Positions 1-40,815 of a stretch of 40,815 nucleotides of DNA are shown here, one piece after another (position 1 is the stretch's first letter; the number at the start of each line of letters is the position of its first letter). The DNA comes from an uncultured Eubacteriales bacterium (GTDB lineage Bacteria; Bacillota; Clostridia; Oscillospirales; Oscillospiraceae). The translations under genes and the position numbers were made by a program. The notes beneath the pieces were generated by a model that was not told where the DNA came from, searched no databases, and worked only from the letters and a program-made list of their open reading frames with translations. The stretch lies in assembly GCA_900319635.1 (NCBI GenBank), contig ONPF01000016.1, positions 1 to 40,815 on the forward strand. The letters run 5' to 3'.

Positions 1-1251
1 GCCCTCGGCCTCCAGGCTCTTCTTCAGATCGGCCAGGCCCGCATAGCCCCAGCCGTCCTCGATGCCGCAGTGCACATCGTTGGTGAAGAGGATCACCAGG
101 CCCGGATCCACGGGAGCCTCGGGAGCGACCCAGCGGGTGATCTCCTCGGCCTTGGTGTTGCGCAGCTGCAGGTTGTTGAAGATGCCCACAGCGCCGGTGA
201 AGTTGATGATGTCGTTCTCGGCATAGGTGGTGTCGCCGGTGACGGCCTTGTAGATCTGCAGGCTGTCGCCCGCGTCATCCATGACCGTGATGGTGGTACC
301 CTCCACCGCGACGACCGTCAGCTTCTCGATGTACACATAGGTGCACACGTCAGCCGTGCTGAGCTCGCCCAGCGTGGTGGTCTTGGCGGTGAGCTCCATG
401 CCCTCGGACTTCTCATAGGTGGCGCCGCTCAGCTCCGGCAGGCCCTTATAGCTGGCATAGGTGCCGGTGCCGATGAGGGTGTCGCCCAGCTCAATGTCCG
501 TGGCCGCGGCAGGAAGATACAGGCAGATGCCTCCGGTGGCGTCCTGCACGTAAACGTTCTTGCCGTCCACCATGGTGACAACGCCCTGGACGGTGAAGCT
601 GCCGCTGGCAGCGGCCAGCACGTCACCGATGGGGGTGATGGTCACCACCGGGGGCTCGGTGGGCTCGGGGGGATCGGTAGGATCCGGGGTCTCGCCGCCG
701 GTCAGCTTCCACAGGGTGGTGGTGCCGACGGAGTAGCTGCTGTCGGTTCTGTAGCAGCGCCAGTCGGGCGTGTCAAGCTGAACCGCAACGCTCAGGTACC
801 GCTGGTTGCCGGAGGTGTCGGCGGTCTGGAAGCGAGCCACATTGGCGTCGTAGGTCCAGGTCGCGGACGCGCCGTTGATGCGGACGCCCTTGTTGTTGTT
901 GATCAGATTGATGCCGCCGTTGGGTCCGGCGATGGTGTAGGTGCCGCCCTCGCCCGGCGTGATCGTCCAGCCGTAGTCAGCCGCGCTGCCCAGCGTCAGC
1001 GTGCTGCCGTCCGGCGAGACAACCTCCGCCACGGGGGCGCCGTTTGTCACCGCCGCGGTGGGTAATGCGTAGGTCGTGCCATTTGCAGTCATGGTGATCG
1101 CAACCGTATCCTCGGCCGTGATCTGGTCGAGTGTCGTTTGCGTCCAGGTGCTGGACTCCTCAGCATAGGCCAGCGAGGTCGGCATGAGCGAGAGCGTCAT
1201 GGCGACCAGCAGGACAATTGCGAGGAATCTGCTTGTCCTCCGTTGCTTCAT
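1..1251 (-). CDS. Secreted 5'-nucleotidase/metallophosphatase family protein, N-terminal part (cut by window edge)
   Basis: The frame is open to base 1, giving 417 residues with no stop, so the C-terminal catalytic part lies outside the window. The start ATG is preceded by AGGAGG at good spacing. Residues 1-30 form a signal peptide: a Lys/Arg-rich start (MKQRRTSR), a hydrophobic core and an AYA cleavage-like site. A Ser/Thr- and Gly-rich region follows, then a Pro/Thr/Glu linker (PDPTDPPEPTEPP) and an OB-fold-like region around residues 220-370 (GSFTVQGVVTMVDGKNVYV), similar to those in YhcR-type nucleases. The last visible residues, VILFTNDVHCGIEDG, match the metal-binding first motif (TNDxHG) of calcineurin-like 5'-nucleotidases. 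The likely role is extracellular nucleotide or cyclic-nucleotide hydrolysis for phosphate or nucleoside scavenging. The family call rests on this one motif plus the architecture; the substrate cannot be told. Confidence 0.75.
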   Translation of the reverse strand, partial: MKQRRTSRFLAIVLLVAMTLSLMPTSLAYAEESSTWTQTTLDQITAEDTVAITMTANGTTYALPTAAVTNGAPVAEVVSPDGSTLTLGSAADYGWTITPGEGGTYTIAGPNGGINLINNNKGVRINGASATWTYDANVARFQTADTSGNQRYLSVAVQLDTPDWRCYRTDSSYSVGTTTLWKLTGGETPDPTDPPEPTEPPVVTITPIGDVLAAASGSFTVQGVVTMVDGKNVYVQDATGGICLYLPAAATDIELGDTLIGTGTYASYKGLPELSGATYEKSEGMELTAKTTTLGELSTADVCTYVYIEKLTVVAVEGTTITVMDDAGDSLQIYKAVTGDTTYAENDIINFTGAVGIFNNLQLRNTKAEEITRWVAPEAPVDPGLVILFTNDVHCGIEDGWGYAGLADLKKSLEAEG

Positions 1252-1309
1252 GAAGTGACCTCCTTCTACTATTTCTGTGCGCTCACCCTGCGCACAAACT
1301 TACAGAGTA

Positions 1310-1338
1310 ATTATAGCACAAGTCCCCTTTGCAGGAAA
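1310..1338 (-). promoter_or_regulatory. Probable promoter of the 5'-nucleotidase gene
   Basis: On the minus strand a perfect TATAAT at 1310-1315 is preceded by TGC, giving an extended -10. The -35 position at 1333-1338 (TTTCCT) is poor, as is common for extended -10 promoters. The leader contains a 7-bp hairpin at 1276-1296 (TGTGCGC paired with GCGCACA) before the ribosome binding site. Confidence 0.55.
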
Positions 1339-1452
1339 AGAACTATTTTGAAAAAGCCATGGGGAATTTTGCCGGATTTTGTCGCCCGTTTTTGTACGCT
1401 TTCCCGAAGTTCTGTTTTATGTAAACGTGATCTGTCGGCAGGAAGCTCCTGC

Positions 1453-1481
1453 TTGACACTACTTTCAAATCTTGCTATGCT
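1453..1481 (+). promoter_or_regulatory. Sigma-A-type promoter for the YibE/F gene
   Basis: A consensus TTGACA (1453-1458) is followed after exactly 17 bases by TATGCT (1476-1481). Transcription would start near 1488. That leaves about 40 bases before the ATG at 1529 but only about 11 before an in-frame ATG at 1499, which supports the downstream start. Confidence 0.65.
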
Positions 1482-1528
1482 GTATGGTGTAATTGTAAAT
1501 GGATCTCTCCCGAGAAAGAAGGCGCGGT

Positions 1529-2770
1529 ATGAAAAAAGCCGTCCCCGAAAAAAGCATATTCGGCTGGCTGCGAAGAAGCTGGCCTTCCCTGCTGGTGCTG
1601 TTTCTGGCTGCCCTGCTGTTTCTGGGCGTCCGCCTCGCCCTGCGGGAGGAGCGTGATACGGCGGAGCTGGCCGGAGACTATGTGGAATACGAGCGCGGCA
1701 CCGTCACGGCGCTGCTGTCCGACTCCTGCTTTTCCGACCCCGTCGCAGAGGGCTCTCAGCGGGGTGTACAGGATCTGATCGTGGAGGCGGAGACTGGGCA
1801 GTATGCTGGCACCTCCTTCTCGGCGAAGAACTACGTCTATCCTATGTACGGCGGCGCGGTGAAGGAGGGCGACAGCGTCTCCCTGATCATCTCCACTTAC
1901 GCCAGCGGCGAGGTTTTTGTGGAGGTCTTCCAGTATAACCGCATCACGCCGCTGCTGATCGTGGTGGGGGTCTTCTTCCTGGTCACGGTGCTGGTGGGGC
2001 GCAAAACAGGCCTCAAGTCCCTGATCTCCCTGGTGATCATGGTGCTGTGCCTCTTTTTGATCCTGATCCCGCTGCTGCTGCGGGGTCATTCCACGGTGCT
2101 CACCGTGTTCCTGGTCTGCGCCTACATCACCGTCGTCAGCTTCACCATCCTGGGCGGCCTGCGCCGCAAGAGCCTCTGCGCCATGCTGGGGACGATCGCG
2201 GGCACGGCCTTCGCCCTGCTTTTCGGTCTGTTCGCTCAGGCGATCTGCCGGGTGAACGGCTACAACACCGGCTCCGAGGCCGTGGGCTATCTGATGCAGC
2301 TGCGGGCGGACGGCGTCCCTCTGGGCATCAAGGGTCTGCTGGCGGCCGGCGTGGTCATCAGCGCGCTGGGCGCGGTGATGGACGTGGCCATGAGCATCTC
2401 CTCCGCTCTGGAGGAGGTTCACGCCGCCAATCCCGGGCTGGGCTTCCGGGCGCTGTTCCGCTCCGGCATGAACATCGGGCAAGACATGGTCGGCACCATG
2501 ACGAACACCCTGATTCTGGCCTTCCTGGGCAGCTCCTTCACCCTGATCCTCTATCTCTACTCCCTGGGCCTGTCCTTCTATCAGCTGCTGCCCTCCGCCT
2601 ACATCGCGGTGGAGGTGGTCAGCGGCATCGCCAGCAGCATCGGCATGATCCTGGCCATCCCGCTCACCGCGGCCGTCAGCGCCGCCATGCTGGAAAGATG
2701 GAAAAAGCCCCAGCCCCCGGCGCAGCCCGTGCAGGCTCAGCCCGCCAAAAAGGGAAAAAAGAAGCCCTGA
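1529..2770 (+). CDS. YibE/F-like multi-pass membrane protein
   Basis: This 413-residue protein has one N-terminal membrane segment (about 18-36). An extracytoplasmic beta-rich region of about 100 residues follows, then about seven hydrophobic helices starting near residue 130 (ITPLLIVVGVFFLVTVLVG). It ends in a basic Pro/Ala/Lys tail. This layout and the internal GAVMDVAMSISSALEE stretch fit the YibE/F family, whose members are widespread in Bacillota and have no proven biochemical role; transport has been suggested. The start at 1529 is chosen because GAAAGAAGG lies six bases upstream, while the in-frame ATG at 1499 is too near the predicted transcript start. It appears monocistronic, with its own promoter and a terminator just after the stop. 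Confidence 0.8.
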   Translation: MKKAVPEKSIFGWLRRSWPSLLVLFLAALLFLGVRLALREERDTAELAGDYVEYERGTVTALLSDSCFSDPVAEGSQRGVQDLIVEAETGQYAGTSFSAKNYVYPMYGGAVKEGDSVSLIISTYASGEVFVEVFQYNRITPLLIVVGVFFLVTVLVGRKTGLKSLISLVIMVLCLFLILIPLLLRGHSTVLTVFLVCAYITVVSFTILGGLRRKSLCAMLGTIAGTAFALLFGLFAQAICRVNGYNTGSEAVGYLMQLRADGVPLGIKGLLAAGVVISALGAVMDVAMSISSALEEVHAANPGLGFRALFRSGMNIGQDMVGTMTNTLILAFLGSSFTLILYLYSLGLSFYQLLPSAYIAVEVVSGIASSIGMILAIPLTAAVSAAMLERWKKPQPPAQPVQAQPAKKGKKKP

Positions 2771-2782
2771 GCAAAAGAAAGG

Positions 2783-2813
2783 CCCACCGGCCACAGCCGG
2801 TGGGTCTTTTCTC
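2783..2813. terminator. Bidirectional intrinsic terminator between convergent genes
   Basis: A perfect 9-bp GC-rich stem (CCCACCGGC / GCCGGTGGG) with a CACA loop spans 2783-2804. TCTTTTCT follows on the plus strand and CCTTTCTTTT on the minus strand. It separates the YibE/F gene from the convergent DUF4867 gene, whose stop codon is at 2812-2814. Confidence 0.8.
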
Positions 2814-3444
2814 ACTTGTTCAGGTCTATATTCTCTCCCCGGAGGCCGATCCAGGCGCCGAGAGCGGCCTGCTTTGCCTCCGGATGGGCCAGCAGCCACT
2901 TGTTCTTCGCCCAGAGCATCCGATCCTCGCCGTTTTGGGGCGTGATGTCCGGCTTCTCGGTGTTGGTGCCCAGGGGCAGACCGACAGCCACGCGAAAACC
3001 GGTCTCCGCCTCCACATGGCAGGGGGCGAAGTGCAGTGTGGTGGCGTAGACCTCCAGCACCGCGCCGGCGGGGACGCGGAAGGCGCGCACCTTGGCCGTA
3101 TCCAGCACGCCGTCCTCCCCGATCTCCTCCCGCCGCGCCAGCAGCAGGATGAAATCGTGTGTGCCGATATTGATCTCGCTGTCCCGGTGATACTCCAGGC
3201 AGTTCAGCTTCGTATTCCGCCCCCAGCACATGCCCAGCTGCAGCGGCATGCCGCCGTAAGCCCGCTCCCGCAGCTCCCGGAAAACGCCGCAGGCCTCCAG
3301 GCACTCGATGCCGGGGCGATAGGCGGTGCCCTGCTCGGGCAGGGGGATCTGCTCTATGGCGGTCAAGAGCTCCGCCGTGTCATAGCCGGGCAGGATCCGC
3401 CCATAGGGGCGAAACGCGGGGTCAAAAACCGATAAAATTTCCAT
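2812..3444 (-). CDS. DUF4867 family protein
   Basis: This 210-residue soluble protein has no signal peptide or membrane segment. The start ATG has AGGAGA upstream. The sequence fits the DUF4867 family of Bacillota: ECLEACGVFRELRERAYGGM, then GMCWGRNTKLNCLEYHRDSE, and PAGAVLEVYATTLHFAPCHV near the middle. The His/Glu/Cys residues in the EYH, LHFAPCH and YATTLHF stretches suggest a cupin-like barrel with a metal site, but that is inference from pattern only. Members are sometimes found near sugar-metabolism genes, which is not the case here. The gene is transcribed divergently from the NUDIX gene, from a good promoter at 3490-3518. Function unknown. Confidence 0.8.
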   Translation of the reverse strand: MEILSVFDPAFRPYGRILPGYDTAELLTAIEQIPLPEQGTAYRPGIECLEACGVFRELRERAYGGMPLQLGMCWGRNTKLNCLEYHRDSEINIGTHDFILLLARREEIGEDGVLDTAKVRAFRVPAGAVLEVYATTLHFAPCHVEAETGFRVAVGLPLGTNTEKPDITPQNGEDRMLWAKNKWLLAHPEAKQAALGAWIGLRGENIDLNK

Positions 3445-3489
3445 CGTTCTCTCCTTTTGCCGCCGCAGGCGGCTGTTTTCCTCTGGTTC

Positions 3490-3518
3490 AGCATAAAAAG
3501 CCCGGACGGAAAAGTCAA
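3490..3518 (-). promoter_or_regulatory. Sigma-A-type promoter of the DUF4867 gene
   Basis: Minus-strand TTGACT (3513-3518), a 17-base spacer and TATGCT (3490-3495). The leader contains a small GC hairpin (GCCGCctgcGGCGGC) just before the ribosome binding site. Confidence 0.65.
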
Positions 3519-3567
3519 GCTTTTTCTTCGGCGGGATTTGTGATACACTGTCTGCGAGGTGAATGCT

Positions 3568-4035
3568 ATGCGCAATACAACGCTCTGCTATATCGAACAG
3601 GGTCGGGACTACCTGATGCTGCACCGCGTCAAAAAGACCGTGGACGAAAACAAGGACAAGTGGATCGGCATCGGCGGCAAGTTCGAGGAGGGCGAGAGCC
3701 CGGAGGACTGCCTGCTGCGGGAGGTCCGGGAGGAGACCGGGCTCACGCTCAAGCGCTGGCGCTACCGGGGCATCGTCACCTTCGTATCCGACCAGTGGGG
3801 CACGGAGTACATGCACCTCTTCACCGCAGACGCCTGGGAAGGGCGGCTGCGGCAGGACTGTGACGAGGGCGTGCTGGAGTGGATCGACCGGGAGCGGCTG
3901 CTCACGCTCCCCATCTGGGAGGGAGACAAGATCTTCCTCCGGCTGCTGGACGAGGGGGCGCCCTTCTTTTCTCTCAAGCTCCGCTATGCGGGGGATCGGC
4001 TTGCCGAGGCAGTACTGAACGGGAAAAAGCTTTGA
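3568..4035 (+). CDS. NUDIX hydrolase (8-oxo-dGTP diphosphatase-like)
   Basis: This 155-residue protein has a complete Nudix box at residues 37-59: GKFEEGE, seven residues, then REVREETGL. The box binds Mg2+ and hydrolyses nucleoside diphosphates linked to another group. The N-terminal TLCYIEQGRDYLMLHRVKK and the KWIGIGGKFEEGE context resemble MutT/YtkD-like 8-oxo-dGTP diphosphatases, so oxidised-nucleotide sanitation is the best guess; substrate cannot be read from sequence. The ATG at 3568 is chosen over the GTG at 3559 because GAGGTG (3556-3561) is correctly spaced for it. An extended -10 (TGATACACT, 3541-3549) could drive it with a very short leader. The stop codon lies inside the loop of the terminator that follows. 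Confidence 0.85.
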   Translation: MRNTTLCYIEQGRDYLMLHRVKKTVDENKDKWIGIGGKFEEGESPEDCLLREVREETGLTLKRWRYRGIVTFVSDQWGTEYMHLFTADAWEGRLRQDCDEGVLEWIDRERLLTLPIWEGDKIFLRLLDEGAPFFSLKLRYAGDRLAEAVLNGKKL

Positions 4036-4059
4036 GCTTCTTCCCGTTCAGTACTTTTT
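4011..4059. terminator. Bidirectional terminator overlapping the end of the NUDIX gene
   Basis: A perfect 15-bp inverted repeat (4011-4025 with 4041-4055) has a 15-base loop that itself can pair (AAGC/GCTT) and carries the NUDIX stop codon. A T-run follows at 4055-4059. The convergent UvrA-like gene ends at 4058, so one structure serves both genes. Confidence 0.8.
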
Positions 4060-6556
4060 ACAGATAGCGGCCCGTGATGCTCTCCGGGCTGTTCCGGATC
4101 TCCTCCGGGGTGCCGGCCGCCACGATCTCACCGCCGTCTTTGCCGCCCCCCGGTCCCATATCCACGATGTAGTCCGCCGCGCGGATCACATCCAGATCGT
4201 GCTCGATCACGATGACCGTGGCACCCCGGTCGATCAGGCGCTGGAACACCGCCAGCAGCGTCCTCACGTCCAGAGGGTGCAGCCCGATGGTGGGCTCGTC
4301 GAACACAAAGACGGAGTCCGCCTGGCCTCTGCCCATCTCGCTGGCCAGCTTCAGCCGCTGGGCCTCGCCGCCGGAGAGGCCCGGCGTCTCCTCTCCCAGG
4401 GTCAGGTAGCCCAGGCCCAGGTCATGCAGCACCTGCAGGCGGCTCTGCACCGTCTTCAGATCGTCGCAGTCCCGCAGCGCCTCGTCCACGCTGCAGGCCA
4501 TCAGCTCCGGCAGGGAGACGCCCTTTCCGTCCTTCCGGACGCGCCGGATCTGCCAGGCCTCCTTGGCGTAGCGGGAGCCGCCGCAGTCCGGGCAGGGAAT
4601 GTCCACGTCCGGCAGAAACTGCACGTCCAGGCTGATCTGCCCCGTTCCGTCACAGGTGGGGCAGCGAAGATCGCCCGTGTTGTAGGAAAAATCGCTGGCC
4701 CGGCAGCCCCGCTCCTTCGCGTCCTTCGTCCGGGCGTAGACCTTGCGCAGCTCGTCGTGGACATTGGCATAGGTGGCCACGGTGGAGCGGACGTTGATGC
4801 CGATGGGGGTGGCGTCGATGAGCTTCACCTGGCCGATCCCCTCGGCCTCCACCGCCTTCACATGGGACGGCAGCGGCCTTCCGCCGATGGCGGCCGCAAG
4901 GCCCGGGATCAGGCTCTCCAGGATCAGCGTGGTCTTGCCGGAGCCGGAAACCCCGGTCACGACGGAAAGCCTGCCCTTGGGAAAACGCACCGACAGGGGC
5001 TTTACCGTGTGGATCGCGCCGGTCTCCATGCGGATCTGGCCCAGGGAGAAGAGCTGCTCCGGCTCCGCCCGCGGGCGCAGCTCTTCCCGATAAGCCGGCG
5101 AGAGGAAGCGCCCGATCCGCGAGGCCGGGTTCTGCTCCAGCTCCCGCACTGTCCCCTGGGCGATGATCCGCCCGCCGCCGGCACCGGCCTCCGGGCCGAG
5201 CTCGATGAGCCAGTCCGCGTGGGAGAGCACCTGGGTGTCGTGATCCACCAGGACGACGGAGTTGCCGTCGGCCACCAGATCGTCCATCACGCCGTTCAGC
5301 CCCTCCAGGTTGGACGGATGCAGCCCGATGGAGGGCTCGTCCAGGACATACAGCACCCCCGTGGTGCGGTTTCGCACCGCCCGCGCCAGCTGCGTCCGCT
5401 GCCGCTCTCCCGTGGAGAGGGTGGAGGCCGCCCGATCCAGAGACAGGTAGCTGAGTCCCAGATCCACCAGCCGCCGCGCCGTGTGGCGGAAGGCCTCGCA
5501 GATGCTCTCCGCCATCGGGCGCATCTCCTCCGGCAGGGAGGCGGGCACGCCCTCCACCCAGCGTATCAGCTCCGCCAGCGTCAGCCTGCAGACCTGATCC
5601 AGGGACATGCCCCGCAGCCGCAGGCTGCGGGCGCGGGCAGAGAGTCTGGTGCCGCCGCAGTCGGGGCAAACATCCTCCTTCAAAAACTTCTCCACCCGCT
5701 TCATGCCCTTCTCGTCCTTTACCTTGTTCAGGGCATTGCGCACCGTCGCGCTGGCGCTGTAGTAGGTGAAGTCCATCTCGCCGGCGCTGACGCTCTCCGC
5801 ATTCCTGGCGCGGTAAAAGATATGCTTTTTCTCCATGGGACCGTCGTAGACGATCTCTTTTTCTTTTTCGCTGAGCTCCCGGAAGGGCACGTCCGTCCGC
5901 ACCCCCATGGCGCGGCAGACGTCCGTCATCAGTGACCACATCAGACTGTTCCAGGGCGCCACCGCGCCCTGGTCGATGGTGAGGGATTCATCGGGAACCA
6001 GGGTGCTGCGATCCACCGTGCGCACAACGCCGGTCCCCTCGCAGCAGGGGCAGGCGCCGCCGCTGTTGAAGGCCAGCTCCTCCGCGCCGATGGGAGGCAC
6101 GACCTGGCCGCAGACCGGGCAACGGATCTCCCGCTCGGCGGCCACATCCAGCGTGGGCGGCACGTCATGCCCGTTGGGACATTTGTACACCGAGAGGCGG
6201 GAGAACATGAGCCGCAGGCTGTTCAGCAGCTCCGTCATGGTCCCGAAGGTGCTGCGGATGCCCGGCACGCCCGGCCGCTGATGCAGCGCCAGCGCCGCCG
6301 GGACATAGCGCACATCCTCCACCTGCGCCCGGGAGGCCTGGGTCATCCTCCGGCGCGTGTAGGTGGACAGGGACTCCAGATACCGCCGGGAGCCCTCCGC
6401 GTAGAGGACGCCCAGCGCCAGGGAGGATTTCCCCGACCCGGACACCCCCGCGATGCCCACGATCCGATGCAGGGGGATGTCCACGTCCACATTCTTGAGA
6501 TTGTGTACCTTCGCGCCGCGGATCTCGATCTGTTCCGGTATGCTCTTCTTTGTCAT
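4058..6556 (-). CDS. UvrA-like ABC-ATPase (class II / UvrA2 type)
   Basis: 832 residues, against roughly 940 for housekeeping UvrA. Two ABC ATPase halves are visible. The first has GVSGSGKSSL near residue 37 and a signature/Walker B stretch with TLSTGERQRTQLARAV and VLYVLDEPSIGLHP. The second has GVSGSGKTTL, GLSGGEAQRLKLASEM and VFVFDEPTIGLHP. Zinc-binding CxxC pairs are present (CPVCG, CPCCEGTG, CPDCGGTR, CPTCDGTG, CPDCGGSR). After RSTFGTMTELLNSLRLMFSR the sequence passes quickly to the first zinc motif, so the UvrB-interaction region of true UvrA is missing. Such proteins are known from antibiotic producers and many Bacillota as DNA-binding, drug-tolerance or repair accessory factors. ATG 6556 is used; the upstream TTG at 6565 abuts the Shine-Dalgarno. 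Confidence 0.88.
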   Translation of the reverse strand: MTKKSIPEQIEIRGAKVHNLKNVDVDIPLHRIVGIAGVSGSGKSSLALGVLYAEGSRRYLESLSTYTRRRMTQASRAQVEDVRYVPAALALHQRPGVPGIRSTFGTMTELLNSLRLMFSRLSVYKCPNGHDVPPTLDVAAEREIRCPVCGQVVPPIGAEELAFNSGGACPCCEGTGVVRTVDRSTLVPDESLTIDQGAVAPWNSLMWSLMTDVCRAMGVRTDVPFRELSEKEKEIVYDGPMEKKHIFYRARNAESVSAGEMDFTYYSASATVRNALNKVKDEKGMKRVEKFLKEDVCPDCGGTRLSARARSLRLRGMSLDQVCRLTLAELIRWVEGVPASLPEEMRPMAESICEAFRHTARRLVDLGLSYLSLDRAASTLSTGERQRTQLARAVRNRTTGVLYVLDEPSIGLHPSNLEGLNGVMDDLVADGNSVVLVDHDTQVLSHADWLIELGPEAGAGGGRIIAQGTVRELEQNPASRIGRFLSPAYREELRPRAEPEQLFSLGQIRMETGAIHTVKPLSVRFPKGRLSVVTGVSGSGKTTLILESLIPGLAAAIGGRPLPSHVKAVEAEGIGQVKLIDATPIGINVRSTVATYANVHDELRKVYARTKDAKERGCRASDFSYNTGDLRCPTCDGTGQISLDVQFLPDVDIPCPDCGGSRYAKEAWQIRRVRKDGKGVSLPELMACSVDEALRDCDDLKTVQSRLQVLHDLGLGYLTLGEETPGLSGGEAQRLKLASEMGRGQADSVFVFDEPTIGLHPLDVRTLLAVFQRLIDRGATVIVIEHDLDVIRAADYIVDMGPGGGKDGGEIVAAGTPEEIRNSPESITGRYL

Positions 6557-6621
6557 CTGCTGCAAGCTCCCATTCTTCCGGATTCTGCCCGGGGCAGGAC
6601 CGCCCCGTCCTTTTCGCGCAT

Positions 6622-6650
6622 ATTGTACGATACGGAAAACCGCCCGTCAA
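6622..6650 (-). promoter_or_regulatory. Sigma-A-type promoter of the UvrA-like gene
   Basis: Minus-strand TTGACG (6645-6650), a 17-base spacer and TACAAT (6622-6627), about 65 bases upstream of the start codon. Confidence 0.7.
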
Positions 6651-6674
6651 GGCAAATCCCCCCGGGCACGGGGC

Positions 6675-6714
6675 AAAAAAGCAGTCCGGAGCGATGCGTA
6701 CACGCCGGACTGCT
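6675..6714 (-). terminator. Intrinsic terminator of copA
   Basis: Minus-strand stem AGCAGTCCGG / CCGGACTGCT (6705-6714 with 6680-6689) followed by a six-T run (6675-6680). It lies between copA and the promoter of the UvrA-like gene. Confidence 0.75.
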
Positions 6715-6732
6715 TTCTATCGGGTATCCGTA

Positions 6733-6936
6733 TTACTCGATGCCCAGGATCTTGTAGTCCTGCGCCTCCACGGCGGCCTTCATGGTCTCGAAATCGGCGG
6801 TGCCGGTGACGACGGCGGTGCCGGCCTCGTGGCTGACGACGGCGCTCTCCACGCCCTCCAGGGCCTCCAGGGTCTTCTTCACGCGGGCCTCGCAGTGCTT
6901 GCACATCATGCCCTCGATCTTCAGGGTTCTCTCCAT
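6733..6936 (-). other. Possible internally initiated CopZ-like chaperone from the 3' end of copA
   Basis: Codon 776 of copA is an ATG preceded nine bases upstream by AAGGAGAG (6944-6951). Initiation here would give a 67-residue protein with GMMCKHC near its start, the size of free CopZ copper chaperones. There is no stop between the ATPase and this segment, so the same codons also form the C-terminal domain of the ATPase. Whether both products exist is not shown by sequence. Confidence 0.5.
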
Positions 6937-9261
6937 GGTACTACTCTCCTTTTCTTCAAAGATTTCAGCGGGGATCTCTATGGTCTTCTTCCGGGGCCGG
7001 TCATGCCGGGGATCCCGGAGCTTGAACAGGTTCAGGCGCAGGGCGTTCATGCAGACGGTAAAGCTGGAAAGGCTCATGGCCGCCGCGCCGATCATGGGGT
7101 TCATCTCCCAGCTCCAGCCGAAGAGCGCCTGGTAAAAGCCCGCGGCCAGGGGGATGCAGATAATGTTGTAGAAAAAGGCCCAGAACAGGTTCTCGTGGAT
7201 GTTGCGCACCGTTGCCCGGCTGAGGCTCACGGCGGCGGACACATCGGAAAGGCGGGACTTCATCAGCACCACGTCCGCCGCGTCGATGGCCACGTCCGCT
7301 CCCGCCCCGATGGCAATGCCCAGATCGGCGCGGGTCAGAGCCGGGGCGTCGTTGATCCCGTCGCCCACCATGGCGACCTTGCCGCTCTCCTGCAGCCTGC
7401 GGATCACGGCCTCCTTGCCGTCGGGCAGGACGCCGGCGATCACATGGTCGACCCCCGCCTGCCCGCCGATGGCCTTCGCCGTGCGGGCGTTGTCTCCGGT
7501 TAACATAACTACCGTCAAGCCCATGTTCTGTAACTCTTTGACTGCGGATGCCGAGTCCTCCTTGATGGTATCGGCCACGGCCAGGATGCCGAGAAGCCGC
7601 CCATCCTCCGCGAAGAACAGGGGCGTTTTGCCCTGGGCGGCCAGCCTGTCCGCTTCCTGGCGCAGCGCCTGGGGCACGGCGCAGCGGCTCTGCATGAACT
7701 TGCCGGAGCCGCCCAGCAGGGTCTTTCCCTCCCGCTGCGCGGTGAGGCCGTTGCCGGGCAGGGCGCGGAAGCCCTCCAGCGGCTGAGGCGCCGTCTGCTT
7801 TTCCTCCGCGAAGGCCATCACGGCCTTGGCCAGGGGATGCTCGGAATACTGCTCCAGGGAGGCGGCGGCGAGAAGCAGCGCGCTCTCGCTCAAGCCCTGG
7901 GCGGGCAGCACGTCCGTCACCCGGGGCTCCCCGGCGGTGACGGTGCCGGTCTTGTCCAGGGCAACGATGTCCATCTTCCCCGCCTCCTCCTGGGAGACGG
8001 CGGTCTTAAAGAGAATGCCGTTTTTGGCGCCCACGCCGTTTCCCACCATGATGGCCACCGGGGTGGCAAGGCCCAGGGCGCAGGGGCAGGAGATCACCAG
8101 CACGGCGATGGCCCGGGCGATGGAGAAGGTGAAGGTCTTGCCGGCGATGAGCCAGATCCCCAGCGTCAGCAGCGCGACGCCGATGACCGCCGGGACGAAC
8201 ACGCCGGAGACCCTGTCCGCGATGCGGGCGATGGGCGCCTTGGTAGCCGCCGCGTCCGAGACCATGCGGATGATCTGGCTGAGGGTGGTGTCCTCCCCCA
8301 CGCGGGTGGCTCGGGCTTTGAGATAGCCGGACTGGTTGATGGTGGCGGCGGAGAGCCGGTCGCCGGGAGCCTTGTCCACGGGGATGGACTCGCCGGTGAG
8401 AGCGGCCTCGTTCACGGCACTCTCCCCCTCCAGCACAACGCCGTCCACAGGGATGGCCTCCCCGGGTCGAACCGCGAACACGTCCCCCACCTGGACGGCG
8501 GCGACGTCCACCTCCCGCTCCTCCCCGTCCACCCAGAGCACGGCAGTCTTGGGCTTGAGCTTCATCAGGCTCTTGAGGGCGTCGGTGGTGCGGCCCTTGG
8601 ACAGGGCCTCCAGCATCTTGCCTACCGTGATGAGGCAGGGGATCATGGCCGCCGTCTCAAAATACAGGTTGTGGGCGTAGCGGTGCAGGCTCTCCATCTC
8701 CCCCGCCCCCTGAGCGGCGATCATGAGATAGAGCTCCGCCAGGCTGTAGCCAAAGGCGGCGGCGGAGCCCAGGGCCACCAGGGTGTCCATATTGGGCGCG
8801 CGGTGCCAAAGGCTTTGAAAGCCGCTGGTAAAGAACTTTTTGTTGATGAGCATGACCGCGATGGCGATCAGCATCTGGGTGAGGGCCATGGCCACGTGAT
8901 TTTCCAGAAAGGCCGGCACCGGGAAGCCCGCCATGCTGTGCCCCATGGAGAGGTACATCAGCAGCGCCAGAAAGCCCAGGGAAGAGAGCAGCCGCTTTTT
9001 CAGCTTCGGCGTCTCCCGGTCTGCAAGGGCATCCTCCTCCGGAGCGGCGGCAGCCTTGGCCGCGCCCTTGGGGCTGGCGCCGTAGCCCGCGGCCTCCACC
9101 GCGGCGACGATAGCCTTTTCGTCCGCCGTGCCCTCCACGCCCATGGAATTGGTGAGCAGGCTCACCGAGCAGGCCGTCACGCCGGGCACCGCGTTCACCG
9201 CCTTTTCCACCCGGGCCGAGCAGGCGGCGCAGCTCATGCCGGTGACGTTGTATTGTTGCAT
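6733..9261 (-). CDS. copA: Copper-exporting P1B-type ATPase with N- and C-terminal metal-binding domains
   Basis: This 842-residue heavy-metal P-type ATPase exports Cu(I) across the membrane. The first metal-binding domain has GMSCAAC at residues 8-14. Membrane helices follow from about 92. The actuator domain has LTGESIP (288-294), the transport site is CPC (392-394), the phosphorylated Asp is in DKTGT (D436), the family's HP motif is SEHP (473-476), and the hinge is GDGINDAP (633-640). After a linker a second metal-binding domain with GMMCKHC (784-790) ends the protein. ATG 9261 is chosen because AAGGTGA lies just upstream and the conserved GMSCAAC follows at once. A longer frame upstream runs through repeat DNA and is rejected. 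csoR lies upstream on the same strand. Confidence 0.93.
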   Translation of the reverse strand: MQQYNVTGMSCAACSARVEKAVNAVPGVTACSVSLLTNSMGVEGTADEKAIVAAVEAAGYGASPKGAAKAAAAPEEDALADRETPKLKKRLLSSLGFLALLMYLSMGHSMAGFPVPAFLENHVAMALTQMLIAIAVMLINKKFFTSGFQSLWHRAPNMDTLVALGSAAAFGYSLAELYLMIAAQGAGEMESLHRYAHNLYFETAAMIPCLITVGKMLEALSKGRTTDALKSLMKLKPKTAVLWVDGEEREVDVAAVQVGDVFAVRPGEAIPVDGVVLEGESAVNEAALTGESIPVDKAPGDRLSAATINQSGYLKARATRVGEDTTLSQIIRMVSDAAATKAPIARIADRVSGVFVPAVIGVALLTLGIWLIAGKTFTFSIARAIAVLVISCPCALGLATPVAIMVGNGVGAKNGILFKTAVSQEEAGKMDIVALDKTGTVTAGEPRVTDVLPAQGLSESALLLAAASLEQYSEHPLAKAVMAFAEEKQTAPQPLEGFRALPGNGLTAQREGKTLLGGSGKFMQSRCAVPQALRQEADRLAAQGKTPLFFAEDGRLLGILAVADTIKEDSASAVKELQNMGLTVVMLTGDNARTAKAIGGQAGVDHVIAGVLPDGKEAVIRRLQESGKVAMVGDGINDAPALTRADLGIAIGAGADVAIDAADVVLMKSRLSDVSAAVSLSRATVRNIHENLFWAFFYNIICIPLAAGFYQALFGWSWEMNPMIGAAAMSLSSFTVCMNALRLNLFKLRDPRHDRPRKKTIEIPAEIFEEKESSTMERTLKIEGMMCKHCEARVKKTLEALEGVESAVVSHEAGTAVVTGTADFETMKAAVEAQDYKILGIE

Positions 9262-9275
9262 TGCAATCACCTTCC

Positions 9276-9335
9276 ATATAGGCTCCCCTGCCAAAGGGGA
9301 GCTGTCTGGCCGCAGGCCAGACTGAGGGGTTTTCC
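9276..9335. repeat. Palindrome-rich dispersed repeat
   Basis: Two adjacent hairpins, GCTCCCC/GGGGAGC (9282-9302) and GTCTGGCC/GGCCAGAC (9304-9322), are followed by TGAGGGG. It resembles in style the repeat at 23985-24128, and no coding potential is credible. It occupies the leader between csoR and copA together with the two elements that follow. Confidence 0.55.
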
Positions 9336-9366
9336 TCTTTGCCTTCCCCCGGCGGGGAACCAAAAT

Positions 9367-9393
9367 CGGGACGTCGAGGGCGCCGTCCCCTAC
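9367..9393 (-). repeat. Single covarying palindrome (GTAGGG family, loop type B)
   Basis: Arms GGGACG/CGTCCC enclose the loop TCGAGGGCGC, followed by CTAC. The loop closely matches that of the three copies at 37756-37881 (CCGAGGRCGT), while the arms differ and remain complementary. Confidence 0.55.
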
Positions 9394-9484
9394 GAGGAAC
9401 GGGGAGGCGCGGGCGAATACTCTCACCCCTACGGTGTCATTGCGAGGCGACGTGGCAATCCGCATCCCCCGTCTCCTGAACACT

Positions 9485-9612
9485 GATACTAATACCTGAT
9501 AGAAAGCTTTAGAAAGATTTCCGAGGCAGAATTGTGACAGGCGAGGCGCTTCCCGCAGAGCATAATGGAGATATATGGTCAGATTCAAAGATTTCTATTA
9601 GGTGTTAGTATG
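9485..9612. mobile_element. MITE-like element with imperfect terminal inverted repeats
   Basis: The 29-base ends (9485-9513 and 9584-9612) are inverted copies of each other with a handful of mismatches; both contain ATACTAA, ACCT, ATAGAAA and CTTT in the same order. The 128-bp unit has no gene and ends just before the csoR stop region. A short GTCATTGCGAGGC...GGCAATCCG repeat (9437-9465) lies directly to its left. It may also carry a weak minus-strand promoter (TTGAAT, 18 bases, TATGCT) that could serve copA. Confidence 0.5.
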
Positions 9613-9631
9613 AACACGCAAAACTGAAAAC

Positions 9632-9964
9632 TCATTTCATCATCTTGCCCAGGGTGTCCAGCAGCTCGTCCACCACTTCATCATGCCCCTCGTGCAGGTC
9701 GTTTACCACACAGGAGCGGATATGCTGGCTCAAAAGCTCCCGGGAGAAGGCGTTCAGCGCGGCGTTGGCCGCGGCGGCCTGGGTCAGAATGTCCGGGCAA
9801 TAGGCGCTCTCGTCCAGCATCCGGCGGATGCCCCGGATCTGCCCTTCGATGCGGCTGAGACGGTTGCAGAGCTTTTTATATTCCTCCGGCGTGCGGCGCC
9901 GGGTCTTGTGAGCTTCCTGCTTCTCCCCTTCCGCCGGGGCGCAGCAGCAGCATTTCTCCTCCAT
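9632..9964 (-). CDS. csoR: CsoR-family copper-sensing repressor
   Basis: This 110-residue all-helical DNA-binding repressor fits the CsoR/RcnR family. The Cu(I) ligand set is complete: C56, then 24 residues, H81, then three residues, C85, the spacing of known copper-responsive CsoR proteins. The helix RLSRIEGQIRGIRRML (35-50) is the family's conserved basic stretch. Odd: the N-terminus begins MEEKCCCCAPAEGEK, with four consecutive cysteines that are not part of the core fold and could bind metal. ATG 9964 has AAGGAT upstream; an upstream in-frame extension lies inside the promoter/operator and is rejected. It sits upstream of copA on the same strand, with repeats between them. It likely represses itself through the operator at 9992-10008. 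Confidence 0.92.
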   Translation of the reverse strand: MEEKCCCCAPAEGEKQEAHKTRRRTPEEYKKLCNRLSRIEGQIRGIRRMLDESAYCPDILTQAAAANAALNAFSRELLSQHIRSCVVNDLHEGHDEVVDELLDTLGKMMK

Positions 9965-9986
9965 GGGATCACATCCTTTCGCCTGT

Positions 9987-10015
9987 ATAATATACCCCAT
10001 GTGGGTATTTGTCAA
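9987..10015 (-). promoter_or_regulatory. csoR promoter with CsoR-type operator in the spacer
   Basis: Minus-strand TTGACA (10010-10015), a 17-base spacer and TATTAT (9987-9992). The spacer is filled by a 17-base palindrome at 9992-10008 (ATACCCACATGGGGTAT), matching the TACCC...GGGGTA form of CsoR operators. Repressor bound there would block RNA polymerase directly. Confidence 0.75.
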
Positions 10016-10049
10016 GAAGGAGTTTCACTGCGGGGAACGGGGGAGAATC

Positions 10050-10333
10050 GTAGGGGAGGGCCTTGCCCCCTCCCGTTTGTCAGACACGGGTGCAGGTCGG
10101 CGGGAGGGGCATACCCTAAAGGGCACTTAGCCCCTCCCCTACGGGAAAACGCGGGTCTGCTCCGTAGGGGCGACCTGTGGTCGCCCGCTGGTACGGCATC
10201 CTTCCATGTCCGCGGGCGATTCATGAATCGCCCCTACAAGGGAACGTGGGTCTCCACAGCAGGGGCCGTTCACGAACGGCCCGCCTGTCCGACGTTTGCG
10301 CAGGTCCGCGGGCGATTCGGCTATCGCCCCTGC
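10050..10333. repeat. Array of six covarying palindromes in alternating orientation
   Basis: Elements at 10050-10075(+), 10101-10142(-), 10164-10188(+), 10212-10236(-), 10259-10284(+) and 10308-10333(-). Each starts with GTAGGG or GCAGGG on one side and ends CCCG/CCGC on the other. Stem arms differ between elements (GCGACC/GGTCGC, GCGATT/AATCGC, GGCCGTT/AACGGCC) but always pair. Spacers after minus elements share GGGAACGYGGGTCT; those after plus elements share a GCAGGTC-like end. This fills most of the 443-base gap between csoR and rnfB. No gene is credible here. Confidence 0.7.
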
Positions 10334-10356
10334 ACGGGAACGCGGGTCTGCGCATG

Positions 10357-10387
10357 AAAACGCCCCTGCCGATTTCGGCAGGGGCGT
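10357..10387 (-). terminator. Intrinsic terminator of the rnf operon
   Basis: A 13-bp stem (ACGCCCCTGCCGA paired with TCGGCAGGGGCGT) with a minimal loop is followed on the minus strand by TTTT, 20 bases after the rnfB stop. Confidence 0.8.
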
Positions 10388-10407
10388 CTTGCGATCAAAT
10401 CTACTGT

Positions 10408-11199
10408 TTACTTGAGGGTGGTGATGATGTGGCGGGGGCAGACCTCGACACAGTGGCCGCACTGGATGCACTTCTCGGGGTCGATCTTCGCCACGAAATT
10501 GTCCACATGGATGGCGTCCGCCGGGCACTCCCGCTGGCACTTCATGCAGCCGATGCAGCCCACCTTGCAGATCTTCATGACCTGGGCGCCCTTGTCCTGG
10601 TTGCGGCAGGCGACCATGATCTTCTGCTTCTCGGGGATCAGCTTCACGATGTCCTTGGGGCAGGCGTCCACACAGGCGCCGCAGCCCACGCACTTGGAAC
10701 GATCCACCTGAGCGACGCCGTTCACCACATGCATGGCGTCGAACTTGCAGGCCTTGGCGCAGTTGCCCATGCCGATGCAGGCGAAGGTGCAGAGCTTGTT
10801 GCTCTTGCCGCCGAAGAGCATGGCGGCGCGGCAATCCTCGGGGCCGGTGTAGTTGAAACGGAGCTCAGCGGTATCGGTGCAGCCGGAGCAGGGCACGAAG
10901 GCGACCTGCTTCTCCGCATCGGAGGCAGCCACGCCCATGATCTCCGCCAGCTTCGCGGCAGTCGCCGCGCCGCCGGCCACGCACTTGTTGCAGGGCGCCT
11001 CGCCCTTGGCCACAGCGGCGGCGTAGCCGTCGCAGCCGGGATAGCCGCAGCCGCCGCAGTTGGCGCCGGCCAGGGCGTCACGGACAGCGGCCTGACGGGG
11101 ATCCACTTCCACATGGAAGATCTTGGAGGCAAAGGCCAGCAGCGCGCCGAAGGCAGCGCCGAGCACGCCGAGGACGAGAACGGAATAGAGTATCGTCAT
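10408..11199 (-). CDS. rnfB: Rnf complex subunit RnfB (polyferredoxin)
   Basis: This 263-residue subunit receives electrons from ferredoxin in the Rnf ion pump. It has an N-terminal membrane anchor (residues 1-27). The four-Cys cluster motif CGGCGYPGC (48-56), with further Cys at 70/73, binds the RnfB-specific 4Fe-4S cluster. Two more Cys are in PCSGC (104, 107). Ferredoxin-type groups follow at C137/141/147/151, C170/173/176/180, C215/218/221/225 and C244/247/250/254. This is richer than the proteobacterial protein and fits the clostridial polyferredoxin form. It is the last gene of rnfCDGEAB, 12 bases after rnfA, and is followed by a strong terminator. Confidence 0.95.
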   Translation of the reverse strand: MTILYSVLVLGVLGAAFGALLAFASKIFHVEVDPRQAAVRDALAGANCGGCGYPGCDGYAAAVAKGEAPCNKCVAGGAATAAKLAEIMGVAASDAEKQVAFVPCSGCTDTAELRFNYTGPEDCRAAMLFGGKSNKLCTFACIGMGNCAKACKFDAMHVVNGVAQVDRSKCVGCGACVDACPKDIVKLIPEKQKIMVACRNQDKGAQVMKICKVGCIGCMKCQRECPADAIHVDNFVAKIDPEKCIQCGHCVEVCPRHIITTLK

Positions 11200-11211
11200 A
11201 TCCTTACCTCC

Positions 11212-11799
11212 TTAGAAGATCTGCATCCCGCTGAAGCCCATGAAGGCCAGCGCCACCAGACCGGCGGAAACCAGGCAGATGGGGAAGCCCTCAAAGCACT
11301 CGGGATAATCGGCGTAGGCGATGCGCTCGCGCACGCTGGCAAAGAGCACGATGGCCAGCATGAAGCCCAAGCCACCGGTGATGCCGTAGATCACGGAGCC
11401 CAGGAAGTTGTAGCTGTTCTGCACGTTCAGCAGCACCACGCCCAGCACCGCGCAGTTGGTGGTGATCAGGGGCAGGTAGATGCCCAGGGCGGAGTACAGA
11501 CTGGGGACGGCCTTTTTCAGGAACATCTCCACGAACTGAACCAGAGCGGCAATAACCAGGATGAAGGCCAGGGTCTTCAAAAACTCCAGCCCCAGGGGGA
11601 CGAGCAGGAAATCATAGACCACATAGCAGATGGCGGAGGCCAGACCCATGACGAACACGACGGCCAGGCCCATGCCGGTGGCAGTCTCCACCTTGCTGGA
11701 GCAGCCCAGGAAGGGACAGCAGCCCAGGAACTGGGAGAAAATGAAGTTGTTGATCAGGATCGCGCCGATGGCGATCTCCAGATACTTGGTTACGCTCAT
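11212..11799 (-). CDS. rnfA: Rnf complex membrane subunit RnfA
   Basis: This 195-residue integral membrane protein has about six hydrophobic helices. Family features visible are NNFIFSQFLGCCPFLGCS near the N-terminus and LITTNCAVLGVVLLN in the middle. With RnfE it forms the pseudosymmetric membrane core that holds a 2Fe-2S cluster within the membrane through conserved Cys of the two subunits. Here C27 or C28 and the NCA cysteine are candidates. The start ATG overlaps the rnfE stop by four bases, so translation is probably coupled. A ribosome binding site lies inside the rnfE tail. Confidence 0.95.
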   Translation of the reverse strand: MSVTKYLEIAIGAILINNFIFSQFLGCCPFLGCSSKVETATGMGLAVVFVMGLASAICYVVYDFLLVPLGLEFLKTLAFILVIAALVQFVEMFLKKAVPSLYSALGIYLPLITTNCAVLGVVLLNVQNSYNFLGSVIYGITGGLGFMLAIVLFASVRERIAYADYPECFEGFPICLVSAGLVALAFMGFSGMQIF

Positions 11800-12488
11800 G
11801 CCGCTTCATCCTCCTTTTCCGTATTCTTTGCAGCCGCTTCTTTCTTCTTGGCGGCCTTCTTCAGCGCGGCCTGCATGGCGGCGAAGAGGAAGCCCAGAGT
11901 GAGGAAGCCGCCCACAGGCAGGGTCAGGATGGAGGCGCCGAAGTCGGAATTGAAGATCTGGATACCCTCACCGGTGCCGTCCAGGGTGATGCCCTTGGCC
12001 AGGTCGATGAGGCCGCCGCCGAAGCGGCCGCTGCCCAGCAGCTCGCGGATCACGCACATGATCACCAGCACCACGGTGTAGCCCAGGCCCTGGGTGATGC
12101 CGTCCACAAAGGAGGGGCCGATGGGGTTCTTCTGGCAGAAGGCCTCGGCACGGCCGATGATGATGCAGTTGACGACGATCAGCGGGATGAACACGCCCAG
12201 AGATTCGCTGAGCGCGGGGATGAAGGCCTGCAGCAGCAGGTCAACGATGGTGACGAAGCCCGCGATGATGACCACGAAGATGGCCAGACGGATCTCGTCC
12301 GGAATAAACTTGCGCACGGCGGAGACCGCCACGTTGCAGCAGGTCAGGATGATGAGCACCGAGAGGCCCATGCCCAGGCCGTTGAAGAGCGAAGTGGTAA
12401 TGGCCATGGTGGCGCACATGCCCAGCTGCTGAACCAGGATGGGGTTATTGGTGATAACGCCCTCTTTGAGTTGTCTCTTAAAATTCAT
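11796..12488 (-). CDS. rnfE: Rnf complex membrane subunit RnfE
   Basis: This 230-residue membrane protein starts MNFKRQLKEGVITNNPILVQ, the family's typical opening, and contains LTCCNVAVSAV and VNCIIIGRAEAF with the Cys expected at the membrane 2Fe-2S site. It is the RnfA homologue in the complex. The C-terminus is an Ala/Lys/Glu-rich cytoplasmic tail (residues about 205-230), longer than in proteobacterial RnfE and similar in style to the tails of RnfC and RnfD in this operon. AAGGAGG lies at correct distance from the ATG, in the 12-base gap after rnfG. Confidence 0.94.
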   Translation of the reverse strand: MNFKRQLKEGVITNNPILVQQLGMCATMAITTSLFNGLGMGLSVLIILTCCNVAVSAVRKFIPDEIRLAIFVVIIAGFVTIVDLLLQAFIPALSESLGVFIPLIVVNCIIIGRAEAFCQKNPIGPSFVDGITQGLGYTVVLVIMCVIRELLGSGRFGGGLIDLAKGITLDGTGEGIQIFNSDFGASILTLPVGGFLTLGFLFAAMQAALKKAAKKKEAAAKNTEKEDEAA

Positions 12489-12500
12489 GGCATTTCCTCC

Positions 12501-13088
12501 TTACTTCGCAGCCACCATGGCTTCCACGAACTGGATCGCGGCGGCGGTTGCGGCAGTCACGCCCTTGGAGGTGATGGTGGCGCCGGACATGGCGTCGATA
12601 TCCTTGAGCTGGACGCTCCCGTCCACGCCCTCAAAGGAGGCGCGGAAGTCGCGGCCCTTCTGGGTGTCGCCGGCGGCGACGGCGCCGAGACCCGGGGTTT
12701 CGGAGTGCTGGGTGATGGAGATGCCGGTGCAGGTGAAGTCATTGCTCACGCCCACGATCATCACGATGCTGCCCTGGGCGCCGGAGAACTTGGTCTCCAC
12801 CACATAGCCGGAGGCGTCCGCAGCCTGGGCCGCGGAGAGGATCTCCACATCCTGGCCGTTGGCGGTGACGGTGGTGGGAATGTTCAGCGCCTTCAGGTCG
12901 ATGTCAACATACTGCTCCTCGCCCTCGGGAACCTTTACCTCCAGCACGGCGGCTCTGGCCCTGTTGGTCTTGTTGGTCTGGTATTCTTTGATGCGATCCC
13001 GGGTGACGAGATCCACCACGCCGAGGATGCCGGCCACGATGGCGCAGATCAAAAACAGCACAAGGGCGAGCTTCAAAATCTTATTCAT
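12501..13088 (-). CDS. rnfG: Rnf complex FMN-binding subunit RnfG
   Basis: 195 residues with one N-terminal membrane helix (5-25) and an extracytoplasmic FMN-binding domain. The flavin attachment motif is DAMSGATITS (165-174): FMN is linked by a phosphodiester to the Thr of SGAT. TPGLGA (131-136) is the other conserved family element. The attachment requires an ApbE-type transferase, which is not encoded in this window. The start overlaps the end of rnfD (ATG within the last four bases), indicating coupled translation. Confidence 0.94.
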   Translation of the reverse strand: MNKILKLALVLFLICAIVAGILGVVDLVTRDRIKEYQTNKTNRARAAVLEVKVPEGEEQYVDIDLKALNIPTTVTANGQDVEILSAAQAADASGYVVETKFSGAQGSIVMIVGVSNDFTCTGISITQHSETPGLGAVAAGDTQKGRDFRASFEGVDGSVQLKDIDAMSGATITSKGVTAATAAAIQFVEAMVAAK

Positions 13089-14125
13089 TTCGCAGCCTCC
13101 TTTGCAGCCTTCTTCTCCGCCTTCTTTGCGGCCTTCTCCTCCGCGATGTCCTCCTTGCTGACGCCGAACTGGTGGCGGTGGAAGCCCTTGTCAATGGCCC
13201 AGGCGCACAGGTTCATCAGCAGGATGGCGTAGCTCACGCCCTCGGCGTTGCTGCCGAAGTAGCGGATCAGGACGGTGATGGCGCCGCAGCCCGCGCCGTA
13301 GAGCAGCTGGCCCTTGAGGGTCACGGGGCTGGTGGCATAGTCGGTGGCCATGAAGAAGGCGCCAAGCAGCAGGCCGCCGCCCAGAACGTTGTAGAGCATG
13401 AAGTCCACACGGCTCATGCCCGCTCCGCCGAAGATCAGCGTCAGCAGGGCGACGGTACCGATGTAGGACACGGGGATGCGCCAGGAGATCACCTTGCGCA
13501 GAATTAAGTACAGTCCGCCGATCAGCAGCGCCAGGGCGCTGATCTCGCCCATGGCGCCGGGGATCAGGCCCAGGAACATATCCTTCAGGGAATAGACCAT
13601 CTCGCCGCCGTTTTTCATCAGGTTCAGGGGGGTGGCGGTGGTGATGGCGTCGATGGCCGCGCTGCCGGTATGGGCGGGGGTGTTGAAGGTCGCCATGAGG
13701 GTGGTGTAGGAGGCCAGCAGGAAGGCGCGGCCTGCCAGGGCGGGGTTCAGGAAGTTCTTGCCGATGCCGCCGTAGAGCTGTTTGACCACCACGATGGCAA
13801 AGAAGCTGCCGATGACGGGCACCCACCAGGGCACGAAGGGAGACAGGGTCAGCGCCAGCAGCAGGCCCGTGACCACGGCGGAGAGATCGCCGATGGTGTT
13901 GGACTGCTTGCGGAGCTTGCGCATCGCCCACTCAAAAAACACGGCGGAGAGCACGGAGGCGGCGATGACCACCAGGGTGTTCAGGCCGAACTGCCACACG
14001 GCCACGCCCACGGCGGGCAGCAGCGCCAGGATCACGTTCAGCATCAGGCGGCGGGTATCGGTCCCGGTACGCACCTGGGGCTGATAGGCTACGTCAAGAA
14101 TGATGCGTTCTTTCTTCTCGTTCAT
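13085..14125 (-). CDS. rnfD: Rnf complex membrane FMN subunit RnfD
   Basis: This 346-residue subunit has about ten hydrophobic helices. FMN is attached at TTATP (162-166), corresponding to the SGAT-like motif of the family. NPALAGRAFL (127-136) is a conserved stretch. The cytoplasmic C-terminus is an Ala/Lys-rich tail (EEKAAKKAEKKAAKEAAK). The ATG overlaps the rnfC stop codon (ATGA), and AAAGGAGGCG lies within the 3' end of rnfC. RnfD and RnfG together carry the covalent flavins that pass electrons across the membrane. Confidence 0.95.
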   Translation of the reverse strand: MNEKKERIILDVAYQPQVRTGTDTRRLMLNVILALLPAVGVAVWQFGLNTLVVIAASVLSAVFFEWAMRKLRKQSNTIGDLSAVVTGLLLALTLSPFVPWWVPVIGSFFAIVVVKQLYGGIGKNFLNPALAGRAFLLASYTTLMATFNTPAHTGSAAIDAITTATPLNLMKNGGEMVYSLKDMFLGLIPGAMGEISALALLIGGLYLILRKVISWRIPVSYIGTVALLTLIFGGAGMSRVDFMLYNVLGGGLLLGAFFMATDYATSPVTLKGQLLYGAGCGAITVLIRYFGSNAEGVSYAILLMNLCAWAIDKGFHRHQFGVSKEDIAEEKAAKKAEKKAAKEAAK

Positions 14126-15465
14126 TTCTTCGCCTCCTTTGCGGCTTCCGCCTTTGCCTTCTCCTTGGCGGCCTTCGCCTGGAGCATCAGCTTCGCGGTC
14201 TTAAAGGCGTGGGTCAGGGGCATGCGGGCGGGGCAGTTGAAGGAGCAGCTGCCGCACTCGAAGCAGTCCATCACATGGTACTTCTCCAGATTCTCATAAT
14301 CCCCCTTGGCGTAGTGCATGTACATGAACACCGGCTCCAGCTTCATGGGACAGACGGTGATGCACTTGCCGCAGCGGATGCAGGTGGGCTCCTCCACATG
14401 GCGATCCTCCTCCTCGGTGAAGAACAGGACGCCGGAGGTGCCCTTGATGGTGGGCGCGTCAAAGCTGGTGGCGCAGATGCCCATCATGGGGCCGCCCAGG
14501 ACGATCTTGCGGGGCGTCTTCACGAAGCCGCCGCACTGCTCGGCCAGGTAGCCAAAGGGGGTGCCCACGCGGGTGAGGCCGTTCACGGTCTCCTTCAGGG
14601 CGCTGCCGGCCACGGTGACGATGCGCTCGATGACGGGCTTGCCCTCGTAGCAGGCCTGGTAGATGGCGTAGCAGGTGCGGGTGGAGACCACGTTCGCGCC
14701 CACGCCGGAGGGCAGACCGCCGGGCTTGACTTCCCGACCGGTGACGGCCTTGACCTGCATCTTCTCGCCGCCCTGAGGGTACTTGACCTTCTCGGGCACG
14801 ATCTCGATGCCGTACTTCTCGGGATGGAGGGAATTGAGCAGGTCGATGGCGTCCTGCTTGTTCACCTCGATGCCGTAGTAGGCCTTCTCCACGCCGCTGG
14901 CGATGCGAACCAGCTCGATTCCCTTCAGCAGCTGCTCGGGGAAGTTCAGCATGGTCAGATGGTCGCCGTTCAGGTAGGGCTCGCACTCGGCGCCGTTGAT
15001 AATGAGCTTATCCACCTTGCCGATGCCGCCGCTGATCTTGAAGGCGGTGGGGAACATGGCGCCGCCCATGCCGACCACGCCGGCTTCGCGGATGCGCGCA
15101 AGGATCGCGTCCTGATCCTTGAGCTGCTCCTCCGTGAGAGGCTCCATAAAATCGGGGGTATCCAGCCCGTCGTTCTCAATGACGACGGACATGATCATAT
15201 CCCCCAGGGGATGGGGGCGCGGCTCCACCGCCACCACCTTGCCGGACACGGAGGCGTGCACCGGGGCGGAGACGGGGGCGGGGCTTTCGCCGATTTTCTG
15301 ACCCATCTTCACCAGATCGCCCTTCTGCACCAGGGGCTTGCAGGGCGCGCCGATATGCTGGATCAGGGGGATCACGACCTGGGGCGGCGGCGCAATCACA
15401 GAGACCGGGATATCCGGCCGCTTCATGTAATTGGGATGAACGCCGCCTTTAAACGTGCGGGACAT
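14122..15465 (-). CDS. rnfC: Rnf complex NAD-reducing subunit RnfC
   Basis: 447-residue peripheral subunit. It opens MSRTFKGGVHPNYMK and has a lipoyl-like region (APVHASVSGKVVAVE). The NADH/FMN-binding Rossmann-like part follows (GVVGMGGAMFPTAFKI, INGAECEPYL). Two 4Fe-4S motifs are present: CIRCGKCITVC near 365 and CFECGSCSFNC near 405. An Ala/Lys-rich tail ends it. ATG 15465 is chosen over the in-frame GTG at 15474 because GAGGTGA (15471-15477) is placed five bases before the ATG and overlaps the GTG. It is the first gene of the operon, with its own promoter. Confidence 0.95.
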   Translation of the reverse strand: MSRTFKGGVHPNYMKRPDIPVSVIAPPPQVVIPLIQHIGAPCKPLVQKGDLVKMGQKIGESPAPVSAPVHASVSGKVVAVEPRPHPLGDMIMSVVIENDGLDTPDFMEPLTEEQLKDQDAILARIREAGVVGMGGAMFPTAFKISGGIGKVDKLIINGAECEPYLNGDHLTMLNFPEQLLKGIELVRIASGVEKAYYGIEVNKQDAIDLLNSLHPEKYGIEIVPEKVKYPQGGEKMQVKAVTGREVKPGGLPSGVGANVVSTRTCYAIYQACYEGKPVIERIVTVAGSALKETVNGLTRVGTPFGYLAEQCGGFVKTPRKIVLGGPMMGICATSFDAPTIKGTSGVLFFTEEEDRHVEEPTCIRCGKCITVCPMKLEPVFMYMHYAKGDYENLEKYHVMDCFECGSCSFNCPARMPLTHAFKTAKLMLQAKAAKEKAKAEAAKEAKK

Positions 15466-15499
15466 AAGCTTCACCTCGTTAAAAATTCATACGTTTAGC

Positions 15500-15529
15500 A
15501 TTCTACCACAATTCGTCGTAAAATGTCTA
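15500..15529 (-). promoter_or_regulatory. Promoter of the rnfCDGEAB operon
   Basis: Minus-strand TAGACA (15524-15529), an 18-base spacer and TAGAAT (15500-15505), about 35 bases upstream of the rnfC start. I see no clear operator. The rest of the gap to 15675 is AT-rich without a gene. Confidence 0.6.
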
Positions 15530-15675
15530 CAAGACGAAGGCCAAAAAACAGCGCTTTTCCTAGACAAGTTTGTAACAAGCCTGTTAATCTCTTGGCAAAT
15601 TTGTGCTGTTTGCACAAAAGTTTCCCTTTTGTCGTGATAGACGCACTTCTTCTGTTATTCCGGCTGAAAAGGCGC

Positions 15676-15710
15676 AAAAAGGACGGCGGTCTTTTCCTTG
15701 ACCGCCGTCC
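15676..15710 (-). terminator. Intrinsic terminator of the pseudokinase-lectin gene
   Basis: A perfect 11-bp stem (GGACGGCGGTC / GACCGCCGTCC, 15681-15710) with an eight-base loop is followed on the minus strand by TTTTT (15676-15680). It insulates rnf from the gene upstream. Confidence 0.8.
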
Positions 15711-15725
15711 GTGCGCTTTTTAGCT

Positions 15726-17348
15726 TTAGTTTCCGATCTCCAGCACATAGCCCATATTGCCGCTGTAACGGTTGGGGTAGAGGGAGACGGGATCGTTGCT
15801 GTTGTCGTTATAGACCCAGGCGCCGTCCTCGTAGTCCAGCATGATATAGTCCTCGGCCACGCCGTCCCACTCATAGGAGGGCTCCCCCTCCGCCCAGAGC
15901 AGGAACTCCACCGGCTCGCCGTTTTCCCAGACGAGGATGTCGCCCTCCCGGTGGCAGCCGATCCAGAGATGGAGGATCCCCTGCTGCTCGGCCAGGGCCG
16001 TGACCTCATCCAGCTCCTGCCGGCTGGTGATCACCGCCAGATACCCGCCCTGCTCCCGGCAGGCGGCTTGCGCCTGCAGCCAGGTGCTGTCGGAGCGCAC
16101 CACGGTGTAGCGGGGCTGCGCCGGCACCGGGTCGGGCACGGCCACCACCTGGGGGCTCTGCTCCTCGGCCTCCCCGGGCTGCGCCTGGGGATCGGGCTGC
16201 TGCGCATAGAAGCTCTGGGGATCCGGGGTGGGATTGATCTGGGTGGCCCGCTCGCTCCGCGGCCAGAAGAGGTTTACCGCCAGCGCCCCCGCCACAAGGG
16301 ACAGGCACAGGATCAGCACCACCGCCAGGGGGCGCAGATTGCGGCGCTTTTTCACCGCCTGCTCCGCCGTTTCCTGCGGCTCGCTCTCCGTCTGCTGCTG
16401 GGGCCGGGCGCGGACAGGCCGGGGCTGCTGAGGCAGCACCACCGGCGCCAGCTCCGGGTACTTCTCCTCCGTCAGGATGGGGATGGGCTGGCGATCCCTG
16501 CGGTCATGACTGGGCTCATAGACCCGGACGTCCTCCGGCTCCTCGTGGGGGATCGGCTCCGGCTCCTCCGGCTTCTGCTCGCTGAGACTGCCGAAGAACT
16601 CCTCCACCATGGCGCTGACGTCCTCGGGCTCCTGGAGCACCGGCTCCGGCTTTTCAAGTCCCGCGATCTCCTCCACGCTGCGGCTGGGGTCGGGCGCTTC
16701 CGGCTCCTCCGGCGCGTCCTTCTCCTCCTCGCCCCGCTCGATGATGTCCACCATCATGCGCTCGATGTCGCTGAGCTGCTCCGAGTCCTTTTTGAACACG
16801 GTCTCCGCTCCGGAGGCGCCGCCCAGATACTTGTTGTCCATGCAGCTCTCCAGCATGATCTGCAGCTCCTCCGGGCTCTGGTAGCGCTCGGCGGCCTTGA
16901 AGGCGGTGGCCTTCTCCAGCACCTCCGCCAGGCGCTTGCCGGCGCTCTTGGGCGCGGGGAGGGTCTTGCCGCTCATGCGGGCCAGCTGGCCGCTGGAGGT
17001 CACCGTCTCGAAGGGCAGCTTCCCCTCGCCCAGGCCGTAGTAAATGAGCAGCGCCAGAGAATAGACGTCGGAGGCGGGGCTGCTCTCGCCGTGCCAGTAG
17101 AGCTCCGGCGCCACAAACTCCAGCTCCTGCCCGGACCACTTTTCCAGCTTTGCCGGTCCGATGGCATACTCGCCCTGGTCATTTACGCATATATTATCCG
17201 GAAAAATACCGCCCCGATAGGCGCGGGAGCCCACCTCCGCCTTCAGATGCAGGCAGAGCCGGGAGACAAACTGCAGCAGCTCCTGCTTGTCCAGGCGCAG
17301 CAGCCCCTCGCCGATGGCGCGTTCCGGATGAAACTCCAAGTTGCTCAT
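15726..17348 (-). CDS. Membrane protein joining a degenerate kinase C-lobe to a C-type-lectin-like domain
   Basis: 540 residues. Residues 1-170 resemble only the C-lobe of bacterial Ser/Thr kinases: an alpha-E-like helix (23-40), YRGGIFPDNICV where HRDxKPxN is expected, AIGPAKL in place of DFG, VAPEL (APE motif, 79-83), SDVYSLALLIYYGL (93-106) and ERYQSPEEL (154-162). The glycine loop and ATP-binding Lys are absent, so catalysis is unlikely. Residues 200-335 are an acidic, Pro-rich linker. One membrane helix spans about 340-361. A Pro/Gln-rich stalk leads to a C-type-lectin-like domain (414-540) with W423, C430, LWIG (461-464), VWENGEPV and WAEGEP plus EDY. The predicted topology is kinase-like part inside, lectin outside. 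ATG 17348 has GGGGTGAG upstream; a strong promoter precedes it. Ligand and partner unknown. Confidence 0.8.
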   Translation of the reverse strand: MSNLEFHPERAIGEGLLRLDKQELLQFVSRLCLHLKAEVGSRAYRGGIFPDNICVNDQGEYAIGPAKLEKWSGQELEFVAPELYWHGESSPASDVYSLALLIYYGLGEGKLPFETVTSSGQLARMSGKTLPAPKSAGKRLAEVLEKATAFKAAERYQSPEELQIMLESCMDNKYLGGASGAETVFKKDSEQLSDIERMMVDIIERGEEEKDAPEEPEAPDPSRSVEEIAGLEKPEPVLQEPEDVSAMVEEFFGSLSEQKPEEPEPIPHEEPEDVRVYEPSHDRRDRQPIPILTEEKYPELAPVVLPQQPRPVRARPQQQTESEPQETAEQAVKKRRNLRPLAVVLILCLSLVAGALAVNLFWPRSERATQINPTPDPQSFYAQQPDPQAQPGEAEEQSPQVVAVPDPVPAQPRYTVVRSDSTWLQAQAACREQGGYLAVITSRQELDEVTALAEQQGILHLWIGCHREGDILVWENGEPVEFLLWAEGEPSYEWDGVAEDYIMLDYEDGAWVYNDNSNDPVSLYPNRYSGNMGYVLEIGN

Positions 17349-17378
17349 GTTCTCACCCCTGAGATTCTTTGTCAATTT

Positions 17379-17407
17379 ATACTATCACGGCAATAAAATT
17401 ATGTCAA
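17379..17407 (-). promoter_or_regulatory. Promoter of the pseudokinase-lectin gene
   Basis: Minus-strand TTGACA (17402-17407), a 17-base spacer and TAGTAT (17379-17384) preceded by TGA, an extended -10. It lies about 30 bases upstream of the start codon, so the gene is its own transcription unit. Confidence 0.7.
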
Positions 17408-17434
17408 CCGAGAGAATTATGAAAAATTGTGAAG

Positions 17435-17470
17435 AACGGCCGGATTCCCCTGAATCCAGCCGTTTTATTG
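17435..17470. terminator. Hairpin upstream of the pseudokinase-lectin promoter
   Basis: AACGGC-GGATTC pairs with GAATCC-GCCGTT (one mismatch between blocks) with a CCCT loop, followed by TTTTATT on the plus strand and CTTCACAATTTTTC on the minus strand. It may end minus-strand transcription from the beta-CASP gene upstream. Direction is uncertain. Confidence 0.5.
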
Positions 17471-17535
17471 CAAAAATGTTATGTTTTGTAATCGTTTTGT
17501 TATTTGGGCGCCGGGGTGGGGAGATGCAGGACGCC

Positions 17536-17700
17536 GCAGGGAGGCATCCCCAGATGCCTCCGGGGATAACAGGCAACCGACGACGGAGCGATCTGGGGAT
17601 CGCTCCCTACGGGGCCGCCGAGCTGCGCCGTAGGAGCGGGGCTTGGCTCCATCTGTGGACAAGGGCGCGGGTCGGCGGGCGATTCGGCTATCGCCCCTAC
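17536..17700. repeat. Array of four covarying palindromes
   Basis: Elements at 17536-17563(+), 17584-17610(-), 17630-17650(+) and 17675-17700(-) again alternate in orientation. Arms are GGAGGCAT/ATGCCTCC, GGAGCGATC/GATCGCTCC, a weaker GGAGC/GCTCC, and GGGCGAT/ATCGCCC. The last is nearly the same as the element at 10308-10333. They fill the 355-base gap between the beta-CASP gene and the pseudokinase-lectin gene. No gene is seen here. Confidence 0.65.
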
Positions 17701-17703
17701 GCA

Positions 17704-19314
17704 CTACGCGTCCCGTTCCACCCGCTCGGCCAGCTTTTCGATCCGGTCGGCGTGGCCGGCCAGCTCCTTGTTGGCATGCCCCTCCAGCCTGCGGCAGGCC
17801 GCCAGCAGCCGTTCCGCCGCGGCGATGAGCCGGGTGAAGGCGGGGCTGACCCTGCGGGTCTGTCCGCTCTTCTTCTCCACCGGGACGCCCTCGGTGATCC
17901 GGACAAACTGCCCCGAGAGCAGGTCGAACTCCGTGCCGCTGTAGGGGGCGAAGGCCTGATAGCCTCGCTCCTCGCTGAGGCATTTGACAAAGGCCTCAGC
18001 CGCCTCCGGGTCGCCGTGGTTGACAAAAACCAGCTTCGGCTTCTCCCGGAAGCCCGCGAGCCAGCGGAGCAGGCCGTCCCTATCCGCGTGGCCGCTGACG
18101 CCGGGGAGGGTGTCGATCTGGGCGCGCACCTGCACCTCCTCGCCGAAGAGCTTCACGCTTTTGGCGCCGTCCACCAGGATGCGGCCCAGGGTACCCACGG
18201 CCTGGTAGCCCACGAAGAGCACCGTGCTCTCCGGCCGCCAGAGATTGTGCTTGAGATGGTGCCGCACCCGCCCCGCGTCACACATGCCAGAGGCGGAGAG
18301 GATGACCTTGGGGGTCTTGTCGTCGTTGATGGCCTTGGATTCCAGATCGCTGACCGTGAGCTCCAGGCCGGGGAAGACGATGGGGTTTACGCCCGCGCGG
18401 ATGAGCCGCTGCATCTCCTCGTCCAGAAACTGGGTGTCGCACTGGAGGAAGACGGAGGTAGCCTCGATGGCCAGGGGGCTGTCCACATAGACCGGGAAAT
18501 CCCCGTGGCCGGTGACCAGGCCCCGCTCCTTGATCTCCCGGATGAAATAGAGCATCTCCTGGGTGCGGCCCACAGCGAAGGAGGGGATGACCATGTTGCC
18601 GCCCCGGTCCAGGGTGGCCTGGATGCGCGCTGCCAGTTCCTGCACATAGTCCACCCGCTCCTCGGTGTGCAGCCGGTCGCCGTAGGTGGATTCGATCACC
18701 AGATACTCGGTGTCCTCCACGAACTGGGGGTCCCGCAGGATGGGCTGGCTCAGGTTGCCCACGTCGCCGGAGAAGGTGATCTTCCGCGTCTCGCCCCGCT
18801 CCCGGAGCCAGACCTCGATGGCGGCGGAGCCCAGCAGGTGCCCCACATCCGTCATGCGCAGGGAGACGCAGTCGTTCACCTGGAGCACCCGGCCGTAGTC
18901 GCAGGGGCGCAGCAGGCCGATGGCGCCGATGGCGTCGTCCAGATCGTAGAGGGGCTCCTCATGAGGCGCGCCGCTGCGCTGCCCCTTGCGGTTTTTGTAC
19001 TCCGCCTCGCTCATCTGGATGTTGGCGCAGTCGCGCAGCATGATGTCGCAGAGGGAGCAGGTGGCGGCGGTGGCGTAGATGGGGCCGCGGTAGCCCTGCT
19101 TGTACAGCAGCGGGAGCTTGCCCGCGTGGTCGATGTGGGCGTGGGTCAGCAGCACAAAGTCCAGCTGCGAAGCCCGGATCGGCAGGGGCTCGTTTACGAA
19201 GAGATCCTTCCCCTGCTCCATGCCGCAGTCCACCAAGCCTTTTTTGTCGCCCACCTCAATGAGCGTCATGCTGCCGGTGACCTCATGGGCCGCGCCGAGA
19301 AATGTGATTTTCAT
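17704..19314 (-). CDS. MBL-fold beta-CASP hydrolase, RNA-processing type
   Basis: This 536-residue protein resembles CPSF73-like nucleases. The metallo-beta-lactamase part has LTHAHIDHAGKLPLL (zinc ligands in HxHxDH), DVGHLLGSA and TFSGDVGN. The beta-CASP insert has VIPSFAVGRTQEML and SASGMCDAGRVRHHL. The closing zinc motif is GVSGHADRDGLLRW, followed by VFVNHGDPEAAEAF. Together these support zinc-dependent endo- or exonuclease action on RNA; RNA turnover or processing is the expected role. The C-terminal 70 residues are an extra helical, charged region (RLIAAAERLLAACRRLEGH) beyond the conserved core. The start has GGGAGG upstream. It is monocistronic, with repeats after the stop. Confidence 0.9.
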   Translation of the reverse strand: MKITFLGAAHEVTGSMTLIEVGDKKGLVDCGMEQGKDLFVNEPLPIRASQLDFVLLTHAHIDHAGKLPLLYKQGYRGPIYATAATCSLCDIMLRDCANIQMSEAEYKNRKGQRSGAPHEEPLYDLDDAIGAIGLLRPCDYGRVLQVNDCVSLRMTDVGHLLGSAAIEVWLRERGETRKITFSGDVGNLSQPILRDPQFVEDTEYLVIESTYGDRLHTEERVDYVQELAARIQATLDRGGNMVIPSFAVGRTQEMLYFIREIKERGLVTGHGDFPVYVDSPLAIEATSVFLQCDTQFLDEEMQRLIRAGVNPIVFPGLELTVSDLESKAINDDKTPKVILSASGMCDAGRVRHHLKHNLWRPESTVLFVGYQAVGTLGRILVDGAKSVKLFGEEVQVRAQIDTLPGVSGHADRDGLLRWLAGFREKPKLVFVNHGDPEAAEAFVKCLSEERGYQAFAPYSGTEFDLLSGQFVRITEGVPVEKKSGQTRRVSPAFTRLIAAAERLLAACRRLEGHANKELAGHADRIEKLAERVERDA

Positions 19315-19341
19315 GGAAGTCGCCTCCCTGACTTTTTTCTT

Positions 19342-19371
19342 ATTTTACACCCAAAGGCGAGGCCGAGGCAA
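19342..19371 (-). promoter_or_regulatory. Probable promoter of the beta-CASP gene
   Basis: Minus-strand TTGCCT (19366-19371), an 18-base spacer and TAAAAT (19342-19347), about 28 bases before the start codon. Confidence 0.5.
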
Positions 19372-19480
19372 GAGCGAAAAACAAAGGCAGTGTTGGAAGT
19401 CCTGTTTATGGGACACGGAAAATGCGAGAATATGCTTGCGGCATGAAAGTCGACAACATCAAGCAAAGGAGGACTGCAGC

Positions 19481-19696
19481 ATGCAGGAAGAAAGGGAACA
19501 TTCGGCGCAGTACGGCGTCATTCAGATCAAGGGCGATGCGGTTCGGGTTCTTGAGCTCTGCAAAAGCAAGCAGGATGCGCTGGCAGCAGAGCAGCGTCAC
19601 AAAGATCAGCACGACAGCAGAGAAGGGCTCATTGTTGCGGTACGGTCCGTATTCGTTGACGGGCAGCTGTTGGAGAACAAATTTCAGATCCTGTAA
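19481..19696 (+). CDS. Small hypothetical protein (71 residues)
   Basis: Start ATG has AAGGAGG at 8 bases, as strong as any in the window. The protein begins MQEEREHSAQYGVIQIKGDA, is charged, and has no signal peptide, membrane segment or cysteine pair; one Cys is at LELCKSK. The alternating hydrophobic pattern in YGVIQIKGDAVRVLEL and GLIVAVRSVFVDGQLL suggests a small beta-rich domain with a helix between. I do not recognise a family. It is followed after 13 bases by a second tiny gene with its own ribosome binding site, and both end at a shared strong terminator. It lies on the plus strand among minus-strand genes. The ribosome binding site and terminator make a real gene likely. Confidence 0.6.
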   Translation: MQEEREHSAQYGVIQIKGDAVRVLELCKSKQDALAAEQRHKDQHDSREGLIVAVRSVFVDGQLLENKFQIL

Positions 19697-19709
19697 AGGA
19701 AGGTGGAAA

Positions 19710-19796
19710 ATGGAACTGCTTCTTAGTCTGCCGTTATTCTGTTTTTTCGTTTATCTCACCATCAGCGGGATAATGTATAACATCAGGAACAAATGA
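19710..19796 (+). CDS. Tiny membrane protein (28 residues)
   Basis: The 28-codon frame begins ATG GAA CTG and is preceded by AGGAAGGTGG. It encodes one hydrophobic helix (LLLSLPLFCFFVYLTISGIM) with a short basic end (YNIRNK), a typical single-pass small membrane protein. It sits 13 bases after the 71-residue gene and immediately before a double-hairpin terminator, which suggests a two-gene transcript. No family is recognised. Confidence 0.5.
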   Translation: MELLLSLPLFCFFVYLTISGIMYNIRNK

Positions 19797-19800
19797 CGCG

Positions 19801-19865
19801 CCGGCAAGCTTTTGCCGGGAAAAGACCCGCCACGCTGCGCTTCGGCTCAGCATGGCGGGTCTTTT
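19801..19865. terminator. Double hairpin terminator between convergent units
   Basis: The first hairpin is CCGGCAA/TTGCCGG (19801-19818). The second has 13-bp A/T-flanked arms (AAAAGACCCGCCA with TGGCGGGTCTTTT, 19820-19865) and an inner CGCTG...CAGC-like stem. A- and T-runs on both sides suit termination of both the small plus-strand genes and polC. Confidence 0.75.
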
Positions 19866-19888
19866 GCCTTACGGATCTGTTATCGGGT

Positions 19889-22800
19889 TTACAGCTCAAA
19901 GAGGCTGATCTGGCTGGAGTCCGGCATGTCGCCCAGGGCGCCCATGGCCTTCAGGGTCTCCAGGTGGGTCTGGCTGACCTTGGGGCAGGCGGCGGAGAGT
20001 TCCTCGATGGAGATAAACTGCCGCCCCTCCCGGCCGACCCGCGCCAGATCCTCCGCCGCGGTCTCGCCCAGCCCCGCCACCGACACAAAGGGCGGGCGCA
20101 GCTGCTTCTCCCCTACCGGGAGGAACTTGAAGGCATCGGACTTGTAGAGGTCAATGGGCGCGAAAGAGAAGCCCCGCATGTTGAACTCGTACACCGCCTC
20201 CAGGGTCACCAGCAGATCCTCTTCGTTGGCGCTGAGGTCGCTGCGGCGGTGCATGTCGTTGATCTTTCGGCGCACGGCGTCGGTGCCGGTGCACATCATG
20301 CCGGCGTCAAAGCCGCCCTTCTGGCTGCGGCGGTAGAAATAGGCGCTGTAGAAGGCGATGGGCTTGTGCACCTTGAACCAGGCGATGCGGAAGGCCATCA
20401 TGACATAGGCCACCGCGTGGGCCTTGGGGAACAGATAGGCGATCTTCCGGGCGGATTCGATCCACCAGTCCGGCACGCCCATGGCCTTCATCTGCTCCTC
20501 GGCGTCGCCGGGAAACTCGCCGCTCTTCTTGACTTTGCCCTTGCGCACCGCCTCCATGGTCTTGAAGGCCAGCGCCGGGGCCATGCCCTTCTGGATCAGA
20601 TAGATCATGATGTCGTCCCGGCAGCCGATGGTCTGGTTTACGTCGGCTACACCGTTTACGATCAGATCGTGGATATTGCCCGCCCACACGTCCGTGCCGT
20701 GGGAGAAGCCGGAGAGGCGCACCAGGGTATCGAAGGCGTGGGGCTGGGTGTCCACCAGCATCTGGCGGGTGAAGGGTGTGCCGAACTCCGGCACGCCGAT
20801 GGAGCCGGTCTTGCCGATGATGGGGTCGTCGTCGGGCAGGCCGAGAGCCGCGGGGCTCGTGAAGATGGACATGGTCTCCGGGTCGGAGAGGGAGATGGTC
20901 TTGGCGTCCACGCCGGTCATGTCCTCCATCATGCGGATCATGGTGGGGTCATCGTGGCCCAGCTCGTCCAGCTTCAGGAGGTTTGCCTCCATGCAGTGGT
21001 ATTCAAAATGGGTGGTGATGATGTCGCTGTTGGGGTCGTCCGCCGGGTGCTGGACGGGGCAGAAGTCCGTCACGTCCATGTCCTGGGGGATGACCACAAG
21101 GCCGCCGGGGTGCTGGCCGGTGGTGCGCTTGATGCCCACAAGGCCCAAGGCCAGGCGGTTCTCCTCCGCCTTGGTGGCCTGGATGCCCCGCTCCTCCAGG
21201 TACTTCTTCACATAGCCGTAGGCGGTCTTTTCCGCCAGGGTGCCGATGGTGCCGGCGCGGAAGACGTGGTCCGAGCCGAAGAGCACTTCGGTGTACTTGT
21301 GGGCCTTGGCCTGGTACTCGCCGGAGAAGTTCAGGTCGATATCGGGGGTCTTCTCGTTGCCGGGGAAGCCCAGGAAGGTCTCGAAGGGAATGTCAAAGCC
21401 CTCCCGGTTCATCCGCGTGCCGCAGTCGGGGCAGTCCTTCTCCGGCATGTCCGCGCCGCAGCCGTAGCTGCCGTCCGTGATGAACTCCGAGTGGCAGCAC
21501 TTGGGGCAGACATAGTGGGGCGGGAGGGAGTTGACCTCCGTGATGCCGGACATGTAGGCCACGATGGAGGAGCCGACGCTGCCTCGGCTGCCCACCAGGT
21601 AGCCGTGCTCCAGGGAGTTCTGCACCAGCTTCTGGGCGGACATGTAAATGACGTCGTAGTTGTGATCCAGGATGGTGTTGAGCTCCGTGTCCACCCGGCT
21701 CTGCACGATCTCCGGCGGGTTTTCGCCGTAGATGCGGTGCATCTTGCCGTAGACCAGATCCCGCAGCTGCTGGGCGGAGTTTTCGATCCGGGGCGGGAAG
21801 AGCTCCTTGGGCAGCAGCTCGATCTCCTCCACCTGATCGGCGATGGCGCGGGTGTTGGTGATGACCACCTCCTTGGCGGTCTCCTCCCCCAGGTACTGGA
21901 ACTCTGCCAGCATCTCCTCGGTGTTGCGGAAGAAGATGGGGCAGTCCCGATCCGCGTCGGAGAACTTCTTGGCCGCCTGGAGGATCTTGCGGTACTGCTC
22001 GTCCTCCGGGTCAAGAAAATGCACATCGCTGGCGGCGATGACGGGCTTATTCAGCTTCCGCCCCAGCTCCAGGATGGTGCGGTTATAGTCCTGCAGCACG
22101 GTCACGTCCTTGACGCGGCCATTGTCCACCAGAAAGCCGTTATTGCAGATGGGCTGGATTTCCAGATAGTCGTAGAGGGAGGCGATTTTCTTGAGCTCTT
22201 TCTCCGGCTCGCCCCGCATCACCGCGCCGTAGAGCTCGCCCATGCCGCAGGCGGAGCCCACCAGGATCCCCTCCCGGTGCTGCTGCAGCAGGCTCTTGGG
22301 GATGTTGGGGGTGCGGTGGTAGTACTTCAGGTAGGACTGGCTGATCATCTCGTAGAGGTTCTTGAGCCCCTTCCGGTTCTTCACCAGCAGCACCATGTGG
22401 GTCGTCTTGGCCACGTCGGTGCGGCGCAGGGTGTGGTATACCGTCTCAATGTCGTCCACGGTCTTGGCCCCCTGCTGGCGCAGCATGGGCAGGAACTTGT
22501 CCATGATCCTCGCCACCACCAGGGCGTCGTCCGAGGCGCGGTGGTGGTTGAATTGGGGCAGCTGCAGGTGGTTGGAGACGATGTCCAGCTTGAAGCGCTT
22601 CAGCTCCGGCAGCAGTGCCTGGCTGAGGGCCAGGGTGTCCAGAAACACCGGGGAGAAGCGGATGCCCTGCCGCAGACAGGCCGCGGTCATGAAGCCCACG
22701 TCAAAATGGGCGTTGTGGGCGATGAGAGGCCGATCCCCGGCAAAGCGCAGGAAGGCCTCCATGGCCTCCTTCTCCTCCGGCGCGTCGGCCACATCGCTGT

Positions 22801-23890
22801 CGTGGATGCCGGTGAGCTCCACGATGTTGGCCGGGATGGGCATGTGGGGGTTTACGAAGGTGTTGAAGGTCTCCTTGATCTCGCCCCCGGAAAAGATCAC
22901 CGCGCCGATCTCGGTCATGCGGTCATCCTTGGCGTTAAGGCCGGTGGTCTCGATATCGAAGGCCACGAACTCCGTGTCCAGCGGGAGCTTGGACTTGCCC
23001 ATGACGGCGGAGTTGCCGTCCATATCGTTATAGTAGTAGGCCTCCATGCCGTAGATGATCTTGACGCCGTGCTTTTTTCCCGCCTTCCACATGTCCGGGA
23101 AGGCCTGGGCCACGCCGTGATCCGTCACGGCGATGGCGGGCATGCCCCAGTAGGCCGCGCGCTTGACGATGGCGGCGGGGTCGGTGAGGGCGTCCAGGGC
23201 GGAGAAGCGGGTGTGCATGTGCAGCTCCACCCGTTTTTCCGGGGCGTTGTCCGGGCGGACGAACTTCTTGCCCTTCATGATGTTCCGGGGCTCCAGGATC
23301 ATATCGTCGTCGTACTTGGACCAGACGATCTCACCCTGGACGATCAGGTGATCCCCGGGGGCGACGGCGGCGAGGATGCTGTGGTCGTCCTCCGAGCGCA
23401 GGAAGCGGGACACCCGCACGGAGTTGGTGCGGTCGGTGAGGTCGAAGCCCAGCACGGCGCCGCCGTTTTTGGTGGTGCGGCTGGAGACGGCCACCACGTC
23501 CCCCTCCACGGTGACCCGGCCGGATTCCAGGTTCAGGGTGCTCATGGGGACGCTCTTTTGCTTGATGGCCCGGCCGAAGAGCACGTCGCCGTGCGGTACG
23601 AAGGAACCGGCGGGGCCGGGCGCCATGGCGGCGGTGCTGGATTTCACCGTCCGGGGATAGTCCGGCTCGATGCCCACGCCCTCCAGGGCGTAGTCCTGCT
23701 TGAGCCGCTCGGTTAATGTAGTTATGTCAACCATTGAGGGCATGGCGGCGAAGCGGGCGGAGACGGTCATACTCCGCTCCTGCAGGTCGATCTGCACGTC
23801 GGTGACGAAGGCCTTGTCCAGCCCGCCCGCCATGCTTCTGAGATCCGCGCAGCCGGGGAATATGGTCAAAAATGGGGTAAAATCAGGCAT
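19889..23890 (-). CDS. polC: DNA polymerase III alpha subunit, PolC type
   Basis: 1333-residue replicative polymerase of low-GC-type Gram-positives. In order: an N-terminal domain; an OB fold (about 120-205, VTVEGDVVAVSSRTTKNGG); a PHP domain (from 222, HMHTRFSALDALTDP, VTDHG); an inserted proofreading exonuclease (308-470, FVAFDIETTGL, LIAHNAHFDVGF); a zinc-binding group (C795, C798, C820, C823); and the palm catalytic PDIDLNFSGEYQ (D850, D852). A C-terminal SQISLFEL is a clamp-binding-like motif at the very end of the protein. ATG 23890 is used because GGGAGG precedes it; the longer frame upstream is translated repeat DNA. It follows ispG on the same strand after a 241-base gap holding a repeat. 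Confidence 0.95.
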   Translation of the reverse strand: MPDFTPFLTIFPGCADLRSMAGGLDKAFVTDVQIDLQERSMTVSARFAAMPSMVDITTLTERLKQDYALEGVGIEPDYPRTVKSSTAAMAPGPAGSFVPHGDVLFGRAIKQKSVPMSTLNLESGRVTVEGDVVAVSSRTTKNGGAVLGFDLTDRTNSVRVSRFLRSEDDHSILAAVAPGDHLIVQGEIVWSKYDDDMILEPRNIMKGKKFVRPDNAPEKRVELHMHTRFSALDALTDPAAIVKRAAYWGMPAIAVTDHGVAQAFPDMWKAGKKHGVKIIYGMEAYYYNDMDGNSAVMGKSKLPLDTEFVAFDIETTGLNAKDDRMTEIGAVIFSGGEIKETFNTFVNPHMPIPANIVELTGIHDSDVADAPEEKEAMEAFLRFAGDRPLIAHNAHFDVGFMTAACLRQGIRFSPVFLDTLALSQALLPELKRFKLDIVSNHLQLPQFNHHRASDDALVVARIMDKFLPMLRQQGAKTVDDIETVYHTLRRTDVAKTTHMVLLVKNRKGLKNLYEMISQSYLKYYHRTPNIPKSLLQQHREGILVGSACGMGELYGAVMRGEPEKELKKIASLYDYLEIQPICNNGFLVDNGRVKDVTVLQDYNRTILELGRKLNKPVIAASDVHFLDPEDEQYRKILQAAKKFSDADRDCPIFFRNTEEMLAEFQYLGEETAKEVVITNTRAIADQVEEIELLPKELFPPRIENSAQQLRDLVYGKMHRIYGENPPEIVQSRVDTELNTILDHNYDVIYMSAQKLVQNSLEHGYLVGSRGSVGSSIVAYMSGITEVNSLPPHYVCPKCCHSEFITDGSYGCGADMPEKDCPDCGTRMNREGFDIPFETFLGFPGNEKTPDIDLNFSGEYQAKAHKYTEVLFGSDHVFRAGTIGTLAEKTAYGYVKKYLEERGIQATKAEENRLALGLVGIKRTTGQHPGGLVVIPQDMDVTDFCPVQHPADDPNSDIITTHFEYHCMEANLLKLDELGHDDPTMIRMMEDMTGVDAKTISLSDPETMSIFTSPAALGLPDDDPIIGKTGSIGVPEFGTPFTRQMLVDTQPHAFDTLVRLSGFSHGTDVWAGNIHDLIVNGVADVNQTIGCRDDIMIYLIQKGMAPALAFKTMEAVRKGKVKKSGEFPGDAEEQMKAMGVPDWWIESARKIAYLFPKAHAVAYVMMAFRIAWFKVHKPIAFYSAYFYRRSQKGGFDAGMMCTGTDAVRRKINDMHRRSDLSANEEDLLVTLEAVYEFNMRGFSFAPIDLYKSDAFKFLPVGEKQLRPPFVSVAGLGETAAEDLARVGREGRQFISIEELSAACPKVSQTHLETLKAMGALGDMPDSSQISLFEL

Positions 23891-23984
23891 AGGGTTCCTC
23901 CCGTTGGTCGGAAAATGAAGACGGTTGACGCCGAATGAAGGAATGAAGTTCAGCTTCGCTTCATGAAGAAATGATGGTGTGCCG

Positions 23985-24128
23985 CGAAGCGGCACGGATT
24001 GGAATCCCCCTATCGGCCTTCGGCCACTTCCCCCAGAAAGGGGGAAGCAAGCACGTCGCTGTCTCTTGCCTCCCCCTATGGGGGAGGTGTCGAGGGAGCG
24101 AAGCGAGCGAGACGGAAGGGGTTTCATT
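23985..24128. repeat. Composite palindromic repeat between ispG and polC
   Basis: Successive hairpins: GCCGC/GCGGC, GGCC/GGCC, CTTCCCCC/GGGGGAAG and CCTCCCCC/GGGGGAGG, followed by GAGCGAAGCGAGCGAGAC. This type of block is common between genes in gut Clostridia (from memory). No gene is seen. The remaining bases up to the polC start (23891-23984) show no clear promoter. Confidence 0.6.
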
Positions 24129-24131
24129 CTT

Positions 24132-25184
24132 TCACTCTTTTTGGATCAGCTCCATCAGCCGATCCAGCAGCTGGTCGTAGTCGTAGGTGCCGATGACCTG
24201 CCCTTTTTTGAACAGCAGGCCCTTATCCTTGCCGCCGGCGATGCCGAAGTCGGCCTCCCGGGCCTCCCCCGGGCCGTTCACCACGCAGCCCATGACGGCC
24301 ACGGTGATGTCCTTGTCCAGATTCCGGACCAGGGGCTCCACCCGCTCGGCCAGGCCGATGAGGTCGATCTCCGTCCGCCCGCAGGTGGGGCAGGAGACGA
24401 ATTTGACCCCGCCCTTCCGCAGGCCGGCGGCCTTCAGGATGGCGATGCCCGCCGTGACCTCCTTCACCGGGTCTGCGGTGAGGGAGACGCGGATGGTGTC
24501 CCCGATGCCCTCGGAGAGCAGGGCGCCGATGCCCACGGCGGACTGGATGGTGCCGTTCCACTCGGTGCCCGTCTCGGTGACGCCCAGGTGCAGGGGGTAG
24601 GGGAAAACCTCCGCCGCCATGCGGTAGGCCGCGATGGTCAGCGGCACCGTGGAGGATTTGAGACTTAGGGCAATATCCTCAAAGCCGAAGCGGGTCAGAA
24701 GCTCCACGTGGCCTCTGGCGCTCTCCACCATGGCCTCCGGGCAGGGGTGGCCGTACTTTTCCAGCAGGGGCTTTTCCAGGCTCCCGGCGTTCACACCGAT
24801 GCGGATGGGGATCTGCCGCGCCTTGCAGGCCTCCGCCACCTTGCGCACATTCTCCGCTCCCCCGATGTTGCCGGGGTTGATGCGGATCTTGTCGATCCCC
24901 CGCTCCGCCGCCAGCAGCGCCAGTCGGTAGTCAAAGTGGATGTCCGCCACCAGGGGCACGTCCACCTGCGCCTTGATTTTGTCGATGGCCAGGGCCGCCC
25001 GCTCGTCGGGGATGGCGAGACGCACGATCTCGCAGCCTGCGGCCCGCAGCTCCTTGATCTGCTGCACAGTGGCCTCCACGTCCCAGGTCTTGGTGTTGCA
25101 CATGGACTGGACGGTGACGGGGGCTCCCCCGCCGATCTTCAGCCCGCCCACGCTGATCTGCCGGGTATTCTCTCTTGTATGCAT
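24132..25184 (-). CDS. ispG: 4-hydroxy-3-methylbut-2-en-1-yl diphosphate synthase (flavodoxin/ferredoxin)
   Basis: 350 residues, the usual length for the bacterial enzyme. It converts 2-C-methyl-D-erythritol cyclodiphosphate to HMBPP in the MEP isoprenoid pathway, using a 4Fe-4S cluster. Visible motifs: N-terminal TIM-barrel region with VQSMCNTKTWDVEATV and NPGNIGG; cluster Cys in CPTCGR (C265, C268) and MGC (C300), with the fourth ligand Glu in NGPGEA (E307). The start is ATG 25184, with a weak GGGA upstream; it is preferred because TRQISVGGLKIG follows at the usual distance. It has its own near-consensus promoter right after the tex terminator and may be cotranscribed with polC. Confidence 0.95.
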   Translation of the reverse strand: MHTRENTRQISVGGLKIGGGAPVTVQSMCNTKTWDVEATVQQIKELRAAGCEIVRLAIPDERAALAIDKIKAQVDVPLVADIHFDYRLALLAAERGIDKIRINPGNIGGAENVRKVAEACKARQIPIRIGVNAGSLEKPLLEKYGHPCPEAMVESARGHVELLTRFGFEDIALSLKSSTVPLTIAAYRMAAEVFPYPLHLGVTETGTEWNGTIQSAVGIGALLSEGIGDTIRVSLTADPVKEVTAGIAILKAAGLRKGGVKFVSCPTCGRTEIDLIGLAERVEPLVRNLDKDITVAVMGCVVNGPGEAREADFGIAGGKDKGLLFKKGQVIGTYDYDQLLDRLMELIQKE

Positions 25185-25221
25185 AAGCAAATCCCTGCTT
25201 TCGTTTTTATTCTGAATTGTT

Positions 25222-25250
25222 ATTATATCATGCCTCGCCCCGCTTGGCAA
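25222..25250 (-). promoter_or_regulatory. Promoter of ispG
   Basis: Minus-strand TTGCCA (25245-25250), a 17-base spacer and perfect TATAAT (25222-25227), about 38 bases before the start codon. Confidence 0.75.
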
Positions 25251-25251
25251 C

Positions 25252-25289
25252 GAAGAAAACGCAGGCGGCCTTCCGCCTGCGTTTTCTTC
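25252..25289 (-). terminator. Intrinsic terminator of tex, overlapping its stop codon
   Basis: A perfect 17-bp inverted repeat (25252-25268 with 25273-25289), made of an A-run, a GC core GCAGGCGG and a T-run, with a four-base loop. The tex stop codon (25288-25290) is partly inside the stem. It abuts the -35 box of ispG. Confidence 0.8.
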
Positions 25290-27450
25290 ACTTTGCCTGC
25301 TTGATGGAGAGGCTGATGCGCTTTTTCTTCTCGTCCACGTCCAGGACGAGCACCTGCACCACGTCCCCCACGGTCAGCACCTCCGAGGGGTGCTTCACCC
25401 GGCGCTCTGCGATCTCGGAGATGTGCACCAGGCCGTCCTGATGCACACCGATGTCCACAAAGGCGCCGAAGTCGATGACGTTTCGCACCGTGCCGGTGAG
25501 CTTCATGCCGGGCTTCAGATCGGAGACCGAGAGCACGTCCGTCCGCAGGATGGGCTTCGGCAGACTGTCCCGGATGTCCCGGCCCGGCTTCAGAAGCTCC
25601 GCCACCACGTCGTTCAGGGTGGGAAGGCCGATGCCGAGCTCGGATGCCGCCTTCTCCCGGCCGTAGGCCTTCAGCCGGTCCGGCAGCTCCCGGATGGCGC
25701 CCTTCTTCACATCCGCCAGGGTGTAGCCCGCAAGCTGCAGCAGGCCCTCCGCCGCGGCATAGGACTCCGGGTGCACGGCGGTGTTGTCCAGCACGTTTTT
25801 GCTCTCGGGCACCCGCAGGAAGCCCGCGCACTGCTGAAAGGCCTTGGGCCCCAGCTTCGGCACCTTTTTGATCTGGCTGCGATTGGCGAAGGCGCCGTTT
25901 TCCTCCCGATAGGCCACCAGGTTCTTCGCCGTGGCCGCCGTGAGGCCGGAGACCCGCCGCAGCAGGGAGGGCGAGGCGGTGTTCACGTCCACGCCCACGG
26001 CGTTGACGCAGTCCTCCACCACCGCATCCAGAGCGGCGTCCAGCTCCTTCTCGGGCATGTCGTGCTGATACTGCCCCACGCCGATGGCCTTGGGCTCGAT
26101 CTTCACCAGCTCCGCCAGGGGATCCTGCAGCCGCCGGGCAATGGACACCGCCGAGCGCAGGTTCACGTCGAACTGGGGAAACTCCTCCGCCCCCAGAGGG
26201 CTGGCGGAGTAGACCGAAGCCCCCGCCTCGGAGACGATCATGTAGCTGAGGCTTGCACCCCGCTCGTTCTCCTGATGGATCAGCTCCACCGCCATCTGCT
26301 CGGTCTCCCGGCTGGCGGTGCCGTTGCCGATGGCAATGTGCTCCACGCCCCACCTGCGACACAGGCCGGAGAGCTTCTGGATGGCCTCCCGCTTCTGCCG
26401 CTCGCCGTAGGTGGGATAGACCACCGCCGTGTCCAGCACCCGGCCGGTGCCATCCACCACCGCCACCTTGCAGCCCATGCGGTAGCCGGGATCCAGACCC
26501 ATGGTGACCTTGCCATTCACCGGCGGCTGCATCAGCAGCGGCCGCAGGTTCAGCGCGAACTGGCCGATGGCGCCGGTGTTGGCGCTGTCCGTGAGCTCGC
26601 TGCGCGCCTCCCGCTCCAGAGAGGGGAAGAGCAGCCGGTCATAGGCGTCCAGGGCGGCGGCCTTGATGAAATCCATCGCCTTCGTGCCGGGCATCACCAC
26701 CTGGCGGTACACGGTGGACATGGCCCGGTCGTGCTCCAGCTCCAGCGCGACCTTCAGCAGCTTCTCCTTCTCTCCCCGGTTTAGCGCCAGGATCTGGTAG
26801 CCCTGCAGGCGGGAGATAGGCTGGGAGAAGTCGTAGTACAGCCGGTAGACCGAGTCCTCCTCGGTGGCAGCCTGGGACTTGAGCCGTCCCTCCCGGCCGA
26901 GCTGCTCCCGCAGGCGCTTGCGGAGCGCCGCGTCGTCGCTGATCTCCTCGGCAATGATGTCGGAAGCGCCGGCCAGGGCCTCCTCCACGGTATTGACGCC
27001 CTTTTCCTGGTTTACATAATCCTTTGCCGCCTCCTCCGGCGCCGGGCAGTCCCGAGCCTGGCGATACAGCAGCTCCGCCAGGGGCTCCAGCCCTTTTTCC
27101 TTCGCCACGGTGGCGCGGGTGCGGCGCTTGGGCTTATAGGGGCGGTAGAGATCCTCCAGCTCCGCCAGGGTCCTGGCGGCGGCGATGGCCTTTTGCAGCT
27201 CCTCAGTGAGCTTTCCCTGCTCCTCGATGGCGGAGAGCACCGTCTCCCGCCGCTCCTGCAGGCCCCGCAGGTACTGCAGTCTGGTCTCCAGGGTGCGCAG
27301 GGCGGTGTCGTCCATGGCGCCGTGCTGCTCCTTGCGGTAGCGGGCGATAAAGGGGATGGTGTTCCCCTCGTCCAGCAGGCGGATCACATTCTCGATATAC
27401 TCCGGCCGGGTCTTCAGCTCCTCGGCCAGGATGGCGATGATTTCGTTCAT
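25288..27450 (-). CDS. tex: Tex-family RNA-binding transcription accessory protein
   Basis: 720 residues, typical for Tex. In order: an N-terminal helical region (MNEIIAILAEELKTRPEYIE, YRPYKPKRRTRATVA); a YqgF/RuvX-like domain (MGLDPGYRMGCKVAVVDGTG, HIAIGNGTASRE); helix-hairpin-helix repeats (GVDVNTASPSLLRRVSGL, LGPKAFQQCAGFLRV); and a C-terminal S1 RNA-binding domain (KLTGTVRNVIDFGAFVDIGV). Tex binds nucleic acid and affects transcription and stress or toxin expression in several bacteria; its exact task here is unknown. ATG 27450 has AAGGAGC at six bases. An in-frame extension to 27795 is rejected because it would overlap the feoAB regulatory region. It is transcribed divergently from feoAB. 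Confidence 0.94.
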   Translation of the reverse strand: MNEIIAILAEELKTRPEYIENVIRLLDEGNTIPFIARYRKEQHGAMDDTALRTLETRLQYLRGLQERRETVLSAIEEQGKLTEELQKAIAAARTLAELEDLYRPYKPKRRTRATVAKEKGLEPLAELLYRQARDCPAPEEAAKDYVNQEKGVNTVEEALAGASDIIAEEISDDAALRKRLREQLGREGRLKSQAATEEDSVYRLYYDFSQPISRLQGYQILALNRGEKEKLLKVALELEHDRAMSTVYRQVVMPGTKAMDFIKAAALDAYDRLLFPSLEREARSELTDSANTGAIGQFALNLRPLLMQPPVNGKVTMGLDPGYRMGCKVAVVDGTGRVLDTAVVYPTYGERQKREAIQKLSGLCRRWGVEHIAIGNGTASRETEQMAVELIHQENERGASLSYMIVSEAGASVYSASPLGAEEFPQFDVNLRSAVSIARRLQDPLAELVKIEPKAIGVGQYQHDMPEKELDAALDAVVEDCVNAVGVDVNTASPSLLRRVSGLTAATAKNLVAYREENGAFANRSQIKKVPKLGPKAFQQCAGFLRVPESKNVLDNTAVHPESYAAAEGLLQLAGYTLADVKKGAIRELPDRLKAYGREKAASELGIGLPTLNDVVAELLKPGRDIRDSLPKPILRTDVLSVSDLKPGMKLTGTVRNVIDFGAFVDIGVHQDGLVHISEIAERRVKHPSEVLTVGDVVQVLVLDVDEKKKRISLSIKQAK

Positions 27451-27481
27451 TTCGGCTCCTTCTCTTTGGAAATTCCCGAAT

Positions 27482-27487
27482 AGTATA
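27482..27487 (-). promoter_or_regulatory. Extended -10 element of tex
   Basis: Minus-strand TGCTATACT, about 32 bases before the start codon. The -35 region is poor (GTGGCG-like). Confidence 0.45.
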
Positions 27488-27560
27488 GCACAGTTTCTTT
27501 GCCGCCGCCACTTTTTTCTCCCGGCATGTCGAATTCCGCCCCAAGGGGTCGCGGAGTGTC

Positions 27561-27605
27561 TTGCAGTTTTCTCGGATCTGTGGTAAATTACGTTAGCTAA
27601 CGCAA
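27561..27605 (+). promoter_or_regulatory. feoAB promoter overlapped by a palindromic iron-repressor-like operator
   Basis: TTGCAG (27561-27566), a 17-base spacer and TAAATT (27584-27589) preceded by TGG. A perfect 12-base palindrome CGTTAGCTAACG (27591-27602), extended to TT...AA at 27588-27605, sits on the -10/start region. Its TTANGTTAG...CTAACNNAA shape resembles DtxR/IdeR-type metal-repressor boxes. The regulator is inferred, not seen. Confidence 0.6.
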
Positions 27606-27634
27606 TAATCACACGAAATATGCGGGAGGTCGTT

Positions 27635-29980
27635 ATGACCATTCGAGACTGCAAGCCCGGGCAAAGCGGGCGTATTCTTTCCGTAGGGGGCGAGGGCGCC
27701 CTGCGGCAGCATTTTCTGGATATGGGCGTGATCCCCGGCGCGGCCTTCACCGTGGTGAAGCTGGCGCCCATGGGCGACCCCATGGAGCTGCGCATCCACG
27801 GCTATGAGCTGACCCTGCGTCTCCAGGACGCGGAGAAGATCCAGGCAGAGTCCCTGGACGCTCCGGCGGACGAGGCCAGAGAGGAGCAGCGCCAGCGGGA
27901 GAGCTTTCACCCCGGCCTTGGCGAGGAGGGCAAGTTCCACCCCAAGGGCACCGGCGATCCCCTGCCGGAGACGGAGACGCTGACCTTTGCCCTGGTGGGC
28001 AACCAGAACAGCGGCAAAACCACCCTTTTCAACCAGCTCACCGGCTCCAACCAGCATGTGGGCAACTTCCCCGGCGTCACCGTGGATCGGAAGGACGGCG
28101 TCATCCGCGGCTATCCCAAGACCCTCATCACCGATCTGCCGGGCATCTACTCCATGTCCCCCTACTCCAGCGAGGAGCTGGTCTCCCGGGACTTTGTGCT
28201 GCAGCAGAAGCCCAAGGCCATCATCAATATCGTGGACGCCACCAACATCCAGCGCAACCTCTATCTCACCGTGCAGCTGCTGGAGATGGGCGTGCCCATG
28301 GTGGTGGCGCTCAATATGATGGACGAGATGCGCGGCAACGGCGGCTCCGTAGACGTGAACGCCATGGAGGCGCTGCTGGGGGTGCCGGTGGTGCCCATCT
28401 CGGCGGCCAAGAACCAGGGCGTGGACGAGCTGGTGAAGCACGCGGTCCACATCGCCCGCTATCAGGAGAAGCCCCTGCGCCAGGACTTCTGCGGCGCGGA
28501 GGATGCCGGCGGCGCTGTGCACCGCTGCCTGCACGCGGTGGTGCACCTCATCGAGGATCACGCCCGCCGGGTGGGGCTGCCGGTGCGCTTTGCGGCCAGC
28601 AAGCTCATTGAGGGGGACGAGCTGATCCTCAGGCAGCTGGAGCTGGACGAGAACGAAAAAGAGATGCTGGAGCACATCAAGCTCCAGCTGGAGAAGGAGC
28701 GGGGGCTGGATCCCAGCGCCGCCATGGCGGACATGCGCTTCGCCTTCATAGAAAAAGTCTGCGCCCGCTGCGTGCGCAAGCCCCGGGAGACCCGGGAGCA
28801 TCTGCGCTCTCAGAAGCTGGATCGGATCCTCACGGGCAAATACACGGCTCTGCCCGTCTTCATCGGCATCATGGCGCTGGTCTTTTACCTGACCTTCGCG
28901 GTGATCGGTGCCTGGCTGCAGGATCTGCTGGCCGCCGGGGTGGAGTGGCTCACCGGCTTGGTGGACGGAGCCCTTACCGCCGGGAACGTGAACCCCGCCA
29001 TCCACAGCCTCATCATCGACGGCATCTTCGAGGGCGTGGGCAGCGTCCTGAGCTTCCTGCCCATCATCGTGGTCATGTTCTTCTTCCTCTCCCTGCTGGA
29101 GGACAGCGGCTACATCGCCCGGGTGGCCTTCTTCATGGACAAGCTCCTGCGGAAGATCGGGCTCTCGGGGCGCAGCATCGTGCCCATGCTCATCGGCTTC
29201 GGCTGCACGGTGCCCGCGGTCATGTCCACCCGCACCCTGCCCAGCGAGCGGGACCGGAAGATGACCATCCTGCTGACGCCCTTCATGAGCTGCTCGGCCA
29301 AGCTCCCCATCTACGCCTTCTTCGTCAGCGCCTTCTTTGCAAAATCCGGCTGGCTGGTGATGACGGGGCTCTATCTGCTGGGGATCTGCATTGCGATCCT
29401 GGTGGCGCTGCTCTTTAAGAACACTCTCTTCAAGGGCGAGGCCGTCCCCTTCGTGATGGAGCTGCCCAACTACCGGCTGCCCAGCCCCCGGAGCGTGCTG
29501 CAGCTTCTCTGGGAGAAGGCCAAGGACTTCCTGCAGCGGGCCTTCTCCGTCATCCTCATCGCCACCATCGTGGTCTGGTTCCTGCAGAGCTTCGATCTGC
29601 ACTTCAACCTGGTGGCGGACTCCCATGACAGCATCCTGGCCCTGGTGGCCGGCTGGATCGCCCCGCTGCTCTCCCCCCTGGGGCTGGGGGATTGGCGCAT
29701 CGCCACCTCCCTCATCAGCGGCTTCATGGCCAAGGAGAGCGTGGTCTCCGTGCTGGAGATCCTCTTTGCGGACGGGATTGCCGGCGCGCTGAGTACCCTC
29801 TCCGCCGGGTGCCTGCTGGTGTTCAGCCTGCTCTACACCCCCTGCGTGGCGGCCATCGCCTCCATCCGGCGGGAGCTGGGCCGGGGCTGGGCCGTGGGCG
29901 TGGTGCTCTGGCAGTGCGGCATCGCATGGCTGGCCGCCCTGCTGCTGCGGCTGCTCGGCCTGGCGCTGGGCTGGGGCTGA
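27635..29980 (+). CDS. feoB: Ferrous iron transporter, FeoA-FeoB fusion
   Basis: 781 residues. Residues 1-75 are a FeoA SH3-like domain (GQSGRILSVGGEGALRQHFLDMG). A charged linker follows. The FeoB G-domain has GNQNSGKT (122-129, G1), DLPG (167-170, G3) and LNMMDE (G4), then the helical regulatory region. The membrane part has two Gate-like segments (SLLEDSGYIARVAFFMD and GCTVPAVMSTRT; SCSAKLPIY, with SGFMAKESVVSV later). It imports Fe2+ under anaerobic conditions, driven or gated by nucleotide hydrolysis. ATG 27635 is chosen over 27620 because GGGAGGT lies between them at the right distance. The fusion of FeoA to FeoB is found in a minority of bacteria. A FeoB-associated Cys-rich gene follows after 12 bases. 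Confidence 0.95.
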   Translation: MTIRDCKPGQSGRILSVGGEGALRQHFLDMGVIPGAAFTVVKLAPMGDPMELRIHGYELTLRLQDAEKIQAESLDAPADEAREEQRQRESFHPGLGEEGKFHPKGTGDPLPETETLTFALVGNQNSGKTTLFNQLTGSNQHVGNFPGVTVDRKDGVIRGYPKTLITDLPGIYSMSPYSSEELVSRDFVLQQKPKAIINIVDATNIQRNLYLTVQLLEMGVPMVVALNMMDEMRGNGGSVDVNAMEALLGVPVVPISAAKNQGVDELVKHAVHIARYQEKPLRQDFCGAEDAGGAVHRCLHAVVHLIEDHARRVGLPVRFAASKLIEGDELILRQLELDENEKEMLEHIKLQLEKERGLDPSAAMADMRFAFIEKVCARCVRKPRETREHLRSQKLDRILTGKYTALPVFIGIMALVFYLTFAVIGAWLQDLLAAGVEWLTGLVDGALTAGNVNPAIHSLIIDGIFEGVGSVLSFLPIIVVMFFFLSLLEDSGYIARVAFFMDKLLRKIGLSGRSIVPMLIGFGCTVPAVMSTRTLPSERDRKMTILLTPFMSCSAKLPIYAFFVSAFFAKSGWLVMTGLYLLGICIAILVALLFKNTLFKGEAVPFVMELPNYRLPSPRSVLQLLWEKAKDFLQRAFSVILIATIVVWFLQSFDLHFNLVADSHDSILALVAGWIAPLLSPLGLGDWRIATSLISGFMAKESVVSVLEILFADGIAGALSTLSAGCLLVFSLLYTPCVAAIASIRRELGRGWAVGVVLWQCGIAWLAALLLRLLGLALGWG

Positions 29981-29992
29981 GAGGGCGCGGCC

Positions 29993-30181
29993 ATGGGTAT
30001 TCTCGACTGGGTGCTGCTGGGCGTGATCCTGCTCGCCGCGGCCTTCGCCCTGCGGAAAACGATCCGCTCCAAGGGAAGCTGCAGCTGCGGCGGCAGCTGC
30101 TCCGGCTGCGGCGGCAGCTGCGCAAGCTGCGGGCAGAGCTGTACCTGCGGCAAGGCCGGCAAAACGCCGCCCGAGGGTTGA
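29993..30181 (+). CDS. FeoB-associated Cys-rich membrane protein
   Basis: 62 residues: an N-terminal membrane helix (MGILDWVLLGVILLAAAFAL), a short basic stretch (RKTIRSKG), then a Cys/Gly/Ser-rich tail with CSC, CSGCGG, CASCG and CTC groups, eight cysteines in all. This matches the small FeoB-associated Cys-rich family found behind feoB in Bacillota, thought to act like FeoC, perhaps by handling iron at the inner face; its activity is not established. It lies 12 bases after feoAB and is followed by a terminator, so it is the second gene of the operon. Confidence 0.88.
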   Translation: MGILDWVLLGVILLAAAFALRKTIRSKGSCSCGGSCSGCGGSCASCGQSCTCGKAGKTPPEG

Positions 30182-30196
30182 TCTTCCAGAACATAC

Positions 30197-30223
30197 AAAA
30201 ACCACCCGGTTGGGTGGTTTTTT
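30197..30223 (+). terminator. Intrinsic terminator of the feo operon
   Basis: Stem AAAAACCACCC / GGGTGGTTTTT (30197-30207 with 30212-30222), loop GGTT, six T's. Confidence 0.85.
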
Positions 30224-30258
30224 ATTGGGAAATCACACGCAAAAGAGCACCTGCGGAA

Positions 30259-30900
30259 TCATGATATCGCGCTTTTTCGCTTCAAGTTCAGCGGGCCGCG
30301 GATCGTATCCTCCGTCAGTTTTTCAAGCAGAGCTTCTGCACCGTTCTTGACTTTATAGTCCATTTCAGAACGGTATATGGGAATCACATTATAGAGAATC
30401 AGCTGATCTCCGCTTTCCAAAGTCAAGGGCTCGACGGATTCATCAAAAAAGTCCAGCATAATACCGCACATTTCTGTTTCTTCGGAAAACGGATCGCCAA
30501 AATCGATGTCATGATAGAGCCCAAGCCAGCTTTTTTCGTAATACGGCAGCCTTGCCAAAGACTTTATGACGCGGATCGGCCAGTACCATCTCTCCTCGTT
30601 GGACTTGTAATTCCAGTCCGCAGGCAAACGGATCGCCATCTCCGCCCGATTTCTCTTTCCATAACCGGAGGGTACGGCCATTTTGTACGCACCCATCCCC
30701 ATGGTAAACAATGTATAATAGTTTCTTTCTTTGGTCGGAGGAACCGGAATTACATCAATGTGAAGATCAGGTGAGACAATCTCGTGGATAACTTCAGTAA
30801 ACGCTCCGAACTTCTCTTCGATCATCTTCTCGTATGCCGCTTGATCGTTTTCTGAATAGTAAAACGTCTTGTTTTTCCTGCCAATGTTGAAAATGCCCAT
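30259..30900 (-). CDS. Suppressor-of-fused (SUFU) domain protein
   Basis: 213 residues covering one SUFU domain: IVSPDLHIDVIPVPPTKE, then YYTLFTMGMGAYKMAVP, AEMAIRLPADW and WPIRVIKSLARLPYYEKSW. In bacteria this fold occurs mainly as immunity proteins of polymorphic toxin systems and as uncharacterised single proteins; no toxin gene is next to it here. The DNA is visibly more AT-rich than the flanking genes, with codons such as AAA, GAA and ATA used freely, which suggests acquisition from elsewhere. GGGAG precedes the start. A TATACT at 30953-30958 (minus) may be a -10 box. It is the last of four minus-strand accessory genes. Confidence 0.85.
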   Translation of the reverse strand: MGIFNIGRKNKTFYYSENDQAAYEKMIEEKFGAFTEVIHEIVSPDLHIDVIPVPPTKERNYYTLFTMGMGAYKMAVPSGYGKRNRAEMAIRLPADWNYKSNEERWYWPIRVIKSLARLPYYEKSWLGLYHDIDFGDPFSEETEMCGIMLDFFDESVEPLTLESGDQLILYNVIPIYRSEMDYKVKNGAEALLEKLTEDTIRGPLNLKRKSAIS

Positions 30901-31021
30901 TATTCGCGCTCCCTTCGCAGTCTTTCCTTGTCGCAGTTTTTGGGTCTCTGCCAGTATAACGTTTGAAAACGCAAAAAGGTTTCAGCGGTTTTATCTGTTT
31001 TTTCTGCTGACAGGCGGGACA

Positions 31022-31516
31022 CTATAGGCCGAAGACGAGATCGTCCCCGTCCAGCTCCGGCAGGAGCTGAAAGCCCAGGGAGGCATAAAGCCTCTGCGCA
31101 CGCTCGTTGTCTTTCTCCGTGGCCAGCTTGATGGGCTTTTCCGGATCTGCCGCTTTCAGGAGCCGGATCGCCAGCCGCGCCGCGGCTTTCCCGTAGCCCT
31201 TTCCCTGCTGCCCTTTGTCTATGAAATAGCCCCAGGAGTACGCGTCTCCTTCGCCCAGCCATGTGGCGAGGTTGATAAAGCCCACGGGTTCCCCCTGTTC
31301 GCTGCAGATCAGGCAGGGATAGTTATCCTCCGGGCACAGATAGGCTCTTCCGATAGAGAACCACGCGGGGTTCACCAGCTCCCTCTGCTCGTCGGTAAGC
31401 TGGCATTCATAGCATGCGTAGATCAGATCCTCTTCCGTCTCCAGCGGCCGGAAGCGGACACGGGAGCCGCCCCAACATGCAGCGTCAATCGCTTTCAATT
31501 CTTTTCGCAGCGCCAT
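31022..31516 (-). CDS. GNAT-family N-acetyltransferase
   Basis: 164 residues. The acetyl-CoA-binding region is DKGQQGKGYGKAAARLAIRL (the Q/RxxGxG/A motif), preceded by the core strand AYSWGYFI, and followed by LATEKDNERAQRLYASLGFQ, the usual last part of the fold (N-x-RAQRLYxxxGF). The acceptor cannot be told: such enzymes modify amino groups of small molecules or proteins. ATG 31516 has GGAGGT eight bases upstream; an in-frame upstream ATG at 31597 lacks such a site. Its neighbours on the same strand are an APH-like kinase and a P-loop protein, so resistance- or modification-type chemistry is possible. Confidence 0.82.
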   Translation of the reverse strand: MALRKELKAIDAACWGGSRVRFRPLETEEDLIYACYECQLTDEQRELVNPAWFSIGRAYLCPEDNYPCLICSEQGEPVGFINLATWLGEGDAYSWGYFIDKGQQGKGYGKAAARLAIRLLKAADPEKPIKLATEKDNERAQRLYASLGFQLLPELDGDDLVFGL

Positions 31517-31639
31517 GGAAGTACCTCCAGCTCTTTTTTTGCGGATACCGGCGCCGGTTTGCGGAGGCATCCGCCCCAAAATGATCTTGTTCCGCAATCA
31601 CGCGCTTTGCCGCCGACCAACGGTCGGCGCAGCGCTCCC

Positions 31640-32644
31640 TCAGCCCATGTACGCCGTAAAGTCGATGGGAGCGGTCAGCGCCTGCTCCGTCTCGTCGAGA
31701 CAGGTTTTGATCGCGCCGGGATCGTCCCCCGCCTTCTTCAGCGCCTCCACCCTGGTGTACCACAGCGGCTTCAGACAGCGGTACAGCATCAGCGCCGTAT
31801 CCTTTTCCAGCTGTGAAAAGCGATAGGATTCGGAGGCGATCTGCAGGGCCTTGCAGATCCCGGAGACGCCGTCGCTCTCCCGCATGAGGTAGTTGAGAAA
31901 AATCTCCCTGCCGCAGAGATTGAAATCATACACGCCGACGAATCTGCCCTTCTCATCCAGAAGGATATTGGAGGCGTTGAGATCGGCCTGGAACACAGAG
32001 CCGGGAAGCTTTCGATACACCGGCTCCAGCGCGGCCCTGTTCTCCGTCCAGAGCCGCCAGATCCGCTCGACCTGTTCTCTGTATTCGTCGGGCAGCGTGT
32101 CCGCATGATCCTTCCAGGCCAGGGCGTTTTCCAGCACTTCGTCCGTCTTGTCGCTGGGGCAGAAGGTTTCAAACAGGCAGTATGCCGAGGGATACGCCGT
32201 ATAGTCCAGATGCAGCGCGGCGATCCTGGCCGTCATGCGCCAAATGTCCCGCAGATAGCTGTCATACAGCGCTTCGTTCCGGCCGAAGTCCTCCGAGAAC
32301 CGGTCTCCGACAGGATGATATGGCGCAAATTCCTCGGCGTAGGCCGCGCACCTGTGCCCGCGGAACGGGACGAGAGGAAAGGCGCCGGTCTTGTCCCGGA
32401 AGATCCGGGGACAAAAATAGCCCAGCTTCCGATATTCCTCCACCGTCCTTTGCCAGACGGCGATCTTCTCGGGGAAGGTGAAATCATTGTCGGCGAGCTT
32501 GAGCACAACTTTGCCGCCCGCGGCTCTTTCCACGATAAAGGTCGCTCTGAAATCAGCGTCGCCCCGGCTGGTATCGATCTCGCGAACGGCGGCCGGTGTG
32601 CCGTCAAAAAACAGGGAAAACACGCTTTTGATCTCATCATCCAT
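31640..32644 (-). CDS. APH-like phosphotransferase family protein
   Basis: This 334-residue protein has the eukaryotic-kinase-like fold of aminoglycoside/choline phosphotransferases. The N-lobe has GKVVLKLADND (candidate ATP-binding Lys K49). The catalytic loop is QADLNASNILLD (219-230), where the usual HxD is QAD; D221 and N226 are kept, and D240 in VYDFNLCG serves as the metal-binding Asp. The His-to-Gln change is unlike most antibiotic kinases, so a different substrate is plausible. GGGAG precedes the start by ten bases. It starts 42 bases after the P-loop gene, suggesting one transcript. Confidence 0.78.
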   Translation of the reverse strand: MDDEIKSVFSLFFDGTPAAVREIDTSRGDADFRATFIVERAAGGKVVLKLADNDFTFPEKIAVWQRTVEEYRKLGYFCPRIFRDKTGAFPLVPFRGHRCAAYAEEFAPYHPVGDRFSEDFGRNEALYDSYLRDIWRMTARIAALHLDYTAYPSAYCLFETFCPSDKTDEVLENALAWKDHADTLPDEYREQVERIWRLWTENRAALEPVYRKLPGSVFQADLNASNILLDEKGRFVGVYDFNLCGREIFLNYLMRESDGVSGICKALQIASESYRFSQLEKDTALMLYRCLKPLWYTRVEALKKAGDDPGAIKTCLDETEQALTAPIDFTAYMG

Positions 32645-32686
32645 GTGATTATTCTCCCAAAATATTGACGTAAAAGCGGCTGCGCC

Positions 32687-33238
32687 TCAAAGCTGGAACG
32701 CTTCTTTGATGATCCTTGCAACCTCATCGGGCTCTTTGTCGGCGTTGTCGATCCTGAGATAGGGCGCAAAGGGAAACTCTCCCTCGCGGCTGACGCAGCG
32801 ATGCTTCCTGTCGTCGTCGATCAGACGCCGATTCGACGCCGCAAGATCCCGTTTGGAGGCCTTGTATTTCAGCCGGTTTTCCGTCCCGTTTCGTTCCAGT
32901 CTGATCTCCTGGGGCGCAATGAGCTCAACATAATAGAATTCTGTTCCGTAGGGCTTGAAAATCGACTTGACGTGCTCCAGATACTCCCATTCCGACGGCA
33001 TGTCGAAATCCATCATATAGGTAAAGATCATCCCGTAGCGATCGGACGCCGCAAAGTTCCGAAAGATCACTTCCCGCAGCTCGTCTCTGGTTTTCCCGTC
33101 GAATCTGCCAAAGATCTCGATGACGGGCTCGATGGTCATATGGTTGTGAAAGAGCCGCAAATCGGTGATCTTCATCAGCTCCTGGCCAACGGTCATTTTC
33201 CCTACCGCGGCGTCCCCGATCAGGAATAACAGTTTCAT
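32687..33238 (-). CDS. P-loop nucleotide kinase-like protein
   Basis: 183 residues. The Walker A loop is GDAAVGKMT (8-16) at the very N-terminus, followed by VGQELMKITDLRLFHNHMTI. A lid-like basic region occurs near 125-145 (RNGTENRLKYKASKRDLAAS). This layout fits small P-loop kinases related to shikimate or nucleotide kinases; from memory, GKMT followed by FHNHMT is typical of one uncharacterised Bacillota family, so the Met is not a defect. Substrate unknown. GGAGGTG precedes the ATG and a good promoter lies upstream, making this the first gene of the accessory cluster. Confidence 0.78.
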   Translation of the reverse strand: MKLLFLIGDAAVGKMTVGQELMKITDLRLFHNHMTIEPVIEIFGRFDGKTRDELREVIFRNFAASDRYGMIFTYMMDFDMPSEWEYLEHVKSIFKPYGTEFYYVELIAPQEIRLERNGTENRLKYKASKRDLAASNRRLIDDDRKHRCVSREGEFPFAPYLRIDNADKEPDEVARIIKEAFQL

Positions 33239-33270
33239 CGCGCACCTCCGAGCTTCTGTTTGTTAAGAGG

Positions 33271-33299
33271 ATTATAGCCCATTCTTTCGCTTTCTTCAA
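33271..33299 (-). promoter_or_regulatory. Promoter of the accessory cluster
   Basis: Minus-strand TTGAAG (33294-33299), a 17-base spacer and perfect TATAAT (33271-33276), about 33 bases before the P-loop gene. Confidence 0.7.
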
Positions 33300-33313
33300 G
33301 AACCCCGCCGCGC

Positions 33314-33528
33314 GGGCGAGAGAGGAGACTTGCTTGCATTTTGTTTTCCCTTGCGGGGGACGCTTTTCCCCTGTCATTGCGAACCGTAGGGACGACCATT
33401 GGTCGTCCGTCTGTCCACGCTGCGCCGAAATTCACGGACGAGCAATGCTCGTCCCTACGACGCGGCAATCCGTTTTCCCGGTGCGAGAGAGGAGACTTGT
33501 TTGCATTTTGTTTTCCCTTGCGGGGGAC
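33314..33528. repeat. Direct repeat carrying a fragment of the tRNA-Leu 3' end
   Basis: Two nearly identical blocks of about 48 bases (33314-33361 and 33480-33528) begin GCGAGAGAGGAGACTTG, the reverse complement of the tRNA-Leu acceptor/T-arm end. They continue with TTGCATTTTGTTTTCCC and TTGCGGGGGACG. The palindrome pair 33386-33458 lies between them. No gene is seen in the 427 bases from 33239 to 33665. Confidence 0.65.
33386..33458. repeat. Inverted pair of covarying palindromes
   Basis: 33386-33410 (GTAGGGACGAC, loop, GGTCGTCCGT) and 33434-33458 (ACGGACGAG, loop, GCTCGTCCCTAC) face each other. They are flanked by TCATTGCGA (33374-33382) and GGCAATCCG (33464-33472), the two halves of the short repeat that is uninterrupted at 9437-9465. 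Confidence 0.6.
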
Positions 33529-33603
33529 GGGAAAACAAAATCAATGAATTCGCCAGTGTTTGCACTGGCTCATGCAGGCCACCTATGTGGCCTGCGGACA
33601 TGA

Positions 33604-33688
33604 TTCAAGTCTCCATTCTCTCGCACCAAAGAAAAACACCCATCCGAACGGATGGGTGTTTTTCTTGGTGCGAGAGAGGAGACTTGAA
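33604..33688. repeat. Large inverted repeat made from the tRNA-Leu 3' end and its terminator
   Basis: Arms 33604-33646 and 33649-33688 pair over about 40 bases with a one-base and a two-base bulge. The right arm contains the T-arm and acceptor of the real tRNA gene. The left arm carries a copy of the same sequence in opposite orientation (TTCAAGTCTCC and CTCTCGCACCA). The centre is the terminator hairpin. Confidence 0.8.
33629..33665 (-). terminator. Intrinsic terminator of tRNA-Leu
   Basis: Stem AAAAACACCCATCCG / CGGATGGGTGTTTTT with a two-base centre, directly after the CCA end of the tRNA. It is symmetric and could act in both directions. Confidence 0.8.
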
Positions 33689-33750
33689 CTCCCACGTCGG
33701 TTGACACACGCCCCTCAAACGTGCCTGTCTACCTGTTCCAGCACTCTCGC
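33666..33750 (-). tRNA. tRNA-Leu (anticodon GAG)
   Basis: 85 bases with encoded CCA. Acceptor GCGAGAG/CTCTCGC with discriminator A; D-arm with GGTAGACAG; anticodon stem CACGT/GCGTG with loop TTGAGGG (anticodon GAG, reading CUC and CUU); a long variable arm (TGTC/GACG region) as expected for type II tRNA; T-arm GGGAG-TTCAAGT-CTCCT. A terminator follows immediately. Confidence 0.93.
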
Positions 33751-33822
33751 ATATAGCCGGTGCTCCGGCTCCATTGAAAGCCGTTTGCACCACATTGGCC
33801 TGCCACATTTAAGGCAAAGGCT

Positions 33823-33850
33823 ATTATAGCAGAGAAAAACCGTTTGTCAA
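33823..33850 (-). promoter_or_regulatory. Promoter of tRNA-Leu
   Basis: Minus-strand TTGACA (33845-33850), a 16-base spacer and TATAAT (33823-33828), both perfect. It predicts a 5' leader of about 65 bases before the mature tRNA. Confidence 0.75.
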
Positions 33851-33870
33851 GGATTATTTTTCGTTCACAA

Positions 33871-33899
33871 ACGGGGAACCGCATTTCGCGATTCCCCGT
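33871..33899 (-). terminator. Probable terminator after the ABC exporter genes
   Basis: ACGGGGAA/TTCCCCGT with an inner CGC/GCG pair. The minus-strand T-tract is weak (TTTGTG). A heptad tract of CTCAAAA units (33903-33933) lies between it and the stop codon. Confidence 0.45.
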
Positions 33900-33936
33900 C
33901 CTCTCAAAACTGAATACTCAAAACTCAAAACTCGTC

Positions 33937-35748
33937 TTACCCCAGCACGGAGTAGGTGGCCTCGTCCTCGTACTGGCGGGTGTAGAGCCGATAGTACACG
34001 CCCCGGGCGGCCATCAGCTCCTCGTGCCGGCCCTGCTCCACGATCTTGCCGTCCTTCACCACCAGGATCACGTCCGCATTGCGCACGGTGGAGAGCCGGT
34101 GGGCGATGACGATGGAGGTGCGGCCGCGGATGATGGTGTCGATGGCGGCCTGGATCTTCTGCTCTGTGATGGTGTCCACGGAGGCGGTGGCCTCGTCCAG
34201 CACCAGGATCCGGGGCTTGGCCAGGATCGCCCGGGCAAAGGAGATGAGCTGCTTTTCGCCGGTGGAGAGCATGTCGCCCCCCTCGCCCACGTCGGTGTCC
34301 AGGCCCTTCTCCAGCTTGGCCACCACGTCCTTGGCGCTCACCAACTCCAGCGCCCGGTCGATCTCCTCTTCCGTGGCGTCGGGGTTTCCGTAGAGAAGGT
34401 TCTCCCGCACGGTGCCGGAGAAGAGGTGGGGCGTCTGCAGCACATAGCCGATGGCGGAGTGGAGCCAGAGCTGGGAGCGCTCCCGGGCGTCCCGCCCGTC
34501 GATGAGCACACGGCCCTCGGTGGGCTCGTAGAAGCGGCAGATCAGATTGGCCAGGGTGGACTTGCCCGCGCCGGTCTCCCCCACGATGGCCAGATTGGTG
34601 CCGAAGGGGATGTCCAGATTGAAGTGCTCCAGGATCTTCTCGTCCCCGTCCGGGTACTGGAAGGACACGTCCTCGAAGCGGATGTCGCCCCGGATGGGCT
34701 CCCAGTTCTCCTTCTTGGGCTCAAAGCTGTCCCCGTAGAGGGCGATGACCTCGTCGCTGTCGTTCACGTCTGGCCTAGTATGCAGGAGCTTGGTGAGCCG
34801 TTCGATGTTCACCTGGGTGGTGATGAGATCGGAGATGGCGTCCACGATCCAGCGCACCGGCTCCATCATGCCCTGGGCGTAGGACATGAACATGGAGAAG
34901 GTGCCGATCTGGGTCTTGGCGATGACCCCGCCCTTCCAAAGCACGATGGCCAGGGCCAGGGAGGAGGCGAAGTTCATGGTCACGGCGAAGGCGCCCCGCA
35001 GCCGGGCGGCGCCCACGCTCTTGCGGCGCATGGCGGCGGTATCCTTCACGAAGGAGCGCTCCATTTTCTCCTCGATGACCAGGGTTTTGATGGTGCGGGC
35101 GCCGGTGATGCCCTCGTTGAAGTTGCCGGTGATCTGGGAGTTCAGCTCCCGGATCTCCCGGTTGGCCCGGGTGAGCTTCTTCTGGAACAGGGAGAAGAGC
35201 AGCACCGTCAGCGGCAGCACCGTCACCACCAGCAGGGCGAGCCGGGCATTGATGGCAAACATGACTACGATGGCGCCCACCACATAGCCGATCTGCCACA
35301 GGCTCTCCAGTACGGTCCAGGACACCAGCGATCCGATGCGCTGGGTGTCGGACATGACGCGGGAGTGGATGTAGCCCACGCTGTTCTGGTTGTAGTAGGA
35401 GAAGGACAGGGTCTGCAGGTGGCTGAAGGCCTTGTTGCGCAGATCCCGGTCCACCCCCACCTCGATGTGCATGCTGTACATGGCGGAGATGTAGTTGAAC
35501 ACCGCGCCGCCGCAGATGAGCGTGAGATAGAGGATCACGAACCACACGATGGTGTCCAGGGTCCCCTCGCCGATGAAGTGGTTCAGCGCATAGCGCTGGA
35601 AGAGGGGCACGCCGGTGTCCACCAGGCTGCCCACCAGGCTGCCCAGCACCAGGCCGAACATGGGCTTTTTGTATTTTTTCAGATAGGGTAGCACCTTGCC
35701 GATGCCGAAAAAGCGCAGGCTCGTCTGCCCGGAGGTCTCTTTTTTCAT
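33937..35748 (-). CDS. Heterodimeric ABC exporter subunit with canonical Walker B
   Basis: 603 residues: a six-helix type I exporter membrane domain (about 1-320), then an ATPase domain. Walker A is GETGAGKST, Walker B ILVLDEATASVDT with the catalytic Glu present, but the signature is LSTGEKQ rather than LSGGQ. Its partner, encoded just upstream with a four-base overlap, has the reverse pattern. Such paired half-transporters export drugs, lipids or peptides in Bacillota; substrate unknown. The start has GGAGGTG upstream, inside the end of the partner gene. Confidence 0.92.
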   Translation of the reverse strand: MKKETSGQTSLRFFGIGKVLPYLKKYKKPMFGLVLGSLVGSLVDTGVPLFQRYALNHFIGEGTLDTIVWFVILYLTLICGGAVFNYISAMYSMHIEVGVDRDLRNKAFSHLQTLSFSYYNQNSVGYIHSRVMSDTQRIGSLVSWTVLESLWQIGYVVGAIVVMFAINARLALLVVTVLPLTVLLFSLFQKKLTRANREIRELNSQITGNFNEGITGARTIKTLVIEEKMERSFVKDTAAMRRKSVGAARLRGAFAVTMNFASSLALAIVLWKGGVIAKTQIGTFSMFMSYAQGMMEPVRWIVDAISDLITTQVNIERLTKLLHTRPDVNDSDEVIALYGDSFEPKKENWEPIRGDIRFEDVSFQYPDGDEKILEHFNLDIPFGTNLAIVGETGAGKSTLANLICRFYEPTEGRVLIDGRDARERSQLWLHSAIGYVLQTPHLFSGTVRENLLYGNPDATEEEIDRALELVSAKDVVAKLEKGLDTDVGEGGDMLSTGEKQLISFARAILAKPRILVLDEATASVDTITEQKIQAAIDTIIRGRTSIVIAHRLSTVRNADVILVVKDGKIVEQGRHEELMAARGVYYRLYTRQYEDEATYSVLG

Positions 35749-37583
35749 GCCGACACCTCCTCTGCAGAGCCGGACTGGATCTCGCAGATCTTCTGGTAGA
35801 TCCCGCCGGCATGCTTCAGCTCCTCATGGGTGCCCAGCTCCGCGATGCGCCCGTGATCCAGCACCAGGATCTGATCCGCCTTGGAGAGGGTGGTGATCCG
35901 GTGGGAGATGAGGATGATGCTGGCGCTGCCGAAGCGGGCCTCCAAGGCGCTGCGGATCTTCGCGTCCGTCTCCGTATCCACGGCGGAGAGAGAGTCGTCA
36001 AAGATCATGATGGGAGTCTTGCCCGTCAGCGCCCGGGCGATGGCCGCCCGCTGCTTCTGGCCGCCGGAGAGCGTCACGCCCCGCTCGCCCACAAAGGTGT
36101 CGTAGCCCTTCTGGAAACTCTCCACCGTCTCGTCCAGGCAGGCGGCGGAGGCCGCCTCCCGGATGCGCTCCAGGGGCATGTGCTCCTCGGTGATGCCGAT
36201 ATTCTCCGCAATGGTGCGGGAGAAGAGATAGGGCTCCTGCAGCACCATGCCGATGTTCTGCCGCAGGTGCCGGGTCTCGATGTCCCGCAGATCCACGCCG
36301 CCGATGGTAATCCGGCCGCTGTCCTCCGGCAGCTGGTAGAGCTTATCCAGCAGGAGCATCATGGTGCTCTTGCCGCTGCCGGTGCCGCCCAGGATGCCCA
36401 GGGTGGTGCCGGCCTTCATGGTAAAGCTGATATCGTGGAGGATCTCCTGGCTGCCCTCGTAGGCGAAGGACACATGCTCAAAGGCGATGTCCCGATCCAG
36501 GGGCGGGGTCAGGGCCCTGCCGCTCTCCTTCTCCTCCTCGGCCCGCATGATGTAGGCCACCCGGTCGATGGAGACGCCGGCCTTGCTCATTTCCGAGATC
36601 ATGCGGCCCAGCATACGCACCGGCCAGGTCATGATGGCGCCGTAGCTGAGGAAGGCGATGTACTCGCCAGGCAGCATCTCGCCCCGGATGCAGAACCAGG
36701 AGCCGAAGACCACGATCAGCATGATCTGCAATCCGGAGAGCACGTCGCTCACGCTCCAGAAGCGGGACATGGGCCGCGCCAGCTTCATCCACAGGCCGGT
36801 GTAATATTCGTTCTGCTGCTCAAAACGGTCCTTCTCGTAGCGCTCCCGCCCGAAGGCCCGCACCACCCGCACGCCGGTGAGATTCTCCTGCGCCATGGCG
36901 GAGAGCTTGCCCTCGTTCTCATCGCAGTCCAGAAAGGCCGCGCCGATCTTCCGGTGGAACTGGAAGGAGCGCAGGATGATATAGGGCACCGGAGCCATGG
37001 CGACCAGGGTGAGCTTCCAGTTCATGCTCAGCATGAAGCCCAGGGACAGCGCCAGCAGCACCAGGATGCGGAAGATGGAGGTCATCTGCTCGGAAACGAA
37101 GCGCTTCATGGTGTCGATGTCCGAGGTGCAGCGCTGGATGATGTCGCCGGTGCGGTGCTTGGCGTGCCAGGCGTAGGGCAGGCGCTCGATATGGCCGAAG
37201 AGCCGATCCCGCATGGTTTTGGTCAGAGTCTCCGCCCCCTTGGTGTTGTAGACCCGGAAGCAATACTGGGCGATCACCTTCACCGCCGCCACGATCAGGA
37301 TGGCCGCGGCCATGATCCAGATATGCTCCGCCAGATAGGCGGTGCCTCCCGCCCATTTGATGGGCGCGTCCAGGAAAAAGGGGAGCTTCCCCTCCTTGCC
37401 GCCCAGCACATTGTCCACCGCCGCGCGGATGATCTGGGGGCTGACCATGTCCGCCAGGGCAGCAACGGCGGCGGAGATCATGCTGACGATGAAAAACAGC
37501 TTGCTCCCCTTCAGAAAGCGCCAGAGCAGCTGCCGCTGGAACGCCTTCTCTTCTTTTGTTTTTTTCTTCTTTTCTTCTTCCAT
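35745..37583 (-). CDS. Heterodimeric ABC exporter subunit with degenerate Walker B
   Basis: 612 residues. The N-terminus is Lys/Glu-rich (MEEEKKKKTKEEKAFQRQLL), followed by a six-helix membrane domain and an ATPase domain with Walker A GGTGSGKST and a canonical LSGGQKQR signature. In Walker B, IMIFDDSLSAVDT, the catalytic Glu is Asp. This fits the subunit that forms the non-hydrolysing ATP site in asymmetric exporters: its LSGGQ completes the active site of the 603-residue partner. The ribosome binding site is weak (GGGGA). The stop overlaps the partner's start (ATGA), so the two are translationally coupled. Confidence 0.92.
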   Translation of the reverse strand: MEEEKKKKTKEEKAFQRQLLWRFLKGSKLFFIVSMISAAVAALADMVSPQIIRAAVDNVLGGKEGKLPFFLDAPIKWAGGTAYLAEHIWIMAAAILIVAAVKVIAQYCFRVYNTKGAETLTKTMRDRLFGHIERLPYAWHAKHRTGDIIQRCTSDIDTMKRFVSEQMTSIFRILVLLALSLGFMLSMNWKLTLVAMAPVPYIILRSFQFHRKIGAAFLDCDENEGKLSAMAQENLTGVRVVRAFGRERYEKDRFEQQNEYYTGLWMKLARPMSRFWSVSDVLSGLQIMLIVVFGSWFCIRGEMLPGEYIAFLSYGAIMTWPVRMLGRMISEMSKAGVSIDRVAYIMRAEEEKESGRALTPPLDRDIAFEHVSFAYEGSQEILHDISFTMKAGTTLGILGGTGSGKSTMMLLLDKLYQLPEDSGRITIGGVDLRDIETRHLRQNIGMVLQEPYLFSRTIAENIGITEEHMPLERIREAASAACLDETVESFQKGYDTFVGERGVTLSGGQKQRAAIARALTGKTPIMIFDDSLSAVDTETDAKIRSALEARFGSASIILISHRITTLSKADQILVLDHGRIAELGTHEELKHAGGIYQKICEIQSGSAEEVSA

Positions 37584-37658
37584 GGTGTTTTCCCCGGCAA
37601 AAAGGCGGACGAGAGCCAGTTTGCCTTCAAAAAGTGGTTGTTTTCAGCCGCAAAACTG

Positions 37659-37664
37659 AGTATA
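37659..37664 (-). promoter_or_regulatory. Extended -10 element of the ABC exporter operon
   Basis: Minus-strand TGCTATACT about 76 bases before the start codon. No good -35 box is seen. The remainder of the 294-base gap up to asd holds the asd terminator and a tandem repeat. Confidence 0.5.
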
Positions 37665-37673
37665 GCATACCTT

Positions 37674-37710
37674 TTTACAAAAAGAAAGAGCGGATTTGGG
37701 GAATCCGCTC
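37674..37710 (-). terminator. Intrinsic terminator downstream of asd
   Basis: Minus-strand stem GAGCGGATT / AATCCGCTC (37688-37710) with a five-base loop, followed by TTTCTTTTTG. It lies about 170 bases after the asd stop, beyond the tandem repeat. Confidence 0.7.
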
Positions 37711-37755
37711 AACCAGTGGGAGATTCGCCTCTGCTCTTCTCTCTTCACGCTTCCC

Positions 37756-37881
37756 TTTTTCGCGGGCCGCCGAGGACGTCGGCCCCTACGGATTCTCTTT
37801 TTCGCGGGCCGCCGAGGGCGTCGGCCCCTGCGGATTCCCTTTTTCGCGGGCCGGTGAGGGCGTCGGCCCCTACGGATTCAC
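37756..37881 (-). repeat. Three tandem 42-bp units with a palindromic core
   Basis: Units at 37756-37797, 37798-37839 and 37840-37881, each TTTTTCGCGGGCC, a ten-base loop, CGGCCCCTRCGGATTC. The core arms GGGCCG/CGGCCC are constant and the loops vary (CCGAGGACGT, CCGAGGGCGT, GTGAGGGCGT). The asd stop codon (37878-37880) lies inside the last unit. Confidence 0.75.
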
Positions 37882-38882
37882 TTTTCACTCAGCAGCCGCA
37901 GGATCTGCACGGCGTTGGCCGCCGCGCCCTTGCGCAGCTGGTCGCCGCAGCACCAGAGCGTAAGCCCCCGCTCATCGGTCAGATCCCGGCGGATGCGGCC
38001 CACCCAGACCGCGTCGCCGTCCGAGCTGTCCAGCGGCGTGGGGTAGTCCCGCCCGTCCAGATCCTCCGCCAGACGGACGCCGGGGAAGGCGCGGATCGCC
38101 GCCCGCGCCGCCTCCAAGGTCACCGGCTCCCGGGTGCGCAGGGTCATGGAGATGGAGTGGGAGCGCAGCACCGGCACCCGCACGCAGGTGCAGCTCACCC
38201 GAAGCTCCGGCTGGTGCAGGATGCGCCGCCCCTCGTTCTGCAGCTTCATCTCCTCGTCGGTGTAGCCGTTCTCCCCCTCCGCGCCGATGTGGGGGATCAC
38301 GTTCAAGGCGATCTGGGCGGGAAAGACCTTGCGCCGGGGCTCCTCCCCCGCGGTGATGGCGCGCAGCTGCTCCTGCAGCTCCTTTAGTCCCGCCTGCCCC
38401 GCGCCGGACACCGCCTGGTAGGTGCTGACCACCATGCTCTCGATGGGCGAGAGGCGGTGGATGGGCGCGGCCGCCATGAGGCTGATCACCGTGGAGCAGT
38501 TGGGGTTGGCGATGATCCCGCTGTGGGTAAAGGCGTCCGCCCCGTTGACCTCCGGCACCACCAGAGGCACCGCGGGATCCAGCCGGAAGGTGGAGCTGTT
38601 GTCGATGTACACGGCGCCGCTGCGGCGGATGGCGGGCGCCCAAACCCTGCTTTGCTCCGCCTCCACCGCGCCCAGAACGAAGTCCAGGCCCGCGAAGGCG
38701 TTCTCCGTCGTCTCCTGGACGGGCAGCTCCCTTCCGGCAAAGGGCAGCCGCTCCCCCGCCGAGCGGGAGCTTGCCAGCAGGCGCAGCTCCGTGATGGGCA
38801 GCCCGTATTCCTCCAGGATCTTCCGCATCTCCCGTCCCACGGCGCCGGTGGCGCCCAGGATCCCGATCCGATAGCTTTTCAT
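37878..38882 (-). CDS. asd: Aspartate-semialdehyde dehydrogenase
   Basis: 334 residues. It reduces aspartyl phosphate to aspartate semialdehyde with NADPH, the branch point to lysine/diaminopimelate, threonine and methionine. The NADP loop is GATGAVG (10-16); the catalytic Cys is in NPNCS (C129); STYQAVSGAG and PVLRSHSISM carry the substrate-binding Gln and the conserved Arg-x-His. AAGGAGA lies seven bases before the ATG. It is divergent from the threonine dehydratase gene, so two amino-acid genes share a 154-base control region. The stop codon is inside a tandem repeat unit, so the last codons may have been shaped by repeat insertion. Confidence 0.95.
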   Translation of the reverse strand: MKSYRIGILGATGAVGREMRKILEEYGLPITELRLLASSRSAGERLPFAGRELPVQETTENAFAGLDFVLGAVEAEQSRVWAPAIRRSGAVYIDNSSTFRLDPAVPLVVPEVNGADAFTHSGIIANPNCSTVISLMAAAPIHRLSPIESMVVSTYQAVSGAGQAGLKELQEQLRAITAGEEPRRKVFPAQIALNVIPHIGAEGENGYTDEEMKLQNEGRRILHQPELRVSCTCVRVPVLRSHSISMTLRTREPVTLEAARAAIRAFPGVRLAEDLDGRDYPTPLDSSDGDAVWVGRIRRDLTDERGLTLWCCGDQLRKGAAANAVQILRLLSEK

Positions 38883-38913
38883 GCGCGTCTCCTTCCGAAT
38901 GCAGATTCTTTCT

Positions 38914-38919
38914 ATTATA
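38914..38919 (-). promoter_or_regulatory. -10 box of asd
   Basis: Minus-strand perfect TATAAT about 32 bases before the start; -35 weak (GCGACG-like). No T-box or lysine riboswitch fits in the space. Confidence 0.5.
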
Positions 38920-38960
38920 TGCGGGACGAAACAAATCGTCGCCTATTTTTCGATTCCCAA

Positions 38961-38989
38961 TTGCAATTCTACTCCGATTGATTTACAAT
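38961..38989 (+). promoter_or_regulatory. Promoter of the threonine dehydratase-ridA unit
   Basis: TTGCAA (38961-38966), a 17-base spacer and TACAAT (38984-38989), giving a leader of about 40 bases. Confidence 0.6.
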
Positions 38990-39036
38990 GTACATACGCA
39001 ATCTGCGACCGCAAACCTATAAACGGAGGGAACCAT

Positions 39037-40251
39037 ATGGAATTGGAACTTTACGATTTTGAGCGTGCAGCAGAACGCCTCAAGCCCATCCTGCATCATA
39101 CTGAGCTGGATCTGTCCTCCACCTTCTCCCGCGCCACCGGCGGCCAGATCTATCTGAAATGCGAAAATCGCCAAAAAACCGGCTCCTTCAAGATCCGCGG
39201 CGCGTCCAACAAGATCGCCTGCATGATCGAGCGGGGCGAGAAGTGCCCGGTGGTGGCCTCCTCCGCCGGCAACCACGCCCAGGGCGTGGCCTACGCCTCC
39301 AGCCGCTTCGGCATCCCCGCCACCATCGTCATGCCCAAGGCCGCCCCCATCGCCAAGGTGCAGGCCACCGAGGGCTACGGCGCCAAGGTGGTGCTCACCG
39401 GCTCCTGCTATGACGACGCCTACAACGAAGCGCTTCGCATCTGCGAGGAGGAGGGCGCCAAGTTCCTGCACCCCTACAACGACCTGGAGGTCATTGCCGG
39501 GCAGGGCACCCTGGCGCTGGAGATCCTGGGCGATCTGCCCACGGCGGACATCATCATCGTCCCCGCCGGCGGCGGCGGCTTGCTTGCCGGCATGGCTCTG
39601 GCCGCCCACCTGCTGAACCCCCGGGTGAAGGTCTACGGCGTCCAGGCCGAGGGCGCCCCCGCCATCGCCATGAGCTTTGCGCAGAAGAAGCTGGTCACCA
39701 CCGAGACCGCCTCCACCATTGCCGACGGTATCGCCGTCAAGGTTCCGGGCGACATCACCGTGGATCTCATCAACAAATACGCCGCCGGCGTGGTCACCGT
39801 CTCCGAGAAGGAGATCGCAAACGCCATCCTCCTGCTGATGGAACGCTGCAAGCAGATCGTGGAGCCCGCCGGCGCCACGCCGCTGGCCGCCGTGCTCAGC
39901 GGCAAGATCGACGTGAAGGGCAAGCGGGTGGTCTGCCTCATGTCCGGCGGCAACGTGGACGTGAGCTTCCTGCAGAACATCATCGAGCAGGGTCTGGTGG
40001 CCCGCAACCGCCGCCTGAAGTTCGTCGCCACCCTGGCCGACCGTCCGGGCAGCCTGGTGCAGCTGCTGAACGTGCTGGCGGAAAAGCGCGCCAACGTCAT
40101 CTCCATCTCCCACGACCAGCTCTACCGCCGACTGAATCCGGGCCAGACCAACGTCCACGTGACCTGCGAGGTGGGCGGCGCGGAGCACGGCAAGTCGATT
40201 ATCGACGCCATCGTCGCCACCGGCGTAGAGGTGGAGGTCGAGTCGGAGTAA
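39037..40251 (+). CDS. ilvA: Threonine ammonia-lyase with C-terminal ACT domain
   Basis: 404 residues. This PLP enzyme deaminates threonine to 2-oxobutanoate. The PLP Lys is K52 in GSFKIRGASNK; SSAGNHAQGVAYAS and the glycine-rich VPAGGGGLLAG bind substrate and cofactor phosphate. Residues about 325-404 form a short ACT domain (KFVATLADRPGSLVQLLNVL), a ligand-sensing module. The length fits the shorter, single-ACT form (as in many Clostridia), not the 500-residue E. coli IlvA, so the role may be biosynthetic (isoleucine) or catabolic. ATG 39037 has GGAGG upstream; the longer frame from 38881 overlaps the promoter and is rejected. ridA follows after 45 bases. Confidence 0.93.
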   Translation: MELELYDFERAAERLKPILHHTELDLSSTFSRATGGQIYLKCENRQKTGSFKIRGASNKIACMIERGEKCPVVASSAGNHAQGVAYASSRFGIPATIVMPKAAPIAKVQATEGYGAKVVLTGSCYDDAYNEALRICEEEGAKFLHPYNDLEVIAGQGTLALEILGDLPTADIIIVPAGGGGLLAGMALAAHLLNPRVKVYGVQAEGAPAIAMSFAQKKLVTTETASTIADGIAVKVPGDITVDLINKYAAGVVTVSEKEIANAILLLMERCKQIVEPAGATPLAAVLSGKIDVKGKRVVCLMSGGNVDVSFLQNIIEQGLVARNRRLKFVATLADRPGSLVQLLNVLAEKRANVISISHDQLYRRLNPGQTNVHVTCEVGGAEHGKSIIDAIVATGVEVEVESE

Positions 40252-40296
40252 GACCAGTTTTGAGTTTTGAGTTTTCAGATTTGAAAGGAGATTGTA

Positions 40297-40668
40297 ATGA
40301 AAGCTGTTTCTACCAACAAGGCGCCCGCCGCCATCGGCCCCTATTCCCAGGCTCAGATCGTAGGCAATCTGGTCTACACCTCCGGCCAGATCCCCATCAT
40401 CCCCGAGACCGGCGCGCTGGCCGAGGGGCTGGAGGCGCAGGCCCATCAGGTCTTCAAAAACCTGGGCGAGCTGCTGAAGGCCGCCGGGTCCGACCTCTCC
40501 AAGACCGTGAAGACCACCGTGTTCATCAAGAACATGAACGACTTCGGCGCCATCAACGCCATCTATGCCCAGTATTTCACCGAGCCCTTCCCCGCCCGTT
40601 CCTGCGTGGAGGTCGCAAGACTGCCCAAGGACGTGCTGCTGGAGTGCGAGGTCATCGCGGAGCTGTAA
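40297..40668 (+). CDS. ridA: RidA family enamine/imine deaminase
   Basis: 123 residues, the normal length. It hydrolyses reactive 2-aminoacrylate and 2-aminocrotonate to ammonia and 2-oxoacids, protecting PLP enzymes. Visible family motifs are APAAIGPYSQAQ (9-20), the SGQIPI strand, and PARSCVEVARLPKDVLLECE with the Arg that holds the substrate carboxylate. AAAGGAGA precedes the ATG. Its place directly after threonine dehydratase, the enzyme that makes 2-aminocrotonate, supports the function. The 45-base gap contains three AGTTTTG heptads (40256-40278). Confidence 0.95.
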   Translation: MKAVSTNKAPAAIGPYSQAQIVGNLVYTSGQIPIIPETGALAEGLEAQAHQVFKNLGELLKAAGSDLSKTVKTTVFIKNMNDFGAINAIYAQYFTEPFPARSCVEVARLPKDVLLECEVIAEL

Positions 40669-40717
40669 GCACGCAGTTTTCCCCTTGAGTTTTGCACGCC
40701 GCGCCCCAAATGACATA

Positions 40718-40760
40718 GGGGCCGTTGCAAAATGAAGATTTTGCAGCGGTCCCAATTTTT
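40718..40760 (+). terminator. Intrinsic terminator after ridA
   Basis: A 16-bp stem (40718-40733 with 40738-40753, two wobble pairs, loop GAAG) followed by AATTTTT. A small TTTTTGCGCAAAAA palindrome follows. Confidence 0.7.
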
Positions 40761-40782
40761 GCGCAAAAAGGCTAAAGAAACC

Positions 40783-40815
40783 GGGAGGCTGTGGAAAAGC
40801 ATCCACAAATCTCCC
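40783..40815. other. Hairpin at the window edge
   Basis: GGGAG and TGTGGA (40783-40795) pair with TCCACA and CTCCC (40802-40815). The structure runs to the last base, so its nature cannot be judged. Confidence 0.3.

Follow-up and report, generated by a model that had tools for sequence, protein, structure and literature searches.

What can a membrane receptor do with a kinase domain of which only the C-lobe is present? The question is raised by a gene in a stretch of DNA of 40,815 nucleotides (hereafter the window), which encodes a 540-residue protein with a C-lobe-like pseudokinase at one end and a C-type-lectin-like domain (CTLD) at the other, Table 1. A preliminary description of this DNA had the limits of the gene right; the coding strand is the minus strand, with an open frame from an ATG at 17348 to a stop codon at 15728-15726, and the plus-strand frame across the same interval is just an antisense reading of the receptor gene. 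Only 11 in-frame codons separate the ATG from a stop upstream. A promoter-like site ahead of the gene and a terminator-like hairpin behind it suggest that the gene is probably transcribed alone. Its neighbours are a beta-CASP metallo-hydrolase gene upstream and rnf genes downstream. The beta-CASP gene adjoins the receptor in 24 of 29 same-genus loci and in 6 of 21 other loci, no conserved operon partner was found across these 29 and 21 loci, and the beta-CASP neighbour seems to point to no clear pathway. The intergenic stretch 5' of the receptor gene (17480-17720) contains, by eye, GC-rich repeated units, perhaps a dispersed repeat.

Table 1 Positions in the window of the receptor gene, its signals and the parts of its product
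Feature	Position	Residues	Strand	Basis or remark
Receptor CDS	15726..17348		-	C-lobe pseudokinase, acidic linker, membrane helix, stalk, CTLD
Promoter-like TTGACA-17-TAGTAT	17379..17407		-	10/12 matches; consensus match only
Shine-Dalgarno-like aggggtga	17360-17353		-	Read from sequence
Kinase C-lobe, N-lobe absent	16824..17321	about 10-175	-	Pfam, profile search, AlphaFold, Foldseek
Altered catalytic loop YRGGIFPDNI	17190..17219	44-53	-	HRD-Asp is Gly47, Asn52 kept
DFG position, reads PAK	17148..17156	65-67	-	Alignment with other kinases
Linker motif 1 VFKKDSEQLSDIERMMVDII	16740..16799	184-203	-	LSDxERMM-type pattern
Linker motif 2 PIPILTEEKYPELAPVVL	16434..16487	288-305	-	EEKNPELxPV-type pattern
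Membrane helix	16275..16331	340-358	-	Hydropathy; KKRR before helix
C-type-lectin-like domain	15729..16109	414-540	-	Pfam, AlphaFold, Foldseek
EPS triplet	15876..15884	489-491	-	Where sugar-binding CTLDs have EPN/QPD
W-x-Y-N-D	15804..15818	511-515	-	Place of WND motif
Terminator-like hairpin and T tail	15681..15710		-	11-pair stem; consensus match only

The preliminary description had proposed a fold search on residues 1-170 and 414-540 as the check on its two domain assignments, and both domains were found. For the N-terminal part, the Pfam model PK_Tyr_Ser-Thr matches residues 76-156 (E 4.5e-5, 23.3 bits against a cut-off of 23.1), while the Pkinase model stays under its cut-off (17.4 versus 31.7). 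A 48-row C-lobe profile searched against kinases in the PDB retrieves bacterial kinases of the PknB/PrkC type at E 3.5e-15, with an alignment that starts at about chain residue 108 and thus covers their C-lobe, not their N-lobe. An AlphaFold model built on the same number of sequences reaches a pLDDT of 88.9 and a pTM of 0.87 (model residues 172-184 lie below 50), and all 50 Foldseek matches listed for it are kinases, with E-values of 5e-8 to 3e-7 and TM-scores on the query of 0.63-0.73. The lectin end is recognised by Pfam Lectin_C at residues 421-489 (E 2.1e-7, 32 bits, cut-off 22.6), a model that has no match in 14 control genomes; its AlphaFold model, from a 54-sequence alignment, has a pLDDT of 94.7 and a pTM of 0.88, and every one of the 50 Foldseek matches listed for it is a C-type lectin domain, with E-values between 1e-7 and 8e-7. 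The two alignments, of 48 and 54 sequences, exclude near-copies and some other rows.

The acidic linker and the single membrane helix between the two domains are likewise as originally described: residues 186-340 count 41 D/E, 21 K/R and 23 P, and the linker is followed by the helix, with KKRR ahead of it, a stalk and the CTLD. Among 50 hand-picked homologues, all have an excess of K/R on the N-terminal side of the helix and 44 have it as their single such segment; by the positive-inside rule, the CTLD would lie outside and the C-lobe inside. The rows excluded from this set were duplicates, contig-end-cut L075, L078, L085, SH3-insert L094, L095, L096, L101 and L103, which, duplicates apart, are part of a larger set of 140 rows. 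A PHROG match to a Zot-like model (0.0052, residues 326-422, from linker to stalk) looks compositional.

Whether the missing N-lobe is a peculiarity of this one gene can be judged from its relatives. In a C-lobe tree of 134 rows, built by a quick method from the 140-row set less 6 rows shorter than 120 residues, 84 pseudokinases constitute one side of a single branch (SH-aLRT 95, length 0.68), with 40 rows that carry the HRD-Asp, an intact kinase-CTLD protein (L103) and nine other pseudokinase rows on the opposite side. A CTLD follows in the same frame as the C-lobe in 77 of the 84; of the other seven, five run off the available sequence (L075, L078, L085, L126, L137), L124 has an end that looks frame-broken, and L144 has SH3-like repeats instead. 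An N-lobe model matched none of the 84 rows, and no separate N-lobe gene was found among the frames of at least 80 codons in the 84 loci, where, for most loci, the flanks searched extended no further than 1.5-3 kb to either side. The model recovered 19 of 20 held-out kinases (L014 was missed) and five of the nine pseudokinase rows outside the clade; because it missed the other four, which are degenerate, a wholly degenerate N-lobe remnant may persist where the sequence leaves room for one. Counted from stop to stop, 10-53 residues precede the C-lobe match in 79 of the 84 members and 74-133 in five, three of which have an acidic low-complexity preamble (L142, L139, L081), one an ATG within the frame and near the C-lobe (L083) and one an internal ATG that is a possible start (L078).

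The first reading of this gene, that the N-lobe has been lost, therefore holds in the sense that no recognisable N-lobe is present in the receptor or in any of the 84 clade members. It had also been noted that close homologues with an intact N-lobe would reduce the case to a local truncation; the homologue search found instead that a recognisable N-lobe is lacking across many genera. Among 36 genomes of the same genus, C-lobe and CTLD share one frame in 27, a CTLD is present without a C-lobe match in 8, and 1 has no match; among 300 genomes of the same bacterial family, 139 have some match, a number that includes intact kinases and CTLD-only proteins. The C-lobe is moreover under purifying selection: by the Nei-Gojobori method, applied to 12 pairs that were picked by the analyst and share sequences, its dN/dS is 0.05-0.26 in the 11 pairs with a finite value (dS is saturated in one). 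A local truncation, a pseudogene or an assembly artefact, for which nothing speaks beyond the missing N-lobe itself, is rejected because an 84-member clade shares the form, here in most same-genus genomes and across the family, and because its C-lobe is constrained; we give this explanation practically no credit.

Within the clade, what has been preserved of the kinase is its frame. The catalytic HRD and DFG residues had been described as lost, and the residues are indeed gone, but the segments themselves remain with other residues in their place. Aligned with other kinases, HRDxKPxN reads RGGIFPDN in the receptor (residues 45-52), and the clade as a whole has replaced it by (H/R)-G-G-x-x-P-x-N, with G46 in 83 and N52 in 81 of the 84 members. 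At position 47, that of the HRD-Asp, the 84 rows have G in 73, N in 5, A in 4, C in 2 and D in none, and at the DFG-Asp position P is found in 44, including the receptor, and D in 7. The set expected of an active kinase, an N-lobe with an ATP-binding loop and lysine together with the HRD and DFG aspartates, was not found in the clade. Structural residues of the kinase are, by comparison, invariant in 50 of 50 homologues (P81, E82, W85, D94, Y96, R124, G127, L140, R155), among them the APE Glu (E82), the alpha-F Asp (D94) and the alpha-I Arg (R155) by which a kinase fold is recognised, and the 48-sequence alignment has eleven invariant columns. From the invariance of the structural residues and the lack of conservation of the HRD and DFG aspartates, we conclude that the kinase scaffold is retained and that the known chemistry is, as far as can be predicted, gone. 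One could also speculate that some other chemistry, such as AMPylation, has been kept or gained, as in SelO and SidJ, dead-looking kinases with new activities according to a 2025 review (PMC12599244), and the retained Asn52 would fit this; with no recognisable N-lobe and hence no known nucleotide cleft, and with the DFG-Asp unconserved, we regard it as very improbable. Matches of the receptor to PADLOC models of defence systems (PD-T4-6 and others, best 2.2e-10) fall within residues 74-197 and are explained by kinase homology, so that membership in such a system was rejected; one match elsewhere, at residues 314-399, scores 10.6 bits.

The explanation that we favour, with a probability of roughly 0.55, is that the protein is a non-enzymatic single-pass surface receptor in which the C-lobe and the linker serve to dock a partner in the cytoplasm. 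The folds of the two domains, the single helix, the lack of a recognisable N-lobe and of catalytic residues throughout the clade and the purifying selection are read from sequences and models; orientation, ligand binding, docking and signal transfer are what we infer from them. The original suggestion that the inner part binds rather than phosphorylates fits the absence of an N-lobe, the complete absence of the HRD-Asp, the unconserved DFG-Asp and the purifying selection. In such a receptor, the N-lobe would have been lost once, in an ancestor within the same bacterial family, leaving the C-lobe inside the cell as a protein-docking platform; the CTLD outside would bind a ligand, possibly a glycan via the Ca2+ site of EPS, E499 and YND; the conserved linker motifs LSDxERMM and EEKNPELxPV would help to bind the cytoplasmic partner; and the signal would pass by binding, the receptor having no enzyme of its own.

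The linker motifs recur well beyond the receptor. With patterns that were written after the sequences had been seen, the LSDxERMM type is found in 51 of the 84 clade members, in 6 of the 11 C-lobe-less proteins from the same genus and in 0 of 2010 other frames, the EEKNPELxPV type in 26/84, 5/11 and 0/2010, respectively, and a third motif, YxVDKxFE, in 16 clade members (13 of which lack the other two) and again in 0/2010 other frames. That the motifs are kept in proteins lacking the C-lobe suggests that the linker may bind something on its own.

The same C-lobe-less proteins bring up a challenge to the docking explanation. The short forms present in 8 of the 36 same-genus genomes consist of a CTLD and a membrane helix, most of them with linker motifs, and have no C-lobe match. 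In a CTLD tree that is weakly resolved and was likewise built by a quick method, they are placed among the long forms, with five changes between the two, one of which is forced by starred branches; the tree excludes fragments shorter than 90 residues and loci from L107 on, apart from L129, L139, L142, L144 and L160 where these gave a CTLD match. Short forms among long ones imply that some lineages can do without the C-lobe, which counts against docking, as do the lack of a conserved operon partner and the finding that the CTLD is the more constrained domain in 6 of the 11 pairs and the C-lobe in 5. For the closest pair that includes the receptor, the dN/dS values are 0.14 (C-lobe), 0.51 (linker), 0.67 (helix and stalk) and 0.39 (CTLD). 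The protein could accordingly act at the surface as an adhesin or in glycan capture through its CTLD alone, with the C-lobe as a tolerated cytoplasmic anchor inherited from an ancestral receptor kinase, and the adjacent copy in genome G006, which looks like a lipoprotein-type CTLD protein without a cytoplasmic domain, would be in keeping with this. A tolerated anchor fits less well with the low dN/dS and eleven invariant columns of the C-lobe, with its retention across the 84-member clade and with the kept linker motifs, and we consider this alternative unlikely, if deserving of serious weight. The copy in G006 (L054, G006:C72, 4715-5533, minus strand) adjoins the long receptor and has a lipoprotein-like start (LAGC) and a long, repetitive acidic stalk.

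The best matches of the C-lobe elsewhere in its own genome are five tandem kinases, and it is conceivable that the C-lobe acts on active Ser/Thr kinases as a decoy or an inhibitor, mimicking the substrate-docking face of a related kinase and titrating substrates or kinases at the membrane. Several receptor-carrying genomes, among 36 checked (23 of the same genus, own included), have no match to kinases of the tandem type; this makes such a decoy quite improbable in our view, and the cluster on contig C32 was rejected as an obligatory partner on the same grounds. Among intact kinases, a PrkC-like kinase is the likeliest candidate for the partner, because some receptor-carrying genomes show no other kinase match: in G011, G015, G016, G019 and G021, the sole Pkinase match besides the receptor C-lobe is one frame of 564-576 aa, which by its size we take to be PrkC, a pointer that is a hint given that the genomes are 67-93% complete. 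The tandem cluster itself (L045, G000:C32:52000-71500, 5015-18697) consists of a PP2C-type phosphatase gene, assigned by eye, followed by the five Ser/Thr kinase genes, two of which have the N-lobe and C-lobe in different frames, with the break at about the same place.

On the outside, the sequence of the CTLD is compatible with sugar binding. The residues of EPS (E489, P490, S491), E499, N514 and D515 occupy what we take to be the places of the Ca2+ site 2 ligands in sugar-binding CTLDs. Among the 50 homologues, E489 is present in 49, P490 in 50 and S491 in 46 (T in the other 4), W511 in 50, N514 in 46 and D515 in 50, and the site 2-like set is complete in 45, the receptor included. The same triplet is found in macrophage mannose receptor 1, in the CTLD that matches best. 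It is thus possible that the domain binds sugar; the EPS triplet alone is no proof of it. DCIR (CLEC4A) offers a comparison from animals, with its CTLD outside, a non-enzymatic tail inside and the N-terminus in. Like the receptor, DCIR has S for N in the triplet, and mannose/fucose binding has been reported for it, though not by all assays (PMC3679074). Its cytoplasmic part is a short ITIM tail interacting with phosphatases, unlike the kinase C-lobe and linker of the receptor.

The cysteines of the CTLD needed some correction. C430, described at first as the single expected cysteine of the lectin domain, is accompanied by C465 in the ectodomain, whereas the absence of the C-terminal lectin cysteine stands, L536 being found at its place. 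The usual disulfide is accordingly missing in the receptor, as had been described, but 28 of the 50 homologues have the cysteine pair. The C-terminal cysteine occurs in 29 of the 50 and co-varies with C430, being present in 28 of 37 homologues with C430 and in 1 of 13 without it (raw counts, uncorrected for relatedness). In the receptor and L016, L017 and L018, the C-terminal cysteine is lost and C430 and C465 are kept; the second half of the pair has been lost in the lineage of the receptor. Of 9 homologues with C430 but not C536, 8 carry C465, versus 14 of the 28 with both cysteines, which argues weakly for a putative substitute C430-C465 disulfide. The CLec fold also brings to mind targets of diversity-generating retroelements (DGRs), a reading that was rejected because the genome, at 91.7% completeness, gives no RVT_1 (reverse transcriptase) match.

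How does this arrangement compare with known systems? The PASTA kinases PrkC/PknB are, by profile, the nearest solved relatives of the C-lobe, and their layout of cytoplasm, membrane and ectodomain is the same; the receptor differs in having no N-lobe, no catalytic residues and a CTLD in place of PASTA, in line with an NCBIfam score of 34.8 for the PASTA kinase model (PrkC/Stk1) against a cut-off of 450 and no PASTA in Pfam. In the membrane protein MviN (ActPs3), a pseudokinase is fused to a flippase; the receptor too carries a pseudokinase domain, unlike MviN without N-lobe or flippase, and Pfam matches on it only kinase and lectin. The mycobacterial MviN pseudokinase domain dimerises back to back, with many of the constraints in its N-lobe (PMC12599244). 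EssB/YukC of type VII secretion is a transmembrane pseudokinase of Firmicutes, as is the receptor, and has a scaffolding role (PMC12599244). The receptor differs in adjoining rnf and beta-CASP genes, not a secretion locus, the YukC family model has no Pfam match on it at E up to 1, and the passages of the review on EssB mention no CTLD (PMC12599244). A close parallel is the eukaryotic, actin-linked KIND domain, a kinase C-lobe used alone for binding, which in SPIRE binds a formin peptide motif (PMC11231147). The receptor likewise has a C-lobe alone, although this C-lobe is nearest to PknB/PrkC-like bacterial kinases and resides within a membrane receptor, and the KIND family model finds no Pfam match on it at E up to 1. 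By analogy with KIND and with the scaffolding of EssB, the most economical reading is that the receptor would have no enzyme, with the CTLD outside and a platform for docking inside.

The review cited above groups the families of bacterial pseudokinases by their altered ATP-binding, catalytic and metal-binding motifs (PMC12599244), and a word search found 'C-lobe', 'truncat' and 'lectin' absent from its text. No pseudokinase-CTLD protein was named among the results listed by searches of open-licence literature. The receptor thus belongs to a known kind, the transmembrane pseudokinases; what is new is the reduction to a C-lobe and its joining to a canonical C-type lectin domain. Tentatively, and with less confidence than in the docking explanation itself, one could go further and see in it a new bacterial receptor class resembling animal C-type lectin receptors, with a glycan-reading CTLD outside and a KIND-like adaptor inside, in which the C-lobe together with LSDxERMM and EEKNPELxPV would form a docking code for a shared partner, and which would have arisen when a pseudokinase lost its N-lobe in one Oscillospiraceae-like ancestor. 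A widely conserved C-lobe-only family would mean that in bacteria the C-lobe alone can be a module under selection, like KIND in eukaryotes, and its combination with canonical Lectin_C would equip gut bacteria with a type of receptor otherwise known from the immune systems of animals.

The named records with close matches to the C-lobe come from assemblies of uncultured Oscillospiraceae, Ruminococcaceae and Clostridia, and many of them bear rumen or gut labels; the lower ranks of the match list are kinases from other phyla. A search across the order, limited to E up to 1e-36 and to 8 scored candidates per genome, found matches in 6 of 394 genomes, four of the same family, own included, and two outside it; of the latter two matches, L194 is an intact kinase and L195 a full-length pseudokinase of the HGN type that has, by eye, PASTA-like repeats. 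Outside the family, the candidates of this search include no C-lobe-only form. Since HGN stands for HRD in L195, and also in members of the clade, catalysis would seem to have been lost earlier than the N-lobe. The lectin fusion, for its part, probably happened more than once: L103 (genome G084, same bacterial family) has the domain order of the receptor, kinase, membrane helix and CTLD, but with N-lobe, HRD and DFG intact, and groups with intact kinases in the tree, which makes it probably a separate fusion. A second origin of the C-lobe-only form is possible as well, given that L158, which like L152 comes from a Ruminococcus-labelled MAG, falls outside the 84-member clade; both look C-lobe-only, with an even shorter activation segment and a fusion to several membrane helices, and the match of L152 is too short for the tree. 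Also outside the clade, L160 (208-2403) combines a pseudokinase and a CTLD, and the 165 residues upstream of them give no match to the N-lobe model.

A few further observations were made at these loci. Next to L160 lies a paralogue with an SH3-like domain at its end. In relatives (L087-L093 and L098), a CTLD also ends longer proteins with zinc-ribbon, membrane-helix and VWA-like parts (frames of 646-933 aa, domains assigned by eye). Finally, two adjacent FHA-domain frames (L187 and L189, G000:C27) lie in a locus that, by eye, looks like type VII secretion with an EssC-like component.
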